Assembly: GCF_900129725.1 (NCBI RefSeq)
Contig: NZ_FQWQ01000004.1
Span: 434,001 to 498,000 of the forward strand
Direction of reading: 5' to 3'
Origin: Chryseolinea serpens
GTDB taxonomy: Bacteria; Bacteroidota; Bacteroidia; Cytophagales; Cyclobacteriaceae
Length of the DNA: 64,000 nt
The position numbers were made by a program, and so were the translations under genes. Position 1 is the first letter of the stretch; each line of letters begins with the position of its first letter. Positions 1 to 64,000 of the stretch are shown piece by piece. A model generated the notes under the pieces. The model searched no databases. It was not told the DNA's origin and saw nothing but the letters and a program-made list of their open reading frames with translations.

Positions 1-172
1 CTTGGTTCTCATCCGAAAAACTTGACTTCCTCGTTTTTTCAGACATGATCAAATCGATGTCATCATTGCTGTACCCGTTGTCCTGAAGGTCGTTGAAAGC
101 ATTCTCTGCACTTGACCGGTCGCTGAACATACCCGTCAGCATCCTTTTGTTCACATTATCGTTTGTTTTCAT
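1..172 (-). CDS. Partial general stress protein (YflT/GSP17M-like), N-terminus only
   Basis: The reverse strand from the ATG at 170-172 reads about 57 codons and runs off the left edge. The visible N-terminus contains GMFSDRSSAENAFNDLQDNG followed by YSNDDIDLIMSEKTR. This matches the opening of the general stress protein 17M / YflT-like fold, in which a strand-helix unit precedes a D-I-x-L-x-M-S segment. Such proteins are small, soluble and often stress-induced; their biochemical role is not established. A minus-strand terminator lies 30 bp upstream, so the gene probably has its own promoter in the short gap. The family call rests on the first 57 residues only. Confidence 0.6.
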   Translation of the reverse strand, partial: MKTNDNVNKRMLTGMFSDRSSAENAFNDLQDNGYSNDDIDLIMSEKTRKSSFSDENQ

Positions 173-542
173 AAATATTTTGATTGTAGTTTAAAATGAG
201 ACAAAAAAGCCCGACAAACTTTGTCGAGCGCTTTACCCTAAGGAAATACGGTGCCAAACGAACAGCGGCCTAAACAAGCAATTTTGTGGGATTTCAGGAT
301 TCAGATCAGACATGTTAAGGGGATTTGTTTTTCATCATGGACATTAAATTTCTCAACGTTTCGCCAACTCGTACTCAAGAATTCTTCCGATAACCCGGCT
401 ACATTTGCAAATGATGATTGAAAGTGAAAAAGTCCTGATTTCCGGCACCATGAAAGGAATATTTGCATTTATGAAGAGCCGGCCTCCACAACAAATTTCT
501 CTCTTCTGCAATCGCCTACAACGAGGTTCTCTTTAGGCTTCA
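173..542. other. Non-coding stretch between the stress gene and the OmpA gene
   Basis: No convincing reading frame is present. The stretch holds the minus-strand hairpin at 202-229. The roughly 300 bp between that hairpin and the ompA-like terminator could carry a small minus-strand transcript that the hairpin ends, but nothing recognisable supports a named RNA. Confidence 0.5.
202..229 (-). terminator. Probable rho-independent terminator
   Basis: On the minus strand, a stem formed by CTCGACA and TGTCGGG around a short AAGTT loop is followed directly by six T. It lies upstream of the stress protein start, so it ends a minus-strand transcript arriving from the right, or attenuates readthrough into that gene. 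Confidence 0.55.
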
Positions 543-600
543 TTAAAAGAAAAGGAGGGTACGTAATTTCAAAGGACTCCCTGAAATCACATACCCTCCC
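543..600 (-). terminator. Strong rho-independent terminator of the OmpA gene
   Basis: The arms at 554-570 and 583-599 are complementary over 17 positions with two mismatches that can pair as G-U in RNA. On the minus strand the hairpin is followed by TTTTCTTTT. It begins 15 bp past the stop codon of the OmpA-family gene. Confidence 0.85.
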
Positions 601-614
601 AGTCTAAAACTAAC

Positions 615-2111
615 TTATTTTAAGATGAGCGATAACGCTACGCGTCTGTTTTGCGCTCTTCCGGCTGCGGTCGCATTGGTGGCGATGGGCTGTTCCTCGC
701 CAACTCCCTTGGCCTCAATTCTATTTTCGTCGGCGCCCTTGCTGACCAAGTAGGCTTTTACTGCGTCCACTCGTGATTGCGACAATTTCAAATTGGCTGC
801 GTTTGACCCGTTGGAGTCAGTATGACCATCCATTTTGAGCGTGTAGTCCTTGTACTCCGCCAGGATGCTCACCACTTCGTCCAACATGGGGTAAGAGGAT
901 GGTTTGAGGATCGCTTTGCCAGTTTCAAATGAAATGCCACGGGTAGCAAAATTCAGTCGCTTGGCGACCTCTTCTTTCACTGCAGGGCATCCGTTGTTGG
1001 CGACATCACCGGGAGAGGTAGGACATCTGTCGACCGCATCGGTCACGCCGTCGCCATCGCTGTCGGCGGGACAACCGGTGGCGTCAACCTTAATACCTTT
1101 TTCTGTATCGGGACATTTGTCTTGTGAATCTTGTACACCGTCGCCATCGCCGTCGGCACAACCTTCAAAGATGTCGAGGCCGGCAATGTTGGGACATTTG
1201 TCTTTGGAGTCTTCTATGCCGTCGTTGTCGCTATCGGGGCAACCGGCAAAACGAGCGATCCCTGGCACGTCCGGACATTTGTCGTCGATGTCCGCAACGT
1301 TGTCATGATCTTTGTCAGGACATCCGTTGAGGTCGGGATTGCCTTCTAACGTCGGGCATTTGTCCAGATAGTCGGCAACACCATCTTTATCCGTGTCGAT
1401 AGGACATCCATTCGAATTTACCGACGCGGCTTTAGGCGTTTCGGCGCATTTGTCTTTTCTGTCGGGCACGCCGTCACCGTCGGTATCGCGTGGTTTTTTG
1501 AAGTTAAAGATCAGTCCTGCGCTATGCTGCATATAGAGATCGTTGCCGCCCTTCGTGACACCATCCCAACCATCATATAAAGGAGCATTGATGGTGTTTG
1601 CTACCTCAAGTCCTACACGATCGTTGAATTGAAAAAGGATGCCTACTCCCGCAGCAACGTTGCCCTTGATTTGACCATCGGTAATCTTTGCGCTGCTGGC
1701 CTCGGTATACTGCCTCGAGTCAATGTACGTGCCACCAATGCCGGCGACTAAGAATGGCGCGATGGCTGCGCCTTCTTTGAAGATGTACCCGTTGTTGAAT
1801 TTATATTTCAATTTCAAATTGACTACCCAAAAGCTTGCGTCCACCCCTTGTGAGTGTTCGTCGTTTTGATAGCGCACCTGATTGAAAGATATTTTCTCAA
1901 CCAGGTTGAAAGAGGGGTTCAGATACTGTTGAAAGGAAAGGGCGCCACCCAATTTTTGATCTTTGAAGTTGTAGAAATGGTGTTTGTTTCCATTCAGGTC
2001 GCCGTCATACTCGGAGGCGGTCATGTGAAAGCCAATAGCGCCGCTTTGCCCATAGCCGCAATGCCATAAAGACATTAGGATTGGGATTAGTAGTAGTCTG
2101 ATTTTTTTCAT
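615..2111 (-). CDS. OmpA-family outer membrane protein with thrombospondin type 3 repeats
   Basis: The 498-residue protein has a signal peptide (about 1-21). An N-terminal region of about 180 residues rich in alternating hydrophobic strands is likely a beta barrel. Residues about 208-378 form a run of Asp-rich thrombospondin type 3 calcium-binding repeats (DTDGDGVPD, DSDNDGIED and similar). The C-terminal OmpA/MotB domain (about 385-498) has the peptidoglycan-binding pattern DGHTDSNGS, then NLKLSQSRVDAVKAYL and an NRRV ending. Proteins of this build tether the outer membrane to peptidoglycan, with the repeats as a calcium-stiffened spacer in the periplasm. The gene is monocistronic, with a strong terminator just downstream. 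The architecture call is secure; ligand or porin activity is unknown. Confidence 0.93.
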   Translation of the reverse strand: MKKIRLLLIPILMSLWHCGYGQSGAIGFHMTASEYDGDLNGNKHHFYNFKDQKLGGALSFQQYLNPSFNLVEKISFNQVRYQNDEHSQGVDASFWVVNLKLKYKFNNGYIFKEGAAIAPFLVAGIGGTYIDSRQYTEASSAKITDGQIKGNVAAGVGILFQFNDRVGLEVANTINAPLYDGWDGVTKGGNDLYMQHSAGLIFNFKKPRDTDGDGVPDRKDKCAETPKAASVNSNGCPIDTDKDGVADYLDKCPTLEGNPDLNGCPDKDHDNVADIDDKCPDVPGIARFAGCPDSDNDGIEDSKDKCPNIAGLDIFEGCADGDGDGVQDSQDKCPDTEKGIKVDATGCPADSDGDGVTDAVDRCPTSPGDVANNGCPAVKEEVAKRLNFATRGISFETGKAILKPSSYPMLDEVVSILAEYKDYTLKMDGHTDSNGSNAANLKLSQSRVDAVKAYLVSKGADENRIEAKGVGEEQPIATNATAAGRAQNRRVALSLILK

Positions 2112-2187
2112 ATTATATTTTTTTTAGGTGATGGGATGAGACGACGACCTAAAATTTGTTGTCAGGGATGAATTTCCACGGCTTCAC

Positions 2188-2415
2188 TCAAACCGTCAGG
2201 TTGTTAAGTACATTGAAGACTCCCGGAGTGCTCCAGGCAATTCTGCCCGCTTGATCTTTCTCGTGACTTGAGCGGACCACGCCTCGCAGCACCACTACAC
2301 CCGCAAAAACAGTAACGTGGATCGCGCGTTCGTCGATACATGAATTAAGTCGCAAGGCGATTTCGATCTCCCGTTTCTCCAATTCGTCAATAAAAAATTC
2401 ATCTCTGATGATCAC
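2188..2415 (-). CDS. Small BON-domain protein
   Basis: The 75-residue protein is almost entirely one BON domain: an N-terminal helix (EKREIEIALRLN), then IHVTVFAGVVVLRGVVRSSHEKDQ, in which V-x-V-x-x-G-x-V-x-L-x-G-x-V is the family core, and an ending GVFNVLNNLTV. BON domains usually bind phospholipid or partner proteins at the envelope, but this copy has no signal peptide, so it appears cytoplasmic. It lies 76 bp upstream of the OmpA gene on the same strand and may share stress-linked expression with it; that is inference. Confidence 0.8.
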   Translation of the reverse strand: MIIRDEFFIDELEKREIEIALRLNSCIDERAIHVTVFAGVVVLRGVVRSSHEKDQAGRIAWSTPGVFNVLNNLTV

Positions 2416-2669
2416 AAAACTTTAATTTGGTTCTCAATCCTGTAACAAAGCTCAGTCATTTGCATAGATTATAGGTTACACAAGAAGCACAATATGTTGC
2501 ATCTATTCCAGCACGCGCATATTCGTGAGTGTGTACTTTGTTGCCTATAAACGGAAAAAACTGACTCACTTTTTACAGGAGGAATCGACAGGAGTGTGTT
2601 TACCGCGAAAAAGAACATGGGTGCAAAATTGTAGTCAACCTTCAGGAGGTATCTTGAAGCGGAGAGAGC

Positions 2670-3230
2670 ATGAAGCTGTTCATTAAGTATATGGTTAGCT
2701 TACGATGTAAAATGATCGTTAAATCGGAACTGGAGAAACTCGGGCTATCGGAGTATTCCATCGAACTCGGAATGGTTGAGGTCCTTGAAACGCCCGCCAT
2801 TGAACAACTTGAAAGACTCAAACGCAACCTGTTGAAATTCGGACTTGAATTGTTGGATGACAAGAAGAGCATCCTGATCAGCCGCATAAAAAGCGCTATT
2901 ATAGACATGGTGCACTACCGCGATGAGTTGCCTGTGATGAAATATTCGGACTACCTCGCGGAGAAACTGGGCTATGACTACAAGTACCTATCGAATATGT
3001 TTTCGGAGGTGAAGGGCATCACACTGCAGAAGTATATCATATTGCACAAGATCGAAAAGGTGAAAGAGCTGTTGCTCTACCAGCAATTGAACCTGACCGA
3101 GATCGCTTACAAACTTCACTATAGCAGCGTGGCGCATTTGTCGAACCAGTTCAAAAAGGTCACGGGACTTTCTCCATCCTTTTATAAAAAGATGAAAGAA
3201 AATCGTACCCAAAACCTGGAAAACATTTAG
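2670..3230 (+). CDS. AraC-family transcriptional regulator (short Bacteroidota type)
   Basis: The 186-residue protein has an N-terminal segment of about 75 residues (MKLFIKYMVSLRCKMIVKSE and following) that recurs in a Bacteroidota AraC subgroup and has a ferredoxin-like, metal-binding-domain flavour. The C-terminal AraC DNA-binding domain has two helix-turn-helix motifs; the second is clear in LNLTEIAYKLHYSSVAHLSN followed by QFKKVTGLSPSFYK. It lacks a sugar-binding cupin. The gene stands alone, divergent from the BON gene, with a 254-bp intergenic region that contains a TGTAAC/GTTACA inverted pair. The target is unknown. Confidence 0.85.
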   Translation: MKLFIKYMVSLRCKMIVKSELEKLGLSEYSIELGMVEVLETPAIEQLERLKRNLLKFGLELLDDKKSILISRIKSAIIDMVHYRDELPVMKYSDYLAEKLGYDYKYLSNMFSEVKGITLQKYIILHKIEKVKELLLYQQLNLTEIAYKLHYSSVAHLSNQFKKVTGLSPSFYKKMKENRTQNLENI

Positions 3231-3536
3231 ATGAGAGTGGACTTTATTTATCTCCTTCGGTAAAACTATCAAAGCACTAAAAAATCTGATTACCCATCTG
3301 AAAATAAAGAACTTACCCTTATGACTGTAATTGATTGATAATTACATATTTATAATAAGTGCTTGATTCCTGTCGGATCGCTTCTTCATCAATCAAATCA
3401 TTCAAAAGCTCTAAATCTAGCCGATTTCGAGCATTTTTATTACGAGACGGAAGTAAAATGCTTCAACTATTTTATCTTTCTTTAAACATGAAAAGAGTAT
3501 GAATCATAAGACATCCCGAATTAAACCGAGGAAGCA
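3231..3536. other. AT-rich intergenic stretch
   Basis: No gene is supported. The only structure seen is a 7-bp perfect inverted repeat (TGTAATT at 3327-3333, AATTACA at 3341-3347). It could be an operator or a weak hairpin. Confidence 0.4.
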
Positions 3537-3935
3537 ATGACCCAGTCGCGCCTAAAACCGACACTCATCGGTGTGTCTTTCATAGTGGTAGTGAAGCTGT
3601 GGTTTAATATCCAGCGCTCCATGGACGAGAGGGATCGCAAAAATATTCCGCGATACACGGGAGTAGTCGTGAGGCCGATGATGTTAAGGCAAGATTCCAT
3701 CGACCAGCTGTTTAGTAAAGTGGATGGCAGCCACATCGTCCTCACGAAATATTTGAAGGAAACGCTGAACGATCCTGATAGCTACGAGCACGTTACGACG
3801 GAGTACAAAGACCTCGGGAAGGTCCTGGTTGTGGTCACGACTTACCGGGCCAAGAATGCGTCTGGGGAAAAGGTTCTATCCAGCATCACCGTGAAGTCCG
3901 ACCTGAAGGGAAATATTAAGGTGGTTACAGAATAG
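3537..3935 (+). CDS. Membrane-anchored protein of unknown function
   Basis: The 132-residue protein has one hydrophobic segment near the N-terminus (about 9-24, LIGVSFIVVVKLWF) and a soluble C-terminal region. It carries the pattern LNDPDSYEH (about residues 80-88), then TTYRAKNASGEKVLSSITVK and DLKGN. Similar PDSYEH...YRAKNxxG segments recur in many small bacterial proteins without assigned function; the shape suggests a small exported beta-rich domain. The ATG at 3499 is out of frame, so the start at 3537 is taken. No operon partner is evident. Confidence 0.6.
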   Translation: MTQSRLKPTLIGVSFIVVVKLWFNIQRSMDERDRKNIPRYTGVVVRPMMLRQDSIDQLFSKVDGSHIVLTKYLKETLNDPDSYEHVTTEYKDLGKVLVVVTTYRAKNASGEKVLSSITVKSDLKGNIKVVTE

Positions 3936-4238
3936 AAAAGCCCGGGCACCTATCCCGGGATCACCTCTTAGGACATCAGATGAAATAGCTTGTCCGCAAC
4001 CTCAATGAAACGAGACCTTGCCTGGAAGACCTACAAAGAAGTTGTTCGTGATATTTATTAATCTAATGGGACAGATAACGGAGTATCTATCGTACGCCCT
4101 TACAGGATGAAAATAGGGTGACAGAGGCCGTTTTTCTTTCAGGCAGGAATATTACGTGCGTGCCAGAAACACAGGAATTGTAGTGATAACCGGCATGCCG
4201 TATGGTATTCTTGCGGTCATTCTAAAACTCTAAGAACG
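3936..4238. other. Intergenic stretch with a short hairpin
   Basis: Directly after the upstream stop codon, CCCGGG at 3941-3946 and 3954-3959 can form a 6-bp stem. No T tract follows, so it is at best a weak terminator. The remaining 280 bp hold nothing I recognise. Confidence 0.4.
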
Positions 4239-5135
4239 ATGCGCGTTAAGTACATTTTCTTCGTCCTGTCGGCCTGCCTTTTGTGGTCATGCGCCGACGA
4301 ACAATCGGCCATGCAAATCGATCCCTCCCGGTACTTTACGATGGCGCAGATGAAGAAACCCAATCCGGGTGGACGTTCTGCCCAAACCGCAGAAGCGCCC
4401 GCCACGGCCTTCAATCTCGGCGATCTGCGGGCCAGCAAAGAATTTCTCTTCCTGCTGGGTAACGCTGCCGACCAATCGATCTTCAACGTCAAGCTCAGCG
4501 TCGACGACCCAAGCTTTGCCGTCAGCCCCAAACAAATCAGCGAGTTGCCGGGCCGCAACGCCGATAACACCAGCCTCATACCCTTGGTTTCGGTCGGAGC
4601 CATTCACGGCCGGCGCCTCGACGGAGTAGGAACTACAGCCATCATGGATATGGGTACTCACAATGCCACCGTCACTCTGGAGGGGAAAATCGTATCCAAC
4701 GGCGACTCGATCACGGTGCGGTCCACCTTCGTCATGACCTTGGACGCCAAAGTTATGGATGCCGCCCTCTATAGCGACGGTCAGGAAAAAAATCTGGCAA
4801 CCCCCGACAACCTATGGGGTAACGTGGGCGATGAAAGCGGCCTCACCTACAGGCGAGAGTACTACGTGACCTGGACTACAGCACAAATAAAAAACACAGG
4901 AAACGTTCCTTTTACACTGCTCGTTATTGAACCCGCCGATAACAATGCCGACGGCGTGATTGTGAACGTGTCCATGGTTATACAACCAGGCGAAACCATC
5001 AAATTTGCCGACCACATGCCCAATCCCATGGGCGCTACGGTTATCTTCGACGGCCAAGGCACCGTAACTGACCTGTCGCGATTGCAACTGGGCACCGACG
5101 GAAGAGCTTATACGTCCATGACTTTTTATAATTGA
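4239..5135 (+). CDS. Lipoprotein of unknown function
   Basis: The 298-residue protein has a lipoprotein signal peptide, with the LLWSC lipobox placing the lipidated Cys at residue 18. The mature part is beta-rich and Asn/Gly/Asp-rich. It includes KNTGNVPFTLLVI (near residue 218) and QPGETIKFADHMP, a pattern seen in Ig-like or DUF11-type adhesive domains. I do not recognise a family. It is probably anchored in the outer membrane and surface-exposed, as Bacteroidota lipoproteins often are (inference). A terminator follows 30 bp downstream, so it is monocistronic. Confidence 0.65.
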   Translation: MRVKYIFFVLSACLLWSCADEQSAMQIDPSRYFTMAQMKKPNPGGRSAQTAEAPATAFNLGDLRASKEFLFLLGNAADQSIFNVKLSVDDPSFAVSPKQISELPGRNADNTSLIPLVSVGAIHGRRLDGVGTTAIMDMGTHNATVTLEGKIVSNGDSITVRSTFVMTLDAKVMDAALYSDGQEKNLATPDNLWGNVGDESGLTYRREYYVTWTTAQIKNTGNVPFTLLVIEPADNNADGVIVNVSMVIQPGETIKFADHMPNPMGATVIFDGQGTVTDLSRLQLGTDGRAYTSMTFYN

Positions 5136-5164
5136 AGCCCGCTAAACAAACATTCCAATGCCTG

Positions 5165-5199
5165 GGACAAGTCAGATAAAAATGGCTTGTCCTTTTTTA
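5165..5199 (+). terminator. Rho-independent terminator of the lipoprotein gene
   Basis: GGACAAGTC and GGCTTGTCC pair over 9 positions with one G-U and are followed by TTTTTTA. Confidence 0.85.
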
Positions 5200-5210
5200 T
5201 TGCATGCTAG

Positions 5211-5975
5211 TTAATCCCAAATGCCGTTCAGCGCTGTAAAGATCTCTGGGTGACCGCCCGTTACCAAAATGGTATGCTCATGCTGCGCCACAAAACCGCC
5301 TTTATTGCCGCGCAATGTCCAGCCATCGGCTTGTGTACTGGCAAGGGTTGAACGCGTTGAAATGAATGTCTCTATCGCTACCACTGAATTCTTTTTGAAA
5401 CGTGTAGTGTTGTGTTTGTCACAGTAGTTCGCAATCTCGTGGGGTTCTTCGTGTAACCCACGACCGACGCCGTGTCCGGTCAGGTTTTTTATTACGGTGT
5501 AACCGGATTTTTTGGCTTCTGTCTCGATCAACCTGCCGATCTCCGAAATTCTGACACCGCCCGTAATGTGGCTGATCGCTTTCCTCAAAATCGCTTTCGA
5601 TGCTTCTACCAATCGGCCATGGCCGTGGATATCTTCGCCCAATACAAACGAGCCGCCATTGTCTGCCCAATAGCCATTAAGTTCTGCCGACACATCAATA
5701 TTGATCAGATCTCCTTCTTTTAGAATTTTATCCACGGAGGGTATGCCGTGCGCAGCTTCCTCATTCATACTGATACAGGTATAGCCGGGGAAACCATAGG
5801 TTAGTTTTGGTGCCGAACGGGCGCCTAGTTGTGTCAGCAATTTGCCGCCGTACTCGTCAAGCGCCTTTGTTGAAAGGCCCGGTTTGGCAAATTCACGCAT
5901 CTTTTTAAGGGTGAGGGCAACGGCATCACTGGCCTGTTGCATCCCAATTCTTTCGTCTTTGGTAGTGATAGACAT
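5211..5975 (-). CDS. map: Type I methionine aminopeptidase
   Basis: This enzyme removes N-terminal methionine from new proteins. All metal ligands of the family are visible in the 254-residue protein (numbered from the chosen start): D94 in NIDVS, D105 in YWADNG, H168 in GHGVGRG, E202 in AIETF and E233 in QHEHT. H76 in AAHGIPS is the conserved substrate-side histidine. The frame opens 18 codons earlier at 6029, but homologues begin near MSITTKDERIG, so the internal ATG at 5975 is preferred. Bacteroidota usually carry a map gene beside secY in the ribosomal operon. This stand-alone copy is therefore probably a second paralogue, which is inference because the rest of the genome is not visible. 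Confidence 0.93.
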   Translation of the reverse strand: MSITTKDERIGMQQASDAVALTLKKMREFAKPGLSTKALDEYGGKLLTQLGARSAPKLTYGFPGYTCISMNEEAAHGIPSVDKILKEGDLINIDVSAELNGYWADNGGSFVLGEDIHGHGRLVEASKAILRKAISHITGGVRISEIGRLIETEAKKSGYTVIKNLTGHGVGRGLHEEPHEIANYCDKHNTTRFKKNSVVAIETFISTRSTLASTQADGWTLRGNKGGFVAQHEHTILVTGGHPEIFTALNGIWD

Positions 5976-6103
5976 GTTTAGAATTTTATCTATGTCAAAA
6001 TTAACAATTAATCGATAAAAGCGTCCCATCGCCTTTCTAACTTCTTTCCTGGGGACACGTTAGTATTAAACACATACTATCCGCCCATGGATGGACTACT
6101 ATA

Positions 6104-6685
6104 ATGGAATTCGATTTACTCCTTAAAAATATTGCCCGACATGTGCAACTCGATCAGACCGAGATCGGTTTTTTTACTTCCTTGTTGGAAAAGAAAAAAA
6201 TGAAAAAGAAAGAATTTCTATTGAAGTACGGAGAAATTTGTAAAACAGAAAATTTCATCGTTAAGGGTTGTCTAAGAGTTTATGCAGTTGACGCAAATGG
6301 TTTTGAACATATTGTGATGTTCGGCATTGAAGGCTGGTGGGTGAGCGACCTCTTGAGTTTGTGGACCAATTCTCCCACGACCTATTACATCGACGCGTTG
6401 GAGGACACGGAACTTCTGCAAATTTCGAAGTCAAACCTCGATGCGCTTTATGAACGGGTTCCCAAGTTTGAGCGATTCTTCAGAATAATTCTTCAAAACG
6501 CTTACAGTGCTCAACAGCTGCGGATCAATCAAAATCTTTCCTTTACGGCAGAGCAACGGTATCTTAATTTTATTGAAAAGTACCCGTCTTTTGCACAGCG
6601 AATTCCTCAAAAGCAAATATCAGCTTATCTCGGCATGACGCCCGTTTTTCTAAGTATGCTCCGGAAAAAGTTGAGTAAGAAGTGA
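6104..6685 (+). CDS. Crp/Fnr-family transcriptional regulator
   Basis: The 193-residue protein has an N-terminal cyclic-nucleotide-binding-like barrel (about 25-115; KKKEFLLKYGEICK, FIVKGCLRVY) and a C-terminal winged helix-turn-helix ending IPQKQISAYLGMTPVFLSML. It lacks the Arg/Ser pair typical of cAMP binding, as is usual for Bacteroidota members of this type, so the ligand is unknown. It precedes DoxX and SnoaL-like genes on the same strand (75-bp gap), which suggests it controls them. Confidence 0.88.
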   Translation: MEFDLLLKNIARHVQLDQTEIGFFTSLLEKKKMKKKEFLLKYGEICKTENFIVKGCLRVYAVDANGFEHIVMFGIEGWWVSDLLSLWTNSPTTYYIDALEDTELLQISKSNLDALYERVPKFERFFRIILQNAYSAQQLRINQNLSFTAEQRYLNFIEKYPSFAQRIPQKQISAYLGMTPVFLSMLRKKLSKK

Positions 6686-6759
6686 TTTCTTCAACTACTT
6701 TAATTTTTTTGACTCTGATCCTGTCTTTTTTTGTGCTCTGATAACAATTCAAAGCAAAA

Positions 6760-7206
6760 ATGACACAAAAGATCTTCGCTACCGATAGCGACCTTACGGG
6801 CTTTGTAACCCGTTTGACAATCGGACTGGTAATGTTCCCACATGGGATGCAAAAAGTATTTGGCTGGTTTGGCGGCCCGGGTTATGCCAATGAGATGAGG
6901 TTTTTTACTGAAACTTTGCACATTCCCTGGCTAGTGGCCTTCGCCGTGATTGTCATTGAATTTTTAGGGTCCATCTCCCTGATCATTGGCTTTGCGTCGA
7001 GGCTTTGGGCGGGTGCTATGATTTTTCTTTTTATAGGGATCATATTCACAGAACATGTTGACCATGGTTTTTTTATGAATTGGTATGGCACTCAGAAAGG
7101 GGAGGGGTATGAATATCATTTGCTGATCATCGGCTTGTCGCTCGCCACGCTCATCCGTGGGAGCGGAAAATACTCGATGGATAGAATTTTGGTCACAAAC
7201 AAATAA
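6760..7206 (+). CDS. DoxX-family integral membrane protein
   Basis: The 148-residue protein has four membrane segments. The DoxX opening is clear: LTGFVTRLTIGLVMFPHGMQ, followed by KVFGWFGG and later GFASRLWAGAMIFLF. DoxX-like proteins are linked to thiosulfate:quinone oxidation or, in bacteria generally, to redox-stress membrane complexes; no activity can be assigned here. It lies 75 bp after a Crp/Fnr gene and 8 bp before a SnoaL-like gene, so at least the latter pair is one transcript. Confidence 0.88.
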   Translation: MTQKIFATDSDLTGFVTRLTIGLVMFPHGMQKVFGWFGGPGYANEMRFFTETLHIPWLVAFAVIVIEFLGSISLIIGFASRLWAGAMIFLFIGIIFTEHVDHGFFMNWYGTQKGEGYEYHLLIIGLSLATLIRGSGKYSMDRILVTNK

Positions 7207-7213
7207 GCTGCAA

Positions 7214-7711
7214 ATGGAAAAGGTGAAACGTTTTTCAATGATTATCGGTCTTCTGGCGGTTGTCTCCTGTATTTCAAATGCGATGTCGGAGAAGGACAAA
7301 AACAAACAAATTGTTCAAACCTATTTCGATGAAGTCTGGAACAAGGGTAATGTTGATGCCCTCGACGAGCTGTTAAGCACAGAATATATCAATCACACCC
7401 CATCGACGCCCAATCCACCAAAGGGCGCTGTTGGACTAAAACCAATTGTACGGGCTATCCGTAAAGGCTTCCCTGATCTGCATTATGAGATAAAAGAAAT
7501 CATTGCCACCAACGACAGAGTTGTGGCGCGTGTGGTCATGACTGGAACTCAAAGCGACACGTTATTTGGCATCCCCCCAACCGGCAAGCGTATTGAAGTG
7601 AATCAAATCAATATTGAGAAAATCGAGAACGGTAGAATTGTGGAACATTGGAGGGTAACCGATGAACTCGCCATGATGCAACAACTTGGTGTTGTCCAAA
7701 TAGTAAAGTGA
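7214..7711 (+). CDS. SnoaL-like (ester cyclase/NTF2-fold) lipoprotein
   Basis: The 165-residue protein, from the ATG at 7214, has a lipobox (LLAVVSC, Cys18). A SnoaL-like domain starts at about residue 30: IVQTYFDEVWNKGNVDALDE, then STEYINHTP, GIPPTGKRIEV and GRIVEHWRVTDE. SnoaL folds include polyketide cyclases and many uncharacterised hydrolase-like proteins; export as a lipoprotein is less common. A longer frame opens at 7157 inside the DoxX gene, but the 7214 start gives a clean signal peptide. Confidence 0.82.
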   Translation: MEKVKRFSMIIGLLAVVSCISNAMSEKDKNKQIVQTYFDEVWNKGNVDALDELLSTEYINHTPSTPNPPKGAVGLKPIVRAIRKGFPDLHYEIKEIIATNDRVVARVVMTGTQSDTLFGIPPTGKRIEVNQINIEKIENGRIVEHWRVTDELAMMQQLGVVQIVK

Positions 7712-7771
7712 TGATTAAAAAGAGACCTTGCTGAGGCCATCCCCGTTTTTCTGGACGTAGTTATTAAGGAC

Positions 7772-8281
7772 TTACCGGGCCTTCTCCATTTGTTTGATGG
7801 CATTCCATCCTTCCGGCGTGATGCCCATGATCTCGGTGACCACGCCCAGCGTTTGATAGGTGTCGAAGAAAGCCATTCGTGCAATGGGATGGTCCACTTC
7901 GCTGATGGAGGCATAGCCTTGTTCGCGCAGCTCGCTGGTGACCCGCTCGAAACCGGCCACCGGCAAACGGAATGCCAGGTGCTGTGTGCCGCCGCCGGGA
8001 TACTTCGCGAGGTAGTCATGGAACATGCTTTGGCCGGAAAGCGGCTGGATGAGTTCGATGAACGTGCCGCCGTTATAGGTCTGCGTGGTCAGCCAGTCGC
8101 CGGCCACGACCTTGCCGTGATAGGTCATATCCAGATCCTGTGCCTGGATGTGTTCCGGTGGAGGGAAGCCAGGGATACCCAAGGCATTCGTCAGGAATTT
8201 TACGGCGGCGTGAATGTCCGGGACGACCCAACCGATTTGTGCGAGTTCAAGTCCGGCGATGGTGTTGTTGATATTGCTCAT
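7772..8281 (-). CDS. VOC (glyoxalase/bleomycin-resistance) family protein
   Basis: The 169-residue protein is one vicinal-oxygen-chelate domain with two beta-alpha-beta-beta-beta halves: LAQIGWVVPDIHAAVKFLTN, FIELIQP, then GTQHLAFRLPV and VTEIMGITPEG. The family binds a divalent metal through His/Glu residues: H in THxLAF-type positions and E in FIELIQP and VTEIMG. Members isomerise, epimerise or detoxify small carbonyl compounds; the substrate cannot be read here. The gene converges on the SnoaL-like gene. Confidence 0.85.
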   Translation of the reverse strand: MSNINNTIAGLELAQIGWVVPDIHAAVKFLTNALGIPGFPPPEHIQAQDLDMTYHGKVVAGDWLTTQTYNGGTFIELIQPLSGQSMFHDYLAKYPGGGTQHLAFRLPVAGFERVTSELREQGYASISEVDHPIARMAFFDTYQTLGVVTEIMGITPEGWNAIKQMEKAR

Positions 8282-8504
8282 GATTGCTTGCTGTTAGGCT
8301 AGTAGTTGAACAAAATTAAGACGGAAGGGTTTGTCAAATCGATGTATTTTGCGGCAATGTAGAGGTGGTTTGCGACTATTTGGATTTACAGAGAGAGGAC
8401 CTCATTGTTATATGGGGCTATTTGGACTTTCACATCGCTTAACATGCGTCAAAAGCCGCGCCGTCGTTGAACCCTCATGACGACTACTTGCAAGACACTA
8501 TACG

Positions 8505-9515
8505 TTAGACAAACGAATTGACCTTAATAACAACCTTACCTTTTGCACGACCTGTTTCTACATAAGACATCGCTTCATTCGTTTGTTCGAATGGAAACAC
8601 TTTGTCCACAACTGGTTTTATGGCGCCCGACTCTATTAATTTTGTTATTTGACTCAATTGGTCGCCTTGTGCTCTCATAAAAAGAAAAGAAAAGTTCACA
8701 CCGAGGCGCTTAGCTTTTTTTCTGATTCCGACACTCAGGAATTTCAATACTATTTTCAGGAACCAATTCGCATGAATTTCTTTCCCAAAATCAGGGTCGG
8801 GCGGCCCGGAAATAGAAATGACTTTACCCCCGGCTTTTAACACGCTCAACGATTTCTCGAGTGCCTTTGTATCTTGACTATTCAGTACTACATCGTAATC
8901 CTTTAATAGAGTTTCGAAGTCCTCTTTTTTGTAGTCGATTATGATGTCTGCGCCTAAACTTTTCACCAATTCAATATTTGCAGTACTGGTAGTGGTAGCC
9001 ACCGTTGCTCCCAAATGTTTCGCCAACTGAATGGCAAATGTACCGACACCACCAGAACCTGCTTGAATGAAAACTTTCTGCCCTTTTTTTAGATTCGATT
9101 TTTCGACAAGCGCCTGCCACGCGGTTAAACCCACCAAGGGTATAGAAGCGGCTTCTTCCATGGAAAGATTTTTAGGCTTAAGGGCAACATCATCTTCATG
9201 TATACAAATGAATTCAGCAAACGTCCCGATGCGATAGTCGGCAGGTCTTGCATAAACCTCATCGCCAACTTTGAATTTGCTGGCCTTTGAGCCGACTTTC
9301 GTTACAACACCAGACACATCATGGCCCAATGTAAACGGAGTTGAATAAGGCAAGATCATTTTGAATTCACCATTTCTGATCTTTGAATCCAAAAGGTTCA
9401 CACCCGCTGCATGTACCTGGACTAAAATGTCAGTTTCTTTTACAACGGGTTCCGCTGTTTCAATGAGTTTCAATTTTTCTTTCTTGCCGTAGCGTTGAAC
9501 AATAAATGCTTTCAT
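8505..9515 (-). CDS. Zinc-independent MDR alcohol dehydrogenase / quinone oxidoreductase
   Basis: The 336-residue protein belongs to the medium-chain dehydrogenase family: a GroES-like N-terminal half (VHAAGVNLLDSKIRNGEF) and a Rossmann domain with the NADP loop AGSGGVGTFAIQLAKHLGA. It has no catalytic zinc ligands, which points to the quinone oxidoreductase/enoyl reductase branch that reduces quinones or reactive enals. It lies 11 bp after an SDR gene, forming a two-gene operon divergent from an HxlR regulator. In known cases (QorR/QorA, YodB) HxlR proteins repress such reductases and respond to electrophiles. Confidence 0.9.
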   Translation of the reverse strand: MKAFIVQRYGKKEKLKLIETAEPVVKETDILVQVHAAGVNLLDSKIRNGEFKMILPYSTPFTLGHDVSGVVTKVGSKASKFKVGDEVYARPADYRIGTFAEFICIHEDDVALKPKNLSMEEAASIPLVGLTAWQALVEKSNLKKGQKVFIQAGSGGVGTFAIQLAKHLGATVATTTSTANIELVKSLGADIIIDYKKEDFETLLKDYDVVLNSQDTKALEKSLSVLKAGGKVISISGPPDPDFGKEIHANWFLKIVLKFLSVGIRKKAKRLGVNFSFLFMRAQGDQLSQITKLIESGAIKPVVDKVFPFEQTNEAMSYVETGRAKGKVVIKVNSFV

Positions 9516-9526
9516 TTTCTTAATTT

Positions 9527-10300
9527 CTAATGTTGAGGCAGCAATTGCTTTATATTCTTCTCCGGGTTGACCAGGCCGAAGGCCATTTTAGGAAAAAGCC
9601 TGTTGACCACATAGAGCAACTTCGTGTCGCCAACCCGGATGGTAAATTGATTTTTTTGAAGTCCTACAATAAGCTTTCTCACTAATTCTTCCGGGGTTAA
9701 TTTCTTGTCGGTTCTGCTGGCTGTCATGTCTGTCGCCACCACCGGGGGTAAAAGCTCAAACACTTTCACATTGCTCTTTAGAACCTCTAAATGTTTTCTG
9801 AGCGACTCGGTATAAAAACGCAGCGCTACTTTGGAGGCGGAATAGGTGGCTTCAATCGCTGAAGGTACATAACTAAGAATGGAAGTGGTGTTGATAATGG
9901 CACCTTCCTTTCTGGATTTCAGCATTTCCATAAAGAGATTGTTCAGGCGGATAACCCCGAAATAATTGACGTTCATTTCATGCTCGGCCTCATTTGAATG
10001 CCTTTCGTTGGCTACTCCCAAATTGGTGGAAAGGCTTAAAACACCCGCGTTGTTGTATAGAATATCGATTCCACCGAGTTCCTTGACCCGATTGAAAAGC
10101 CCTTGTGCGTCGCCGGCGTTGGCGACGTCACTTTTTATAGCAATTAAGGCGGGATATAATTTTTTCGCCTGGTCCAATTTTGCCTGATCCCTCCCGGTGA
10201 TGATCACTTTGGCACCCTTGGCTAGAAATTGCTTTGCAGCTTCGAGGCCAATGCCTGCCGTGCCGCCGGTGATCAATATTGTTTTTCCTTGTATTTCCAT
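9527..10300 (-). CDS. Short-chain dehydrogenase/reductase (DltE-like)
   Basis: The 257-residue SDR shows the cofactor loop TGGTAGIG (12-19), the NNAG motif, Ser in INTTSILS and the catalytic YSASK. The C-terminal extension with LLPPVVATDMTASR and KLIVGLQKNQFTIRVG resembles the SDRs annotated as involved in D-alanine esterification (DltE-like). It is the first gene of the operon with the MDR reductase and starts 67 bp from the nearest HxlR-type palindrome. Confidence 0.9.
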   Translation of the reverse strand: MEIQGKTILITGGTAGIGLEAAKQFLAKGAKVIITGRDQAKLDQAKKLYPALIAIKSDVANAGDAQGLFNRVKELGGIDILYNNAGVLSLSTNLGVANERHSNEAEHEMNVNYFGVIRLNNLFMEMLKSRKEGAIINTTSILSYVPSAIEATYSASKVALRFYTESLRKHLEVLKSNVKVFELLPPVVATDMTASRTDKKLTPEELVRKLIVGLQKNQFTIRVGDTKLLYVVNRLFPKMAFGLVNPEKNIKQLLPQH

Positions 10301-10367
10301 GTTTTTGATTTATATAATGTTATTTAATGTGCCGGGGTTGTTTCTTTTCGCATCATGCTGTAATTTT

Positions 10368-10417
10368 ACTTGCAAATTGCAAGTGCAAATATTGAAATTA
10401 ACTTGCAAAATGCAAGT
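10368..10417. promoter_or_regulatory. Two palindromes, probable HxlR operators
   Basis: ACTTGCAAATTGCAAGT (10368-10384) is a perfect palindrome around one central base. ACTTGCAAAATGCAAGT (10401-10417) differs at one position. Centres are 33 bp apart, about three helical turns. Both lie between the divergent SDR-MDR operon and the HxlR gene, placing them over the likely promoters of both. Confidence 0.75.
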
Positions 10418-10433
10418 GATTTATGCTATTTTT

Positions 10434-10850
10434 ATGAAGAAGGCAAAAAAGAGATCAGACTGCCCGGTGAGTACCTCGCTCGATATCTGGGGAGATAAGT
10501 GGTCGCTGTTGATCATCAGGGACCTTATGTTTGCAAAAGAATGCACCTATGGCGATTTTCTAAAAGCCCCGGAAGGCATAGCGACGAATATTTTGGCCTC
10601 GAGATTAGAAGTATTGGAGGAAAACCGGATGATCGAAAAATTAGATCACCCGGATAGCAGGGCGAAAGTACTCTATAGACTAACCAAAAAAGGAATAGAC
10701 TTATTGCCCATCATGATCGAGATAAACTTATGGGCGGAAAAGTATTTCCCTATACCGGCCGACAGAAAAGAAATGTTGAAAGAGGTGAAAAAAGATAAGA
10801 CTGCATTTATTAAATCCAAGACCAAGGAACTGGAAAGACAAGGTGATTAG
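10434..10850 (+). CDS. HxlR-family transcriptional regulator
   Basis: The 138-residue winged-helix protein has the HxlR pattern: SDCPVSTSLDIWGDKWSLLI near the N-terminus with Cys10, then FLKAPEGIATNILASRL as recognition helix region and LYRLTKKGIDLLPIM in the wing. In characterised members (YodB, QorR, HypR) the equivalent N-terminal Cys senses quinones, diamide or disulfide stress. The ATG at 10434 is preferred because the upstream in-frame ATG at 10410 lies inside the second palindrome. It is divergent from the SDR-MDR operon, its likely target. Confidence 0.92.
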   Translation: MKKAKKRSDCPVSTSLDIWGDKWSLLIIRDLMFAKECTYGDFLKAPEGIATNILASRLEVLEENRMIEKLDHPDSRAKVLYRLTKKGIDLLPIMIEINLWAEKYFPIPADRKEMLKEVKKDKTAFIKSKTKELERQGD

Positions 10851-10877
10851 ACAACGGCTAAACAAAGATAGTGCTAA

Positions 10878-11432
10878 ATGACAACCCCATTTAAACTAAC
10901 CATCCACATGGTCTCCAGCCTCGACGGGCTCATTGCCAAAAAGGACAACAGCGTTTCGTGGTTTGACACCCCTGACCACTACGAGAAAGGAGCCGGTGAA
11001 CCAGACGTAGCAGCATTTCTCAAAACAATAGATTGCTATGTAATGGGCTCCCGCACCTACGAACACGCCCTGGAACTTTCAAAGTCCTATGGATGGGCTT
11101 ATGGAGATGTACCGACCCTTGTGGTAACGCACAGAAACCTACCCGTCGACAGATCGAGCATTGAAACGTATTCCGGCGACCTGAACAAACTTGTGAATGA
11201 ACGACTAAAACCAAAGTACAAGAATGTCTGGCTCGTAGGCGGAGCCATGCTCGCCAAAGATTTCATTCGCGCAAAATTGGCGGATGACATAAGGTTGTCG
11301 GTTCTGCCCATCATTCTGGGTGACGGCCTGCTGTTCTTCGATCACATCGGACAGGAGCAAGCCTTGCACCTGAAAGACGTGACTGCCTACAAAAATGGGA
11401 TGGTAGAACTGTGGTACGAAATAAAAAAATAA
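10878..11432 (+). CDS. Dihydrofolate reductase-like (RibD C-terminal) protein
   Basis: The 184-residue protein has the RibD-C/DHFR-like fold: HMVSSLDGLIAKKDNSVSWF, CYVMGSRTYEHAL (NADPH-binding loop), NVWLVGGAMLAKDFI and ILGDGLLFFDH. It lacks the deaminase half of RibD, so it is a stand-alone reductase of unknown substrate, common in Bacteroidota as a YwjB/YyaP type. It starts 27 bp after the HxlR gene on the same strand. Confidence 0.88.
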   Translation: MTTPFKLTIHMVSSLDGLIAKKDNSVSWFDTPDHYEKGAGEPDVAAFLKTIDCYVMGSRTYEHALELSKSYGWAYGDVPTLVVTHRNLPVDRSSIETYSGDLNKLVNERLKPKYKNVWLVGGAMLAKDFIRAKLADDIRLSVLPIILGDGLLFFDHIGQEQALHLKDVTAYKNGMVELWYEIKK

Positions 11433-11464
11433 TAGCGGCGACGCATGCGATAAAAGCTTACCCT

Positions 11465-11845
11465 ATGGAAAACAGAAAAAATCATAACACACCCAAAGTG
11501 CCGCGGATGTCGGAACTATTTCCCCAGGCGGTCATTGCCGACAAATTTGTCTTTCTATCCGGAACTCCCGGCCTCAATCCGTCGACGGGAAAACTTAGCG
11601 AAAGTTTTGAAGAACAAACCAGACAAGCGTTCTTAAACATAAAAACCATTCTGGAAGAAGCCGGAAGCGGACTTGAAAAAATTGTGAAGACGACGGTCTT
11701 TATGGTTTCCGGGAATGACTTTGCTTTGCTGAACAAAGTTTATAGTGAGACCTTTCCCGCCAATGCCCCGGCTCGCAGCGCTCCCCAGGTAATGCCATTT
11801 CCCGGAGGCATTTTAGTGTCGGTGGAGTGCATCGCACTTTTGTAG
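11465..11845 (+). CDS. RidA/YjgF family protein
   Basis: The 126-residue protein (ATG at 11465, 32 bp after the reductase gene) carries the RidA signatures: VFLSGTPGLNPSTGKL, EEQTRQAFLNIKTILEEAGS, KTTVFM, FPANAPARSAPQV and VSVECIALL. The Arg in PARS matches the residue that binds the carboxylate of imine intermediates in RidA. RidA hydrolyses reactive enamines/imines released by PLP enzymes. Several family branches have lost this activity, so the enzymatic role is inferred. Confidence 0.9.
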   Translation: MENRKNHNTPKVPRMSELFPQAVIADKFVFLSGTPGLNPSTGKLSESFEEQTRQAFLNIKTILEEAGSGLEKIVKTTVFMVSGNDFALLNKVYSETFPANAPARSAPQVMPFPGGILVSVECIALL

Positions 11846-11955
11846 TGCGTCTCGCAAAAAAAGCCACACAATACGTAAACAAAATCCCAAAAGTAAATTT
11901 CCTTCTATACTTGGTAATCTGAGTTGTATAGCTTGTCTGAACGAATTTCGACGCT

Positions 11956-12951
11956 ATGGAAAGCCAAGCGACATTGATCATCACCAAGGGGGAAGTGGAG
12001 GGGCTTTTACACATCCAGGAATGCATGGATGCCGTAGCCCGCGCCTTTCAGTTACAGGCGGAAGGAAAAGCTTCGCCGCCCAAAATACTCGGTCTTCATG
12101 TACCGCTGGGCGGCTTTCATATCAAAGCTGGTGTACTGGATCTTGGGCGGTCTTACTTTGTAGCAAAAACAAATGCAAACTTCCCGGACAACCTGAAAAG
12201 CAATGGCCTTCCCACAATACAAGGTGTTATTGTCGTTTGTGACGCTGCCAATGGAAAGGTGCTTGCCTTGATGGATTCGATTGCCATAACCGTCATTAGA
12301 ACAGGGGCTGCGACAGGTGTAGCCGCAAAATATCTGGCGAGAGAAGACGCCCGGGTTGTAACGATCTGTGGATGCGGAAATCAAGGTAAGATATCATTGA
12401 AGGCCATGGTGGCCGTGCGTTCCGTCGAGAGGGTTTATGCATACGACATCGACCCAACACAGAAAGTTAAATTTGCCAACACGATGACTAAACAATTAAG
12501 CGTTCCGGTCATACCTGTCGATGATCTCCGTGCCGCCGTAAGGCAGAGCGACATCTGTGTGACCTGCACTACCTCTAAAGAGCCTTTCTTGTACAAAGAA
12601 GATATTAAACCGGGAACATTCATTGCGGCTGTGGGGGCCGATAGTGAGAACAAGCAGGAGTTGCATCCTACTTTGGTGGCAGCCAGTAAATTGGTGGTTG
12701 ATCTGCTGGAGCAAAGTGCAACTATCGGCGAACTTCATCATGCGGTTGAATGCGGAATTATGACGCGTGACCATGTTCATGCTGAATTGGGTGAGATCAT
12801 TGCCCATCACAAAGCAGGGCGAACGTCAGATGATGAGGTTATTGTCTTTGATAGCACCGGGACAGCCTTACAGGATGTAGCGGCTGCGGCTATTGTTTAT
12901 GAAAAAGCGATGCGATCTGGCATTGGGCTGAACCTGAACTTAGCGAGCTGA
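11956..12951 (+). CDS. Ornithine cyclodeaminase / mu-crystallin family protein
   Basis: The 331-residue protein has a substrate domain with FHIKAGVLDLGRSYFVAKTN and DSIAITVIRTGAATGVAAKY, and a Rossmann domain with VVTICGCGNQGKISLKAM. It ends with VFDSTGTALQDVAAAAIVYE. This matches the family that includes ornithine cyclodeaminase, alanine dehydrogenase, ketimine reductase and opine-precursor synthases such as SbnB. Which reaction applies cannot be read from sequence. The neighbouring RidA gene, which handles imines, makes a ketimine or amino-acid substrate plausible (inference). Confidence 0.9.
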   Translation: MESQATLIITKGEVEGLLHIQECMDAVARAFQLQAEGKASPPKILGLHVPLGGFHIKAGVLDLGRSYFVAKTNANFPDNLKSNGLPTIQGVIVVCDAANGKVLALMDSIAITVIRTGAATGVAAKYLAREDARVVTICGCGNQGKISLKAMVAVRSVERVYAYDIDPTQKVKFANTMTKQLSVPVIPVDDLRAAVRQSDICVTCTTSKEPFLYKEDIKPGTFIAAVGADSENKQELHPTLVAASKLVVDLLEQSATIGELHHAVECGIMTRDHVHAELGEIIAHHKAGRTSDDEVIVFDSTGTALQDVAAAAIVYEKAMRSGIGLNLNLAS

Positions 12952-13290
12952 CGATGAAGAGATTTTGAGGACAGCTAAACCGAAACATGGCATTAAACAT
13001 CTTGAATAAAGCCTGTCCTACTATACGATCATAACCCGATTTCATTTCCAGAAGTTAAACTACCTGTAGAAAACGCGCCCCATTGTCCCCCAATTTCCAA
13101 AATGTCTCCACACACCATCAGGCCTGTCCACCCCATGTGGCTTTACTGCTTTCGTTACCTACCCTAGGATCGGTTAGGCTAGCCCATGGGTAATCCCAAT
13201 CCCTAGATTTTCGGATCATTTTTTGATGTGAGGTCAGCGCGTTACACCAAATTCATTTAACTTAGGTTTTTGAGTTTTTTTGAATGCCCT
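12952..13290. other. Intergenic stretch upstream of the glycan synthase pair
   Basis: No reading frame is supported. A GGACAG...CTGTCC inverted pair with a long loop lies just after the upstream stop. The rest presumably holds the promoter of the glycosidase-synthase operon, but I see no clear motif. Confidence 0.4.
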
Positions 13291-14598
13291 ATGCCATTGA
13301 AGACCCTTCTTGTTTTTGCTTCTATTGGTCTGATTGTGCTGGCCTGTTCGGACCGGAAGGAATACAATGCCACAGGTAGAGTCCATGTGGTGCGTGACGG
13401 CGATCGATTTACACTGATCCGCGACCAGAAGCCGTTTGTCATCAAGGGTGTTGCTGGCTTTACCCACCTGAAAGAACTCCACGACGCCGGCGGCAACACC
13501 ATCCGAACGTGGGACACCACCAACCTTCAAAACATCCTCGACAGTGCCGAGCGCTATCACATCGCCGTCATGGCCGGTCTTCCGCTGTACAATTCAAATC
13601 ACGTGAGTGAATACTACAACGATCCGTTGGCCATGAAGAACCTGCAACAAAAAATGGAAGCGGTGGTGGATCGTTACAAAAATCATCCGGCCTTGTTGAT
13701 GTGGTGCCTGGGGAATGAGTTGCACTATTTCTATGAGCCAGAGGAGGACTTTTTCACCGCCTATAATACCCTCTTGAAAATGATCCACCGGAAGGACCCT
13801 GATCACCCGGTGACCACGGCACTGCTGAACTTCGGCAGAAAAAATATTTACCACGTTCAAAGTAAAGTTCCCGACCTGGACCTCATTTCCATCAATACCT
13901 ATGGAAGAATTTCCTCTTTGAAGGAGGATATTGAAGGCTTCAGCTGGTATTGGGATGGTCCCTTCGTGGTGGGTGAATGGGGGATCAATGGATACTGGGA
14001 ATGTGACAGTACGGCCTGGGGTGCGCCGATCGAAGACACCAGCACCAAAAAGGCCGAGCAGTACAAATCGGTCTATGCCACGCAAATGCCCTATGACAAT
14101 CCGCGCTACCTGGGCTCGATGGTATTCTACTGGGGATTTCAGCACGAGAAAACACCGACGTGGTTTAGTATGTTTTCGGATGACGGGGCGAAGTCTGCTT
14201 CGATTGGGTCGCTCACTGAAATATGGAATGGTCCGTCATCTGTTCATCCCGGACCGCCCTTGGAGTATATGCTCGTCGATCAAAAAGGCGCGCGCGACAA
14301 TCTCCTCTATCAGCCGAACACGGTTCACAAAGCGGAGATCATATTAAAGCAACCTGCCGGGGGCCTGCGCCTGCGATGGGAGGTTCTTCCGGAAGATTGG
14401 TATAAAGAACAACGGGATGATTCAAACAAGAACAAGATAACACCACCTGCATTGGATTCTTTGTTTTCGGACGTGGATGGGCTCTCCGCGACTTTTCGCG
14501 CCCCCGAAACCGAAGGCCCCTACCGGGTCTATTGCTGGATCTATGACGCCTATGGAAATTTTGCTTCGGCCAATACACCTTTTTATGTTGTGAAATGA
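13291..14598 (+). CDS. Lipoprotein glycoside hydrolase (GH2/GH5-like clan-A TIM barrel)
   Basis: The 435-residue protein from the ATG at 13291 has a lipobox (GLIVLAC, Cys19). Its TIM barrel resembles the catalytic domain of GH2: FVIKGVAGFTHLKELHDAGG, NTIRTWDTTN, then LLMWCLGNELH with the acid/base Glu143, and DGPFVVGEWGINGYWE with the nucleophile Glu229. A beta domain follows from about residue 335. Both catalytic residues are present, so it is likely active, retaining, and anchored in the periplasm or at the surface. Its stop overlaps the start of the synthase gene by 4 bp, implying coupled translation and a shared polysaccharide. The substrate is unknown. The upstream in-frame start at 13270 would spoil the signal peptide. 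Confidence 0.85.
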   Translation: MPLKTLLVFASIGLIVLACSDRKEYNATGRVHVVRDGDRFTLIRDQKPFVIKGVAGFTHLKELHDAGGNTIRTWDTTNLQNILDSAERYHIAVMAGLPLYNSNHVSEYYNDPLAMKNLQQKMEAVVDRYKNHPALLMWCLGNELHYFYEPEEDFFTAYNTLLKMIHRKDPDHPVTTALLNFGRKNIYHVQSKVPDLDLISINTYGRISSLKEDIEGFSWYWDGPFVVGEWGINGYWECDSTAWGAPIEDTSTKKAEQYKSVYATQMPYDNPRYLGSMVFYWGFQHEKTPTWFSMFSDDGAKSASIGSLTEIWNGPSSVHPGPPLEYMLVDQKGARDNLLYQPNTVHKAEIILKQPAGGLRLRWEVLPEDWYKEQRDDSNKNKITPPALDSLFSDVDGLSATFRAPETEGPYRVYCWIYDAYGNFASANTPFYVVK

Positions 14599-17500
14599 AG
14601 AACCATACGCCCGTAAAAGCTCCTTCGCGAATAGAAAGAATAATGCTGCAGCTGATGATTGTCATGGGCGTGTTGAGCATGCTCTTTTTTGTTTACAATC
14701 TCTTGCGGCCGGAGTATGTCGGACACGTTGTTTTTTACTGGCTGTTGATTTTGGCCATCGCGTTCGGCTGTCTGAAAGTTTTGCACGAGTGGTATCATTA
14801 TTTTTTTATTCGCGTGCCGGAAAAACCCGATACGCAACAAAATTTTACGGTCGATATCCTCACCACTTTCTGCCCCGGCGAGCCCTATGAAATGATCGAG
14901 GAAACGCTTCGCGCCATCCAGGCGATCCGTTATTCGCACACGACATATCTGGGAGATGAGGGCAATGATCCGTATATCAGGGAGCTGTGTGCCTCCCTTG
15001 GCGTAATACATGTGACCCGTGCCACGCGGGAAAATGCGAAAGCGGGAAATATCAACAATATCCTGAAACAGGCGACGGGCGACCTCTGCGTGGTGCTCGA
15101 CCCGGATCATGTGCCTGTTCCGGAATTTTTGGATAGCGTCGTTCCTTATTTCAGCGACGGGCAGATCGGCTATGTGCAGGTCGTGCAAGCCTACAGCAAT
15201 CGCGATGAGTCACTGGTGGCCAAGGGCGCGGCGCAGCAAACGTTTCAGTTTTATGGCCCCATGATGATGACCATGAACCAGTATGGGACCGTGATGGCCA
15301 TTGGAGCCAACTGCACCTTTCGGAGAAGTGCCCTCGATTCTATTGGCGGTCATGCAGCGGGACTTGCCGAAGACATGCACACGGCGATGCAATTGCATGC
15401 CAAAGGTTGGCGGTCGGTCTATGTGCCGGAAGTACTGACCCGGGGATTGGTTCCCGCGACATTGTCGGCCTACTACAAACAGCAACTGAAGTGGGCGCGA
15501 GGAACGTTGGAATTGCTGTTTGTTACCTATCCCAGGTTATTCGGGAAATTTACCTGGCGACAGCGTCTGCATTATGGCACATTGCCCTTTCACTATTTTT
15601 CGGGTGTTATCTTTCTGATCAATTTTGTGGTGCCGGTGGTGTCGCTCGTGCTGGGAATCATTCCATTGAAGGTGGACTTGGTCACCTTTGCCATGATGGG
15701 TTTTCCCTTTACGGTTTCGGTCATGATGATCAGGCAATACGTGCAGCGCTGGGTGATGGAGGAAGAGGAGCGAGGCTTTCACGTAGTGGGAGGCATTCTG
15801 CTGATCGGTACCTGGTGGGTTCATTTGGTGGGCCTGGTCTATACCATCGTGAGGAAAAAGGTTCCTTATATTCCCACACCCAAGGAGTCCACCACGCGCG
15901 ACAGCTGGTCGATATGCATTCCCAACATGGTGGTGGGACTGTTGTCGTTGTTCGCGATCGTGTATGGACTTTACAACGACTGGAATCCGTATTCAATTTT
16001 TATGGCGGGCGTAACCAGTCTTAACGTCTTGTTCATGGCGTTTACGGTGGCCGCATCGCGGCAGCGACCGGTTGCACACCGGCGTCCGTCTTCAGGGGTG
16101 GTCCGGATCATGGCTGGATATTTTCATGCGGGTAAGAGACTGTTCTGGCTTCTCCGGCATGAGCTCTATTTCTTTATGCGTGCAGTGGCATTGCCGGCAA
16201 TACTATTGGCCGTGGCGCTTACCGGGTACGTGGTGTATCGCGGACAGCAGATGCCCAATGTATCTTTTGTGTACGCCGCCCCGGCGAAAGTTTTTTACAA
16301 TGGGATTTTTCAGCCGGCAAAGGATGATGGACTCACCTCCTTAAAGGACGTTGCAGCATTTGAAAAGTTTGCCAGCGTCCATTTTGATTTGCTTTCCTTT
16401 TATATCCCATGGGGCGTGGATTCAAGTTCTTTTCCCGACGCCGTAGCAATGCAGGCCGTGTACGATCGTCAGTCAATACCGTATATCACGTGGGAGCCTT
16501 GGGTAAGTCATTTTCCGGTGTCGGAAAATCATAACGAGTTGCGAATGGAGCAAAAAGCGTTCGCGAATATCAGCATGGGGTTGTTTGATGATTATGTCCT
16601 GAAATTCGCGTCACAGCTCAAATCGTTTCATCAGCCGGTGTTTCTCAGGTTTGCGCATGAGTTTGATAACCCCGCTTATCCGTGGTCGGCGACCGGACAG
16701 AACACAGCAGCGGAATTCAGGCAAGCCTGGATCCATGTGTTCAACCTGTTTCAATCGGCGGGAGCTACTAATGTGATCTGGGTGTGGAGTCCGTGGAAGG
16801 CCGAGAATGCCATGGCCTTCTTTCCGGGTGCAGCATATGTTGATTGGCTTTCGATAACGGGTCTTGACTATTCGTTGCCTGGAAAATCCCCTGTTCCATT
16901 TGCTTCACTCTATGCTTCCTTCCATGCATTGGAATTATTTCGTTCCGGCGTGCCAGTGATGGTTTCGGAGATGGGCACATTGAATGGTCCCGAGCAGAAG
17001 AAATGGTTCGCGGATGCACGGATGTCGATCGACACTGCTTTTAATGAGATCAAAGGATGTGTCCTTTTCAATTCAGCATTTGACGACAATGTGGTCCCTG
17101 GTGTAACCGCCGATCTGAAGAAGCTCGATTGGACCGTGCATCATGCGCTGGCAAAAACGCCAACGGCAGCGAACCAACGTGACGTGAACAGGATACTGCG
17201 GATGCAGTGGGAACCAAAACAAACGCGTCAACCCGATAGGTCATTTCTGGGTGCGCTGCGTGGAGTGAATTTTTCGAAAGGGAAAAACTGGTTCAAGAAT
17301 TTCCATGCGCTCACCCGGAATGAATTGAATGCCGACATGGAGAGGATGAGATCCCTTGGCATCACAACGATCAAACGGTTTGGGCCGGGAGTTTACGACA
17401 AAAATATACTCCACATGGCCGCGGAGACCGGGATGAAAGTCCATTACAATTTCTGGATTGATGACCGGCTGAACATATTGGCCGACACGGCGAAGTTGGA

Positions 17501-18386
17501 TGCCCTCAAAACGGAAATTATCGAAACCGTTGACCGGTATAAAAATGATCCCGCCATCATCGCATGGAACCTGGACAATCTTTTGTGGAAGCGCTTAAAA
17601 GAGCGCTATCCCAAGCCGGAACTCTTTTTCCATCAGGCACGCTACATGCATTGGCTGAATGACGTCGTTCAATCCATCCTGAAAGTCGATCCCCATCATC
17701 CCGTAACGCTTGATCTGCCATTTTCCGAAACGATCAAACACGATCTCATGCTCCTCCAGGCGAATGTCAACGGCGTGGATGCGTTTGGTGTAACCCTTGG
17801 TGAAGAGGATGACCAGATAGACATCTTGAAGGGTGTCGAAGGTCCGTTGTTTCTGAGTGCGGCACCGGTGTCGGTCTTGCGTCAATTGGAAAACCGGTTC
17901 GATGGCGGATATGTTACGGAGTGGCAAGATTTGCAGGAGAGGAACATTGTCACCCTAAACGGCTTGGAGGATCATTGGGGACGACCTAAGCCTGAATACT
18001 TTCAGTTGGGCCGGCTTTGGGCGCATGCGACGGACGGATACGCGCCGGATACGTTTCAAATTAGAATTCTTCGGCCTTCGATCGCGACAATTCCGACTCA
18101 TCAGCTTACCTACTATGCAATCATCAAAGAGGGCGAGACGTGGAAAACCGCGGATGCGTTAGGTACGCCGCTTAATTTTGAGTGGTATCTTATCAAAACG
18201 GATGAATTCGGCAACAACGCGTATCTCAGAAAACTGGGGACGGGCGCAAGCATTACACTGGAGATCCCGGAGGATCCACTAACCTTCCGTCTATACCTGA
18301 TCGGTGAAAAGGACGGCAATATTCATACTGCAATCACCCCATTGAATACCCCGCTGATCAGCCGGTCAAAAAAAATGCCGCTATAA
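14595..18386 (+). CDS. Fused GT2 polysaccharide synthase, GH26-like hydrolase and degenerate GH module
   Basis: The protein has 1263 residues. After two membrane helices (about 16-36, 44-62), a processive GT2 domain shows LGDEG (119-123), the DPDH metal motif (169-172), AED (258-260) and QQLKW (296-300), where K replaces the usual R of QxxRW. Several helices follow (about 332-548). Residues about 565-850 form a GH26-like barrel with RFAHEF (acid/base E689) and MVSEMG (nucleophile E792). Residues about 883-1145 form a second barrel similar to the upstream lipoprotein, but its catalytic positions read WNLDNL (L996) and PLFLSAA (A1089), so both glutamates are lost. A beta tail ends the protein. 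It probably polymerises and exports a beta-glycan and trims or binds it. Membrane topology, and hence the side of the GH modules, is inferred. Confidence 0.88.
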   Translation: MKNHTPVKAPSRIERIMLQLMIVMGVLSMLFFVYNLLRPEYVGHVVFYWLLILAIAFGCLKVLHEWYHYFFIRVPEKPDTQQNFTVDILTTFCPGEPYEMIEETLRAIQAIRYSHTTYLGDEGNDPYIRELCASLGVIHVTRATRENAKAGNINNILKQATGDLCVVLDPDHVPVPEFLDSVVPYFSDGQIGYVQVVQAYSNRDESLVAKGAAQQTFQFYGPMMMTMNQYGTVMAIGANCTFRRSALDSIGGHAAGLAEDMHTAMQLHAKGWRSVYVPEVLTRGLVPATLSAYYKQQLKWARGTLELLFVTYPRLFGKFTWRQRLHYGTLPFHYFSGVIFLINFVVPVVSLVLGIIPLKVDLVTFAMMGFPFTVSVMMIRQYVQRWVMEEEERGFHVVGGILLIGTWWVHLVGLVYTIVRKKVPYIPTPKESTTRDSWSICIPNMVVGLLSLFAIVYGLYNDWNPYSIFMAGVTSLNVLFMAFTVAASRQRPVAHRRPSSGVVRIMAGYFHAGKRLFWLLRHELYFFMRAVALPAILLAVALTGYVVYRGQQMPNVSFVYAAPAKVFYNGIFQPAKDDGLTSLKDVAAFEKFASVHFDLLSFYIPWGVDSSSFPDAVAMQAVYDRQSIPYITWEPWVSHFPVSENHNELRMEQKAFANISMGLFDDYVLKFASQLKSFHQPVFLRFAHEFDNPAYPWSATGQNTAAEFRQAWIHVFNLFQSAGATNVIWVWSPWKAENAMAFFPGAAYVDWLSITGLDYSLPGKSPVPFASLYASFHALELFRSGVPVMVSEMGTLNGPEQKKWFADARMSIDTAFNEIKGCVLFNSAFDDNVVPGVTADLKKLDWTVHHALAKTPTAANQRDVNRILRMQWEPKQTRQPDRSFLGALRGVNFSKGKNWFKNFHALTRNELNADMERMRSLGITTIKRFGPGVYDKNILHMAAETGMKVHYNFWIDDRLNILADTAKLDALKTEIIETVDRYKNDPAIIAWNLDNLLWKRLKERYPKPELFFHQARYMHWLNDVVQSILKVDPHHPVTLDLPFSETIKHDLMLLQANVNGVDAFGVTLGEEDDQIDILKGVEGPLFLSAAPVSVLRQLENRFDGGYVTEWQDLQERNIVTLNGLEDHWGRPKPEYFQLGRLWAHATDGYAPDTFQIRILRPSIATIPTHQLTYYAIIKEGETWKTADALGTPLNFEWYLIKTDEFGNNAYLRKLGTGASITLEIPEDPLTFRLYLIGEKDGNIHTAITPLNTPLISRSKKMPL

Positions 18387-18600
18387 AACCAGGAAGGCGA
18401 CCTGCTAACGTCATTTTTGGCGTCAAAATTTAGGGATCGATCGCGAATGGGGCATGACACAAAATTCGGGTTGGCATCACAACGATATGTCCAGACGCAT
18501 AATTGCCTGGTGTAGGATAAACATGCAATTTTTTTGTTTTCAAATTTGTGTTATGTGTTGAATTTTTCTGACATTTATATACCCGATAACTGTAACGAAT

Positions 18601-19047
18601 ATGCAAATGGCACTAGAACAGAGAGACCTGGATTCAATCGATCGGCTTCTGAAATCACATCTTGAGCCGATCCGGAAAAACATTGGCAAAATAGAAACGG
18701 ACATTGTTTCGATGCAGGAAGACATGGACGGATTGAAGACGGGCTTTGTTTCGATGCGGGAAGACATTGACGGATTGAAGACGGGCTTTGTTTCGATGCG
18801 GAAAGACATTGACGAATTGAAGGCGGGCTTTGTTTTGATGCGGAAGGATATTGACGAATTAAAGACGGGCTTTGTTTTGATGCGGAAAGATATTGACGAA
18901 TTGAAGACGGGCTTTGTTTTGATGCGGAAAGATGTAGACGAAATGAAGGGCGACCTTTCCCTACTGGCCCGCCTCAACCAACTTGACGAAATCCGGAAAG
19001 ATGCAAGGTTAAGAGTTCTCTACGCAAGCGACACCAAAGAGGCGTAA
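18601..19047 (+). CDS. Coiled-coil protein built from 14-residue repeats
   Basis: The 148-residue protein has no signal peptide. Residues 34-117 are six repeats of a 14-residue unit such as GFVLMRKDIDELKT, two heptads long, with hydrophobic residues spaced as in a long coiled coil. A charged N-terminal helix precedes the repeats, and LSLLARLNQLDEIRKDARLR follows. No family is recognised; similar repeat proteins act as structural or scaffolding rods. The reverse strand is also open here only because the repeat has a biased codon pattern. Confidence 0.75.
   Translation: MQMALEQRDLDSIDRLLKSHLEPIRKNIGKIETDIVSMQEDMDGLKTGFVSMREDIDGLKTGFVSMRKDIDELKAGFVLMRKDIDELKTGFVLMRKDIDELKTGFVLMRKDVDEMKGDLSLLARLNQLDEIRKDARLRVLYASDTKEA
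18700..18951 (+). repeat. Six tandem 42-bp repeats inside the coiled-coil gene
   Basis: Six in-frame 42-bp units, most beginning GGCTTTGTTT and ending near GAAGACG. Central copies differ by only a few bases, the outer ones by more. The unit length (14 codons) keeps the heptad register, so copy number can change without frameshift. Confidence 0.9.
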
Positions 19048-19110
19048 AATCACCACCTTCGGCCATGAATTCCGCTGCTATTGCAAGTTTGGCACTTCCC
19101 TCCATGCTAT

Positions 19111-19950
19111 CTATTTAAAATCCGCCCCAATAGTTGTCGATTTCCATTGCGCTAACTCAGCGGTCATGGCTACCAATTTTTCCGAAGCCCGGTTGTAAGC
19201 ATCTTTCCCAAGAAACAAGTGAAGGGGCGGCTCCGGACTTTCGGCTAGCTCCATAAAGATTTCCGCGGCGCGTTCCGGATCTCCGGGTTGCTGGCCATTC
19301 ATAGCAAGGTAGCGTTCCTGCGTTTTTTTCACGGCTTCGTAGCCATCGATCTTGGTGGGGGTGAACTCCAGCGAATTCTTTGTCAAAAAGCCGGTACGGA
19401 AACCCGACGGTTCGACAACGGTGACCTTGATTCCAAACTCTTTAACATCCAGGGCCAGCACTTCGGAAAAGGCCGCGACGGCCGCTTTGGTTGCGGAATA
19501 GACAGACCAGCCGGGTGCGCCAACAAAACCCGCCACCGAACCGATGTTGAAGATATAGCCCGATCGTTGACTTCGCAGGATGGGCAAAACACTTTTTACG
19601 ACATTGATGGTGGCCACGACATTCACGTTAATAATGTTTCGGATGGCTTGTTCAGTGGCGTCTTCTAAGGTTCCGGCCATTCCATAGCCCGCATTGTTCA
19701 CCACCACATCGATGCGACCGAACGCCGCCAGCGTTTGCTGTATGGAATCATCAATGCAATCCTGGTTGTTCAAATCGACCGCCAACGGGAAAAAGCGGCC
19801 CGTGTCTATCACGCCAACCGCCTGGCTCAGCGTATGGGCATCGCGGGAGGTTGCGGCTACCCTGTAACCATTTGTCAGCAATTTTTTTACGAGGGTCAGT
19901 CCCAGTCCTTGAGAGGCTCCTGTGACGTACCATACTTTTGAGGTATTCAT
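19111..19950 (-). CDS. Short-chain dehydrogenase/reductase
   Basis: The 279-residue classical SDR has TGASQGLG near the N-terminus, NNAGYGMAG, a Ser in FNIGSVAG and catalytic YSATK. The tail (EPSGFRTGFL, EFTPTKIDGYEAVKKTQERY) is typical of the widespread SDRs with predicted oxidoreductase activity on small carbonyls. ATGs at 19956 and 19950 are both possible; the second matches homologues. It follows the six-gene operon on the same strand after a 190-bp gap holding a 17-bp inverted repeat, so it may be expressed separately. Confidence 0.88.
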   Translation of the reverse strand: MNTSKVWYVTGASQGLGLTLVKKLLTNGYRVAATSRDAHTLSQAVGVIDTGRFFPLAVDLNNQDCIDDSIQQTLAAFGRIDVVVNNAGYGMAGTLEDATEQAIRNIINVNVVATINVVKSVLPILRSQRSGYIFNIGSVAGFVGAPGWSVYSATKAAVAAFSEVLALDVKEFGIKVTVVEPSGFRTGFLTKNSLEFTPTKIDGYEAVKKTQERYLAMNGQQPGDPERAAEIFMELAESPEPPLHLFLGKDAYNRASEKLVAMTAELAQWKSTTIGADFK

Positions 19951-20043
19951 GATCAAGTGACTTTTTAGTTTTTTATTCAGACGTTATCTGATTTCTATTC
20001 TTAACAATCATTACCGGCTAATGGCAATGAAACTGCCGGGTAG

Positions 20044-20120
20044 TTTATTTCTTATGAGCGCATCATCTCAAACATCACCATCCATCATGCTCCGCGTGAG
20101 ACACGCTCATAAGAAATAAA
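20044..20120. repeat. Perfect 17-bp inverted repeat with 43-bp spacer
   Basis: TTTATTTCTTATGAGCG (20044-20060) is exactly complementary to 20104-20120. Inside, TCTCA (20066-20070) and TGAGA (20097-20101) extend the stem after a small internal loop. It lies between the OsmC stop and the SDR start. There is no T tract on either side, so it is not a standard terminator. It may be an mRNA-stabilising structure, a protein-binding site or a small palindromic mobile remnant. Confidence 0.7.
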
Positions 20121-20142
20121 ATGAGCAGCCATTAAACCCGCG

Positions 20143-20565
20143 TCATGACGGGTAGGACACACTTAACGTAATGGGCACACTCAGCGCCCTGGATACAAGG
20201 CAATTGGCTTTAGCGCTTTCTGCGATTTCGCGAAAAGCCTCGGCGGATACACCGTCGATCAATGATGCTTTCAAATCCAAATGTATGCCGGTGATTTTAA
20301 GGCTAGCCATGTCCACATCGAGAATGGCTTCGGTGTTCAAGTCGTTCGCCAGAAATCCTGCGCGCTCCAGTGTTGCGCTTAACGCCATGGTAAAGCAACC
20401 CGCGTGTGCCGCGGCGATCAATTCTTCGGGATTGGTACCAACACCAGACTCGAATCGTGTCTTGAACGAATAGGGTGTTTGGTTTAAGACGGTGCTCTGT
20501 GAAGAAATTTCCCCTTTGCCTTGTTTAAGGTTGCCATTCCAATGAGCTTTTGCTGTACGTTTCAT
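20143..20565 (-). CDS. osmC: OsmC-family peroxiredoxin
   Basis: The 140-residue protein reduces organic hydroperoxides. The two redox cysteines of the family are present: C57 in HAGCFTMAL and C122 in KANCLVSRAL. The N-terminal KAHWNGNLKQGKGEI is the usual OsmC opening. It is the last gene of the six-gene operon, 8 bp after the nitronate monooxygenase. OsmC and Ohr share this layout, and the MKRTAKAHW start favours OsmC. Confidence 0.92.
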   Translation of the reverse strand: MKRTAKAHWNGNLKQGKGEISSQSTVLNQTPYSFKTRFESGVGTNPEELIAAAHAGCFTMALSATLERAGFLANDLNTEAILDVDMASLKITGIHLDLKASLIDGVSAEAFREIAESAKANCLVSRALSVPITLSVSYPS

Positions 20566-20573
20566 TTTTTGTT

Positions 20574-21659
20574 TCAGATTTTTAGGTGATCAAAGTAAGC
20601 CGTGGTTTCGTCCAATATGGATTTCATCAGGGTTTCTGCTTTGGTGTGTTGAAGCACCGGCGCAATCTGACCGCCCCAGAACAAGATCATATCCCATTTC
20701 TCTTGTTCCGTCGCCGCGGTCCGGATGTGCGACATGAACTGGGTTTGCAGCGGGAAGGGGAGAAAGCCTTTTTCTTTTTGGTACAGGTCTTTGGCGATGC
20801 GGCTGGTCAGCCCTCTGCCCAATCGGCCGGTGAAGGCCCTGGATAGGGTCGTGTACTTTGCAGCATCCGAAAACAGCATTTGTTTGTGCATGGGCGTGGC
20901 ATTGGACTCGTCGGTGGCCAGGAACGCCGTGCCGATCTGTGCGGCATCTGCGCCAAGCGCCAGGGCAGCAGCGACACCTTTTCCGTTGGCAATGCCGCCG
21001 GCAGCGATGATGGGTGTCTTTACTTTTTCCTTTATGAGTTGCAGCAATACAAACGTCCCGGTAGTCGATGCTTCGGCAGAAGCAAGAAACGACGGACGAT
21101 GGCCACCGGCCTCAAAGCCGGAAGCGATGATGAGGTCGACACCGGCCGCCTCCAGGGCGATCGCTTCATCCAACGTGGTGGCCGCCCCAACAGTGACAAT
21201 ACCCAGCCTGCGGCATTGTTCGAGGATGTCGGCCGAAGGGATGCCAAACATAAAGCTGAACACCGGTGGCCGCTGGTGAAGGATCACCTCGACCTGGTTC
21301 TCAAAGCGGCTCTTGAACGGCGCGGGCTTGGCGGGCAGGCCTATTCCCAACTCGTCAAAATAAGGCTTGAACAAGTCGCGGGCTTTCCCAAACTGCTCGT
21401 CCGAAACACTGCCATCCCCGGCGTCGGTGTCCGAGACCCATAGATTTATGTTGTAGGGTTTGTTCGTGGCCGCTTTGATCTGTCGGTCCACTTCCAGGAT
21501 CTCTTGCGGACTGAGCGTGTAGGCCCCGTATCCGCCAAGTCCCCCGGCGTTTGACACCTTGGTCACCAGCTCGACCGACGACAGGTTGCCGCCAAACGGC
21601 CCCTGGAGAATGGGATATTGAATGCCCAGTAATTTCGATGCTTTTGTTTGATACCACAT
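20574..21659 (-). CDS. Nitronate monooxygenase (2-nitropropane dioxygenase family)
   Basis: The 361-residue FMN-dependent TIM barrel has IQYPILQGPFGG at the N-terminus, VDLIIASGFEAGGHRPSFL, then TPIIAAGGIANGKGVAAALA and GADAAQIGTAFLA as the FMN phosphate-binding end. It oxidises nitronates such as propionate-3-nitronate, or acts as an NADH:quinone reductase in some branches. It lies 11 bp downstream of the NTF2-like gene in the operon, consistent with a role against nitro compounds or electrophiles. Confidence 0.92.
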   Translation of the reverse strand: MWYQTKASKLLGIQYPILQGPFGGNLSSVELVTKVSNAGGLGGYGAYTLSPQEILEVDRQIKAATNKPYNINLWVSDTDAGDGSVSDEQFGKARDLFKPYFDELGIGLPAKPAPFKSRFENQVEVILHQRPPVFSFMFGIPSADILEQCRRLGIVTVGAATTLDEAIALEAAGVDLIIASGFEAGGHRPSFLASAEASTTGTFVLLQLIKEKVKTPIIAAGGIANGKGVAAALALGADAAQIGTAFLATDESNATPMHKQMLFSDAAKYTTLSRAFTGRLGRGLTSRIAKDLYQKEKGFLPFPLQTQFMSHIRTAATEQEKWDMILFWGGQIAPVLQHTKAETLMKSILDETTAYFDHLKI

Positions 21660-21670
21660 GGCGTTACAGT

Positions 21671-22123
21671 TTATTTGGCTACGTCGGTGATCATTTTGTT
21701 GACGATCATCCAGCGGTTGTCAATTTTATGAAAGGAGAGGAACTGATCATAGCTAAAGTCATACATTTTTACGTTTGCCTTGACCATCGCGATGGAGTTG
21801 ATCACCTCCACCGAATAGATCGTTCCCTTAAAAGGTTTGCCTGAATCTTTCGGGCTTTGGCGGTTCTTCACACCGTCCAGGTATACGTCGAGTGTCTTGG
21901 CGTAGGGTTGTCCTTTCACGTCCCCGAACAACAAGGTGCCGGGGTTAAAGATGTTTTTCAAGGCATTGACATCACCTTCGTAGAGGCCTTTGAAGTAATA
22001 CGTTTCCAGGGCCTGGGTGATGGCTGCTGAATCTTGTTTTGTGGTTTCCATGTTCTTTGAATGTTGTGCTTTTGAGACCAGCAAAGCGCCCGTCAAAAAA
22101 GCGGTCAGGAAAAAGGTTTTCAT
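21671..22123 (-). CDS. Exported NTF2-like (putative lumazine-binding family) protein
   Basis: The 150-residue protein has a signal peptide (MKTFFLTAFLTGALLVSKAQ) and an NTF2-like fold: ITQALETYYFKGLYEGDVNA, LKNIFNPGTLLFGDVKG and KIDNRWMIVNKMITD. This resembles the putative lumazine-binding / DUF4440-like group, whose ligands are mostly unknown. The longer frame to 22240 is a shadow of the neighbouring SDR. The gene starts 4 bp after the SDR stop. Confidence 0.82.
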   Translation of the reverse strand: MKTFFLTAFLTGALLVSKAQHSKNMETTKQDSAAITQALETYYFKGLYEGDVNALKNIFNPGTLLFGDVKGQPYAKTLDVYLDGVKNRQSPKDSGKPFKGTIYSVEVINSIAMVKANVKMYDFSYDQFLSFHKIDNRWMIVNKMITDVAK

Positions 22124-22127
22124 ATTT

Positions 22128-22862
22128 TCAATGCAGATGGTGTCCCGCTCCCATGCCACCGTCGACGTTGATGATGGCTCCGTTGAGGAAGTTGTTTCTG
22201 GCCACGGCAAAGACCATTTGGGCGATGTCTTCCACTTCACCGATCCGGTTCAGCAGGTGCAACCCTGCGCTTTGATCGGCTCCTTCGCCGTGCATGGGGG
22301 TGCGGATCACGCCCGGTGCAATGGTGTTGACCCGGATGTTTTGTTTGCCGAATTCAGCAGCCAGTTGCAAGGTGAGGGCATGGATCGCTCCCTTCGAAGC
22401 CACCGGTGCCGTGGAAGGAGCGCCACCCAACGCGTGGTTTACAAGCGGCGTGCCGACATTGATCACCACGCCGCCATGCTGTTTCAGCATTTGAGGAAGG
22501 ATCGCTTGCGTCGTGAAAAAAGTGCCTTTTAGGTTTGTGTTCAGAAACCGGTCCAGGTAAGCCTCGTCCACTTCGAGGAACGGTCTTGTTTCATAGATGC
22601 CGGCGTTGTTCACCAACACATCGGCCGAGCCGAATTTTTCAAGGGCGATGGCCAACAGTTTTTCGCCGGTGCGTTTATCCCCGACGCTGCCGGCTATCCG
22701 GGCGAGGTTTTCACCTCCGCCCAGTTCCTTATAAGCCAGCTCCAGCTTTTCGGCTGTTGCAGAATTGATCACCACATTGTCGCCATGTTTCAGAAAGTGG
22801 CGGGCTACTTCTTTACCGATGCCTGATGAGGCACCGGTAATGATCACGGTTTGCTTTTTCAT
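22128..22862 (-). CDS. SDR-family protein lacking the catalytic tyrosine
   Basis: The 244-residue Rossmann protein has TGASSGIG (10-16), NNAGIY (85-90) and the C-terminal GMGAGHHLH. The active-site motif that is YxxxK in SDRs reads PVASK (153-157): Lys157 is kept but Tyr is Pro, and the usual Ser region reads VGTPL. A conserved SDR branch with an APVASKG segment exists in my recollection, so this may be a subfamily trait rather than decay. Cofactor binding looks intact; classical dehydrogenase chemistry is doubtful. It is third in the operon, 4 bp after the tautomerase. Confidence 0.85.
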   Translation of the reverse strand: MKKQTVIITGASSGIGKEVARHFLKHGDNVVINSATAEKLELAYKELGGGENLARIAGSVGDKRTGEKLLAIALEKFGSADVLVNNAGIYETRPFLEVDEAYLDRFLNTNLKGTFFTTQAILPQMLKQHGGVVINVGTPLVNHALGGAPSTAPVASKGAIHALTLQLAAEFGKQNIRVNTIAPGVIRTPMHGEGADQSAGLHLLNRIGEVEDIAQMVFAVARNNFLNGAIINVDGGMGAGHHLH

Positions 22863-22866
22863 GGTG

Positions 22867-23085
22867 TTATTTTTTGTCCGCCGTTATGCCTTTTTCTCTC
22901 AGCACCGACACTTGCTCTCCGGCAAAGCCCCAGTCGTCCAGCTCAACTTCCTGGATGACCACGTGGGTGAGTTGCGGGTCTTTGTTGAGGACATTCGTGA
23001 CCAGATCGGTCACGCCTTTGATCAGCTTTTGTTTTTGTTCTCTGCTGACGCCTTCGCGGGTTACTTCTATTTTGATGTAGGGCAT
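22867..23085 (-). CDS. 4-oxalocrotonate tautomerase-like protein
   Basis: The 72-residue protein begins MPYIKIEVTREGVSREQKQK. After Met removal Pro1 is the catalytic base of the 4-OT family. HVVIQEVELDDWGFAG is the rest of the small beta-alpha-beta fold. Members tautomerise or hydrate unsaturated keto acids. It lies 12 bp after yceI and 4 bp before the SDR. Confidence 0.9.
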   Translation of the reverse strand: MPYIKIEVTREGVSREQKQKLIKGVTDLVTNVLNKDPQLTHVVIQEVELDDWGFAGEQVSVLREKGITADKK

Positions 23086-23097
23086 GGCTTGTTTCGT

Positions 23098-23634
23098 TTA
23101 TGCTAAAACAGCTTGGTTAGCAGTTTTCGCGGTTACCGTTACGTCCAGTTCGAAATGATCATAGATCAGGGTGTCGCCCAGGTTCTGAAAGAAATTGCCG
23201 GAGCGGAATTTCATTTCATATTTGGTGCGGTCGATCGCCAGCTTGCCGGTGGCCGTCAACAGATTGCCATTCGTCTTCACCACGGCATCAAAACCAACGG
23301 GATGCGTAATGCCTTTGATGGTGAGGTTGCCATTCACGTGGCTTCCCGAAACAGAGGCGATGTCCAACACAGCTTCCGGATATTTTTCGGACGAGAAGAA
23401 GTCATCCGAAGCCAGGTGGCCGGCGAACTGTGCGTTGGTTGCGGGGTCGGTGATGTCCAGGATTTTAATGGCGGAGGTATCGACGATGATCTTGCCGCCG
23501 GCAAGCTTGCCGTCGTTCAAAAGGAGTTCGCCTTTTTTAATGGCGATGGTGCCGTTGTGCGTGCCCGTTACTTTTCTGCCCACCCAATCAATGTTGCTTT
23601 GAGTGCCTACGATTTCAAATTTTTCATTTTTCAT
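23098..23634 (-). CDS. YceI-family lipid-binding protein, cytoplasmic type
   Basis: The 178-residue YceI beta barrel is visible in SNIDWVGRKVTGTHNGTI, HLASDDFFSSEKYPEAVLDI, GNLTIKGITHPVGFDAVV and DRTKYEMKFRSGNFF. YceI proteins bind isoprenoid or ubiquinone-like lipids; most are periplasmic, but this one has no signal peptide. The ATG at 23634 is preferred to 23658, because homologues start close to the barrel. It is the first gene of a tight six-gene operon (gaps of 4-12 bp) and lies about 57 bp from the nearest of the CRP-type palindromes. Confidence 0.9.
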   Translation of the reverse strand: MKNEKFEIVGTQSNIDWVGRKVTGTHNGTIAIKKGELLLNDGKLAGGKIIVDTSAIKILDITDPATNAQFAGHLASDDFFSSEKYPEAVLDIASVSGSHVNGNLTIKGITHPVGFDAVVKTNGNLLTATGKLAIDRTKYEMKFRSGNFFQNLGDTLIYDHFELDVTVTAKTANQAVLA

Positions 23635-23690
23635 TTTTTGGTGTCTTAAATGTGACACTCAAAATAACGTAGGATGTCGCCGGGGGTCGC

Positions 23691-23765
23691 GTGACCTAGA
23701 TCACTTTCAAAAGAAGCGTGCACGTATGTGATGTAGATCACATCACCGGTGTGATCTACATCACA
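23691..23765. promoter_or_regulatory. Three CRP/FNR-type palindromes upstream of the detoxification operon
   Basis: TGTGATGTAGATCACA (23727-23742) and TGTGATCTACATCACA (23750-23765) each fit TGTGA-N6-TCACA perfectly. They are reverse complements of each other, so 23727-23765 is one 39-bp inverted repeat with a 7-bp centre. A third site, GTGACCTAGATCAC, lies at 23691-23704. All sit between the Crp/Fnr gene and yceI. No T tract follows the hairpin, so an operator is more likely than a terminator. Confidence 0.85.
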
Positions 23766-23767
23766 TT

Positions 23768-24340
23768 TCAGGGGTGGTAAAGACGGCTCAGGGTTTCTCT
23801 GGAGACACCCAGGTATGCGGCAATAAGGTTTTTGGGGACGATATTGTAAAGTTCGGGATACTGTTTTAAAAGCTCTTCGTACCGTTCCTTCACGTTGTTG
23901 TTCATCACCGAGAGCAACCTTTTTTGCGTAGCGAGAAATCCCCTGTTCGTTCGCCAGCGAAAGAAGTGTTCGACATTATGCAGTTCTTTGCACACCTTTT
24001 CCCTGTCGGCGTTAGAAAGGGAAAGCACTTCGGCGTCGGTAATGCAGTCCAGGTTGATGGTGGCCTTGGTTTGATTATAGAGTGCGTTGAAGTCGGTGGT
24101 CCACCAAGTGGACATGGCAAACTGCAGGATGAACATCTTTTGTTCATCGTTGATAAAAAAGGACTTTAAACAACCCGAGACCACGAAGTATTCATGGTCT
24201 ACCATGTCGCCTTTGCTAATGATGACCTGCCCTTTATGAAAACTCTGCCTTTTGAAATGCGAAAAGAAATAGTCAAACTGCTCATCCGTCAGGAGAGCCG
24301 TTTTGGCAATGTGTGTTTTTAGGATTTCTTTGGCGTCCAT
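23768..24340 (-). CDS. Crp/Fnr-family transcriptional regulator
   Basis: The 190-residue regulator has a cyclic-nucleotide-binding-like domain (QVIISKGDMVDHEYFVVSGC) and a C-terminal helix-turn-helix with YNIVPKNLIAAYLGVSRETL. The recognition helix GVSRETLSR is close to E. coli Crp, whose consensus TGTGA-N6-TCACA is exactly what lies 2 bp past its stop. Ligand residues for cAMP are not obvious. The ATG at 24340 is preferred over 24385. Inference: it controls the yceI-osmC operon downstream on the same strand, and perhaps itself. Confidence 0.9.
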   Translation of the reverse strand: MDAKEILKTHIAKTALLTDEQFDYFFSHFKRQSFHKGQVIISKGDMVDHEYFVVSGCLKSFFINDEQKMFILQFAMSTWWTTDFNALYNQTKATINLDCITDAEVLSLSNADREKVCKELHNVEHFFRWRTNRGFLATQKRLLSVMNNNVKERYEELLKQYPELYNIVPKNLIAAYLGVSRETLSRLYHP

Positions 24341-24446
24341 GAGGCTTGTCGCTGACAAAAGTAAACAATTTTTAAAGCTCTGCACCTCATAACGACCGCC
24401 TTATGTGGGGGGAGGGAATCGTCCATACACGGCGTTGCCTGGCGTG

Positions 24447-25256
24447 CTACCGATCGAGCAACGTGTTGGGCGGATACCCAAAGTGATTTTTGAAGGCATG
24501 CGAAAAATGAGAGAGGTTCTCAAAGCCCACTTCGAAATAGACGTCGATGGGTTTTCGCTTTTGCTGCGCGATCTGGTAATGCGCCAGTTGCAGCCGTTTT
24601 TCGGTCAGCCATTTTTGGGGCGTGGTGTGGTAGGTCTTTTTAAAGTCCCTCCGGAAGGTGGCCAGGCTGCGGCCCGTGAGATAGCCAAACTTGTCCATGG
24701 TCATGTTGAACATAAAATGGCGCTCCATAAAGTCGGCGAGATTTATTTTGCCCGGCTCTTCAAAGTCGGCCAGCAGGCCGTCCACGCTTTTGTCGATGGA
24801 CCTTAATATGCTGATGGCTTCTTCAATTTTGATGGCCGCGATGTCCGTGGGCAGGTCGGCACCGAGATCAAAATAGGGGATGAGCGAGGCGAGACAGCTT
24901 TCGAGCAAAGGGTGTTTGATGAAGCGATATACTTTTGAATGGGATACCTTTTTGCCAACGGCTTTGTGCCGGGCATAAAAGTCCTTCAATCGTTCGGTAG
25001 TCAAATGCATGGCCACGGTTTTGTGAGGCAGTCCGTCTTTCGGGTAGTTCATCACCGTGGCCAATTGATGACGGGGTATCAGAAACGTATCGTGTGCATT
25101 GAACGTGTACGTTGCATCGGCCAGTATGATTTTTGTCTCCCCCGAGATAAACCAAACCAGCATATGGTGCTCGAACATCACTTCTGTTTTGAAGGTCTTG
25201 CCGGTGTATTCCGACAGCTTTATATCCGGCGTAATGTATTTTGTTTCAAAGTCCAT
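24447..25256 (-). CDS. AraC-family transcriptional regulator (ExsA-like)
   Basis: The 269-residue protein has an N-terminal cupin-like sensing domain (HHMLVWFISGETKIILADAT, DTFLIPRHQLA) and a C-terminal AraC domain with two helix-turn-helix motifs: GRSLATFRRDFKKTYHTTP, then VYFEVGFENLSHFSHAFKNH. It is 82 bp downstream of an SDR gene on the same strand. The direct repeats at 26403-26440 upstream of that SDR have the spacing AraC proteins use, so the SDR is its likely target. Confidence 0.9.
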   Translation of the reverse strand: MDFETKYITPDIKLSEYTGKTFKTEVMFEHHMLVWFISGETKIILADATYTFNAHDTFLIPRHQLATVMNYPKDGLPHKTVAMHLTTERLKDFYARHKAVGKKVSHSKVYRFIKHPLLESCLASLIPYFDLGADLPTDIAAIKIEEAISILRSIDKSVDGLLADFEEPGKINLADFMERHFMFNMTMDKFGYLTGRSLATFRRDFKKTYHTTPQKWLTEKRLQLAHYQIAQQKRKPIDVYFEVGFENLSHFSHAFKNHFGYPPNTLLDR

Positions 25257-25338
25257 GTCTTCGGCAATCGGTCTACAAAATAAAATAAGCCGAATATAAG
25301 CATTCGGCTTTTGATAACGATTTTGAATGGTGTAGCGC

Positions 25339-26355
25339 TCAATCCACCGCGAACGAAACGCCTGTTAATTCCTCGGTCAACGCCCATAATTTTTCGGCGT
25401 TGCCCGCATCCACCGAATAGGGTTGCACACCGCGCAACGACATGGGGTCATCATAGTGGTGTTCGATATTTCCAAGGTCGAGCTCGGCAACGTCTGTATT
25501 TTCGCAATAAACACCACCTATGTCGTTTAGTTGCGGACTGGTCGCGCACCACACCGACGTGGCAGCTCCCTGCTCGACGGTTTTGAGTTTGGCGGCCACT
25601 TCCGGTTTCAAATTTCCATTCTCATCGTGCGTGCCCATTTGCTGAAACAGCGCCATGGGAGCAACCCGTCCGAGGTCGGTGCCATAGACGGAGCCGGGGT
25701 GTATCGAAAAAGCCCTTACGCCAAACGCCTTCGCGCGACGATCCAACGCTACGCTAAAAAGATTATTGGCGGTCTTGGATTGCCCATAGCCTTGCAGGGT
25801 TTCATATTCCCGGGTTAGAAAATTGGGATCATCAAAGTTAAAGGGCGCCATCTGGTGGCCATAGGAAGACACCGTAATGACCCGCGCACCCTTGGCTTTT
25901 TTTAATGCAGGCCAAAGCCGTGCCGTCAGTTGAAAATGGCCCAGGTGATTTGTGGCAAGCTGAGATTCGTAGCCTCGTTTGTCACGCTGCAGAGGCACCC
26001 ACATGATGCCGGCATTGTTGACCAGAATGTCAAGTGCCCTACCCAATGCAAGAAATTTCTTCGCAAAAGCATCGATCGAAGCGGGCGTCATCAAATCTAT
26101 TGCCTCGACGGTGACATTTTTGATGCCTTTCAGATTGTTCTCGGCCTTTTGGATGTCGCGGGCGGGTACGATGATCGTTGCGCCTGCCCGGGCAAAAGTT
26201 TTTACGGTCTCCAGGCCTATGCCGGCATATCCTCCTGTAACGATCGCGGTCTTGCCGCTGAGGTCGATCCCCTGGATGACATCGTGAACTGTTGATTTTG
26301 CATCGAACCCTGAATGAATCGGTTTCTGAAGCGTTCCGTTAGTGTGGTCTTTCAT
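25339..26355 (-). CDS. SDR oxidoreductase (retinol-dehydrogenase/WWOX-like)
   Basis: The 338-residue SDR has TGGYAGIGLETV, NNAGIMWVPLQRDKRGYESQ, the catalytic Ser in ITVSSYGHQ and YGQSK. It is longer than classical SDRs, with a C-terminal region (VEQGAATSVWCATSPQLNDI) typical of light-dependent protochlorophyllide reductase- or retinol dehydrogenase-like SDRs, which reduce diverse carbonyls. The ATG at 26355 is preferred to 26376. It is probably regulated by the downstream AraC gene. Confidence 0.9.
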   Translation of the reverse strand: MKDHTNGTLQKPIHSGFDAKSTVHDVIQGIDLSGKTAIVTGGYAGIGLETVKTFARAGATIIVPARDIQKAENNLKGIKNVTVEAIDLMTPASIDAFAKKFLALGRALDILVNNAGIMWVPLQRDKRGYESQLATNHLGHFQLTARLWPALKKAKGARVITVSSYGHQMAPFNFDDPNFLTREYETLQGYGQSKTANNLFSVALDRRAKAFGVRAFSIHPGSVYGTDLGRVAPMALFQQMGTHDENGNLKPEVAAKLKTVEQGAATSVWCATSPQLNDIGGVYCENTDVAELDLGNIEHHYDDPMSLRGVQPYSVDAGNAEKLWALTEELTGVSFAVD

Positions 26356-26402
26356 ATTGTTATTAATTTTAAACAAAAGTAGAGGCCATATAACGGAGGC
26401 AT

Positions 26403-26440
26403 TTTGTTTAGAACGTCATGTTGCTTTGTTTAAAACGTCA
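26403..26440. promoter_or_regulatory. 22-bp-spaced direct repeats, probable AraC operator
   Basis: TTTGTTTAGAACGTCA (26403-26418) and TTTGTTTAAAACGTCA (26425-26440) match at 15 of 16 bases with a 22-bp period, about two helical turns. They lie 48-85 bp upstream of the SDR start codon. AraC proteins bind such direct repeats with their two helix-turn-helix motifs. Confidence 0.7.
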
Positions 26441-26495
26441 ATTTGGATATCAGGACCTAGGGAGGTTTAATGGTGAGCGGATGACCAGGGTTGTT

Positions 26496-26903
26496 TTATT
26501 TTGACGCTATCGGCACCCTCCTAAACCTGCCCCATGCTACGAAAGCGGCCATTCCCGCAAAGACAATATTTACCCCGATCACAGAGGCTTCTCCTCTCAC
26601 AATATGAAAAACGCTTGCGCACACCATCAGGGCAATAAGCCCAAGGGCAGCCAGAGGTGTGAGTTTAGGTTGCACGCGAAGCGCGGACGGCAGGGTCAAC
26701 CCTGCGGCACCCAGCACATCCACCACGCCGGTTAGTTTTACGAATGCCAAAGGGATCTCACCCGTCCACGGCCACATCGCAGACAGTTGTTTTATAGGCT
26801 GAAACAATTTTAGGGCACCGGCCCACACCAGGGTGGCCGCCAGAAGAAGTTGGACTGCCCAAAGGGCAAGGTGAAGGGCTTTTGAGTTTTTTGTTGTTGT
26901 CAT
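26496..26903 (-). CDS. DoxX-like integral membrane protein
   Basis: The 135-residue protein has four hydrophobic segments: ALWAVQLLLAATLVWAGALK with the DoxX GxxKL feature, AFVKLTGVVDVLGAAGLTLP, LAALGLIALMVCASVFHIV and GVNIVFAGMAAFVAWG. It resembles the DoxX-like group often paired with HxlR or TetR regulators. The ATG at 26903 is chosen; the longer frame crosses the operators. It is divergent from an HxlR gene. Confidence 0.82.
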   Translation of the reverse strand: MTTTKNSKALHLALWAVQLLLAATLVWAGALKLFQPIKQLSAMWPWTGEIPLAFVKLTGVVDVLGAAGLTLPSALRVQPKLTPLAALGLIALMVCASVFHIVRGEASVIGVNIVFAGMAAFVAWGRFRRVPIASK

Positions 26904-26943
26904 ACTGTGGTCCGTTTTAGGATGGGCCAAAGTAGGTACATTT

Positions 26944-26996
26944 GCTTTCCGTTGGAAAGCGCTATCCCGTTGGATAGTATCTTGCCAATGGGATAG
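26944..26996. promoter_or_regulatory. Cluster of palindromes, probable HxlR operators
   Basis: GCTTTCCGTTGGAAAGC (26944-26960) and CTATCCCGTTGGATAG (26962-26977) are palindromes. CCAATGGGATAG (26985-26996) repeats the second site's half in reverse orientation. They are spaced about 18 bp and fill the gap between the DoxX and HxlR start codons. Confidence 0.65.
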
Positions 26997-27023
26997 TGAA
27001 GCACACAAAACGAAAAACAAGCC

Positions 27024-27362
27024 ATGCTGACCAAAGGTGGATGTCCGAAGAATATGCTCTCCATCCGGGATGCCTTAGAAGCCCTGGAAGGAAGATGGAA
27101 GTTACTGATCCTGTTTTCACTACAGCCGGGCGCCAAGCGATTTAAAGAAATATCCAAAGAAGTGACCGGCATCACCGACAAGACGCTGTCCAAAGAGTTG
27201 AAAATTTTAGAGATGAACCAACTGGTGAAAAGGGAGGTCTATGACACGTTCCCTCCAACAGTGGAATACACCATCACGGCGCACGGAAAATCGCTCGAAA
27301 AGGTAATGGAAGAATTACATTATTGGGGCCTGGCACATCGCAGGGAGATCATGGGAAAATGA
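27024..27362 (+). CDS. HxlR-family transcriptional regulator
   Basis: The 112-residue winged-helix protein has CPKNMLSIRDALEALEGRWK, LLILFSLQPGAKRFKEIS, ITDKTLSKELKILEMNQLV and VEYTITAHGKSLEKVM. Cys7 takes the place of the redox-sensing N-terminal Cys in QorR/YodB-type regulators. It is divergent from the DoxX-like gene with the palindrome cluster between them, and its sequence is distinct from the HxlR protein at 10434. Confidence 0.92.
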   Translation: MLTKGGCPKNMLSIRDALEALEGRWKLLILFSLQPGAKRFKEISKEVTGITDKTLSKELKILEMNQLVKREVYDTFPPTVEYTITAHGKSLEKVMEELHYWGLAHRREIMGK

Positions 27363-27401
27363 GCTGTCGAAGTGGCGATCACACCTTTGGAAACCGTTCT
27401 C

Positions 27402-29912
27402 TCATTTAAGACCATACGTCAGGCTGACATAATACATCCCTCCGATAGAAGGCCCTCCTAAGTAGGAATAGTAATGCGTATTGGTGAGGTTGGTTGCACC
27501 ACATTTCCAGGTCACGCCCACCATCTTCCAGTTCACTTGGGCGTTGAGGGTTCCAAAAGAAGGCACGGTTCCGTTCACCAGGAAGGATTGCCAGTAATAG
27601 GCGGTTTGCCAGCGGTAGTTGAGCATCACACCCACGCGATTGAACAATTGGCTGTTGCCGATCGATACATTGTACATCCATTTTGGTGTATTGAATCCAT
27701 CTTCCAATCCATCGCCGCTGGTTCGGTGTTGCAATACGGCATAGGTCGCGTTTCCGCTGGCCACAAAGTCTTTGTAAAATTTATACGACAATCCAACGCT
27801 TGATCCATAGTTGTAGGCCACGGTCATCGAGTTGGTCCACATGCGGTATTTGTCCTGGCCCGTTTTTTTGTTCATGTAGTAGGGGATGGAGTCGGCTATC
27901 GTGGTTTTGGGAACATTCACTTCCACCTGCGCGATAAAGTCATTGTATTGATTGAAATACACATCGATATCCACTTTCAGATTTTTGAATAAGACTCCCC
28001 GGTAGCCCGCTTCGAACGATTGAATGTGTTCCGGTTGAAGGTAGGTATAACCATTCTTTTTCAGCAGCCCCTGGTTGTTAACGATGGCCTGGTTCACAGA
28101 AATGCCATTGGTGTTCACATCCTTGGTAACGGCCGCCTGAAAGGCATCGACCGACGCCCGCAGATAGGAGTTCTCGAAAATGCCGTGCGACATCACCGGC
28201 AGGCCACCCACTCTTTTCACACCACCGCTGTTGATGTTGGAAAAAGCTTCAAACACACTCGGAAAGCGAAACCCGCTCTGAAAAGAAAACCGGAAACTTT
28301 GATTGGGCCCGGGCGAATACACGACCGTAAAGCGCGGATTCCATTTCACGTCATAGTATTGATTTTTATCTGCACGCAGGGTCGCGCCTATTTTTAGTTT
28401 GTCGTTCCATATCGTTTTCGTGGCTTCCACAAACGCACCATATTTATAATACACCAGGTTCTTGCCCGGCTCTTCCGGGTTAATAAAATAATTGCCGTCG
28501 GGCACGATCACGTATGAACGATAGTCGCCACCCGTCAACAAATGAATATAATTCCTGACCACACCCGATAGATCATACTGGATGTCGCCATGATACATTT
28601 GTGATTTTACGCGGAGTGCCGCACCATAGTCCCAGTTGTTGATGTTGCGGAGCTGGCTGATCATATTGGAAAACTCTTCCGTTCCGGGCACCGGCCTGCC
28701 CTGATCGGCCGTGGCACGGGCGAGGTGATGGGCTTCGGCTACGGTGGAGCCTGCATTGACGGCCGACGTGAAACGGTTGGAATAGTCGGTGTACCATTGA
28801 TTGTCGGGCTTGAATGTGCGATCGATATTTTCCGCCATCGACCGGGCGTTGTAAGACTTCCCGGTGTTCTCGATGTTCACATAGGCATGGGCCAGGAGGT
28901 TGGCGTCCTGGTAGGTAAGCGCATGTTGCTGGAGAATGTAATCTTCGAGCCGGAAGCGATTCGCCCGCTGGTACACGTTGTTGATGTCTGCAAAGCGGTA
29001 CGTATACGACAGTCTTGACTGGGGACGGATCTTATAAACCAATGTGGCATCCGCCTTTATGTTTTTCAAGGTGTAGTCCACGACCTCTTTTTCAAGATAA
29101 CCCGTTCGCGCCACAACATAATTTTTCCCATTGAGGTTGATGGTCCGCCTGTCGGACGATTCGTTGCCATAGGAATTGACAGGGTCGAGGGCCGGGTTGT
29201 CGGCACCCAACAGTCCTGTGGTGGCATTTGCGTTGGGGTTGATGTCGGTGAGATTGTTAGCGACAAAATCATAGCCCCGCATATAGGTTCCATTGATTTT
29301 GTAAGCAAAGCGATCCGATGCCTTTTGTGCCCAGCGAAGCGCGATTTCGGAGAAAAGTTTATTTCCATCGGACGGCGATGCGTTGTTGACGCCCATCTTT
29401 TGCTGAATGCTCAGTCCCGTGTTTTGAAAAGGATCGAGCGATGTGAAGTTGGCCAGGCCGTTGATGGCGTTCATTCCGTAAAGCGCCGAGGCCACCCCGG
29501 GAACAATTTCGGTGCTCTCGAGATCCAGATCGCTTGGCCCCATCATGTTGGCGATAGGCGCCCCGATGTGCGGGGCCTGGACATCGGTCCCATCCACCAA
29601 CTGAACGAAGCGCACGTTGGTCGTATTGGCAAAACCCCGCGTGTTGATCACCTTGAACCCCAGGCTTGGCGTGATCAGTTGGACCCCCTTGATGAAATCC
29701 AGCCCATCAAAAAAAGAAGGGGCCGGAGACTGCTGAAAGGCCTTGCGCGTGGTCTTTTCGACCGTCACCGGCGACTTGTAGATATCCTCGAGCGACCGGG
29801 AGCCGGTAACCACCACTTCATCCAATTGACGTGTGGTTAAAGAGTCTTTCTGTTCTTGCGAAAAGGCTTGAACGGACAAAAGTGCAAGCGCTGCCGTGAT
29901 AACTAGCTTCAC
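27402..29912 (-). CDS. TonB-dependent outer membrane receptor
   Basis: The 836-residue protein has a signal peptide (about 1-19). A TonB box-like/plug region starts at QLDEVVVTGSRSLEDIYKSP, and the plug contains INTRGFANTTNVRFVQLVDG and VPGVASALYGMNAINGLANF. A long beta barrel ends in YYVSLTYGLK with the terminal aromatic-alternating strand. It lacks the N-terminal CarboxypepD-like domain of SusC proteins, and no SusD gene is adjacent, so it looks like a siderophore/cofactor-type transporter. The substrate is unknown. A 28-bp palindrome 44 bp upstream suggests specific control. Confidence 0.92.
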   Translation of the reverse strand: MKLVITAALALLSVQAFSQEQKDSLTTRQLDEVVVTGSRSLEDIYKSPVTVEKTTRKAFQQSPAPSFFDGLDFIKGVQLITPSLGFKVINTRGFANTTNVRFVQLVDGTDVQAPHIGAPIANMMGPSDLDLESTEIVPGVASALYGMNAINGLANFTSLDPFQNTGLSIQQKMGVNNASPSDGNKLFSEIALRWAQKASDRFAYKINGTYMRGYDFVANNLTDINPNANATTGLLGADNPALDPVNSYGNESSDRRTINLNGKNYVVARTGYLEKEVVDYTLKNIKADATLVYKIRPQSRLSYTYRFADINNVYQRANRFRLEDYILQQHALTYQDANLLAHAYVNIENTGKSYNARSMAENIDRTFKPDNQWYTDYSNRFTSAVNAGSTVAEAHHLARATADQGRPVPGTEEFSNMISQLRNINNWDYGAALRVKSQMYHGDIQYDLSGVVRNYIHLLTGGDYRSYVIVPDGNYFINPEEPGKNLVYYKYGAFVEATKTIWNDKLKIGATLRADKNQYYDVKWNPRFTVVYSPGPNQSFRFSFQSGFRFPSVFEAFSNINSGGVKRVGGLPVMSHGIFENSYLRASVDAFQAAVTKDVNTNGISVNQAIVNNQGLLKKNGYTYLQPEHIQSFEAGYRGVLFKNLKVDIDVYFNQYNDFIAQVEVNVPKTTIADSIPYYMNKKTGQDKYRMWTNSMTVAYNYGSSVGLSYKFYKDFVASGNATYAVLQHRTSGDGLEDGFNTPKWMYNVSIGNSQLFNRVGVMLNYRWQTAYYWQSFLVNGTVPSFGTLNAQVNWKMVGVTWKCGATNLTNTHYYSYLGGPSIGGMYYVSLTYGLK

Positions 29913-29955
29913 AGGGTTTTAAGGATTAGGTTGCTCAAATGTAAATATTTTTTCA

Positions 29956-29983
29956 ATCGGTATGTATAAGTATACATATCGAT
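29956..29983. promoter_or_regulatory. 28-bp palindrome upstream of the TonB receptor gene
   Basis: Arms ATCGGTATGTATA (29956-29968) and TATACATATCGAT (29971-29983) pair at 12 of 13 positions around a 2-bp centre, 43 bp from the receptor start. The size and symmetry suit a dimeric repressor such as a TetR- or Fur-type protein; which one is unknown. Confidence 0.65.
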
Positions 29984-30283
29984 GGCCAACGAAGTTAAGA
30001 AAATGCAGTAATCATTTGTACGGGGCTCTCGGGCGGAGGAGCAGGGTTCACCCGTTTTCTGCTAATGACCGGTTGTTCCTGCCCAACGGAACGGCGTCAC
30101 AGCTATACGCCAATCCATTGACGCTGGATGGGCCGATGACTCGGGCTTCGATCGTCCCGCCAACGGCTAGGGTGACTCAACCCCCGGCAGAACGACAGAC
30201 CCCTTTCGTAGCGGGCGATGTGAAATGAATCGGAAAGAATCCGATTTGTTGATTGCGGATGCAGCAAAAAATAGGATGGCCAT

Positions 30284-30323
30284 AAATGAAAACGGGGTGA
30301 AGGCCCGTCTGACCTTTACCCCG
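30284..30323 (-). terminator. Terminator-like hairpin
   Basis: CGGGGTGAAGG (30293-30303) pairs with CCTTTACCCCG (30313-30323) with one G-U. On the minus strand it is followed by TTTTCATTT. No convincing minus-strand gene ends here, so it may close a small RNA or insulate the receptor promoter. Confidence 0.5.
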
Positions 30324-30627
30324 CTAAACCTAATTTGTTTTTAAAGTATAGAAAGAAAATTAGCAAAAAATCATTTAACAAATCCCTGAGTCGGATGAAT
30401 GGAGCGTCCTAAAAACAATTCCCAAGTAAAAACCCCAACAGCAGGGGTTAAACATTTTACCTTTTAAGATAATCGACCTGGAAATAGGCGGGTATGTGAA
30501 CAAAAGTCCTCGGTGCGTAGAAAAAATACGCATTAAAAGTGCATCCCATGGGCAATTCGGGTTGGCAGGATGTGCCAAAGGGAACGGGCATGCAATTTGA
30601 TTTTTATCTGGTGATTAATTTTTCACC

Positions 30628-30888
30628 ATGAGAAAGACAACAAAACAATTTAGAGATTTCTTGATCCACATTGGTGCGAACCTGTCGGGTCTGCGCCAAA
30701 TGAAAGGCTATACAACCGTGAAGCAATTTGCCAACCGGTATAAATTGCCGGCGATCCAATACTGGAGAATTGAACGCGGAAAGGCAAACCTTACCTTAAA
30801 GTCATTGGCAAGGATATTGGACATTCATAAAATCTCGGTCCAGGATTTCTTTTGTATAATGGCCAGTCAGAATTTCGCACTAACGTGA
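30628..30888 (+). CDS. XRE-family helix-turn-helix protein
   Basis: The 86-residue protein is one Cro/C1-type helix-turn-helix domain: GANLSGLRQMKGYTTVKQFA, LPAIQYWRIERGKANLTLKS and LARILDIHKISVQDFF. There is no effector domain, so it is a minimal DNA-binding protein, possibly an antitoxin-like or housekeeping repressor. It stands alone with a terminator 83 bp downstream. Confidence 0.85.
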   Translation: MRKTTKQFRDFLIHIGANLSGLRQMKGYTTVKQFANRYKLPAIQYWRIERGKANLTLKSLARILDIHKISVQDFFCIMASQNFALT

Positions 30889-30970
30889 CGCCTGAAAAGA
30901 GACTGTGTAGGTCTGGCGTTTTGTTAAATTGAAATAATCCATGTGCTTTAATCTGTTTTAACCTGTGAAA

Positions 30971-30999
30971 CCTTGGAAGCCTATCTCCAAGGTTTTTTT
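30971..30999 (+). terminator. Rho-independent terminator
   Basis: CCTTGGA and TCCAAGG pair around AGCCTATC and are followed by seven T. It ends the XRE transcript. Confidence 0.88.
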
Positions 31000-31003
31000 A
31001 TTA

Positions 31004-31028
31004 TAAAAGAAAAGCCCCGCCGGGCTTT
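31004..31028 (-). terminator. Rho-independent terminator of the DUF4136 gene
   Basis: AAAGCCC and GGGCTTT pair around CGCC. On the minus strand TCTTTTAT follows. It lies 29 bp past the DUF4136 stop and may also work on the plus strand. Confidence 0.75.
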
Positions 31029-31056
31029 CTTCTTTTGATAAGGTGTGCTTTTTCGG

Positions 31057-31677
31057 TTAGCTGATCGTGTGCTTCGATCCTGGTGTCAGCATCTCGCCCG
31101 GGTGAACGGGATATTTTTTCAGGATGGCTTTGATGCCTTTATGGATCTGCTTCGACAGACTGCTGGTGTACTCCACATTTCCTTTCACCGTTCCACGCCA
31201 GATCAAATCGTTCGACGCCTTGTCAGTGATGTCGATGATCAGGGTTCCCCGTGTGTAGTCATAGCTTCGTCCTCCGTAATAACCGTAAGGCATCATGCCA
31301 TAGCCGTAGGGCATGTACATGTAACCGAATCGATAGGGCATGATGTAGGGTCCATACATAAATGGACCGTAGGGCGCGGTGGAATAGGAATCCCTCCGTT
31401 TTTCCGTATAAGTTTTGTAGCTCACGAGAAAGTCGGGATGTTTGGCGTCGAAATAGATCCCACGCTTGGCGAATTCTTCCTTCACGGTGGTTTTGATGCG
31501 CTTGTCGATCAGGCCGCCCCGGTATTCGGGATTGTCTACCTTTATTTCGGAAGGCCCCCAGGCAAAAGTGCGATAATGGCCGAAGTCGATGTCGCGATCA
31601 AAATCCGTCACCGCGCACGCCGCAAGTCCGAAGACCAGTGCGGTTGCCAGTATGAACTTATTTGATAGCTGTTTCAT
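31057..31677 (-). CDS. DUF4136 lipoprotein
   Basis: The 206-residue protein has a lipobox (FGLAAC, Cys21). The DUF4136 pattern is visible: DIDFGHYRTFAWGP, GGLIDKRIKTTVKEEFAKRG and HPDFLVSYKTYTEKR. A Tyr/Gly/Pro/Met-rich stretch (about 103-142) precedes RGTLIIDITDKASNDLIWRG. Family members are outer membrane or periplasmic lipoproteins of unknown function, common in Bacteroidota. The gene is monocistronic. Confidence 0.88.
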   Translation of the reverse strand: MKQLSNKFILATALVFGLAACAVTDFDRDIDFGHYRTFAWGPSEIKVDNPEYRGGLIDKRIKTTVKEEFAKRGIYFDAKHPDFLVSYKTYTEKRRDSYSTAPYGPFMYGPYIMPYRFGYMYMPYGYGMMPYGYYGGRSYDYTRGTLIIDITDKASNDLIWRGTVKGNVEYTSSLSKQIHKGIKAILKKYPVHPGEMLTPGSKHTIS

Positions 31678-32069
31678 TTTCTTATTTGATTTTTATCTTA
31701 CTACATAACACATAGTCGCTGTCAATTTGTTCCGTTTTTTTGATGATCACGCTCAACGTAACATCCCTTCTAATATTGTCTGAAGCGTCGACGGGCGTGT
31801 CACGCTCCGACAGGATGGTAATCCCGGCTCTTCTGATTGGGATCTAAACATAAGGCACTGCCGGCTGTTCAGCCTGTTATCCTTAAGGGCAGATCATGGT
31901 GGCAATCTGTTAAAAATGCAACTTTTATCGATTCTTATATAATGCGAATGGCCCCCGATTCCTTGAAATTGCGGTAGCTGTGGGGCGACAAATAGGTGTA
32001 GCATATTCATCTCCAGCTTGGACCATCTTAAAGGTCGTTGCACGGTACGATTGATAGCCATTGAGTTGT
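31678..32069. other. Intergenic stretch between divergent DUF4136 and Kai genes
   Basis: It holds the promoters of both sides. No gene, repeat or hairpin that I can support is present. The TTG at 32061 extends the response-regulator frame by three codons but is unlikely to be the start. Confidence 0.4.
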
Positions 32070-32543
32070 ATGACAAATAAAGACAAAATAACCCCGTCGC
32101 CGGATTCACTGCATGTTTTGCTCGCGGACGATGATAGCGATGATCGCTACTTTTTTAAAAAAGTTATAGACGAAATGTCTATCGCTGTGAAACTCGCAAC
32201 CGTTGCAAACGGCGAAGAATTGCTTCTCTACCTGAAAGCGAAGCCGAAAAATCCGACGGATATCCTTTTTCTGGATCTCAATATGCCCAAGAAAAATGGC
32301 TCCGAATGCCTGGTGGAGATCAAGAATGACCCCAAGTTCAAGCGTTTGCCAATTGTGATCTATTCCACTTCCCTGAGCAAGAGTGTAGCTGACTTTCTCT
32401 ACGACCATGGCGCCTATTTTTACATTCATAAAACGGACACGGCCGAACTCAGAAAGGTATTGCATCATCTTCTTTTAAGTTTATCGGAGCATAAACTCGA
32501 TCGCCCAAAACGAGAGGAGTTTGTTATTCAAAAGTTTGTATAA
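32070..32543 (+). CDS. Response regulator, receiver domain only
   Basis: The 157-residue protein is a single CheY-like receiver: acidic cluster LLADDDSDD (17-25), phosphoacceptor Asp69 in LFLDLNMP, VIYSTS with the conserved Ser/Thr, and IHKTD with the conserved Lys. It has no output domain, so it works through protein contacts. It is 33 bp upstream of kaiC and in the same orientation as kaiC, kaiB and a histidine kinase, which may be its phosphodonor. Confidence 0.93.
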   Translation: MTNKDKITPSPDSLHVLLADDDSDDRYFFKKVIDEMSIAVKLATVANGEELLLYLKAKPKNPTDILFLDLNMPKKNGSECLVEIKNDPKFKRLPIVIYSTSLSKSVADFLYDHGAYFYIHKTDTAELRKVLHHLLLSLSEHKLDRPKREEFVIQKFV

Positions 32544-32576
32544 GCTGTCACCCTCTATCCACGACAATATGACCCT

Positions 32577-34082
32577 ATGCGAAAAGTGAAAACGTCAAAA
32601 AAACCAAATAGTAAGTTCCCAAAGTCATTAACAGGCATACAGGGCCTGGATGACATTACCCAGGGTGGTTTTCCAAAAAATCGCCCCACGCTGTTGTTGG
32701 GTAACACAGGCTGTGGGAAAACGATCATGGCGATGGAATTTATTGTGAATGGCATCGTGATGTTTAACGAACCCGGCGTGTTTATGGCCTTTGAAGAAGA
32801 CACGGACGAACTCGTCGTAAACGTGGAGTCGGTGGGCTACAACTTAAGCAAGCATCTTTCGGAAAACAAAGTATACCTGGAGCATGTACGCGTTAATCGT
32901 GATGAAATCTCGGAAACGGGCAATTATAGTATTGAAGGTTTGTTTGTGAGGATGGGTCGGGCCATCGACAAAGTGAACGCCAGGCGCGTTGTGCTGGATT
33001 CGTTGGATACGTTGTTTTATGGACTCGATTATCATACACTTCGCTCGGAATTGAAAAGACTTTTTTCTTGGTTAAAGCAACGAAAGGTAACCGCCATCAT
33101 TACGGCGGAACTCGGCGATGGCTACCTCACCCGCCACGGTCTGGAGGAATATGTAGCCGATTGCGTTGTTGTTTTAGACAACCGGGTGACTAACCAAATC
33201 GCCACGCGGCGGCTGCGTATCGTGAAATATCGCGGCTCTGTTCATGGCAATAATGAGTACCCGTTTATCGTCGATGAAAAGGGAATCACTGTTTTTCCCA
33301 TCATCAGCGAGGCGTTCCAACAGAAATCAAGTACAAAGCGGATTTCATCCGGCCTTGCCGATTTGGATGACATGTTGGGGAAAAATGGATTTTACGAGGG
33401 GAGCAGCGTTTTGATATCGGGTACGGCCGGCACGGGAAAAACAAGCTTGGCGGCCTCGTTTGCTTATAGCGTTGTTCGTGACAAAAGTCGTTGTCTCTTC
33501 TGTGCATTCGAAGAAGCGCCCAACCAGGTGATCCGGAACATGGAATCTATCGGATTTCGCTTGGGGCCCTTTATCGAGTCTGGAATGCTGACGTTCTATT
33601 ACTCCCGGCCCTCGCTACAAAATCTTGAATTGCATTTTATCGCGATCAAGAAGATTATCACCGACCTGAAGCCCGTGGTGGTTATTCTTGATCCCATTAC
33701 CAATTTAATGACCGAGGGGCCCAACAGCGATATCAGGTCCATGCTAACCCGTTTTGTTGATTTTTTGAAAACGCAACGCATAACCGTCATGTTTACTGCG
33801 GCCATCACCGTGGGGTCGATAGAGCGAAACCCCAGCGATGAAGGCATCTCGTCGATGGTAGACACCTGGATAATGGTTCAGGATATTGAGGTGGATGCCG
33901 AGCGGACACGGAGCTTGTGCGTCATGAAATCGAGGGGCATGCACCATTCCAATGAGGTGAGGAGATTTGTCATTTCAGGAAAGGGAATCAGTTTAGCGCC
34001 GATTGTTAGGAGTAAAAAAGACCTTCTGTCGGAAGCGAAAAGAACGGCGCGTGAGCATGGGAATATATCCACATCGAAATAA
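32577..34082 (+). CDS. kaiC: KaiC-family double ATPase
   Basis: The 501-residue protein has two RecA-like domains. CI has Walker A GNTGCGKT (42-49), catalytic glutamates in AFEED (E73/E74) and Walker B VVLDSLD (D141). CII has GTAGTGKT (282-289), AFEEA (E312/E313) and VILDPI (D372). The segment aligned to the cyanobacterial KaiC phosphosites (Ser431/Thr432) reads GISSMVD, so S425/S426 could be phosphorylated. It likely forms a hexamer whose autophosphorylation is read by the neighbouring kinase. kaiB follows after 92 bp; there is no kaiA, as is normal outside Cyanobacteria. An oscillator role is not demonstrated by sequence; a stress or timer role is equally possible. Confidence 0.93.
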   Translation: MRKVKTSKKPNSKFPKSLTGIQGLDDITQGGFPKNRPTLLLGNTGCGKTIMAMEFIVNGIVMFNEPGVFMAFEEDTDELVVNVESVGYNLSKHLSENKVYLEHVRVNRDEISETGNYSIEGLFVRMGRAIDKVNARRVVLDSLDTLFYGLDYHTLRSELKRLFSWLKQRKVTAIITAELGDGYLTRHGLEEYVADCVVVLDNRVTNQIATRRLRIVKYRGSVHGNNEYPFIVDEKGITVFPIISEAFQQKSSTKRISSGLADLDDMLGKNGFYEGSSVLISGTAGTGKTSLAASFAYSVVRDKSRCLFCAFEEAPNQVIRNMESIGFRLGPFIESGMLTFYYSRPSLQNLELHFIAIKKIITDLKPVVVILDPITNLMTEGPNSDIRSMLTRFVDFLKTQRITVMFTAAITVGSIERNPSDEGISSMVDTWIMVQDIEVDAERTRSLCVMKSRGMHHSNEVRRFVISGKGISLAPIVRSKKDLLSEAKRTAREHGNISTSK

Positions 34083-34174
34083 TCGAACGGATGGATAGTA
34101 AGGGGGCGTAGCATTGGAATGGCTTGTCGATCAAACAGAAATTTGATGAACACTTTATTTGAAAAACAAAACGG

Positions 34175-34504
34175 ATGACAATTTCAAAAAGGAAGCCCAA
34201 AAAGGAAAACGTTAAGGCGAAGGCAGACGCCCCGGGCAATAAATATGTTCTCCGGCTATTTGTTACCGGCATTTTACCAAACTCAACGCAGGCTATTATA
34301 AATGTGAACAAGATTTGTGAGAAGTACCTGAAAGGAAGATATGATCTGGAGATCATCGATATTTATAAACAGCCCTTTTTTGCGCTTCAGGAAGGTATCG
34401 TGGCAGTGCCTGTTTTGATAAAGAAATTCCCGTTGCCCGAGGAAAGGGTGATTGGAGATTTGTCGGATACTGATAAAGTTTTGAATGGACTGCATCTTGT
34501 GTAA
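34175..34504 (+). CDS. kaiB: KaiB-family protein
   Basis: The 109-residue protein has a Lys-rich N-terminal tail of about 22 residues and then the KaiB thioredoxin-like/fold-switching domain: YVLRLFVTGILPNSTQAI, YLKGRYDLEIIDIYKQP and GIVAVPVLIKKFPLPEERVI, followed by GDLSD. KaiB binds KaiC CI in its rare fold state in cyanobacteria. It lies between kaiC and a histidine kinase; the kinase's probable ATG is 14 bp after the kaiB stop. Confidence 0.93.
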   Translation: MTISKRKPKKENVKAKADAPGNKYVLRLFVTGILPNSTQAIINVNKICEKYLKGRYDLEIIDIYKQPFFALQEGIVAVPVLIKKFPLPEERVIGDLSDTDKVLNGLHLV

Positions 34505-34517
34505 TGAATTCAATGCC

Positions 34518-35804
34518 ATGTTAGTAAAGACAACGGATCAAGAGGTCGCAGCGCTGAAAAAAGAGGTGGAAAGCCTCCGAGAGCAGTTGCGACTGGCCAG
34601 GCAGTCGAGTGATGCCATTCGGGCCGGAGATATTGACGCCCTGGTAATTGGCAACACGGAGAAGTTTAAAGTTTACACGGAAAAGACATCCGACAAGATC
34701 TACCGCATTTTAGTGGAAAGAATGTATGAGGGGGCCGTCACGCTTATGGGTGATGGCGCAGTGCTATATGGCAATTCCGCTTTTGCCAACATGGTGAATA
34801 TTCCTTTGGAAAAATTGGTGGGGACAAAGTTCAGAACCTTGATCGGTTTTTCAAGAAAGAAGTGGGATGCTTTGGTTAAGCAAAGCAAGAAAAGGGTAAT
34901 GAACGAAGAATTGCTTCTACTCGCCCATGAGGGCAAGACCACGCCCGTTTTACTGTCCATGAATGCGTTATCCATCGATGACCAACATGTTTTAAGCGTC
35001 ATCGTCACCGACCTCACGATTCATAACAAAAACCAGGCAGAACTGAAAAACAGAACGGAGCAACTGGAACAAAAAAATGTAGAACTCGAGGACGCCAATT
35101 TGGATTTAACGGCTTTTACCTATGTATCAAGCCATGACTTACAGGAACCGCTCCGTAAAATCCAAAATTTTGTAAGCTGCATACTCCGGGACGATGAAAA
35201 TAATCTATCGGAAAGCGGGAAGCGGTATTTTGATAAGATTAGCCAATCCGCCCTGCACATGCGCACCCTCATTCAGGATTTGCTACTTTATGCGGAGACA
35301 AAGAATAGCGAGCGAAAGTTTGAGCTTACAGACCTGGAAACCATTGTGGATGACGTTAAAAAAGAGCTTGAGGATGTTATTCAGGAAAAGAATGCAACGA
35401 TAGAAACCAGCCCTATGTGTGATGCGAATATTATCCGATCGCAGTTTCGTCTGCTTTTTCAGAACCTTATTAGCAACTCGATCAAATTCGTGAAGCCTTC
35501 CACGGCGCCCCACATTAAAATAGCGAGTGAAGTGATACGATGGAGTAAGCCCAACGGCTTGAAACTCGAACCGCATAAGGACTACTGTCATATCACCTAT
35601 ACGGACACCGGTATTGGCTTTGACCCGCTCTATAAAGACCGGATTTTCGAAGTGTTTCAGCGCCTTCACAGTCAGCACGAATATAAAGGAACGGGGATCG
35701 GCCTGGCGATCTGCAAAAGAATTGTTGAAAATCATCATGGGATAATTTTTGCTTCAGGCCAACTGAACGTTGGAGCGCGATTTGATATTTATATCCAGGC
35801 TTAA
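34518..35804 (+). CDS. PAS-domain histidine kinase of the Kai cluster
   Basis: The 428-residue soluble kinase (ATG at 34518; an earlier ATG at 34485 would overlap kaiB) has a coiled coil with AIRAGDIDALVIG (about 33-45), a motif I know from PAS kinases beside kaiC. A PAS domain (about 62-168) follows. The dimerisation domain has VSSHDLQEPLRK (phospho-His206), and the ATPase domain has LFQNLISNSIKF, DTGIGFDP and GTGIGLAICKRIV. It lacks the KaiB-like sensor domain of SasA, so contact with KaiC would be through PAS or coiled coil. The probable partner is the receiver protein at the cluster start. Confidence 0.92.
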   Translation: MLVKTTDQEVAALKKEVESLREQLRLARQSSDAIRAGDIDALVIGNTEKFKVYTEKTSDKIYRILVERMYEGAVTLMGDGAVLYGNSAFANMVNIPLEKLVGTKFRTLIGFSRKKWDALVKQSKKRVMNEELLLLAHEGKTTPVLLSMNALSIDDQHVLSVIVTDLTIHNKNQAELKNRTEQLEQKNVELEDANLDLTAFTYVSSHDLQEPLRKIQNFVSCILRDDENNLSESGKRYFDKISQSALHMRTLIQDLLLYAETKNSERKFELTDLETIVDDVKKELEDVIQEKNATIETSPMCDANIIRSQFRLLFQNLISNSIKFVKPSTAPHIKIASEVIRWSKPNGLKLEPHKDYCHITYTDTGIGFDPLYKDRIFEVFQRLHSQHEYKGTGIGLAICKRIVENHHGIIFASGQLNVGARFDIYIQA

Positions 35805-35855
35805 ATCGCTAAAGCCGGGTTGAGCGCAGAATGATGGTTGGCGGTTTATTTTTTT

Positions 35856-37499
35856 TTATTTGATTTTGACGGCGTTCATCTCGCCCGTTTGAATCTTTGT
35901 CAGGCTGATCACATCGCCATTTTTATCCAGGTTGAATATGATCTTTGCGTCAATCTCTTTGGCGAAAAACTTATTTGGCGCATACGGCAGGATCTCTTTT
36001 TTATCTTGCCCAACCTGACCGTATAATTTTTCGCCTTCTTTGACGATGGAGAAGACAGGACCAGGCGAAAATTGATAGTCTCCAACATATTTCTCAAGAG
36101 CCTTCATGTCAACTTTTATAGCCTTCAACGTTTCGACTGCTCCGGACGCGCGGCTCCATTTGACGGACAGTCCCGTTCCTTTCTCATAGAACGAAGCGAC
36201 ATGACCCTTTATGTCCCTTTCGAATTCCAAACTGACCAAACTGTTTTCTATAAAGAACTTGTCCTTTGCAAACGGTACGAGTACTGATTTGGATCCTCCT
36301 TTGCTAAAGTACAAGAGCTGCCCATCTTCGTGTGCGATAAATTTTTCTTCGTGCGCCGATGCATAGGCCGCGGGGTAGGCTTCAAGCGCTTTGGATGACG
36401 TTTCGATGCTGTTCCATTGATAAGGCTTTTTCAGAACGATCGCCGCCATTTTTGACGCTGTTTTTTCGAGATCATCCGTGCAATCGCAATTTGAAAAGAT
36501 GGCGACAAATATCTTTTCACCCGGCAGATAGACGGCAAAGGTTACGAATCCATTTATCCGGCCGGAATGCTTGACGGTCGGACTCCCTTGGATATTGCCT
36601 AATTCCCAACCATAACCATAGCCCGTCAACCTTCCATCGGCAAGCTTGTAGGAAGTGTGCGCTTTCGTTAAGCTCTCAGCAGTGAGAACTTTATTGTTCA
36701 TCAAAGCAACGTGCCACGTCAACAGGTCATCCACAGTGGAGAGTATGGAGCCGGCAGCATAGGGTAAGGTCATGCTGAGATAGTCCGAATTCTCAAAGTG
36801 ACCATTCCTTTTTTGATAGCCGGAAACCCGCCCCGGAATAACAGGCGAAGCATTGTCATAGAACGAATGCTTCATGCCCAACGGCTTTAAAAAAGTCTCG
36901 CGAATATATTCAGCATAAGTTTTTCCCGAAACCAGCTCGACGATATAGCCGAGCAGAATGTAACCGGAATTGGAATACCGGTAGTCGGTGCCGGGCGGAA
37001 AGTCCATAGGTTCATTCTTAAAAAAGTCAACCAGTTCTTTTGGTGTGATGTCCCTTCGCTTGGCGGGCGTGTCAAATTTGCCCAATCCCGTGTAGTTCTT
37101 TATGCCTGAAGTATGAGTGAGCAAATGTTCGATGGTGATCGCATATCCGTGCAGCGGATAGTCCTTAATAAACCGGGTGATGGTATCCGATAGGGACAAC
37201 TTACCCTCTTCGGCCAACCTCAGGATGGCGGAGGCGGTGAATTGTTTGGTGATCGACCCGATTCGAAAGAGGTTGTCCGGCTTCATGTCGACATCCAATT
37301 CCAGATTCGCTTTGCCAAAGGCTTTTTTATAAAGTATCGCCCCCTCTTTTGCCACCACGACAGTGCCACCTGGGCTTTCAATGGATAGTTGTTCTTTCAA
37401 TAGACGATCAAAAGATTCGTCATATTCCTGGCTAAAGCCATTCACCGGCATGAGGACGGTCATGGACAGGCATAGCAATAGTATCAATGAGGTTTTCAT
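35856..37499 (-). CDS. Serine hydrolase (class C beta-lactamase/PBP fold) with C-terminal beta domain
   Basis: The 547-residue exported protein has a signal peptide (about 1-23) and the serine beta-lactamase triad motifs: S82-ITK85, Y175-SN177 and H311-SG313. The C-terminal 180 residues form a beta domain like DUF3471-type modules found on such hydrolases. The family includes D-aminopeptidases, esterases and transpeptidase-like enzymes; the substrate is unknown. It converges on the Kai cluster. Confidence 0.9.
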   Translation of the reverse strand: MKTSLILLLCLSMTVLMPVNGFSQEYDESFDRLLKEQLSIESPGGTVVVAKEGAILYKKAFGKANLELDVDMKPDNLFRIGSITKQFTASAILRLAEEGKLSLSDTITRFIKDYPLHGYAITIEHLLTHTSGIKNYTGLGKFDTPAKRRDITPKELVDFFKNEPMDFPPGTDYRYSNSGYILLGYIVELVSGKTYAEYIRETFLKPLGMKHSFYDNASPVIPGRVSGYQKRNGHFENSDYLSMTLPYAAGSILSTVDDLLTWHVALMNNKVLTAESLTKAHTSYKLADGRLTGYGYGWELGNIQGSPTVKHSGRINGFVTFAVYLPGEKIFVAIFSNCDCTDDLEKTASKMAAIVLKKPYQWNSIETSSKALEAYPAAYASAHEEKFIAHEDGQLLYFSKGGSKSVLVPFAKDKFFIENSLVSLEFERDIKGHVASFYEKGTGLSVKWSRASGAVETLKAIKVDMKALEKYVGDYQFSPGPVFSIVKEGEKLYGQVGQDKKEILPYAPNKFFAKEIDAKIIFNLDKNGDVISLTKIQTGEMNAVKIK

Positions 37500-37579
37500 T
37501 TTGCGTGAGTTTTTTGGTAAGACTGTTTTTTAACGGGAAATTTTAGCCGCTCTGCTTCGTGCAGTGGAGGAGTGACCGG

Positions 37580-37927
37580 CTACGTGTTGTTGTTTTTTTG
37601 CGTGGCTTTTAAAATGTAGTAGGAGACCAGCAAACTGATTCCCAGAAACAAAAAGATGGCAAAGGGAAGCATCAGGTACTGGGCTCCTTCTATTTCAAGC
37701 GAATTCAGAAAGGCACCGACCAGAATACCGAGCGAAATGCCAATGCTGACAATGCCAAGGGTGAGGATAAGGGGCAAGTAGTGCGTACCGCCTTTGAAAA
37801 AATCAGGGGGCAGCCCTTTCTCCAGGATGGCCATGCGCTCTTTGTAGCGTGTGGTGAAATAATAGTAGCTTATTCCAAACACCACCAGGGATACCGAGAT
37901 AAATAGTGCGGCAGACGTTATTTCCAT
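37580..37927 (-). CDS. Small integral membrane protein (DUF6249-like)
   Basis: The 115-residue protein has an N-terminal helix (ALFISVSLVVFGISYYYF), a conserved cytoplasmic loop TRYKERMAILEKGLPPDFF and two further helices. The RYKERMAxLEKG segment recurs in small Bacteroidota membrane proteins grouped, as I recall, under DUF6249. Function is unknown. It is divergent from an ECF sigma gene across a symmetric palindrome, so the two may be co-regulated. Confidence 0.75.
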   Translation of the reverse strand: MEITSAALFISVSLVVFGISYYYFTTRYKERMAILEKGLPPDFFKGGTHYLPLILTLGIVSIGISLGILVGAFLNSLEIEGAQYLMLPFAIFLFLGISLLVSYYILKATQKNNNT

Positions 37928-37964
37928 GAGTGTATTTCTAGGGTTTTTTGATCATTTTCACATA

Positions 37965-38023
37965 AGACTGCCTTTTGAAGAAAGTGGTCACAAAATGTGA
38001 CCGTTTTCTTTCGGAAGCAGTCT
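37965..38023. promoter_or_regulatory. 59-bp two-armed palindrome at the ECF sigma promoter
   Basis: Outer arms AGACTGC/GCAGTCT (37965-37971, 38017-38023) and inner arms GGTCACA/TGTGACC (37986-37992, 37996-38002) share one centre at 37994. The 14-bp parts between them are partly complementary. It ends 11 bp before the sigma gene's ATG and may be an operator or a 5'UTR hairpin. Confidence 0.7.
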
Positions 38024-38034
38024 AAAGGCTCAAA

Positions 38035-38622
38035 ATGGCAATAAAAAGAGATCCCCATACGGAAGACACGTTTCTGGAAAAGGCCATTCGGGGCGACAAA
38101 GCCGGCTTGGAATATTTAGTGAGCGCTTATAAAAATTTAGCCTATACGATTGCCATCAGGATTGTTTTGAACCGGGAGGACGCGGAAGAAGTTGTGCAGG
38201 ACGCCTTCATGAAGGCCTTTGCGTCGCTGAGCAAGTTTAAAAAAGCTTCCAAATTTTCAACCTGGCTCTACCGGATTGTCTACAACACTGCGCTGACAAG
38301 CAAAGCAAGCAAGCGAATTTCGGCCGTGGATTTGAACGGCCGCTTCGTGAATGAACAATACATCAGCGTCGAAAACCAGCAATGGGATTTGACGCGAAAC
38401 ACCGAGCGAAAAAAATATGTCGAAATAGCCCTTAGCAGGCTTTCGGAAGAAGAACGGCTGATCATCACATTGCATTACATCGGCGAACTGAGCATTTTGG
38501 AGATCTGCGAAATTGTGAACATGAAAAAGTCGGCGATCAAAATGCGCCTGTTGCGCGGCAGAGATCAGCTAGAAGTTGAATTGAAATTGTTGTTAAAGGA
38601 CGAAGTAAAAGATCTATTATGA
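38035..38622 (+). CDS. ECF-type RNA polymerase sigma factor
   Basis: The 195-residue protein has sigma region 2 (AGLEYLVSAYKNLAYTIAIR, then REDAEEVVQDAFMKAFASL and FSTWLYRIVYN) and region 4 (LSEEERLIITLHYIGELSIL, EICEIVNMKKSAIKMRLLRG). No other sigma regions are present. The next gene overlaps it by 4 bp and encodes a small membrane protein, the usual place of an anti-sigma factor. The palindrome just upstream suggests controlled expression. Confidence 0.93.
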   Translation: MAIKRDPHTEDTFLEKAIRGDKAGLEYLVSAYKNLAYTIAIRIVLNREDAEEVVQDAFMKAFASLSKFKKASKFSTWLYRIVYNTALTSKASKRISAVDLNGRFVNEQYISVENQQWDLTRNTERKKYVEIALSRLSEEERLIITLHYIGELSILEICEIVNMKKSAIKMRLLRGRDQLEVELKLLLKDEVKDLL

Positions 38623-38942
38623 AAGAGCATGACAGCAAAGAGAAGGAACTCATTGCCCTTCTAAAGGAAAGTGGCCTGGAAAAACCCAGCGAATTGTTTT
38701 CTGAACGGCTGACCTATTTGGTCGTTCACCATCATCGGAGACAATTGGCAACAGAGACCAAAGCAGAGAAATGGCTTGGGAAATTTATTCTTTCGGTGTT
38801 GGTCTTCTTTAACTTGCTATTCCTTTACTATCTAAATCCCTTCGCCATTCAACCCGGACTTTTTATTTCGGTGGCTGCATTTGTTGTTGGCCTGTGGGTG
38901 CTCGTTGTTTTGGCGCGAAAGCTGCAGTCCTTTATTCCCTAG
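38619..38942 (+). CDS. Small membrane protein, possible anti-sigma factor
   Basis: The 107-residue protein starts within the sigma gene stop (ATGA overlap). About 60 soluble N-terminal residues (KELIALLKESGLEKPSELFS) precede two membrane helices (FILSVLVFFNLLFLYYL and LFISVAAFVVGLWVLVVL). The soluble part could hold the sigma factor, but no zinc-binding HxxxCxxC motif is present and it is shorter than typical anti-sigma proteins. The role is inferred from position only. Confidence 0.75.
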   Translation: MKEHDSKEKELIALLKESGLEKPSELFSERLTYLVVHHHRRQLATETKAEKWLGKFILSVLVFFNLLFLYYLNPFAIQPGLFISVAAFVVGLWVLVVLARKLQSFIP

Positions 38943-39090
38943 ATCGCGGTCAATTTGCGAATCAGGTGCATTTCAATTATTTTTCAGATTAACGACAAAG
39001 TGCAGGCAATCAAGAATGTTTTGCGTGATCTTTAGCTTTGATCGAGTTTAACGGAAACAAATCACGCCGTCGCGCCGTAACGAGTAATGC

Positions 39091-40122
39091 ATGGGAATCC
39101 CGTTTGAAATATTATTACTGACAAGCGGAGCAGGCGCTTTGCAAAGTGCGTTTTTTAGCGCTTATCTTTTTTCGATCCGCAAAGAAAGAAGTCTTGCTAA
39201 TGTCCTACTCGCGTTGCTTCTTCTGGCTTTTGCGATCCGAATCGTAAAGTCCGTCGTCTATTACTTTTCCCTCGGGCACCAGGTTTCTACGGTGGTGATG
39301 AATTTAGGTTTTGGTGCCAACCTGGCCATTTTTCCCCTGCTGTTGCTCTATCTGAATTCATTCCATCAAAAGGACTATCGATTTGATTGGCTGCGACACG
39401 CGCCCCACCTGGCGCCTGCGTTAATGGTCATGCTTCTGAGCCCGGTGCTTACTCCCTATTTTTGGATGAAACAACATGGGTATGCGGTCTCCCTTTGGTC
39501 TGCCGCCCTGTATCTGCCGTTTTGCATTCGGGTAGTCGTAAGAAACTTCCAAAAAATAAACGCTACGCAAAGGGTTTGGGCACTCAGTGTTATGATCGGG
39601 GTCGTATTGGTCTGGGCTGGATACATGGCAAATTTTATTTTTGGCATGGTTCCCTACATTGTCGCACCGGTTGTATTTTCTTTTCTGATCTATTTCCTGA
39701 GTTATCTGGGACTGAAGAAAGGAGAGATCTTCAGACAACGGGAAAAGTATGAGCGTTCTGCTTATAGCGAACACCAAATTGGCCGGTGCTTTGAAGATTT
39801 GCAAGCCTGGATGAACAGGCAACACCCCTATAGAGACGCGTCCATCACCCTGCCAAAAATGGCCGACCAATTGAAGGTCCCCATGAACCTGCTGTCGGAG
39901 ACCATCAACCGACGCACGCAACAGTCCTTCCCGGACTACATCAACAGCTTCCGGATCAAAGATGCCCAGGAACGTTTGAAAGACCCGGCCAACGACCACG
40001 AAAAGATCGCGACGATAGCGCATGAAACCGGGTTTAAAAGCATCTCGGTGTTCAATGCCGCCTTCAAAAAGCATGCGAACACAACGCCATCGGCCTATCG
40101 CAACGGTCCCTCCAGAGCATAA
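39091..40122 (+). CDS. 7TM-type AraC-family regulator
   Basis: The 343-residue protein has an N-terminal half of about six or seven membrane helices (residues 5-210) and a C-terminal AraC domain: [36 protein letters not shown], then [20 protein letters not shown], ending TPSAYR. This membrane-sensor AraC layout is common in Bacteroidota. It lies 125 bp upstream of the isoquinoline oxidoreductase-like genes on the same strand, and the gap contains inverted repeats, so it probably regulates them. Confidence 0.9.
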
Positions 40123-40142
40123 CGACTTTTTTATTCCTGTTT

Positions 40143-40226
40143 TATAAATCCGGTAGCCAAAAACGCCCGATTTATAGCCCGGCGGCGGCTTGCCTCCGTA
40201 ATTGCAGTGTTCCGGGTCATGACCCG
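40143..40226. promoter_or_regulatory. Inverted repeats ahead of the molybdoenzyme genes
   Basis: TATAAATCCGG (40143-40153) pairs with CCCGATTTATA (40166-40176) at 10 of 11 positions. CGGGTCATGACCCG (40213-40226) is a perfect 14-bp palindrome ending 21 bp before the iorA-like ATG. Operator or leader structure is possible. Confidence 0.5.
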
Positions 40227-40247
40227 CTTCACAACCATACTGCAAAA

Positions 40248-40712
40248 ATGAAAAAGTACACCATTAAGGTAAACCACAAACCCTATGACGTGGAGGCCGA
40301 GCCCGACGTGCCCCTTTTGTGGATTCTCAGGGATTACCTTGGGCTGAAAGGGACCAAATTTGGTTGCGGGATCGCTGCATGCGGTGCGTGCACGATTCAT
40401 CTGAACAACAACCCGGTCAGATCATGCCAACTGCGCATTTCAACTATCCCAGCCGGCGCACAGATCACAACCATAGAAGGCATTGGCGCCGATGCACCGC
40501 ATCCTGTTCAGGAGGCCTGGGTTGAGCTCCAGGTGCCGCAATGTGGCTACTGCCAGTCTGGGCAAATCATGTCGGCCGTTGCCCTGTTGGCCAGGAAGCC
40601 TATGCCCTCCGATAAGGACATTGACGCCGCGCTGGCGGGAAATCTGTGCCGGTGCGGCACCTACGATAGAATAAGAAAGGCTATTCATTTGGCAGCCGGA
40701 AACCCAAAATAG
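40248..40712 (+). CDS. iorA: 2Fe-2S subunit of an aldehyde/isoquinoline oxidoreductase
   Basis: The 154-residue protein carries the plant-type ferredoxin motif [14 protein letters not shown], a further Cys of that cluster in RSCQL, and the second cluster motifs [11 protein letters not shown] and CRCGTYDRI. This two-cluster layout is that of the small subunit of the xanthine oxidase family. In the IorA/IorB branch the enzyme has no FAD subunit and is exported with its Tat-signal partner. The large-subunit gene follows after 14 bp. Confidence 0.9.
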
Positions 40713-40726
40713 TAACGAAGATTTGT

Positions 40727-42905
40727 ATGAGTTTGAATGACGACAATTTTCTAAGAACCGGACGCCGCGATTTCATAAAGCGGGCAAGCCTCGCAACCCT
40801 TGGACTGGCGATTGGCATAGATTCCTTTTCAAAGATTCATAACATCACGCCACACAATGGAACGGTTGATAATTTCGAGATCAACCCCTTCATCCTGATC
40901 GGCCTTGACAATACGATCACGATCGTCAACCCGCGAAATGACATGGGGCAAGGCACCCTTCACTCGGTTCCTGCAATGATTGCCGAGGAATTGGAAGTTT
41001 CGCTGGCGCAGATCAAGATCATACAAAGCGATGGACAAAGTAAGTACGGTGCGCAAACGTCGGGAAACAGCAGTTCGATAAGAAGGCTATGGTTGCCCCT
41101 GCGAAAAGCCGGTGCGGCGACAAAGGAAATGTTGATCAAAGCGGCGGCGCGCCAATGGGGCGTTTTGGAAAGCGAGTGCTATGCAAGGGAAGCGAGGGTT
41201 TTTAGAAAGGGCAGCGACACGAGCCTGACCTACGGCGAGCTTGCAGGAGCAGCCTCTAAACTCGAAGTGCCGGCCGACCCCGTCCTAAAGCATCCCGCTG
41301 ATTTCAGCATCATCGGGAAAGATATCAAGCGCGCTGAAATCCCAGCACGAACAAACGGCAAGGCGGTCTACGGAATCGACATCGAGGTGCCCGGCATGGT
41401 TTACGCCTCCATACTCCACAGCCCCATGATCTTTGGAAAAATAGTGACCATTGAGGATAGTGACACGCTGAAAATTCCCGGCGTATTGCGGGTGATAAAG
41501 TGCGAGCGAAAAATGATCCATCGCGATGCAGAGTCTGTTGCTGTCATCGCCACGGACTGGTGGGCCGCCCTCAAAGGGAGAAATGCACTCAAGGTGCAAT
41601 GGGATAATTCCAACTTAACAGAGACCCTTGACACAGAAGATTATTTCAAAAAGTTATGCAAAGGCGAAGGAGGAAGGCATCAACCACCATGAGCTGGGTG
41701 ACTTCAATAGAAAATTCAATACAGTCGCATCCAGACTGGAATGTACCTATGAGACCCCGTTTCTGTCGCACGCGCCGATCGAGCCCGAAAACACAACGGC
41801 GCACGTAAAAGAAGACGGCTCCGTGGAGATTTGGGCCCCGATCCAGGGGCCGGGAGAAACCTTGCCTGATGTAGCGAACTATCTTGGCCTCCCCGCAGAA
41901 AAAATCAAGATCCACGCCATTTTGATGGGAGGATCTTTTGGACGGAAAGCCTACATCGACTTCGTAAAGGAGGCTTGTTTTCTTTCCAACAAATTGAAGG
42001 TTCCCGTAAAAGTGATCTGGACACGTGAGGATGATATCACGCAAGGCCCATACCGACCTGGGCTGCTAAGCCACATGCAAGGATTTATAGAGGATGGCAA
42101 GATCACAGGTTTTCATCACCATATTATCGGCGAATCCATCTTGCGCCAGGTCTTCAAAGGACTGCCCGACGATGAAGCCGATCCCTGGATGGGCGAGGAA
42201 CTGAGGGACAACACCCGATATGAATTTAAAACCTCGAGGAAAGTAAGTTGGACAAACGTGAAAACAGAAATACCCATCATGTGGTGGCGGTCTGTCAACG
42301 CATCGAATTTAGCCTGGGGCCAGGAATGCTTCATCGATGAGCTTGCCCACCTGGCCGGTAAGGACCCGCTCGCAGCACGACTGGAGTTGCTGGAGGATGA
42401 AAGATTTAGGAAGGTCCTCCAAACCCTCGCAGAAAAATCGGACTACTATGCGAAGACTGCGCCGGGAACGGGAAAGGGCGTCGCGCTATTCAAAGCTTTC
42501 GGGACCATCTGTGCCTGTTGTGTGTTAGTGTCCACAAACCATAGCGGAGTAAAAATCGATAAGGTTGTTTCTGTGATCGATTGCGGAATGTATGTCAGCG
42601 CCGATACAGTGCGGGCACAAACGGAAGGGAACATCGTGATGGGATTGTCGGCCGCCATAAAGGGTGGCATCATTTTTAAACGTGGTGTTTGCCAGCAGTC
42701 CAACTACAATAACTATCATGTGCTTCGCATGAATGAAATGCCGGCGGTGGAGGTTTTCATCATCGAAAACGGTGAGGCCCCCGGAGGCGTTGGCGAAGCG
42801 GGCTTGCCGCCGGTGGCGCCTGCGTTGGGGAATGCGATCTTTGCTGCTTGTAGGGTTCGGGTTAGGAATCTTCCGATTGACATCTCTACGTTGAAAAAGG
42901 CGTGA
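40727..42905 (+). pseudogene. iorB: Frameshifted molybdopterin-binding large subunit (IorB-like)
   Basis: The first frame (40727-41692) begins with a twin-arginine motif (GRRDFIKRAS) and the N-terminal half. The second frame (open from 41619, to 42905) holds the rest: ETPFLSHAPIEPENTTAHV, GGSFGR, MWWRSVNASNLAWGQECFI and the active-site Glu in GGVGEAGLPP. The shift must lie in 41619-41692. Removing one A from the A5 tract at 41648-41652 joins the frames as DYFKSYAKAKEEG, giving a 725-residue protein of normal length with no other defect. This is either a recent mutation or a homopolymer sequencing error. The enzyme would hydroxylate N-heterocycles or oxidise aldehydes in the periplasm. Confidence 0.85.
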
Positions 42906-42932
42906 GCAGATGTTGATCCGTCGTCATAAACG

Positions 42933-42970
42933 AAGAAGCCGTCTCGAACATCGAGACGGCTTCTTTTTTT
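42933..42970 (+). terminator. Strong rho-independent terminator
   Basis: AAGAAGCCGTCTCGA pairs perfectly with TCGAGACGGCTTCTT around ACA and runs into seven T. It ends the molybdoenzyme operon and, being symmetric, may also serve the SusD gene on the minus strand. Confidence 0.9.
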
Positions 42971-42986
42971 ACTTTAAACTACTTCG

Positions 42987-44714
42987 TCAATATCCCTGGT
43001 TCTGTGTAAGCGTCGGTTGGCCGGCGACCTGGGTGTTGAGGATCTCCTGGATGGGGATGGGGAAATATTCGTGTTTGTTGGACACAAACTGGACGTTCTT
43101 CAGGTACGAACGTTTTGTGCCTTCCACCAGGTAATAGGCGTTCAGAGTTTCCGCAGCAATTTTCCAGCGCACGAGGTCGAAGCGACGGTGACCTTCCATG
43201 GCAAACTCCAGGCGTTGTTCAAACTGAACGGCCTTGAGGGCCATGGCGGCGTCTGTCCACGTGGTGGTGTATTCGCCGATGAGATAGTTGGCGGCCGGTG
43301 TGCCGTCGGCATTCTTCACAAAGCCATCGGGATGGGCTGCTCTGGCGCGGATCTGGTTCACATAGCCACGGGCAGTTTCAAGATCACCTTGTTTCACGGC
43401 AATCTCAGCAAGCCACAGGATCACATGCGAATAGCGGATCATGCGGTAGTTGTTGGCATTGAGGCGTGGGTTGCCGGCGAACGTGGCGGAGCCGACATCG
43501 GACCGGTACATCACGTGTTTCTTGGGAGAGTAAGGACCGCCGTAGGCTTGGTCGCGCACATAGGTCTTGCCGGGATGCACACCCCAGTCTAGATAGGGAA
43601 TGCCGCGGCGTCCAACGGTCCAGTCGAGACGCGGATCAACGGTACCGGTATACGGTGTGAATGGCGCTGTCGCTTCGATACCCTGGTCATTAGTGACGTC
43701 GGCGTCGTTGAACGTGTCGAGCAGAGGCAATCCGTTAGCATCGGTCTTGAAGGCATTGACAAGGTTCTGTGACGGTTGGAAAAATCCGCAGCACGTAGTC
43801 ACGCCGCCACCGCCATAAGGATAGTTAAGCGTTGAACCGATATTGCCGTTTTCGCCGCCCGGTGCACCGTCGTTCACGGAATACTGTACTTCGAAGATGG
43901 ATTCCTTATTGTTGTTGGTGACCTGGCGGAAATTGTCGTGGTATTTATCCATGAGTGCAAACTGGTTGCTGGCCACAATCTCCTCGAGCAATGTTTTGGC
44001 ATCGCTCCATTTTTCCTGGAACAAATAGGCTTTTGCCAGCGTGGCGGCAGCAGCCCATTTGGAGGCACGGCCCTTCTGGGCTTGCGTTGTGGGGAGAACG
44101 CCATAGGCGGCTTGCAGATCGGCTTCGATCTTTGGCCAGATGTCGGCGGTGTTGGGTACTTTGGTGCTTTCCAGGTTGTTGGGATCGTAGACCACCTCGT
44201 CGATGTAGGGCACCATGTTATACATTTTCTTCAGTTCGAAATGAAAATGTCCACGCAGAAAGCGGGCTTCGGCGGTGATCTCTGCGCGTTCCGCGTCGGA
44301 GATGTCGGTCACCTTTGCCAGAAGTTGTAAAGCGTCGTTGCAACGGGCAATGCCGTCGTACATGCCGCGCCACTTGCCTCTGAAATAGATGTTGTCAGAA
44401 GCGATGTTGGCTTGCTCGATCAGGGAGATAGGGGGCTGGTCACCCGCGATGGTTCCCTTGTAGGCGTCGTCGGAGGCCACACTGCCATAGACCCAGTTGT
44501 CGGCGCCGACCTGGTAGGAGCGGTAGGCACCTTCTGCGGTGGCCCAGCCATCAAGCATGGAGTAGGCTGCCACGAGAAGCGAGTTGACACCTTTTGTATT
44601 TTGTAACGTGGTGCTGCTGAGTGCCGCTTTGGGCTTCACGTCGAGAAAAGAATCGGAACAGGCGCTCCACAGCGTGAGGAGGATGACGCCACATAGGATC
44701 GTGATCTTTTTCAT
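42987..44714 (-). CDS. SusD/RagB-family outer membrane lipoprotein
   Basis: The 575-residue protein (ATG at 44714) has a lipobox (LTLWSAC). SusD features include DSFLDVKPKAALSS at the N-terminus, TPR-like helices (ARFLRGHFHFELKKMYNMVP; AAATLAKAYLFQEKWSDAKT) and the C-terminal HRRFDLVRWKIAAETL and EYFPIPIQEI. It caps the SusC pore and binds the ligand, usually a glycan. It is 39 bp downstream of the SusC gene. The ligand is unknown, since no polysaccharide-degrading enzyme is adjacent. Confidence 0.95.
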   Translation of the reverse strand: MKKITILCGVILLTLWSACSDSFLDVKPKAALSSTTLQNTKGVNSLLVAAYSMLDGWATAEGAYRSYQVGADNWVYGSVASDDAYKGTIAGDQPPISLIEQANIASDNIYFRGKWRGMYDGIARCNDALQLLAKVTDISDAERAEITAEARFLRGHFHFELKKMYNMVPYIDEVVYDPNNLESTKVPNTADIWPKIEADLQAAYGVLPTTQAQKGRASKWAAAATLAKAYLFQEKWSDAKTLLEEIVASNQFALMDKYHDNFRQVTNNNKESIFEVQYSVNDGAPGGENGNIGSTLNYPYGGGGVTTCCGFFQPSQNLVNAFKTDANGLPLLDTFNDADVTNDQGIEATAPFTPYTGTVDPRLDWTVGRRGIPYLDWGVHPGKTYVRDQAYGGPYSPKKHVMYRSDVGSATFAGNPRLNANNYRMIRYSHVILWLAEIAVKQGDLETARGYVNQIRARAAHPDGFVKNADGTPAANYLIGEYTTTWTDAAMALKAVQFEQRLEFAMEGHRRFDLVRWKIAAETLNAYYLVEGTKRSYLKNVQFVSNKHEYFPIPIQEILNTQVAGQPTLTQNQGY

Positions 44715-44753
44715 GTGTATAATGTTTGATCGATTTTTCATAAACAGAATTCG

Positions 44754-47700
44754 TTAGAAGGTTAAATTCAGACCCACCAGGTATTGCTTTGCTGCAGGGT
44801 AGGCTCCACCGTCCACACCGAGTTGGCGATCGCTTCCGGTGGTGTAACCATAGCTTCCGGCTACGCGGTCGTTACCCGCCGTGTAGGTACGCAGGTTGAT
44901 CTCGGGGTCCATGCCCGAATAGTTGGTGATGGTCCACAGGTTCTGTCCTTGAACATAGACGCGAACGGAAGACATACCGATTTTAGATACCAACCCTTTG
45001 GGCAGTGTGTAGGTCACTTGAATGTTCTTGAAACGGAAATAAGAGCCCGACTCCAGGTAGTAGGTAGAAGGCAGAATGCTCACCTGGTCGCTGGAGGTTA
45101 ACTGCGGAAGAATGGCGTCTGTTTTGCCCGGTCTCCACGAATCGTTGAGCATGCGCGTGCTCCGGTTTCCGGCAAAGGTGGGGAAGTCGGTCCAGTATTT
45201 CACGTAGTTGAAGATCTGGTTGCCATAAACACCTTGACCAAAAAGGGTCAGCCCGAAGTTTTTATAGTTGACATTGATGTTTAAGCCATAGGTGAAATCG
45301 GGGTGCGGATTGCCAATGATGGAAAGGTCCTTGGTGTTGATCACGCCGTCGTTGTTCACATCCCTGAATTTAAACCTTCCGGCTCTGTTCTGATTGGTGC
45401 CCAGGTTGTTCACAGGGGCTGCCGCGGCCTCGTCGTCGGTTTGAAAAATACCGTCGATGGTGTAGCCGAAGAAGGAGGAGATGGGATAGTTCTGCTGCGT
45501 GACGATGAAGTTTTGAATACGCTCGTCGTTGAGGCCGAACAATTGTGTGTTGGCATCGCCATTGGTTTTGGTAACCACGTTGCGATACATGCTGAAATTA
45601 CCCTCGATGTTGTAGCTGAGCTCGTTGCCCATCGCCTGACCATGGTAGGCCAACGCGAGATCGATTCCACGATTCCGCATGGTTCCGATGTTCTGAGAAG
45701 GCACGTTGGCCACACCGGCTGTCAACGGTGCAGCTACGGGGAAGAGCATGTCGGATGTGAGGCGTGTATACCAATCCAGGTTCATATCGAATTTGCCGTT
45801 CATCAAAGTGACATCAAGGCCGATGTTGGTGGTGGTGGTCGTTTCCCATTTTGCATTCGGGTTTCCGAATTGCGTTAACTCATATCCGGGAATGGCCGTG
45901 GTGCGGGTGCCGCCCAAATCGTAGAAGGAGGTGGCAGGGTTGGTGGAGTAGATGGTGAGGGGATTATAATAAGGGATCTCCTGGTTCCCGGTTTGTCCCC
46001 AACCTACCCGAAGCTTGGCGCGGTCGAGCCAGGTGTTCATGCCTTGGGCGAACGACTCTTCCGAGATCACCCAACCGGCACTCACGGCCGGGAAATAGGC
46101 CACCAGGTTTGCGGCAGAGAACCGCGAGGAACGGTCGCGGCGCACAGTTCCTTCCAACAAATATTTGTCCTTCAGGTTGTAGTTCACCTTGGCGAATTCA
46201 GATGCGAGGCTCCAGTTGTTCGCCCCGCCGTTGTTGGTTTGAACGCCCGTACCGCCACTCAGATAGCGGTTCTCGATATCGTCGGAGGCAAAATTGGTAC
46301 GGCTGGCGTCGAAGGTTTCATAGTAATCTTTGATGGACTCGACACCGAGGATGAAATTCAATTTGTGAATGTCGGCAATGGTGGCGTTGTAGGTAAGCGT
46401 GTTGAACCACGTCCAGGTCCATTCGTAGTTGTTGGTTGTTTTTAACGAATTCGATCCGCGGGCTTCAGCCGATTCGATGTCGCGTATGGTATAGTCCCGG
46501 AAATTGAAGATGTTGTAGTCTATGCCGAAGCTGGTTTTGGCCGTAAGATTTTCGAGGATGTCGTACTCGGCATAGGCATTTCCAAACAAGCGGACTTCTT
46601 TCTGGATGTTGTCTTTGTTGCGCCACAGGTCGGCCACGGGGTTGCGCGAGTTGTCGAGGTCAGTGCCCCGGGTGCCGGCGAACGTTGTTCCGGAAACATC
46701 ATAGACGGGCACGATCGGTTGGATGCGGAACGCAAAGGATGTGGGGTTGCTCTCCTGGCTGTTTCCATTGGGCTGGTTCACCCGTTGAGTAGTAGCGACC
46801 TGGAGGTTTTCGCCTACGCGGAATTTTTTATTGATGTTGAACTCCGTGTTCGCCCGTATCGAATAGCGTTTGAAATTCGTGTAGATCATGATACCCTTTT
46901 GATCGAAGTAATTTAGCGACATGGCATAACGCCCGCTTTCATTGCCACCGGAAACACCGATCTGGTGATTCTGAATGGGTGCCGGATTGAAGATCTCGTC
47001 CAGCCAGTTGGTGCCGGTCTTGTTGGCTTTGGTGATGAGCCATTTGGTCTTGTTGAAATCGGGGGCATCGATGTTGTTGCTGTAGTTGATGTATTTTCCA
47101 TTGGCATCCTGGGCAACACGAGGATCGCCTTCCATGGCACCGGCCGGAAAGATGTAGTCCGGTATGACAGGTGTAGCGCCATTTCCGAATTGGGCGTGCG
47201 CGGGATTGCCATTCGCACCCACAGCGCCCGCATTTTTACGCGCCTCCCAGGTCAGGTCGGCATACTGCTGGGTGTTCAGCATGCTCAACAGCTTGCCGGG
47301 TCGTTGCGTGCCATAGTACATGTCATAGGTGAAAACGGGCTTGCCGGCTTTACCTTTTTTGGTGGTGATGATCACCACGCCATTCCCGGCGCGCGAACCA
47401 TAGATCGAAGCAGACGATGCATCCTTCAACACTTGGATCGACTCGATGTCGTTTTGGTTGATGGTGTTCAAATTGCCCTTGGTGGGCACGCCGTCAATAA
47501 CGTAGAGCGGAGAGTTATCGCCGACGGTACCAAAGCCGCGGATACGGACCATGACACCACCGCCGGGACTGTTCTCATTCCCCACGGTCACACCGGCCAC
47601 CTTGCCCTGCATAGCTTGACCCAGGTTGGTCGAGGGCGTGGAGAGCAAACGGTCGGACGCGATCGTGGACACAGCACCCGTGATGTCGCGTTTGGATTGC

Positions 47701-48083
47701 GATCCATAACCCGTGACCACCACTTCAGACAGCGACACAATGTCGACGGCCAACGTCACGTTGATCGACGTTCTGTTGTCGATGCTCACTTCTTGTGTCA
47801 CATAGCCGATGAATGAAAAGATCAGCGCAGTGCTGTTGTCGGGCACCACGAGCGTATAGTTACCATCCGAATCTGTTGTGGTTCCGGATGTGGTACCCTT
47901 CACCAGGACGTTTACACCCGGCAAGGATTCGCCGGTTTCCTCTGTTACTTTTCCTGTGATTGTTATTTCGGGAGCTGCCGGACTGTCGGGCGTCCGGGTT
48001 TTTGAAAACGCTGCTTCAGGTAGGAAGCATAGCGTTGCTGACAAGGCAATACAGCATAATGCATTGCGTAATTGAATACTCAT
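44754..48083 (-). CDS. SusC/RagA-family TonB-linked outer membrane transporter
   Basis: The 1109-residue protein (ATG at 48083) has a signal peptide (about 1-27) and a CarboxypepD-like domain with ITGKVTEETGESLPGVNVLV. The SusC signature VVVTGYGSQSKRDITGAVST follows, then the plug (VIDGVPTKGNLNTINQNDIE; YGSRAGNGVVIITTKKGK) and a barrel ending YLVGLNLTF. It forms a SusCD importer with the next gene. The frame's longer opening to 48221 is not used because it would bury the signal peptide. Confidence 0.95.
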   Translation of the reverse strand: MSIQLRNALCCIALSATLCFLPEAAFSKTRTPDSPAAPEITITGKVTEETGESLPGVNVLVKGTTSGTTTDSDGNYTLVVPDNSTALIFSFIGYVTQEVSIDNRTSINVTLAVDIVSLSEVVVTGYGSQSKRDITGAVSTIASDRLLSTPSTNLGQAMQGKVAGVTVGNENSPGGGVMVRIRGFGTVGDNSPLYVIDGVPTKGNLNTINQNDIESIQVLKDASSASIYGSRAGNGVVIITTKKGKAGKPVFTYDMYYGTQRPGKLLSMLNTQQYADLTWEARKNAGAVGANGNPAHAQFGNGATPVIPDYIFPAGAMEGDPRVAQDANGKYINYSNNIDAPDFNKTKWLITKANKTGTNWLDEIFNPAPIQNHQIGVSGGNESGRYAMSLNYFDQKGIMIYTNFKRYSIRANTEFNINKKFRVGENLQVATTQRVNQPNGNSQESNPTSFAFRIQPIVPVYDVSGTTFAGTRGTDLDNSRNPVADLWRNKDNIQKEVRLFGNAYAEYDILENLTAKTSFGIDYNIFNFRDYTIRDIESAEARGSNSLKTTNNYEWTWTWFNTLTYNATIADIHKLNFILGVESIKDYYETFDASRTNFASDDIENRYLSGGTGVQTNNGGANNWSLASEFAKVNYNLKDKYLLEGTVRRDRSSRFSAANLVAYFPAVSAGWVISEESFAQGMNTWLDRAKLRVGWGQTGNQEIPYYNPLTIYSTNPATSFYDLGGTRTTAIPGYELTQFGNPNAKWETTTTTNIGLDVTLMNGKFDMNLDWYTRLTSDMLFPVAAPLTAGVANVPSQNIGTMRNRGIDLALAYHGQAMGNELSYNIEGNFSMYRNVVTKTNGDANTQLFGLNDERIQNFIVTQQNYPISSFFGYTIDGIFQTDDEAAAAPVNNLGTNQNRAGRFKFRDVNNDGVINTKDLSIIGNPHPDFTYGLNINVNYKNFGLTLFGQGVYGNQIFNYVKYWTDFPTFAGNRSTRMLNDSWRPGKTDAILPQLTSSDQVSILPSTYYLESGSYFRFKNIQVTYTLPKGLVSKIGMSSVRVYVQGQNLWTITNYSGMDPEINLRTYTAGNDRVAGSYGYTTGSDRQLGVDGGAYPAAKQYLVGLNLTF

Positions 48084-49295
48084 AGGTATTGGGGTTAAGT
48101 TGACGAATACAAATAAGAAAATAAGGCGACGTGCGATTCCCTTACAGGAAATCCGGCAAACCGTGTTTTGGGTGGTGATGAGATCGCGTGTCGTGAAGGA
48201 TGGGACACGCGTGTCGGTCAAAGAAGTCGCCGATAGGCCAGTATTTTTCCTGCGCAGGCAGGCGGCCTGATGTGTTGCTGTTGGTCAGCAACGGGTGGGG
48301 GGGGAGAATGTTTTTCATGGGGGGTATTGTTTTTTACATAGACAGATTTTATGTGAACAATCTTTAAAAAAAGGCTGCACGCTACGCGCACAACGTTGTC
48401 GCTGTACGGCAATCGGAAACGGTCAACCCTGGTGTTAGACGACACCGTGCCGTGCATGCGCACGAGGATACGATGACGTTCGATTCAACAAAAAAGAAAT
48501 ACCAAATGAAAAAGGAATACCAACGCTAGGGTTGGTGGTTACAAAAGCCTTTTCAAAAAATGAAGAGGCTTGTGAACCTTGTGGCGCTCGAATAAAGCCC
48601 GCTAAATCAAACTCTCTATTAAAGAATGGCGTGGTACAGGAATTTCATTTTCACAAAAGCTCAGCGCATGTATCCTGCACAACCGGTTGGATGGTCAACT
48701 TCAAAGTTCAACTGCACTCATTTCTTTGCGCGCCGTTGAGAATTTTGATGAATGATTTTTTATCGATTTGTTATCGTTTTGTTTTACACATGAACAAAGT
48801 CCACACATCGTTCGGCCATCTCGAGCGCAGTGTTTCCCCGTTGATGTTGATTTATGTCAATGATAAGAAACTATCGAGGCAAAGTCAATCGTTTGCGATT
48901 TCGAGATGATAATTTTTAGACAAATCACGTCACAAAATTTGTTCCCCGATTAAATGTATAGACAGGTGTCCGGAAATGACGTATGAAAAAGATCGCGGAC
49001 AGTGCTGGCGGTATCGTTCCCGCGGCAAAATACAAGATGGATTTTGCTTGGGTTAGCTTGGCGCGGTTGGCTACAAGGCACTCCGCTTGGGGGACTTATA
49101 GTCTAAAGGACTTTGTAGAAGCGCTCGCGTGTTTTGAATTGCTGTCGTGGCGTTTTTGCGAAGAGAAGGATTGGGGAATTTTTTACACGACGATGTAAGG
49201 GTAGGTCTCTATCGCCGGCGTCTATGGACGTACATAGAACTCCAGCGATACGAGACCACCCTAATCTGGAAGATAATAACACCAAGCGTGTGATA
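48084..49295. other. 1.2-kb gap between SusC and the hydrolase operon
   Basis: The first part is the leader of the SusCD operon on the minus strand. Plus frames at 48532-48909 and 48983-49198 are open but unconvincing: no family, domain or membrane pattern, and composition unlike neighbouring genes. The one clear structure is the nested palindrome at 49198-49262. No tRNA or mobile element is seen. Confidence 0.5.
49198..49262. repeat. 65-bp nested palindromic element
   Basis: Outer arms at 49198-49215 and 49245-49262 pair along AGGGT, GGTCTC and ATCGC with small bulges. Inside, TCTATG (49221-49226) pairs with CATAGA (49233-49238). No T tract flanks it. It could be a structured RNA, a cruciform or a folded recombination-type site. 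Confidence 0.6.
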
Positions 49296-50135
49296 TTATT
49301 TCGGGCTAGCGGCGTTCAGAAAGTCCTCGATCACCGGCAGGGCTACTGGCGGAGTATGCGCCGCTTTCAACATCGCGAGCTCTCCCATAAACGTTCCATG
49401 ACCACCGGGAAATAGTGCAAGACTGGCATGAGGCATCCGGCGATACATTTCAACGGCATGTTCCGGCAAAGGCACGTCTTTGTCGCCGGCAAGGATCAAC
49501 GCGGGTTGCTGAATGGCACTGATGGTCTCGTCGGGTATGTCTTTGAATTGCTGCATCCGGTGTGCGCACTGCTCGAACATGATGTGCAACGCTTGCTCGC
49601 TGGGATTGGCCGACAGAAATTCTTTCTTATAAACGTCAGGCATGTCAGAAAACTTTGCAGCCTTCATGGCCTCCCAAAACCCAGGTGCCACACCGGCGCG
49701 TTTGTACATCGAAGAGGCAATGATGAGTTTATCCACCAGGGCCGGCCGGCGAATGGCAATTTGCAATGCCGTGGTGCCGCCGTTGCTAAAACCAAAAATA
49801 TCGGCCTTGTCAATTTTTAGCTGCTGCAGCAGGGCAATCACATCATCGGCGTCCTGCTCGAAAGTGATTTGCCGGCCGTCACGGTTGTTGCTATGACCGT
49901 GAGCCTGCAACTCCACGGCAATGATCATATGCGTTTTGGACAACGCCGGAATGAGCCGGCCAAAGGTGGATTGTATGGTGGATCCCCCGCCGTGAAGGAG
50001 GACCAAGGGTTTGCCAGTGCCATGGATCTCGTAGTACATGTGCAGGCCATTGACGTCGGCGTATTTTCCGTTTTGTGCGACCGCCACATTTATAAGTGCG
50101 ATGGTCGAAATAAGTAACGTGATAATTTTTTTCAT
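49296..50135 (-). CDS. Exported alpha/beta hydrolase
   Basis: The 279-residue protein has a signal peptide (MKKIITLLISTIALINVAVA). The alpha/beta-hydrolase fold shows the oxyanion HGGGS (48-52), the nucleophile elbow GFSNGG (Ser117), an acid in LAGDKDVPLPEHA and the His in PGGHGTFMG. The lid sequence GVAPGFWEAMKAAKF suggests a small ester or lactone substrate. It lies 5 bp downstream of the SRPBCC gene in an operon led by an ArsR regulator. Confidence 0.9.
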   Translation of the reverse strand: MKKIITLLISTIALINVAVAQNGKYADVNGLHMYYEIHGTGKPLVLLHGGGSTIQSTFGRLIPALSKTHMIIAVELQAHGHSNNRDGRQITFEQDADDVIALLQQLKIDKADIFGFSNGGTTALQIAIRRPALVDKLIIASSMYKRAGVAPGFWEAMKAAKFSDMPDVYKKEFLSANPSEQALHIMFEQCAHRMQQFKDIPDETISAIQQPALILAGDKDVPLPEHAVEMYRRMPHASLALFPGGHGTFMGELAMLKAAHTPPVALPVIEDFLNAASPK

Positions 50136-50140
50136 ATCAT

Positions 50141-50614
50141 TCAGGGTTGTGTTTTTGTTTTCAATCCTGACAGGTATACATCGAGTTTCTCGATATTTTG
50201 TCTCAGGCCTTCGTCGGCTTTGAATGTTTTCACGGTCTGGATAAATTCTTCCACACTTTCAAAAAGCATGTGCCAGGTGATGAAGGTTTGATCGCCCTGC
50301 TCCTGAAACTCTATCGTGGCCACAAACTTGGGTCCTGTAACGTGTTCGTAGACCAGCTTTTTATGAAGAATGATTTCTTTGAAGATGCTCTTGTTTTTAT
50401 AGTTCGTTCCGTCGGGACCGTGCATGACCAAATCCCACTCGCCACCGGGTTTGAGATCCATCTTGTGGATGGTGTTGGTGAACCCGTTTGGGCCCCACCA
50501 ATTGGCAATGTGTTCGGGTGTGGTCCAAACTTCCCACACAAGGTCGATGGGCGCGTTCAGCTTTCTCGAGAAGCGAAGTTCACGGTCGGCCGTGTTACTT
50601 TTTTTGTTTTCCAT
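50141..50614 (-). CDS. SRPBCC (AHSA1-type) protein
   Basis: The 157-residue protein (ATG at 50614) has the AHSA1 pattern: RKLNAPIDLVWEVWTTPEHI, ANWWGPNGFTN, DLKPGGEWDLVMHGPDG and KLVYEHVTGPKFVATIEFQE. These proteins form a hydrophobic pocket; ligands are usually unknown. The gene overlaps the ArsR gene by 20 bp. The pairing of ArsR with an SRPBCC protein is very common, so the regulator very likely controls it. Confidence 0.9.
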   Translation of the reverse strand: MENKKSNTADRELRFSRKLNAPIDLVWEVWTTPEHIANWWGPNGFTNTIHKMDLKPGGEWDLVMHGPDGTNYKNKSIFKEIILHKKLVYEHVTGPKFVATIEFQEQGDQTFITWHMLFESVEEFIQTVKTFKADEGLRQNIEKLDVYLSGLKTKTQP

Positions 50615-50936
50615 AGCGTTGTTTTTTGAGTTTTTCCAAATAAGATTCCAGGGTGTCGAGCTTGCTCTCCCAATGCTTCCGGTACTGATCCACCCACGCC
50701 GACACTTCACTGAGCTGATCCAACTGCGCCTCGCAAAACCGGTCGCGACCACGTTGTGTAATGGTGATGAGGCCACAGTCGATGAGGATTTTGACATGCA
50801 GGGATATCGCCTGCCGGCTGACGTCGAATTTTTCGGCAATGGCGTTCACATTGTGCGGTTCCGCAGAAATCAAGTTGATGATGGCCCTCCGCGTGGGGTC
50901 GGCAATGGCTTGGTAGACGTCCCGTCTGGCTTTCAT
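50595..50936 (-). CDS. ArsR-family transcriptional regulator
   Basis: The 113-residue winged-helix protein (ATG at 50936; 50945 is also possible but lies in the operator) has DVYQAIADPTRRAIINLISA, NVNAIAEKFDVSRQAISLHV and LITITQRGRDRFCEAQ. It has no metal-binding Cys cluster (no CxC in the recognition helix), so it belongs to the metal-independent branch paired with SRPBCC proteins. It leads a three-gene operon with the SRPBCC and alpha/beta hydrolase genes. Confidence 0.92.
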   Translation of the reverse strand: MKARRDVYQAIADPTRRAIINLISAEPHNVNAIAEKFDVSRQAISLHVKILIDCGLITITQRGRDRFCEAQLDQLSEVSAWVDQYRKHWESKLDTLESYLEKLKKQRYGKQKK

Positions 50937-50941
50937 AATAT

Positions 50942-50982
50942 GCAAGTAAGTGCTTGCAAATATAATGCAAGTAAATGCTTGC
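50942..50982. promoter_or_regulatory. Two palindromes, probable ArsR operators
   Basis: GCAAGTAAGTGCTTGC (50942-50957) and GCAAGTAAATGCTTGC (50967-50982) have the arms GCAAG/CTTGC, with centres 25 bp apart. The first overlaps the start region of the arsR gene, so bound repressor would block its own promoter. Confidence 0.75.
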
Positions 50983-51075
50983 GCAATATTTTATGGATTT
51001 AATTTATTGTCCCCCCGACCTCGTCTGTTGGGCTTTTTGCGACATTTTTAGGTATTTTTGAAAAAAGCACAAAAG

Positions 51076-51095
51076 ACCCCTACTCAAAAGGGGGT
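51076..51095. promoter_or_regulatory. C/G-run palindrome ahead of the histidine-rich gene
   Basis: ACCCCT (51076-51081) and AGGGGGT (51089-51095) are near-complementary and end 6 bp before the ATG. Such C-run/G-run pairs resemble copper-sensing CsoR operators, but no CsoR gene is visible. It could equally be a leader hairpin. Confidence 0.4.
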
Positions 51096-51101
51096 ATAGA
51101 A

Positions 51102-51512
51102 ATGATAAGAAGCCAATGGGTAGCCTATCTGTTCAGCATCGCGTTTGCGATGTCATTGGCGCATAGTGTGCTTCCCCACGCCCATTCCAAGGAAAAGGGA
51201 AAGCAGGGCAAAGCGACGGCTTCTCACCACCATCATGGTCACCAGCATTCACATTCGCATGGTGAAAAATCAAAGCCCGCTTTGCCGGTCTTTGCGCATT
51301 TTTCCAACGCGGATTTTATTGGTTCTGTAAAATATTCATACCAGGAAAAACAGCAACGCCCTGAACTGGCATGCGAGCAATCCGTTGTCATTTCGGTGGC
51401 TTTGCCGCTCGTGACCTACCTGGCGTCACCCGTGCCCCACGCACGCGACTTGCCAAACAGGATCTTTCTCACGCTTCGATCATTACGCGGCCCTCCTAAT
51501 TTCCTTTCTTAA
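51102..51512 (+). CDS. Exported histidine-rich protein
   Basis: The 136-residue protein has a signal peptide or N-terminal anchor (VAYLFSIAFAMSLAHSVL). A His-rich tract (about 38-54) contains SHHHHGHQHSHSHG, suited to Cu, Zn or Ni binding. The C-terminal half has a hydrophobic stretch SVVISVALPLVTYLASP. Similar short His-rich proteins open heavy-metal efflux clusters in Bacteroidota. No family name is certain. It heads the cluster of DUF2231, HMBD and TlpA genes. Confidence 0.7.
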   Translation: MIRSQWVAYLFSIAFAMSLAHSVLPHAHSKEKGKQGKATASHHHHGHQHSHSHGEKSKPALPVFAHFSNADFIGSVKYSYQEKQQRPELACEQSVVISVALPLVTYLASPVPHARDLPNRIFLTLRSLRGPPNFLS

Positions 51513-51654
51513 AAATCCAGGAAGCGATTCCGTCATGGAATCCTATGGTCTTCGCCTGGTAAAAAACCTATTGACTTCACTAAATGTGTAACGCAAGCCA
51601 GACAATGGAAGGCATTTTCCAGCCTCTGATGCTTGGTTAATAAAAGAATTTTAC

Positions 51655-52299
51655 ATGAAAATAAAACTGGTGCTAGGGATGGCGCTGATGCTTTCTATCT
51701 CTCTGTCTGTAGATGCTCATCAAGGACATAAAAAGAACGCGCAAGACAGCACAGCAACGCACGCCGGACACGTTCAGGTCGATACTGTTCATCACCAGGA
51801 TGAGGCCGCGACAAATGGTCCATCCAAGGTCACAGCAGACCTCGGCGACTTCCCCACGCTTCACCCGCTCATCGTCCATTTTGCTATTGTATTGATCATG
51901 GTGGCCGCCGTTCTCCAACTGCTGAATCTAATCCTGATCAAGAAGGAGGTTGCCTGGATCATCACCGGCATTCTTCTGGTCGGGGTACTGGCGGCATGGA
52001 TGGCGGGAAGGAATTTTCATCCGCACACTCATGGGATCAGCGATCACGCCAAAAGTGTATTGAAACAACACGATATGTGGGCGGACTGGACCATTAACAC
52101 CGGCCTATTCAGTCTGCTGTTGCAAGCCCTGAATTTATTTTTCTTCAAAACAAAACGGTGGGCCATGGCGATCATCGCCTTGGTCCTTACCGTCTCAGGA
52201 TGCAGTGTGGCCCTGGCGGGACACTACGGTGCGCAGCTAGTGCATCTCGAAGGCATCGGCCCTCAGGGCAAATACCTGGAAAAGGGACATCATCATTAA
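51655..52299 (+). CDS. DUF2231 membrane protein with His-rich ends
   Basis: The 214-residue protein has a signal peptide and a His-rich segment (DAHQGHKKN; HAGHVQVDTVHHQ). The DUF2231 core starts with LHPLIVHFAIVLIMVAAVL and has four membrane helices (about 73-93, 99-116, 145-163, 168-188). A His-containing loop (NFHPHTHGISDHAK) and the end KGHHH add potential metal ligands. The transport or sensor role is unknown. The setting next to a heavy-metal-binding lipoprotein suggests metal handling. Confidence 0.85.
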   Translation: MKIKLVLGMALMLSISLSVDAHQGHKKNAQDSTATHAGHVQVDTVHHQDEAATNGPSKVTADLGDFPTLHPLIVHFAIVLIMVAAVLQLLNLILIKKEVAWIITGILLVGVLAAWMAGRNFHPHTHGISDHAKSVLKQHDMWADWTINTGLFSLLLQALNLFFFKTKRWAMAIIALVLTVSGCSVALAGHYGAQLVHLEGIGPQGKYLEKGHHH

Positions 52300-52337
52300 T
52301 TAATATTTAACTCATGCTAAACGCAAAACCAACAACT

Positions 52338-52628
52338 ATGAAAAAGACAATCTTAACAGCGACCATCGTCATCGCCGGCCTATTTGCTTCCGCGGTATTG
52401 ATTTCCAGCTGCGGTGGCAAAAAGGAACAAAGTACCGAAGAACATCATCACGAGGCAGGCGATACCACCGCGCATCATGATGAAATGGACTCAACACAAA
52501 TGGCATACGCCTGCCCCATGCATCCCGAAGTAACGGGTAAGGCCGGGGATGCCTGCTCCAAGTGCGGAATGAAACTGGTAGCCGTGAACGCCGACAGCAC
52601 AAAGGTGCACGGTGAGCATGAGCACTAA
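52338..52628 (+). CDS. Heavy-metal-binding-domain lipoprotein
   Basis: The 96-residue protein (ATG at 52338) has a lipobox (LISSC, Cys25), a His-rich linker (EEHHHEAGDTTAHHDE) and the short heavy-metal-binding domain ACPMHPEVTGKAGDACSKCG with metal ligands C59, H62, C73 and C76. The domain is widespread in CusB-type efflux adaptors and Cu-ATPases and binds Cu or Zn. Here it stands alone at the membrane, 38 bp after the DUF2231 gene, so it is probably co-transcribed and acts as a metal buffer. Confidence 0.9.
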   Translation: MKKTILTATIVIAGLFASAVLISSCGGKKEQSTEEHHHEAGDTTAHHDEMDSTQMAYACPMHPEVTGKAGDACSKCGMKLVAVNADSTKVHGEHEH

Positions 52629-52749
52629 GAAATAAAACCCTTACGGGTCAGCATAAAATGGACCGGATGGTGTCTAGGTTGGCGCCATCCATACTTTTTT
52701 GTGGAGTAAGAAAAATTGTATGGATAATCTAAAACGTAGTCAGGACAAC

Positions 52750-53304
52750 ATGAGACACTTGTTAATTAAATACACATCCACCCTAATCATGGGCTACCGC
52801 GCAGGGCTTACATCTTTTGCGTGTGTAGTGTTTGTATGGGGTATGCTGGGATGCAAAAGTAAACCTTCAGAACAAGCAGCCGCACCAGAAGAGGAGAGCA
52901 TCACCACTAAAATCAAGATCAACAACCTGAACAATGAAGCCATTGCGTTAAGTCAGTATCATGGGAAAACGGTTTTTATAAATATTTGGGCAACCTGGTG
53001 CGGGCCTTGCATTAAAGAGATGCCTTCCATCGAAAGGGCAAAAAATATTTTAAAGGACCGAAACATCGCCTTTCTGGTTGCCTCCAATGAGTCGATCGAG
53101 GAAATTCAAGGTTTTGCAACAAAACGAAATCTCGATCTTCAGTATGTGCAGCTGCAAAACCTTGAAGAACTCAACATCCAGGCACTGCCCACTACCTACA
53201 TCATCAATCCCGCAGGCGAACTGGTCTTTTTGGAGACAGGCTATCGCGAATGGGACGAAGCCGCCAACATCGAACTACTAACCAAAATCATTGACAACCA
53301 ATGA
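52750..53304 (+). CDS. TlpA-like thioredoxin lipoprotein
   Basis: The 184-residue protein (ATG at 52750; ATGs at 52720 and 52789 are also in frame) has a lipobox GMLGC (Cys35) and a thioredoxin domain with WATWCGPC (active Cys84/Cys87), LPTTYIINPAGELVF and the cis-Pro in ALPTTY. TlpA/ResA proteins reduce disulfides in the periplasm, often for cytochrome or copper-protein maturation. The downstream gene overlaps by 4 bp. Confidence 0.9.
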   Translation: MRHLLIKYTSTLIMGYRAGLTSFACVVFVWGMLGCKSKPSEQAAAPEEESITTKIKINNLNNEAIALSQYHGKTVFINIWATWCGPCIKEMPSIERAKNILKDRNIAFLVASNESIEEIQGFATKRNLDLQYVQLQNLEELNIQALPTTYIINPAGELVFLETGYREWDEAANIELLTKIIDNQ

Positions 53305-54494
53305 ATAGATCCCCGTTTCTCGCCCTGTTATGGTTATTCGTTGCCGGGTGTAATGTTCAGAAGACAAATGAAAGCGCAACAATCATCGCCATGGATTCGC
53401 CCGCCAAGGAGGGCAGCGGTGAGCCTTATCTGTTTGCCGATGAAAAGGGCAAAGTTTACTTGTCGTGGTTGGAAAAGATGAAGGGTCATCATGCCTTTAA
53501 ATACTCGAGCCTGACGGCGGGGAAGTGGTCTGAACCCATCTTAATCGATTCGGGAAAGAATTGGTTTGTGAACTGGGCGGACTACCCGATGATCGCATCG
53601 TCTGGTCAGGATTTGGTTGCGCATTACCTCGAAAAAAATGGAGAAGGAGTGTACTCCTATAATGTTAAGGTAACATCCTCCCCCGACCAAGGCAAAACAT
53701 GGAAGGATCCCATAACGTTGCATGACGACGGCAAAGAAGCCGAACACGGCTTTGTGTCCATGCTTCCCTACCGGGAGAATTTTTTCTTTGCCTGGCTGGA
53801 TGGTAGAAATACGGTAGTCGAAGGAACAGAAAACCACGATCGACACCAGGGGCCAATGAGTTTGCGCGCGGCGATTGTCGACAAGGAAGGGAATAAAATA
53901 AGTGAATGGGAATTGGATGACCGGACTTGTGATTGTTGTCAGACCAGCGCGGCCATAACCGAGAGTGGCCCTGTTGTCGTCTACCGCGATCGTTCGGAAG
54001 ATGAGATCCGCGATATGTCTATCGTGCGTTTCGTGAACAACGGTTGGACCAAGCCGGAAGCGATTCATCACGACCAATGGAAGATCGCAGGATGCCCCGT
54101 TAACGGACCGCGTGTGGTGGCCAACGGAAACTTCCTGGCCATTGCCTGGTATACCGTTTCCGGCGGCAAGTCGAAAGTAAACGTGATTTTTTCAGAGGAT
54201 GGCGGAGAGTCGTTTGGCAAGCCTGTTCAGGTGGATGAAGGCAGGGCCGTGGGCAGGGTGGATCTCGTGATACTGGAAGGCAAATCGGTCATGGTCAGTT
54301 GGATGGAGGGCCCTACGATCAAGGCGGCAAAAGTACATGCCGATGGAACAAAGGACTCATCACTCATCATTGCGTCGTCGTCGGAGGCAAGGTCGAGCGG
54401 TTTCCCCCAAATGACAAAGTCGGGCAACGAAATCTTTTTTGCCTGGACGGACGACAAGGATAAGATGGTGAAGATCGCCAGGTTAACTTTCTAG
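53301..54494 (+). CDS. BNR-repeat (sialidase-fold) lipoprotein with Cys motif
   Basis: The 397-residue protein has a lipobox (LFVAGC, Cys17) and a beta-propeller with Asp-box-like turns (SSPDQGKTW, FSEDGGESF). It carries the unusual TCDCCQT (C210, C212, C213) and AGCPVNGP (C265). No sialidase Arg triad is evident, so glycosidase activity is doubtful. The cysteines could bind a metal or be redox substrates of the TlpA-like protein encoded just upstream with a 4-bp overlap. The role in metal handling is inferred from context. Confidence 0.8.
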   Translation: MNRSPFLALLWLFVAGCNVQKTNESATIIAMDSPAKEGSGEPYLFADEKGKVYLSWLEKMKGHHAFKYSSLTAGKWSEPILIDSGKNWFVNWADYPMIASSGQDLVAHYLEKNGEGVYSYNVKVTSSPDQGKTWKDPITLHDDGKEAEHGFVSMLPYRENFFFAWLDGRNTVVEGTENHDRHQGPMSLRAAIVDKEGNKISEWELDDRTCDCCQTSAAITESGPVVVYRDRSEDEIRDMSIVRFVNNGWTKPEAIHHDQWKIAGCPVNGPRVVANGNFLAIAWYTVSGGKSKVNVIFSEDGGESFGKPVQVDEGRAVGRVDLVILEGKSVMVSWMEGPTIKAAKVHADGTKDSSLIIASSSEARSSGFPQMTKSGNEIFFAWTDDKDKMVKIARLTF

Positions 54495-54537
54495 CAACCG
54501 CATGGGTTACCCAGGGTCAATGAATTCCTGCCGCGGC

Positions 54538-55326
54538 TTACCAAACGGCAATGATCCTTGAAAACCCGCCGGTAGCTTTTCCCACTTTAGGTGCGGCAAC
54601 GATCACCGTCGCACCTGTTTTGGGAATTTTATTTAAGTTAGCCACACACTCGACGCCCCATTTACCAGCTTCAAAAAGGGTTTTGTGTCCTGTATAATTT
54701 TCATCGATCCCAGGGTCAAAGGATAGCACATCCACGCCGATCCCTGCGATATTTCTTTCTTCCACTAAAAATTTTATGGCGTCATTTGAAAACCCTGGAT
54801 AGTGTTTGATTTGGTGATCATCCAATCCGACAAACAACGAATCCATTAAATGTTTTTCCCAACCGGAATACATCATCACACAAGCGTGGTCAGGTATCTT
54901 TCCAAACTCCGTCTCAAATTTAACAATGTCATCCCGGGTCAAGGTTGCATCTCTGTCTTTTGACGCTTTTTCTTCAATATCAATGACGACGACCGGAACG
55001 ATCAGATTTTTCAATTCCAATTGATCAAGCGATTTTTGATTCGCAATGAAATGATTGGGCGCGTCCGTATGTGTGCCCAAGTGTTCGTGTATCTTCCAGG
55101 AATTTGCTTCGACGCCATTGTCCTTTAGCGTTGCCATGGGAATGAGCTCGAAAGGATAGGTTAATTTTTTTACGGGTATGAAGGGGAAGTCCGGCGTTAA
55201 CGTATGGGTCAGATCAACCATGTTGTCGATGTGAATAACAGTGCCCGCATCTTTCGGCTGTTCGCTGTTGCAACCGGTTAATAAGGCAATTACAATAAGT
55301 GGTATCCCGACTGATGTTGTTTTCAT
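54538..55326 (-). CDS. Cyclase-family (kynurenine formamidase-like) lipoprotein
   Basis: The 262-residue protein has a lipobox (ALLTGC, Cys19) and the metal motif EHLGTHTDAPNHF (H82, H86, D88, H92) of the cyclase/KynB family, with VDLTHTLTPDFPF at the start and GIGVDVLSFDPG near the C-terminus. Family members hydrolyse N-formylkynurenine or related amides; an exported lipoprotein form is unusual, and the substrate is unknown. It converges on the BNR gene. Confidence 0.88.
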   Translation of the reverse strand: MKTTSVGIPLIVIALLTGCNSEQPKDAGTVIHIDNMVDLTHTLTPDFPFIPVKKLTYPFELIPMATLKDNGVEANSWKIHEHLGTHTDAPNHFIANQKSLDQLELKNLIVPVVVIDIEEKASKDRDATLTRDDIVKFETEFGKIPDHACVMMYSGWEKHLMDSLFVGLDDHQIKHYPGFSNDAIKFLVEERNIAGIGVDVLSFDPGIDENYTGHKTLFEAGKWGVECVANLNKIPKTGATVIVAAPKVGKATGGFSRIIAVW

Positions 55327-55702
55327 TTTCGCTTGAGTTATGTGGCCCGACTTTACTCTCCTGACAACTGAAGCCCTAGGCTTACAATATTGCTAAGTTT
55401 TAAAACACTAGTCAAATTTATAATCTCCCGATTGAACAAAATCCAATCCCGGAAATGAAGAGAGAGCCGGCAAACAAACACCTTGATATTTGTTGATACG
55501 TCTCTCATCGATACCATCTGGTGTCAGGAATATTGTAAGACTTTGGACTTACACCATAAAGCAGCGAGTAATGTGACCTCAACGTCGCGATACATCCGAA
55601 GGTCATAATGACTATTTGCGTGACGTAACAGGATGTCGATGAAAGTGGGGGAGAGGACTTTCAAATCTACAAAACGGCCTCAAGCCGGAAGATTTGCAGA
55701 GA
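55327..55702. other. Intergenic stretch
   Basis: No gene is supported. A short inverted pair, TGTAAG and CTTACA with an 8-bp loop (about 55533-55552), is the only symmetry seen. Confidence 0.4.
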
Positions 55703-56107
55703 TCAAGTCCTTGTCACCGACTTAACCGCTTTGACTTTTCCGGTAGACTTCCCGGGACTTTTACTTTTGATGGTAACGGCGATACGCTTCTCTGTGGTGG
55801 CTTTACCCAAAGCATTCTTTGAATTCTGGCTCCCCTCGCGGGCCAAATAATCGTTGATGTCCACAAATTCAAGCGTGGGGACTTTGCCCATCATAAGAGA
55901 GAGCTCGATCAATTTCTTGAGTGTGAAATTGAAATTGCCATTTAGTATCTGATTGACATAGGAACCACTTACTCCCAAATGTTTGGCTACTTCTTTTTGC
56001 GTGAAGCCGTGGTCGTCCATGTATTGCTGCAACTGGCGGTATACTTCAGCCTGATATTTCGACAACAGATAGTCGGGATGTTTGAAAAGCTTGTGTTTTG
56101 AGATCAT
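55703..56107 (-). CDS. XRE-family helix-turn-helix protein
   Basis: The 134-residue protein has a helix-turn-helix in HGFTQKEVAKHLGVSGSYVN (about 34-53), then QILNGNFNFTLKKLIELSLM. The N-terminal YQAEVYRQLQQYMDD helix is typical. A Lys/Ser-rich basic tail follows (about 95-134), which can bind nucleic acid loosely. It resembles antitoxin-type repressors, but no toxin gene is adjacent. A 16-bp palindrome lies 92 bp upstream. Confidence 0.82.
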   Translation of the reverse strand: MISKHKLFKHPDYLLSKYQAEVYRQLQQYMDDHGFTQKEVAKHLGVSGSYVNQILNGNFNFTLKKLIELSLMMGKVPTLEFVDINDYLAREGSQNSKNALGKATTEKRIAVTIKSKSPGKSTGKVKAVKSVTRT

Positions 56108-56198
56108 TTTTTTAACCTTTTATAGTTGATATCCTTTGCACCCTTCCGGATATTAAAATTTTCAATATTTTTGGTAACGGTAAGGGTGTCCGCCAAGT

Positions 56199-56214
56199 TT
56201 AAGTTATAACTTAA
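56199..56214. promoter_or_regulatory. Perfect 16-bp palindrome between XRE and SMI1 genes
   Basis: TTAAGTTATAACTTAA is fully symmetric, with an overlapping AAGTT direct repeat just upstream. It lies between the divergent XRE and SMI1/KNR4 genes and is a possible XRE operator. Confidence 0.55.
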
Positions 56215-56288
56215 TACGTCAAAGATAGGAAACGTTGGCGTAAAGGGAAAAATAAATTCGTGGGTTTGAGCTTAGAAGTTTTTCACAA

Positions 56289-56699
56289 ATGGAGAATGCT
56301 ATTTTTGAAATCGTACAACAGTGGAGAAGCGAAGAAGTTAAACTGCACCCGGGTGTTTTGCTTCCATCGATACAAGGGGTGGAGAAAATGATAGGATTCA
56401 TATTTCCTGTGGAGTTTAAAGAACTCTATACCCAGGTGGATGGATTTGCAGATTTCGACATGAGAGAGAACATGTTTAGCATTTGGCCGCTGGGAGTGAT
56501 TGTGGACGAGTATGAACGCGATGATGACAAAGAGTACGTAGGGTTCTCAGACTACCTTATCCATAGTCACAGCATTGGATTTCTGAAAGGTAGAGCCGGA
56601 ATTTTTAAGAATTATGGAAGGGGAGAGTATATTCTGATCGCAAATTCATTTATTGAAGCCATACAACTTATAAATTCCGACGCAGCCATTATTTATTAA
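56289..56699 (+). CDS. SMI1/KNR4-family protein
   Basis: The 136-residue protein fits the SMI1/KNR4 (SUKH) superfamily: GVEKMIGFIFPVEFKELYTQ, VDGFADFD, IWPLGVIVDEYERDDDKEYV and FLKGRAGIFKNYGRGEYILI. SUKH proteins are often immunity proteins against polymorphic or contact-dependent toxins. No toxin gene is beside it, so it may be an orphan immunity gene or serve another role. The gene is divergent from the XRE gene. Confidence 0.8.
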   Translation: MENAIFEIVQQWRSEEVKLHPGVLLPSIQGVEKMIGFIFPVEFKELYTQVDGFADFDMRENMFSIWPLGVIVDEYERDDDKEYVGFSDYLIHSHSIGFLKGRAGIFKNYGRGEYILIANSFIEAIQLINSDAAIIY

Positions 56700-56755
56700 G
56701 ATAGAAGGGAAGGGATGAGCATGCAGCTTTGATAAATTTGCTGCTTTTAAGCCCT

Positions 56756-57097
56756 TCACTCTGAAAATTGTTTTAGTGCAACGGCTTGATTGTGCTGTTC
56801 GTCTTTTGCACCATACAGCAGCGTGACCGTTTTATGTTGTTTCCGCAACGCCTGCAATTCTTCCAGCGCAGCAGATCCTTTCAATTCAGCATTATATTTT
56901 GTTAAGAACGATTTCCACTTCTCCGGCTCGTGATTAAACCATTTCCGCAACGCCGTCGAAGGCGCTACCTCTTTCAGCCATAGGTCCACATGCGCAGCTT
57001 CTTTTTTTATGCCGCGCGGCCATAGACGGTCGACCAATATGCGGTAGCCGTCAGCCTTTGAGAATGGCTCATAAACCCGTTTTATCGCGATTGACAT
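56756..57097 (-). CDS. DUF488-family protein
   Basis: The 113-residue protein carries the DUF488 pattern: IAIKRVYEPFSKADGYRILV, DRLWPRGIKKEAAHVDLWLK, EVAPSTALRKWFNHEPEKW and TLLYGAKDEQHNQAVAL. Members are small cytoplasmic proteins of unknown function found across bacteria. It is the usual length for the family and stands between the SMI1 and LacI genes. Confidence 0.9.
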   Translation of the reverse strand: MSIAIKRVYEPFSKADGYRILVDRLWPRGIKKEAAHVDLWLKEVAPSTALRKWFNHEPEKWKSFLTKYNAELKGSAALEELQALRKQHKTVTLLYGAKDEQHNQAVALKQFSE

Positions 57098-57176
57098 CGG
57101 AGTAGATAATTATGGAATGTCCACGTAAGAACGCTCACCTCAAGGAAACAATTTCTACCGGCTAAGGTTTCCGGAC

Positions 57177-58241
57177 TTAATGATCAGCTCCCTGCAGGTG
57201 TGAATTCAAATTGCTCTTCGTAATGATCTCCAACGGGAAATAATAGTTAGCCAACACGTCCTTTTTGAAAACCAGGTGGCCTGCCAGCTGGTTGATCCCG
57301 GTAAACGCCTGCCGTTTTGAATTTTGATTGATCAGGAAATCGATGATCCCCTTTTTTAGATAATAGATGTTCTGTTCCAGCAGATCGTAGGCAACCAACC
57401 GGATTCCGTTCTTGCCATGTTTTTCCAACAACCTTGAAACAATCGAGGCGCCTTTGGAGGTGGTCACCATAATGCCTTTCAGGTCGGGTGTATTCAGAAG
57501 CTGGTTGATTTCTTTCTCGAGCGTAGGTTCGTGGCTCACGTTGAGGTCGACGCTCAGCACAGTGCACTTGTGAGTCTTTACGCCATGGAAATAGTGTTTG
57601 AACCCTTTTTCTTTTTCCGACAAGTGAACGGAGCTGTGGATGTCGTCGTACACGTGCAACATCGCATAGGTGCCGGGTTGCTGCTGGTTGATGTGCAACA
57701 GTTCCGCGCCCACCATGCCGCTCTCATAGAGGTCCTGGCCGATGAAGGTGAGGGAGCCGGTCTTCGGAATGTTGTTGTTGAAGACGGCGAAAGGGATCTT
57801 CTGGGTCTTGCACTGTTCGAAATAGTCGATCGCCTCCTGGTAGAAGATAGGCGCCGTGAGGATGCCGTCGGGGGCCAGCTTGATGGCGGAGGCGAAGTTT
57901 TTCTTGAACGACTTCTTATCATAAAGGTCGAAGGGCGTGACCTTGATGGCAACGCCGTATTGCGCCCAATCCTTCTCCGCCTTCATCACACCTTCGTGTG
58001 CCATTTTCCAGTATTCGTCCTGCGCTGCATCGGGCAGCAGGGCCACCACTTTGAATGTTTTGTGATTGCCCAAGGTGCGGGCGATGAGGTTGGGTTTGTA
58101 GCCGGTTTTCTCCAGGATGGCCATCACCTTCTGGTATGATTCGGTTGAAACTTCACCTCTCTTGTGGATAACGCGGTCTACTGTTCCGATGGAGACATTG
58201 GCCATTTTTGCAATGTCTTTGATTCTAATGGTGCCCTTCAT
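57177..58241 (-). CDS. LacI-family transcriptional regulator
   Basis: The 354-residue protein has a LacI helix-turn-helix (IRIKDIAKMANVSIGTVDRV followed by IHKRGEVS) with hinge NLIARTLGNHKT, and a periplasmic-binding-protein-like ligand domain of type 1 (VVALLPDAAQDEYWKMAHEG, GILTAPIFYQEAID, GIMVTTSKGASIVSRLLEKHG split across the fold). The ligand is probably a sugar or related polyol. It is divergent from a SusCD pair, which is the likely target. Confidence 0.92.
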   Translation of the reverse strand: MKGTIRIKDIAKMANVSIGTVDRVIHKRGEVSTESYQKVMAILEKTGYKPNLIARTLGNHKTFKVVALLPDAAQDEYWKMAHEGVMKAEKDWAQYGVAIKVTPFDLYDKKSFKKNFASAIKLAPDGILTAPIFYQEAIDYFEQCKTQKIPFAVFNNNIPKTGSLTFIGQDLYESGMVGAELLHINQQQPGTYAMLHVYDDIHSSVHLSEKEKGFKHYFHGVKTHKCTVLSVDLNVSHEPTLEKEINQLLNTPDLKGIMVTTSKGASIVSRLLEKHGKNGIRLVAYDLLEQNIYYLKKGIIDFLINQNSKRQAFTGINQLAGHLVFKKDVLANYYFPLEIITKSNLNSHLQGADH

Positions 58242-58340
58242 GGATCGATTCCTACTAATATACTATAGAGTTACAAGGGGGTTCTAAAAGTAAGTTAACC
58301 AAGATTTTTCGCCCCAGAAGGGGTATACCCGAATATTTTC

Positions 58341-58375
58341 CGTTTCCGTACACGGAGCCACCGTGTGCGGAAACG
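58341..58375. promoter_or_regulatory. 35-bp hairpin between LacI and SusC genes
   Basis: CGTTTCCGTACACGG (58341-58355) and CCGTGTGCGGAAACG (58361-58375) pair at 14 of 15 positions around AGCCA. Each arm contains a shorter symmetric core (TCCGTACACGGA). Seven T follow after a 6-bp gap, so both LacI operator and leader attenuator are possible. Confidence 0.6.
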
Positions 58376-58475
58376 AAATGCTTTTTTTCTTGCGCTTTAC
58401 ATTTCCGCCATCTACCTTAGCATTAGGCTGGCACCTCAAATCGGGGTGTTTTATTTAAAACCTAAACCTAGACCT

Positions 58476-61400
58476 ATGAAAAAACGACTACTGTATTTGT
58501 CGGTCATTTTTGTGATGATCGGTTTCACCGCCTATGGCCAAACGGTCACCGGAACGGTTACTTCGTCTTCGGACGCAAGTGCCCTGCCGGGAGTATCCGT
58601 ACTGCTAAAGGGTTCCACCACAGGGACTACCACCGACTCGGATGGACACTTTGCCATCCAGGTTCCCGAAGACGATAAGAATGCAACCCTCGTCTTTTCC
58701 TTCATCGGATTTGCCACACAAGAGATCCTGGTAGCAGGAAAAACTACCATCGATGTGCCCCTGGAAACCGACATGACCCAACTGGGCGAAGTCGTAGTGA
58801 CCGCCCTGGGTATCTCGCGCGAAAAGAAGGCGCTGGGCTATGCCACCAGCACCATCAGTTCCGACCAGATCACGGCCGCGGGTAATACCAACTTTGCCTC
58901 TGCTTTATATGGAAAGGCGCCAGGGGTTAGAATCACCACTGCGCCCGGCGGTGCTACCAGTGCGGTGAACGTGCAGATCCGGGGTATCAACTCCATCAAT
59001 GCGAAAGGCAACCAACCCCTCTATGTAGTCGATGGCGTGATGATCCGCAACATGGAGCAGTCACCCACCGGCACCAACAACGGCGGATATTGGGATGATC
59101 AGAAGATCCGCGGTAACGGTATCCTCGACATTAACCCGGCCGACATCGAGTCGCTCAACATCCTGAAAGGTGCCAGTGCCGCCGCCCTTTACGGGTCGGA
59201 AGCTTCCAACGGCGTGATCGTGATCACAACGAAAAAGGGCACCAAGCGCAACGGTCTTGGGGTAGATTTCAATTATAATTTTACCGTAGAAAAGGTGGCA
59301 TTCACTCCCAAATACCAGAATACCTATGGACCGGGCTACGATCGCGAGACCAACATAGGCAACTTCGGCGCCAATGAAGAAGGCTTTATTCCGGTCGACA
59401 CCAATGGCGATGGCGTGAATGACGCCGTTCGCCCCATCTACCGCGCATGGGCTCAATTCGGTCCCCGCATGGATGGCCGCCAGGTAGCGTGGTGGGATGG
59501 CAGCACAAGAGCATATTCCGCACAGCCTGACAACTACAAAGATCTGTATCGCACAGGATCAAGCTCCAACTTCAACATTGCCGTATCCAACAGCACCGAT
59601 CGCGGTTCTTTCCGCCTCTCGTATACCCGCCTGGACTATAAAGGGATCTCGCGCGGTTCGGACCTGGGACGGAACACGTTTAATTTGAACAGCACCGTGA
59701 AGCTGAGCAATAAAGTATCGGCCGATATCGTGGTGAACTATATCAACAATAAAATTCACAATCGCCCCGAACAGATCAACCGGCTTGCAGCCAACTACGG
59801 CGGCTTCTTCAGCCGGGCCGATTACATGGATGTTTACCTGAACAAATACCAGACTTCGCAAGGCTATAAATATGTCACTTACGATCAGCCGCAAAAAAAT
59901 CCCGCGGAGGCGATCAAGTACAACATCCGCGCCGTCGATTTGCTGGAGTACCTCTGGAGAAACGTGCGTGACAACGACGACGAATACCAGGACCGCATCA
60001 TTTCGAGCACCACACTGAACTATGAGATCGCAAAAGGACTGAAAGTGAGAGGCCGCGTGGGTAACGATTTCACCAGCGTGCGCAACGAGATCGAACGTCA
60101 CAATGAATATCCAACTTCCTTCAATACATCGCAGTCAACCGGAAGCTATTCCTTGTCGACCGGCCGCTATTCTATTTTCTATACCGATGCACTCTTGACC
60201 TACTCGAAGGACCTCAACAAAGACTTCGCATTTTCAGTAATGGGCGGCTTCCAATCGAGGTCGCAAAACTACATCGATCAGAAGTCGAGCACGGAAGGCG
60301 GCTTGGTGCAGGAAAACTGGTTTAGCCTCAACAACTCCTATGGCGTGAAGTCTACTTCTTCGGCCCGCACGAAGGCCACTATGTATGCTTACCTCGGTAT
60401 GGTGAACTTAAGCTTTAAAGAATACCTGTATTTGGAAGCCACGGCGCGCCAGGAGTATACCTCCACATTGCCCCCGGGTCACAACGGCTATTTCTACCCC
60501 AGCGCCAACCTGGGCTTTGTATTCTCCGATGCATTCCAGCTGCCATCTTTCATAAGTTTGGGAAAGATCCGCGTTTCGCAGGCGCGCATTGCCAACGGCT
60601 CGTCGCCGTATGCGGCCAACGTTGTGTATTCGCAGCAGACGCTAGCCACCACCCAAGGTACGGTCACCCAACTGCAGGCCGCCAACAACTATGGTAACAG
60701 CAACATTGCGCCGGAGCGCAAGACGGAAACGGAGTTAGGTTTAGAAATGGCTTTCTTCCAAAACAAACTCGGCCTCGATGCCACGGTGTATAAGAACACC
60801 ATTAAAGACCAGATCATCGATCAAAGTCTTGCGCCTAGCAACGGTGCTTCGTCGGTGTTGGCCAACCTGGGTGAGTTGTCGTCCAAAGGCATAGAAATCG
60901 GGTTGTCGGCCACGCCCTACAACAGCGGCAATTTCCGTTGGGATACGCGACTTAGCTTTGCGAAAAGCGTAACCCGCGTCATGAAGCTTGCTCCCGGCAT
61001 GGATGAAATGACGTTCTACAACGCCGATGCTGGCGCGGTGCTCATCAAAGCGAAGGCAGGTGATGTGCTGGGCGACATCTATACCCACACCCGCGAGAAA
61101 GACAGTAACGGCAACTACATCATTAACAGCGATGGATATTACCAGATGACGACCGGCAACGACTATGAAAAAGTAGGCAACGTGTTGCCCAAAGGCGTAG
61201 GCGGATGGTCGAACACGGTGACCTATAAAGGTCTCTCGCTCAATTTCCTGATCGACTACCGCTACGGTGGACAACTGGTTTCGGCTCCGCACTTGTATGC
61301 TTATGGTGCCGGCATGTATGAAAGCACCATGCAATACCGCGATGCCGAACACGGCGGATTATCGTACAACATCGATGGTTCGGGCAACAAAGTGCAGGCC

Positions 61401-61793
61401 GCCAACGGCCAATACCACGACGGCCTTATCCTCGATGGTGTGACAACCACCGGCGAGAAGAACACCAAGATCCTGGATGCTGCTAACTATTACATCAACT
61501 CGTACTACTGGGCTTCGGGCTTGTATGAGAAGCAAGGTGTGCTGAAGAACGACTACATCAAGATGCGTGAAGTGTCGTTGAGCTATAACCTACCGAGAAG
61601 TATCGCGCAAAAGTTGCGCTTCCAAAACCTGAAGGTGTCGGTCATTGGCCGCAACCTGTTCTACCTGTACCGGACCATGAAGGACCTCGATCCGGAAGTG
61701 GCCATCGGATCCAGCTGGCAACGGCAAGGCATCGACGAAGGCTCGCTGGCGGCAACGCGCAGTCTTGGCTTCTCCCTCAATGGCAGCTTCTAA
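58476..61793 (+). CDS. SusC/RagA-family TonB-linked outer membrane transporter
   Basis: The 1105-residue protein (ATG at 58476) has a signal peptide (about 1-21). A CarboxypepD-like domain follows (VTGTVTSSSDASALPGVSVL), then the SusC plug (EVVVTALGISREKKALGYAT; PLYVVDGVMIRNMEQ; YGSEASNGVIVITTKKG) and a barrel ending RSLGFSLNGSF. With the SusD gene 28 bp downstream it forms a nutrient importer. It belongs to a different SusC branch from the copy at 44754. The LacI gene upstream suggests sugar- or metabolite-dependent control. Confidence 0.95.
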   Translation: MKKRLLYLSVIFVMIGFTAYGQTVTGTVTSSSDASALPGVSVLLKGSTTGTTTDSDGHFAIQVPEDDKNATLVFSFIGFATQEILVAGKTTIDVPLETDMTQLGEVVVTALGISREKKALGYATSTISSDQITAAGNTNFASALYGKAPGVRITTAPGGATSAVNVQIRGINSINAKGNQPLYVVDGVMIRNMEQSPTGTNNGGYWDDQKIRGNGILDINPADIESLNILKGASAAALYGSEASNGVIVITTKKGTKRNGLGVDFNYNFTVEKVAFTPKYQNTYGPGYDRETNIGNFGANEEGFIPVDTNGDGVNDAVRPIYRAWAQFGPRMDGRQVAWWDGSTRAYSAQPDNYKDLYRTGSSSNFNIAVSNSTDRGSFRLSYTRLDYKGISRGSDLGRNTFNLNSTVKLSNKVSADIVVNYINNKIHNRPEQINRLAANYGGFFSRADYMDVYLNKYQTSQGYKYVTYDQPQKNPAEAIKYNIRAVDLLEYLWRNVRDNDDEYQDRIISSTTLNYEIAKGLKVRGRVGNDFTSVRNEIERHNEYPTSFNTSQSTGSYSLSTGRYSIFYTDALLTYSKDLNKDFAFSVMGGFQSRSQNYIDQKSSTEGGLVQENWFSLNNSYGVKSTSSARTKATMYAYLGMVNLSFKEYLYLEATARQEYTSTLPPGHNGYFYPSANLGFVFSDAFQLPSFISLGKIRVSQARIANGSSPYAANVVYSQQTLATTQGTVTQLQAANNYGNSNIAPERKTETELGLEMAFFQNKLGLDATVYKNTIKDQIIDQSLAPSNGASSVLANLGELSSKGIEIGLSATPYNSGNFRWDTRLSFAKSVTRVMKLAPGMDEMTFYNADAGAVLIKAKAGDVLGDIYTHTREKDSNGNYIINSDGYYQMTTGNDYEKVGNVLPKGVGGWSNTVTYKGLSLNFLIDYRYGGQLVSAPHLYAYGAGMYESTMQYRDAEHGGLSYNIDGSGNKVQAANGQYHDGLILDGVTTTGEKNTKILDAANYYINSYYWASGLYEKQGVLKNDYIKMREVSLSYNLPRSIAQKLRFQNLKVSVIGRNLFYLYRTMKDLDPEVAIGSSWQRQGIDEGSLAATRSLGFSLNGSF

Positions 61794-61821
61794 TCCATCC
61801 AACCAACGAAATCATTAGCAT

Positions 61822-63423
61822 ATGAACCTACAAAAATATATAACGGGAATTATCGCAGCCGCTTTTGTCGCGGTGTGCGCAACCTCGTGCCAGGACCGGC
61901 TCGAAGAGCAATACCAAAACCCGGAGAAAACGACCAATGCCTCCATCGACAAGTTTTTCACCAAGATGCTCGACAACCGCCGTGTGCGCGCTGACTATTG
62001 GAACATTCGTACCCTTCTGGTCATGCACCCCGCCGTCTACACCAACATCGTGAGCTATCCCAACTCACCGAAGCGTTACCAGGAGCAGTTGAGCTACCTC
62101 AACGACTACTGGAAGGATTATTTTACGCCGAATGGCGACGGCGTGGCAGGCATCGTGCCCCACATGCGTGAGATCGAGAAACAATACGCTACACTGTCGG
62201 CGGAAGACAAGGTCAAGGCCGATGTGTTCCTGAATGCGGCTCATATTGTGTATTACGATCAGACCTCGCAAGTGGTGGATTTGTTTGGCGACATTCCCTA
62301 TTCAGAAGCCGGTATGCTGAACCTTACGGGCGAAACCAAGGCGCCAAAGTTTGATAGTGCAGAGGAGATCTACAATGCACTCCTCGCAGGCTTGAAGGAA
62401 TCCGCTGCCTACTTTGCAACGGCCAGCCTCGACCCGCTGGTGGCTTCCTCTTTCGGAAAACAGGATATGTTGTTGCAGGGAAATCTGGATAAATGGGAGC
62501 GCTATGCCAACTCGGTCCGTCTCCGTCTGCTGATGCGCATTTCTTTCCAGAATGAACAAAAAGCCAAGACCGATATCCTGGAGATGCTGAACGCACCGGG
62601 TGACTATCCGTTGATAGACGAAACCACCAACAACATCTTGCTGTCACCGTTGACGACTTATACCGATTATATGCGCAACGCCGTCACTGAACTGGAGACG
62701 CACCTCGCCCCGGAATATCTGATGGAAAATGTTCTCCGGCCGGCCAATGATCCCCGCATCCGTGTGTTGTTTGATAAGAATGTTGACACGAAAACCAAAG
62801 TGCCAAACGCAGACTACTATAGCATGCCCGCGAACATTCCTTCCACGGACCAGGAAACCAATATCGCGGCGGGTAAGTATGCCGTTCTCGATTCCACCAC
62901 GTTCATGTTCAACACCAAATTCCCCGGCATTGTGATGACCGCCGCCGAAGTGAACTTCATCAGGGCAGAAGCCTTCGAACGCTGGGGAAGCAGCGCGCAA
63001 GCACAGGAGGCCTACGAAAAGGCTGTGAAGCAAGCCGTCGACTTTGTTTTCTACCTCAACACGGTTGGGGCAACCTTCAGAGGCGTGCCTGCAGAAGACG
63101 CACTGACACCCACTGAGGTCTCCGACCTGCTGGCCAGCGCCACCGTGGCCTACGCCGGAACGAGCGACGAGAAACTGGCCAAGATCTGGACCCAAAAATG
63201 GGTGCACTTCGGCTTCATGCAGTCCATTCAGGGCTGGTCGGAAGTGAGAAGGACAAAGTATCCCCAGCTCACGTTTGTGCCCGACACCGGCACACCCGGT
63301 TCGGTAAATCCTCCTTCACGCCTGGTTTATCCCGATGCTGAGAAAGTGTACAACGCCACAAACTACGAGGCGGTGCAAGCCAAAGACACCCGCGATACCA
63401 AAATATTCTGGGACGTACATTAG
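61822..63423 (+). CDS. SusD-like nutrient-binding lipoprotein (SusD/RagB, SusD-like_2 type)
   Basis: The 533-residue protein has a lipobox (FVAVCATSC), LEEQYQNPEKTTNASIDKFF near the N-terminus and a C-terminal RLVYPDAEKVYNATNYEAV. It matches the shorter SusD-like_2 nutrient-binding group rather than classical SusD. It binds the ligand on the SusC pore. The substrate is unknown. Confidence 0.92.
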   Translation: MNLQKYITGIIAAAFVAVCATSCQDRLEEQYQNPEKTTNASIDKFFTKMLDNRRVRADYWNIRTLLVMHPAVYTNIVSYPNSPKRYQEQLSYLNDYWKDYFTPNGDGVAGIVPHMREIEKQYATLSAEDKVKADVFLNAAHIVYYDQTSQVVDLFGDIPYSEAGMLNLTGETKAPKFDSAEEIYNALLAGLKESAAYFATASLDPLVASSFGKQDMLLQGNLDKWERYANSVRLRLLMRISFQNEQKAKTDILEMLNAPGDYPLIDETTNNILLSPLTTYTDYMRNAVTELETHLAPEYLMENVLRPANDPRIRVLFDKNVDTKTKVPNADYYSMPANIPSTDQETNIAAGKYAVLDSTTFMFNTKFPGIVMTAAEVNFIRAEAFERWGSSAQAQEAYEKAVKQAVDFVFYLNTVGATFRGVPAEDALTPTEVSDLLASATVAYAGTSDEKLAKIWTQKWVHFGFMQSIQGWSEVRRTKYPQLTFVPDTGTPGSVNPPSRLVYPDAEKVYNATNYEAVQAKDTRDTKIFWDVH

Positions 63424-63461
63424 TTTTTTTTCATATTGTTTGGGTGGGATTATTTCCCGAG

Positions 63462-63490
63462 GAGGTTGCGGAAACGCAGCCTCTTTTTTT
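63462..63490 (+). terminator. Rho-independent terminator of the second SusCD operon
   Basis: GAGGTTGCG and CGCAGCCTC pair around GAAA with one G-U and are followed by seven T. Confidence 0.9.
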
Positions 63491-63508
63491 ACAGACAAAT
63501 CTGCCACA

Positions 63509-64000
63509 CTATGTCATCGCCTGTTTCACCGCGGCTTCGGCCAGCAATTGAATGGGATGAACAAAACCCACGTCGTCAAGATTTTCTTTTAGCAAGAGCG
63601 GGATCTCTGTGCAGCCGGGGATAATGCCATCCACATTTTGTTTGCACAGCTGAGATACCACCTCGAGGGCGATGGCATGATCTTCCGCAGTGTCGCGCCC
63701 TTCCATGACCCGCATGATGGAGGCATCGAGTTTAAGTTGCAGGGCTTCATCGATCGTCGCGGGGACCAATCCCAGGGCACTAAACTTTTGGATATATACC
63801 ATGGCATTCTTAAATCCCGCTACGCCTACCGTGTGCCATTTCCGTCGCGATACTTCTTCAAGGGTAATGTCGATCATACTCAATACTTTTCTCCCCGAAG
63901 CTTGTTCTATCTCCTTCTGCACAAGGTGCGCGCCGTTGGATGCGATAATAATAAAGTCCACCATCGCGCCAAGCCGCTTGGCAAGCTCCAGCAACTCCGG
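63509..64000 (-). CDS. Aspartate/glutamate racemase family protein, partial
   Basis: The frame is open past the right edge, so the N-terminus is missing. The last 164 or so residues show VDFIIIASNGAH, where racemases have the first catalytic Cys (C-N-T), here Ser, and IPGCTEIPLLL with the second catalytic Cys intact. TVGVAGFKNAMVYIQKFSAL and DASIMRVMEG support the fold. One-Cys members exist (an E. coli L-Asp/Glu racemase has Thr at the first position), so one-way or altered racemisation is possible. It converges on the SusD gene. Confidence 0.85.
   Translation of the reverse strand, partial: PELLELAKRLGAMVDFIIIASNGAHLVQKEIEQASGRKVLSMIDITLEEVSRRKWHTVGVAGFKNAMVYIQKFSALGLVPATIDEALQLKLDASIMRVMEGRDTAEDHAIALEVVSQLCKQNVDGIIPGCTEIPLLLKENLDDVGFVHPIQLLAEAAVKQAMT

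What the first reader, a model, noticed from the sequence alone, without database searches (positions are those of the whole stretch)
14595..18386. One polypeptide joins a GT2 polysaccharide synthase to two glycosidase-type modules
The 1263-residue protein has a membrane GT2 synthase with DPDH, AED and QQLKW motifs, a GH26-like module with both glutamates (E689, E792), and a second TIM-barrel module. Cellulose and alginate systems use separate synthase and hydrolase proteins. Fusing synthase, hydrolase and a third barrel fixes the stoichiometry and position of trimming, and a coupled lipoprotein glycosidase gene precedes it. The product could be a mannan- or glucan-type polymer, but that is inference.
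Basis: partly seen in the sequence, partly recalled or inferred. Interest (0 to 1): 0.7.

Follow-up and report, generated by a model that had tools for sequence, protein, structure and literature searches.

The report
Sugar-chain synthase fused to glucan cutter
This bacterial gene makes one membrane protein that appears to build a glucose chain inside the cell and to carry, on the outer face of the same membrane, one chain-cutting module with its catalytic residues in place and one without, a layout found in many related bacteria whose product has not been tested.

Summary
The 1263-residue ORF is uninterrupted and joins a BcsA-like GT2 synthase, a GH26 module with E689 and E792, and a second TIM barrel. 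It is not an assembly join: the 79 named loci fetched all encode the same fusion (one cut by a contig end) beside the same upstream glycosidase gene.

Tools change the interpretation. (1) The GH26 module is closest to lichenase CtLic26A (profile E 2e-42; other GH26 entries 1.7e-11 or weaker), favouring a glucan over mannan. (2) The upstream lipoprotein is GH158, an endo-beta-1,3-glucanase family, with both catalytic glutamates in 86 of 86 proteins. (3) The third module has the GH158 fold. In the window and most aligned relatives its acid/base glutamate is gone, so it is probably a glycan-holding pseudoenzyme; 11 of 100 aligned fusions keep it.

Best explanation: a beta-glucan (1,3 or 1,3;1,4) synthase that threads its chain past its own periplasmic trimming or transferring enzyme. 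Synthase-glycosidase fusions are known (Pseudomonas GH17-GT2 'Orphan'/NdvB; tunicate CesA-GH6); this is a new, widespread variant with other glycosidases and shuffling domains. The product is untested.

The parts
13291..14598 (+). Partner gene: GH158-family lipoprotein (ATG at 13291; ORF opens at TTG 13270), TIM barrel plus C-terminal Ig-like part; predicted retaining endo-beta-1,3-glucanase type
   Evidence: Profile of 44 family members hits GH158 structures 9oro (E 9e-101) and 6pal (7e-95); lipobox-like LIVLAC in the sequence; upstream of the fusion in the 79 named loci
13717..13719 (+). Glu of the WCLGNE motif, predicted acid/base of the GH158 partner
   Evidence: Aligned with the GNE of 9oro/6pal; N-E acid/base E137 in BuGH158 (PMC7157763); Glu in 86 of 86 lipoproteins
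13975..13977 (+). Glu of the VVGEWG motif, predicted nucleophile of the GH158 partner
   Evidence: Aligned with 9oro/6pal; Glu in 86 of 86
14595..18386 (+). Fusion protein, 1263 aa: GT2 synthase, predicted periplasmic GH26, GH158-fold pseudoenzyme
14595..16055 (+). BcsA-like GT2 synthase with two N-terminal and about five later membrane or interface helices (aa 1-487)
   Evidence: CelA model TIGR03030 166 bits, below its 699 cut-off; best PDB relatives BcsA 5ej1/4hg6; model best fits E. coli BcsA 9b8v (Foldseek E 1e-25); hydropathy
14955..15494 (+). Synthase motifs DEG (aa 121-123), DPDH (169-172), ED (259-260), QQLKW (296-300; Lys in place of the usual Arg)
   Evidence: E122, D125, DPDH, ED and QQ[LI]KW in 88 of 88 fusion proteins, D121 in 87 of 88
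15861..15884 (+). VPYIPTPK (aa 423-430), likely counterpart of the BcsA gating loop FxVTxK
   Evidence: phmmer alignment to 5ej1; Y425, P427, T428, K430 in 88 of 88; FxVTxK from PMC6821405 passages
16056..16220 (+). Basic loop (aa 488-523) and one extra membrane helix (aa 524-542) that would put the C-terminal half in the periplasm
   Evidence: Hydropathy; mean 7.7 K+R against 1.7 D+E in the loop (aa 488-528) over 88 proteins; helix 501-551 in the model
16290..17144 (+). GH26 module, lichenase-like (aa 566-850)
   Evidence: Profile A2 against CtLic26A E 2e-42, next other GH26 1.7e-11; Foldseek 2bv9/2vi0 TM about 0.8 on the target
16659..16661 (+). E689, predicted acid/base of GH26
   Evidence: Glu in 84 of 88; both Glu in 79 of 88
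16968..16970 (+). E792, predicted nucleophile of GH26
   Evidence: Glu in 81 of 88
17244..18383 (+). GH158-fold pseudoenzyme (barrel about aa 884-1145, Ig-like part to 1263)
   Evidence: Foldseek hits BuGH158 6pal (2e-15) and GH158(Pro) 9p25/9p26 over barrel and Ig part; weak profile hits, 9oro 7.6e-8
17580..17582 (+). L996, position of the lost acid/base Glu
   Evidence: Glu at this column in 2 of 88 and in 9 of 12 further proteins
17859..17861 (+). A1089, position aligned with the nucleophile Glu of L033
   Evidence: Column holds Glu in 21 of 88, of which 2 also keep the acid/base; the alignment is loose here

Best explanation
The gene pair is a beta-glucan biosynthesis unit. The cytoplasmic GT2 domain polymerises glucose from UDP-glucose and its membrane helices pass the chain across the inner membrane, as in BcsA (fold and motifs shown; sugar and linkage inferred). 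An extra membrane helix carries the C-terminal half into the periplasm (predicted), next to the channel exit (inferred). There the GH26 module cuts or transfers the emerging chain. The GH158-fold module, which in the window's branch has lost its acid/base, most likely holds the chain, and the co-translated GH158 lipoprotein makes the beta-1,3-specific cuts. The likely product is a short, released or remodelled beta-1,3 or mixed 1,3;1,4 glucan, not a cellulose fibre.
For: GT2 fold and closest relatives are BcsA, with DPDH, ED and QQ[LI]KW in 88 of 88. GH26 is lichenase-like by profile and fold, with both Glu in 79 of 88. [quoted passage not shown] In a sister set of fusions the fused GH158 module itself keeps both catalytic Glu (9 of 21 full fusions of the order sample, plus L033 and L035), which ties GH158 chemistry to the synthase. 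The 79 named loci hold fusion plus upstream GH158; for 80 fusions there, 78 gaps are within 60 bases and 37 are the 4-base overlap. GH26 can leave the fusion: in 6 of 6 loci where it is absent or a remnant (L136, L137, L145-L148), a separate tandem-GH26 gene lies next door, against 15 of 74 named fusions with intact GH26. In five loci synthase and GH26 are separate adjacent genes (L034, L040, L138, L161, L162). The own genome has no BcsA above the family cut-off.
Against: No product, donor sugar or enzyme activity has been measured. Catalytic GH26 is not universal: 9 of 88 fusions lack one or both Glu, and only 3 of 6 such named loci have the extra GH26 gene; five GT2 proteins with a short tail have no GH26 gene in about 10 kb (L149-L153). 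The synthase clade is apart from BcsA and from the protein taken as BgsA, so linkage cannot be read from the tree. No PgaA- or BcsC-type exporter recurs near the fusions, while SusC-like genes do in 18 of 90 loci and SusD-like in 11, which would also suit a catabolic reading. The system is patchy: of five genus mates searched one has it. The 6 of 6 count comes from related genomes and is not independent. The position of GH26 relative to the channel exit was not measured.
Confidence: 0.6

Rival explanations
1. The fused barrels are transglycosidases rather than hydrolases and make a cyclic or branched periplasmic beta-glucan, as proposed for the Pseudomonas GH17-GT2 protein.
For: The closest described architecture is interpreted that way by its authors (PMC10237404); GH158 and GH17 are both clan GH-A (GH26 recalled); no PgaA- or BcsC-type exporter recurs near the fusions.
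Against: GH17 is absent here and module order is reversed; nothing in the sequence separates transfer from hydrolysis.
Confidence: 0.25
2. The synthase makes a beta-1,4 or mannose-containing polymer and the GH26 module is a mannanase-type trimmer.
For: The Pfam GH26 family holds mannanases (recalled); GT2 is closest to cellulose synthase; a mannosyltransferase, PcManGT, is among sequence and fold hits.
Against: The GH26 profile hits the lichenase at 2e-42; entries named mannanase come at 6e-9 or weaker, and 6hf2, labelled only GH26 and recalled as a mannanase, at 1.7e-11. A GH158 partner in the 79 named loci points to beta-1,3-glucan.
Confidence: 0.12
3. The glycosidase modules are catabolic or anchoring add-ons and do not act on the synthase's own product.
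For: Some lineages have lost GH26 catalysis or the whole module without losing the synthase; SusC-like genes lie in 18 of 90 loci and SusD-like in 11.
Against: Recurrent linkage of GT2 with GH26 and GH158 in fused and unfused forms; in the window the nearest SusC/SusD-like pair is about 25 kb away (name recalled).
Confidence: 0.08
4. The fusion is an assembly artefact.
For: None found.
Against: Same fusion in 79 of 79 named loci and an 80% identical copy in a second genome of the genus.
Confidence: 0.01

Closest known systems
Pseudomonas BcsA-like 'Orphan'/NdvB protein (GH17-TM-GT2), PMC10237404 (abstract, outline and section 20 read)
   Same: One membrane protein with a cytoplasmic BcsA-like GT2 and a periplasmic clan GH-A beta-glucan enzyme
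   Different: Glycosidase is GH17 and comes before GT2; no GH26 or GH158-fold module is described in what I read, nor a GH158 partner gene
Tunicate cellulose synthase CesA-GH6, PMC6523144 (passages read)
   Same: C-terminal glycosidase domain after the last membrane helix of a GT2 synthase
   Different: GH6, animal, cellulose; a single glycosidase domain
Bacterial cellulose synthase BcsA
   Same: GT2 fold, membrane channel, D,D,D motifs, gating-loop-like segment
   Different: No PilZ hit and no BcsB-type recurrent neighbour; 166 bits against a 699-bit family cut-off; QQLKW instead of QxxRW; separate clade
Mixed-linkage glucan synthase BgsA of Sinorhizobium meliloti
   Same: GT2 without PilZ (PMC5567048 passages); possible product class
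   Different: HlyD-like neighbour and C-BgsA tail; the row taken as BgsA groups with BcsA rather than with this clade. That row's identity is recalled: the record carries no annotation
CtLic26A (GH26 lichenase) and BuGH158 (GH158 endo-beta-1,3-glucanase)
   Same: Closest or near-closest solved relatives of the GH26 module and of the partner lipoprotein, catalytic Glu aligned
   Different: Those are degradative enzymes (BuGH158; CtLic26A recalled); here they sit with a synthase

Membership tests
GT2 processive beta-glycan synthase | GT2 domain and D, DxD, (T)ED motifs inside a membrane channel protein | tested here: met
GT2 processive beta-glycan synthase | QxxRW motif | tested here: inconclusive
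   QQ[LI]KW in 88 of 88: Lys replaces Arg; 29 of 29 reference or outgroup GT2 rows scanned had Q..RW, two of those rows being the same protein
BcsA cellulose synthase | NCBIfam equivalog TIGR03030 above cut-off | tested here: not met
   166 bits against 699.1
BcsA cellulose synthase | PilZ domain and BcsB gene | tested here: not met
   No PilZ in the Pfam scan; in the window the neighbours are the GH158 gene and a small repeat ORF, and no BcsB-type gene recurs in 6 or more loci
BgsA mixed-linkage glucan synthase | Same GT2 clade and HlyD-like BgsB gene | tested here: not met
   The row taken as BgsA (recalled identity) groups with BcsA, 96/97, apart from the fusions; the window's upstream gene is GH158
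GH26 | Pfam GH26 above cut-off, two catalytic Glu | tested here: met
   41.4 against 20.2 bits; E689 and E792
GH26 | Activity on lichenan or mannan | not testable with these tools
   Needs enzyme assay
GH158 (partner lipoprotein) | Profile match, N-E acid/base and nucleophile Glu | tested here: met
   residues from PMC7157763 passages
GH158 (third module of the fusion) | GH158 fold | tested here: met
   Foldseek 6pal, 9p25, 9p26
GH158 (third module of the fusion) | Acid/base and nucleophile Glu | tested here: not met
   Window has L996 and A1089; 11 of 100 distinct relatives aligned keep the acid/base
Pseudomonas GH17-GT2 Orphan/NdvB family | GH17 domain before the GT2 domain | tested here: not met
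   No GH17 hit; glycosidase modules follow GT2

The most novel reading that the evidence does not exclude
A distinct, widespread Bacteroidota and Balneolota class of beta-glucan synthase in which one polypeptide polymerises, exports, holds and cuts its chain: a GH158-fold module, live in one branch and dead in the window's, receives the strand from the channel, the fused GH26 sets where it is cut or re-joined, and the live GH158 lipoprotein releases a defined beta-1,3 or 1,3;1,4 oligo- or cyclic glucan, a product that the papers found here do not describe for these bacteria.
Probability: 0.35. Interest if true: 0.75.

Novelty: new variant of a known kind. Interest (0 to 1): 0.58.

Why it matters
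It would give Bacteroidota and Balneolota a beta-glucan synthase with its own editing enzymes built in, and make the general question of why polysaccharide synthases need hydrolases testable on one protein. The natural variants (GH26 fused, dead, separate or absent; GH158 module live, dead or absent) are ready-made comparisons. It also warns that GH26 and GH158 genes counted as fibre-degrading enzymes in Bacteroidota genomes can belong to biosynthesis.

Tried and rejected
Single-sequence scan of genome contigs gave no relative; the alignment scan found 405, of which only the best 80 were kept. No similar DNA in plasmids. Reading the linkage from the GT2 tree: rejected, since branches are long and NodC and one Agrobacterium row are outliers; curdlan synthase CrdS and the Romboutsia synthase were not placed, as I had no sequence of either. 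A crude lipobox search fitted 50 of 86 partner proteins and probably picked some wrong cysteines; not used beyond the window protein. A recurrent PgaA- or BcsC-type exporter near the fusions was not found among gene clusters shared by 6 or more of 90 loci. Literature: six searches aimed at the fusion or its parts showed no paper on a GT2-GH26 or GT2-GH158 protein; for most hits only the listing and start of abstract were seen, and subscription papers are not held. Mannan as product was considered and ranked low.
Full report
Observation. ORF 14595-18386 encodes 1263 residues without interruption. Pfam gives GT2 at 100-303 and GH26 at 667-762, and nothing for the third module. NCBIfam gives only sub-threshold synthase hits, best TIGR03030 at 166 of 699 bits. 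The upstream ORF ends in TGA overlapping the fusion's ATG. The genome is 8.36 Mb in 10 contigs and carries one copy.

Conservation. A search of the own genome and 38 relatives with the whole protein finds an 80% identical copy in one of five genus mates (the other four have no match or weak GT2 matches only) and long relatives in some further genera; most of the 29 of 39 tallied matches are weak GT2 hits. In named genomes an alignment search finds 405 relatives among 467 pattern hits; the best 80 give 79 loci, a sample biased towards the window's architecture, and the rest were not examined. The 79 loci all hold the three-part fusion (L066 cut by the contig end; L042 has two copies) and a partner GH158 gene upstream on the same strand (split into two ORFs in L119; shortened near contig ends in L066 and L070). 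The 80 fusions there are labelled 76 Bacteroidota and 4 Balneolota. In an even sample of the phylum, 16 of 395 genomes have a relative at E 1e-60, and in the order 63 of 341; these counts include the other architectures below.

What each part is. Synthase: best relatives by sequence and fold are BcsA structures. E122, D125, DPDH, ED, QQ[LI]KW and Y-P-T-K of the gating-loop-like segment are in 88 of 88 proteins, D121 in 87. The 88 are the window, 7 related-genome proteins and 80 from named loci; unfused L034 and L040 and broken L039 were left out. The tree keeps the 22 fused synthases used together (83/98) and BcsA with the row taken as BgsA together (96/97); unfused GT2s of L034 and L040 are separate, the root is only at the midpoint, and long branches leave the sister group open. 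GH26: CtLic26A by profile (2e-42; next other GH26 1.7e-11) and by fold; both Glu in 79 of 88. Partner lipoprotein: GH158, both Glu in 86 of 86; L070, L119 and L039 were left out of that count for length. For BuGH158 the authors state that Ala mutants of N136, E137 and E220 lost activity (data not shown) and that laminarin was the favoured substrate (PMC7157763 passages). Third module: GH158 fold with Ig-like part. At the acid/base column Glu stands in 2 of 88 (L033, L035); two proteins (L037, L038) have no such module and L109 has a gap; the preceding Asn is kept in 75 of 88.

The third module is live in another branch. I read all 21 full fusions of the order sample (window, L032, L036 and L163-L180). 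Nine (L165-L173) have both the N-E acid/base and the xEFG nucleophile in the third module; twelve, the window included, lack the acid/base. Six of L163-L180 (L174-L177, L179, L180) repeat named records, judged by equal contig lengths, so 12 are new and the distinct set is 100, with 11 live modules. Eight of those nine loci also have the GH158 lipoprotein gene, six divergent and two downstream; none was seen in L173. In a tree of 26 third modules and 31 lipoproteins, made before those were read, the two sets lie on opposite sides of one branch (SH-aLRT 100), which fits one old origin of the fused module; L033 and L035 branch outside most others. So the order of events may be live fused GH158 first, loss of catalysis in the window's branch later (inference).

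Topology. Two hydrophobic helices precede GT2; after it come segments at 338-356, 361-379, 397-415, 438-456, 468-486 and 524-542. The loop before the last one is basic in the family. With the BcsA core ending in the cytoplasm (recalled), one more helix puts GH26 and the third module in the periplasm. The models are confident (546-1263: pLDDT 87.8, pTM 0.86; 1-1180: 86.6, 0.76).

Architectures. In the order sample, by stretch of the profile covered, I sort the 63 genomes as: 21 full fusion, 23 GT2 plus GH26 only, 4 GT2 plus third module with GH26 absent or a remnant, 5 GT2 with a short tail, 7 unfused GT2 of about 540 aa, and 3 broken, split by contigs or fragmentary (G028, G501, G541). From this sample and I read 45 loci. 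The six loci of both samples that lack GH26 in the fusion (L136, L137, L146-L148) or keep a remnant (L145) have a separate tandem-GH26 gene adjacent in 6 of 6. In 18 such genes of the named set the C-terminal GH26 keeps both Glu in 18 of 18 and the N-terminal one keeps the nucleophile in 0 of 18. Where the fused GH26 is intact, 15 of 74 named fusions have the gene nearby; where it is dead, 3 of 6. Fisher's test of lost-or-dead against intact gives p 3.5e-4, but the loci are related and flanks differ. In L149, L150, L151 and L153 the synthase stands alone with a divergent GH158 gene; L152 has neither partner in 10 kb, and L139 has a synthase without either. In L034, L040, L138, L161 and L162 the GT2 and GH26 are adjacent separate genes without GH158 in the stretch read; in L034, L040 and L138 a TPR protein precedes them, that of L040 with a sub-threshold match to the PgaA export porin. 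GH158 is thus the most constant partner, GH26 the next.

Own genome. No separate tandem-GH26 gene, no other GH158 of comparable score, and no synthase above the cellulose cut-off, at the thresholds used.

Mechanism. Shown: BcsA-like synthase, GH26 with catalytic residues, GH158-fold module without them, overlapping GH158 gene. Inferred: UDP-glucose, 1,3 or 1,3;1,4 linkage, periplasmic placement, action on the nascent chain, and binding by the third module. Precedent: the Pseudomonas GH17-GT2 protein, where authors propose that the chain passes through the membrane to the GH17 cleft and is cyclised (PMC10237404 abstract and section 20), and tunicate CesA-GH6 (PMC6523144 passages). For an Actinoplanes EPS cluster with a separate GH26 gene the authors know of no characterised Wzx/Wzy cluster involving GH26 (PMC13390465 passages).

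Novelty. Known kind (synthase joined to glycosidase), new variant: different GH families, module order, a GH158 module that is live in one branch and dead in another beside a live GH158 gene, and GH26 fused in some loci and separate in others. Searches did not show it in print within the held library.

Noticed in passing
window 18601-19047 (+): Small ORF right after the fusion with head-to-tail repeats of about 14 residues (MRKDIDELKTGFVL), overlapped by an open frame on the other strand (18540-18977); probably a coiled-coil repeat protein.
   Followed up: no
window 40727-42905 (+): A molybdenum-hydroxylase-like protein (name recalled) appears as two overlapping ORFs in different frames (40727-41692 and 41628-42905), which looks like a frameshift.
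   Followed up: no
window 42987-48221 (-) and 58365-63423 (+): Two SusC/SusD-like gene pairs (name recalled from sequence features), not adjacent to the fusion.
   Followed up: no
L055 11774-13480, L064 11778-13475, L065 11732-13438, L136 6491-8179 and others (18 in the named set): Tandem-GH26 protein with an N-terminal hydrophobic stretch next to the synthase locus: C-terminal module with both Glu in 18 of 18, N-terminal module without nucleophile in 18 of 18.
   Followed up: yes
L165-L173: Fusions of about 1290-1335 aa whose GH158 module keeps both catalytic Glu (9 of 9), unlike the window's.
   Followed up: partly
L034 6038-10475, L040 566-4804, L138 3684-8198: Three-gene unfused version: TPR protein, GT2 of about 535 aa, GH26 of about 380 aa; the TPR protein may be an export component.
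   Followed up: partly
L039 (G028) 7956-13489: Fusion and partner gene both broken into several ORFs in this single-contig genome; decay or sequencing error not told apart.
   Followed up: no
window 32577-34082 (+): KaiC-like ATPase followed by a PAS histidine kinase (34485-35804); names recalled.
   Followed up: no
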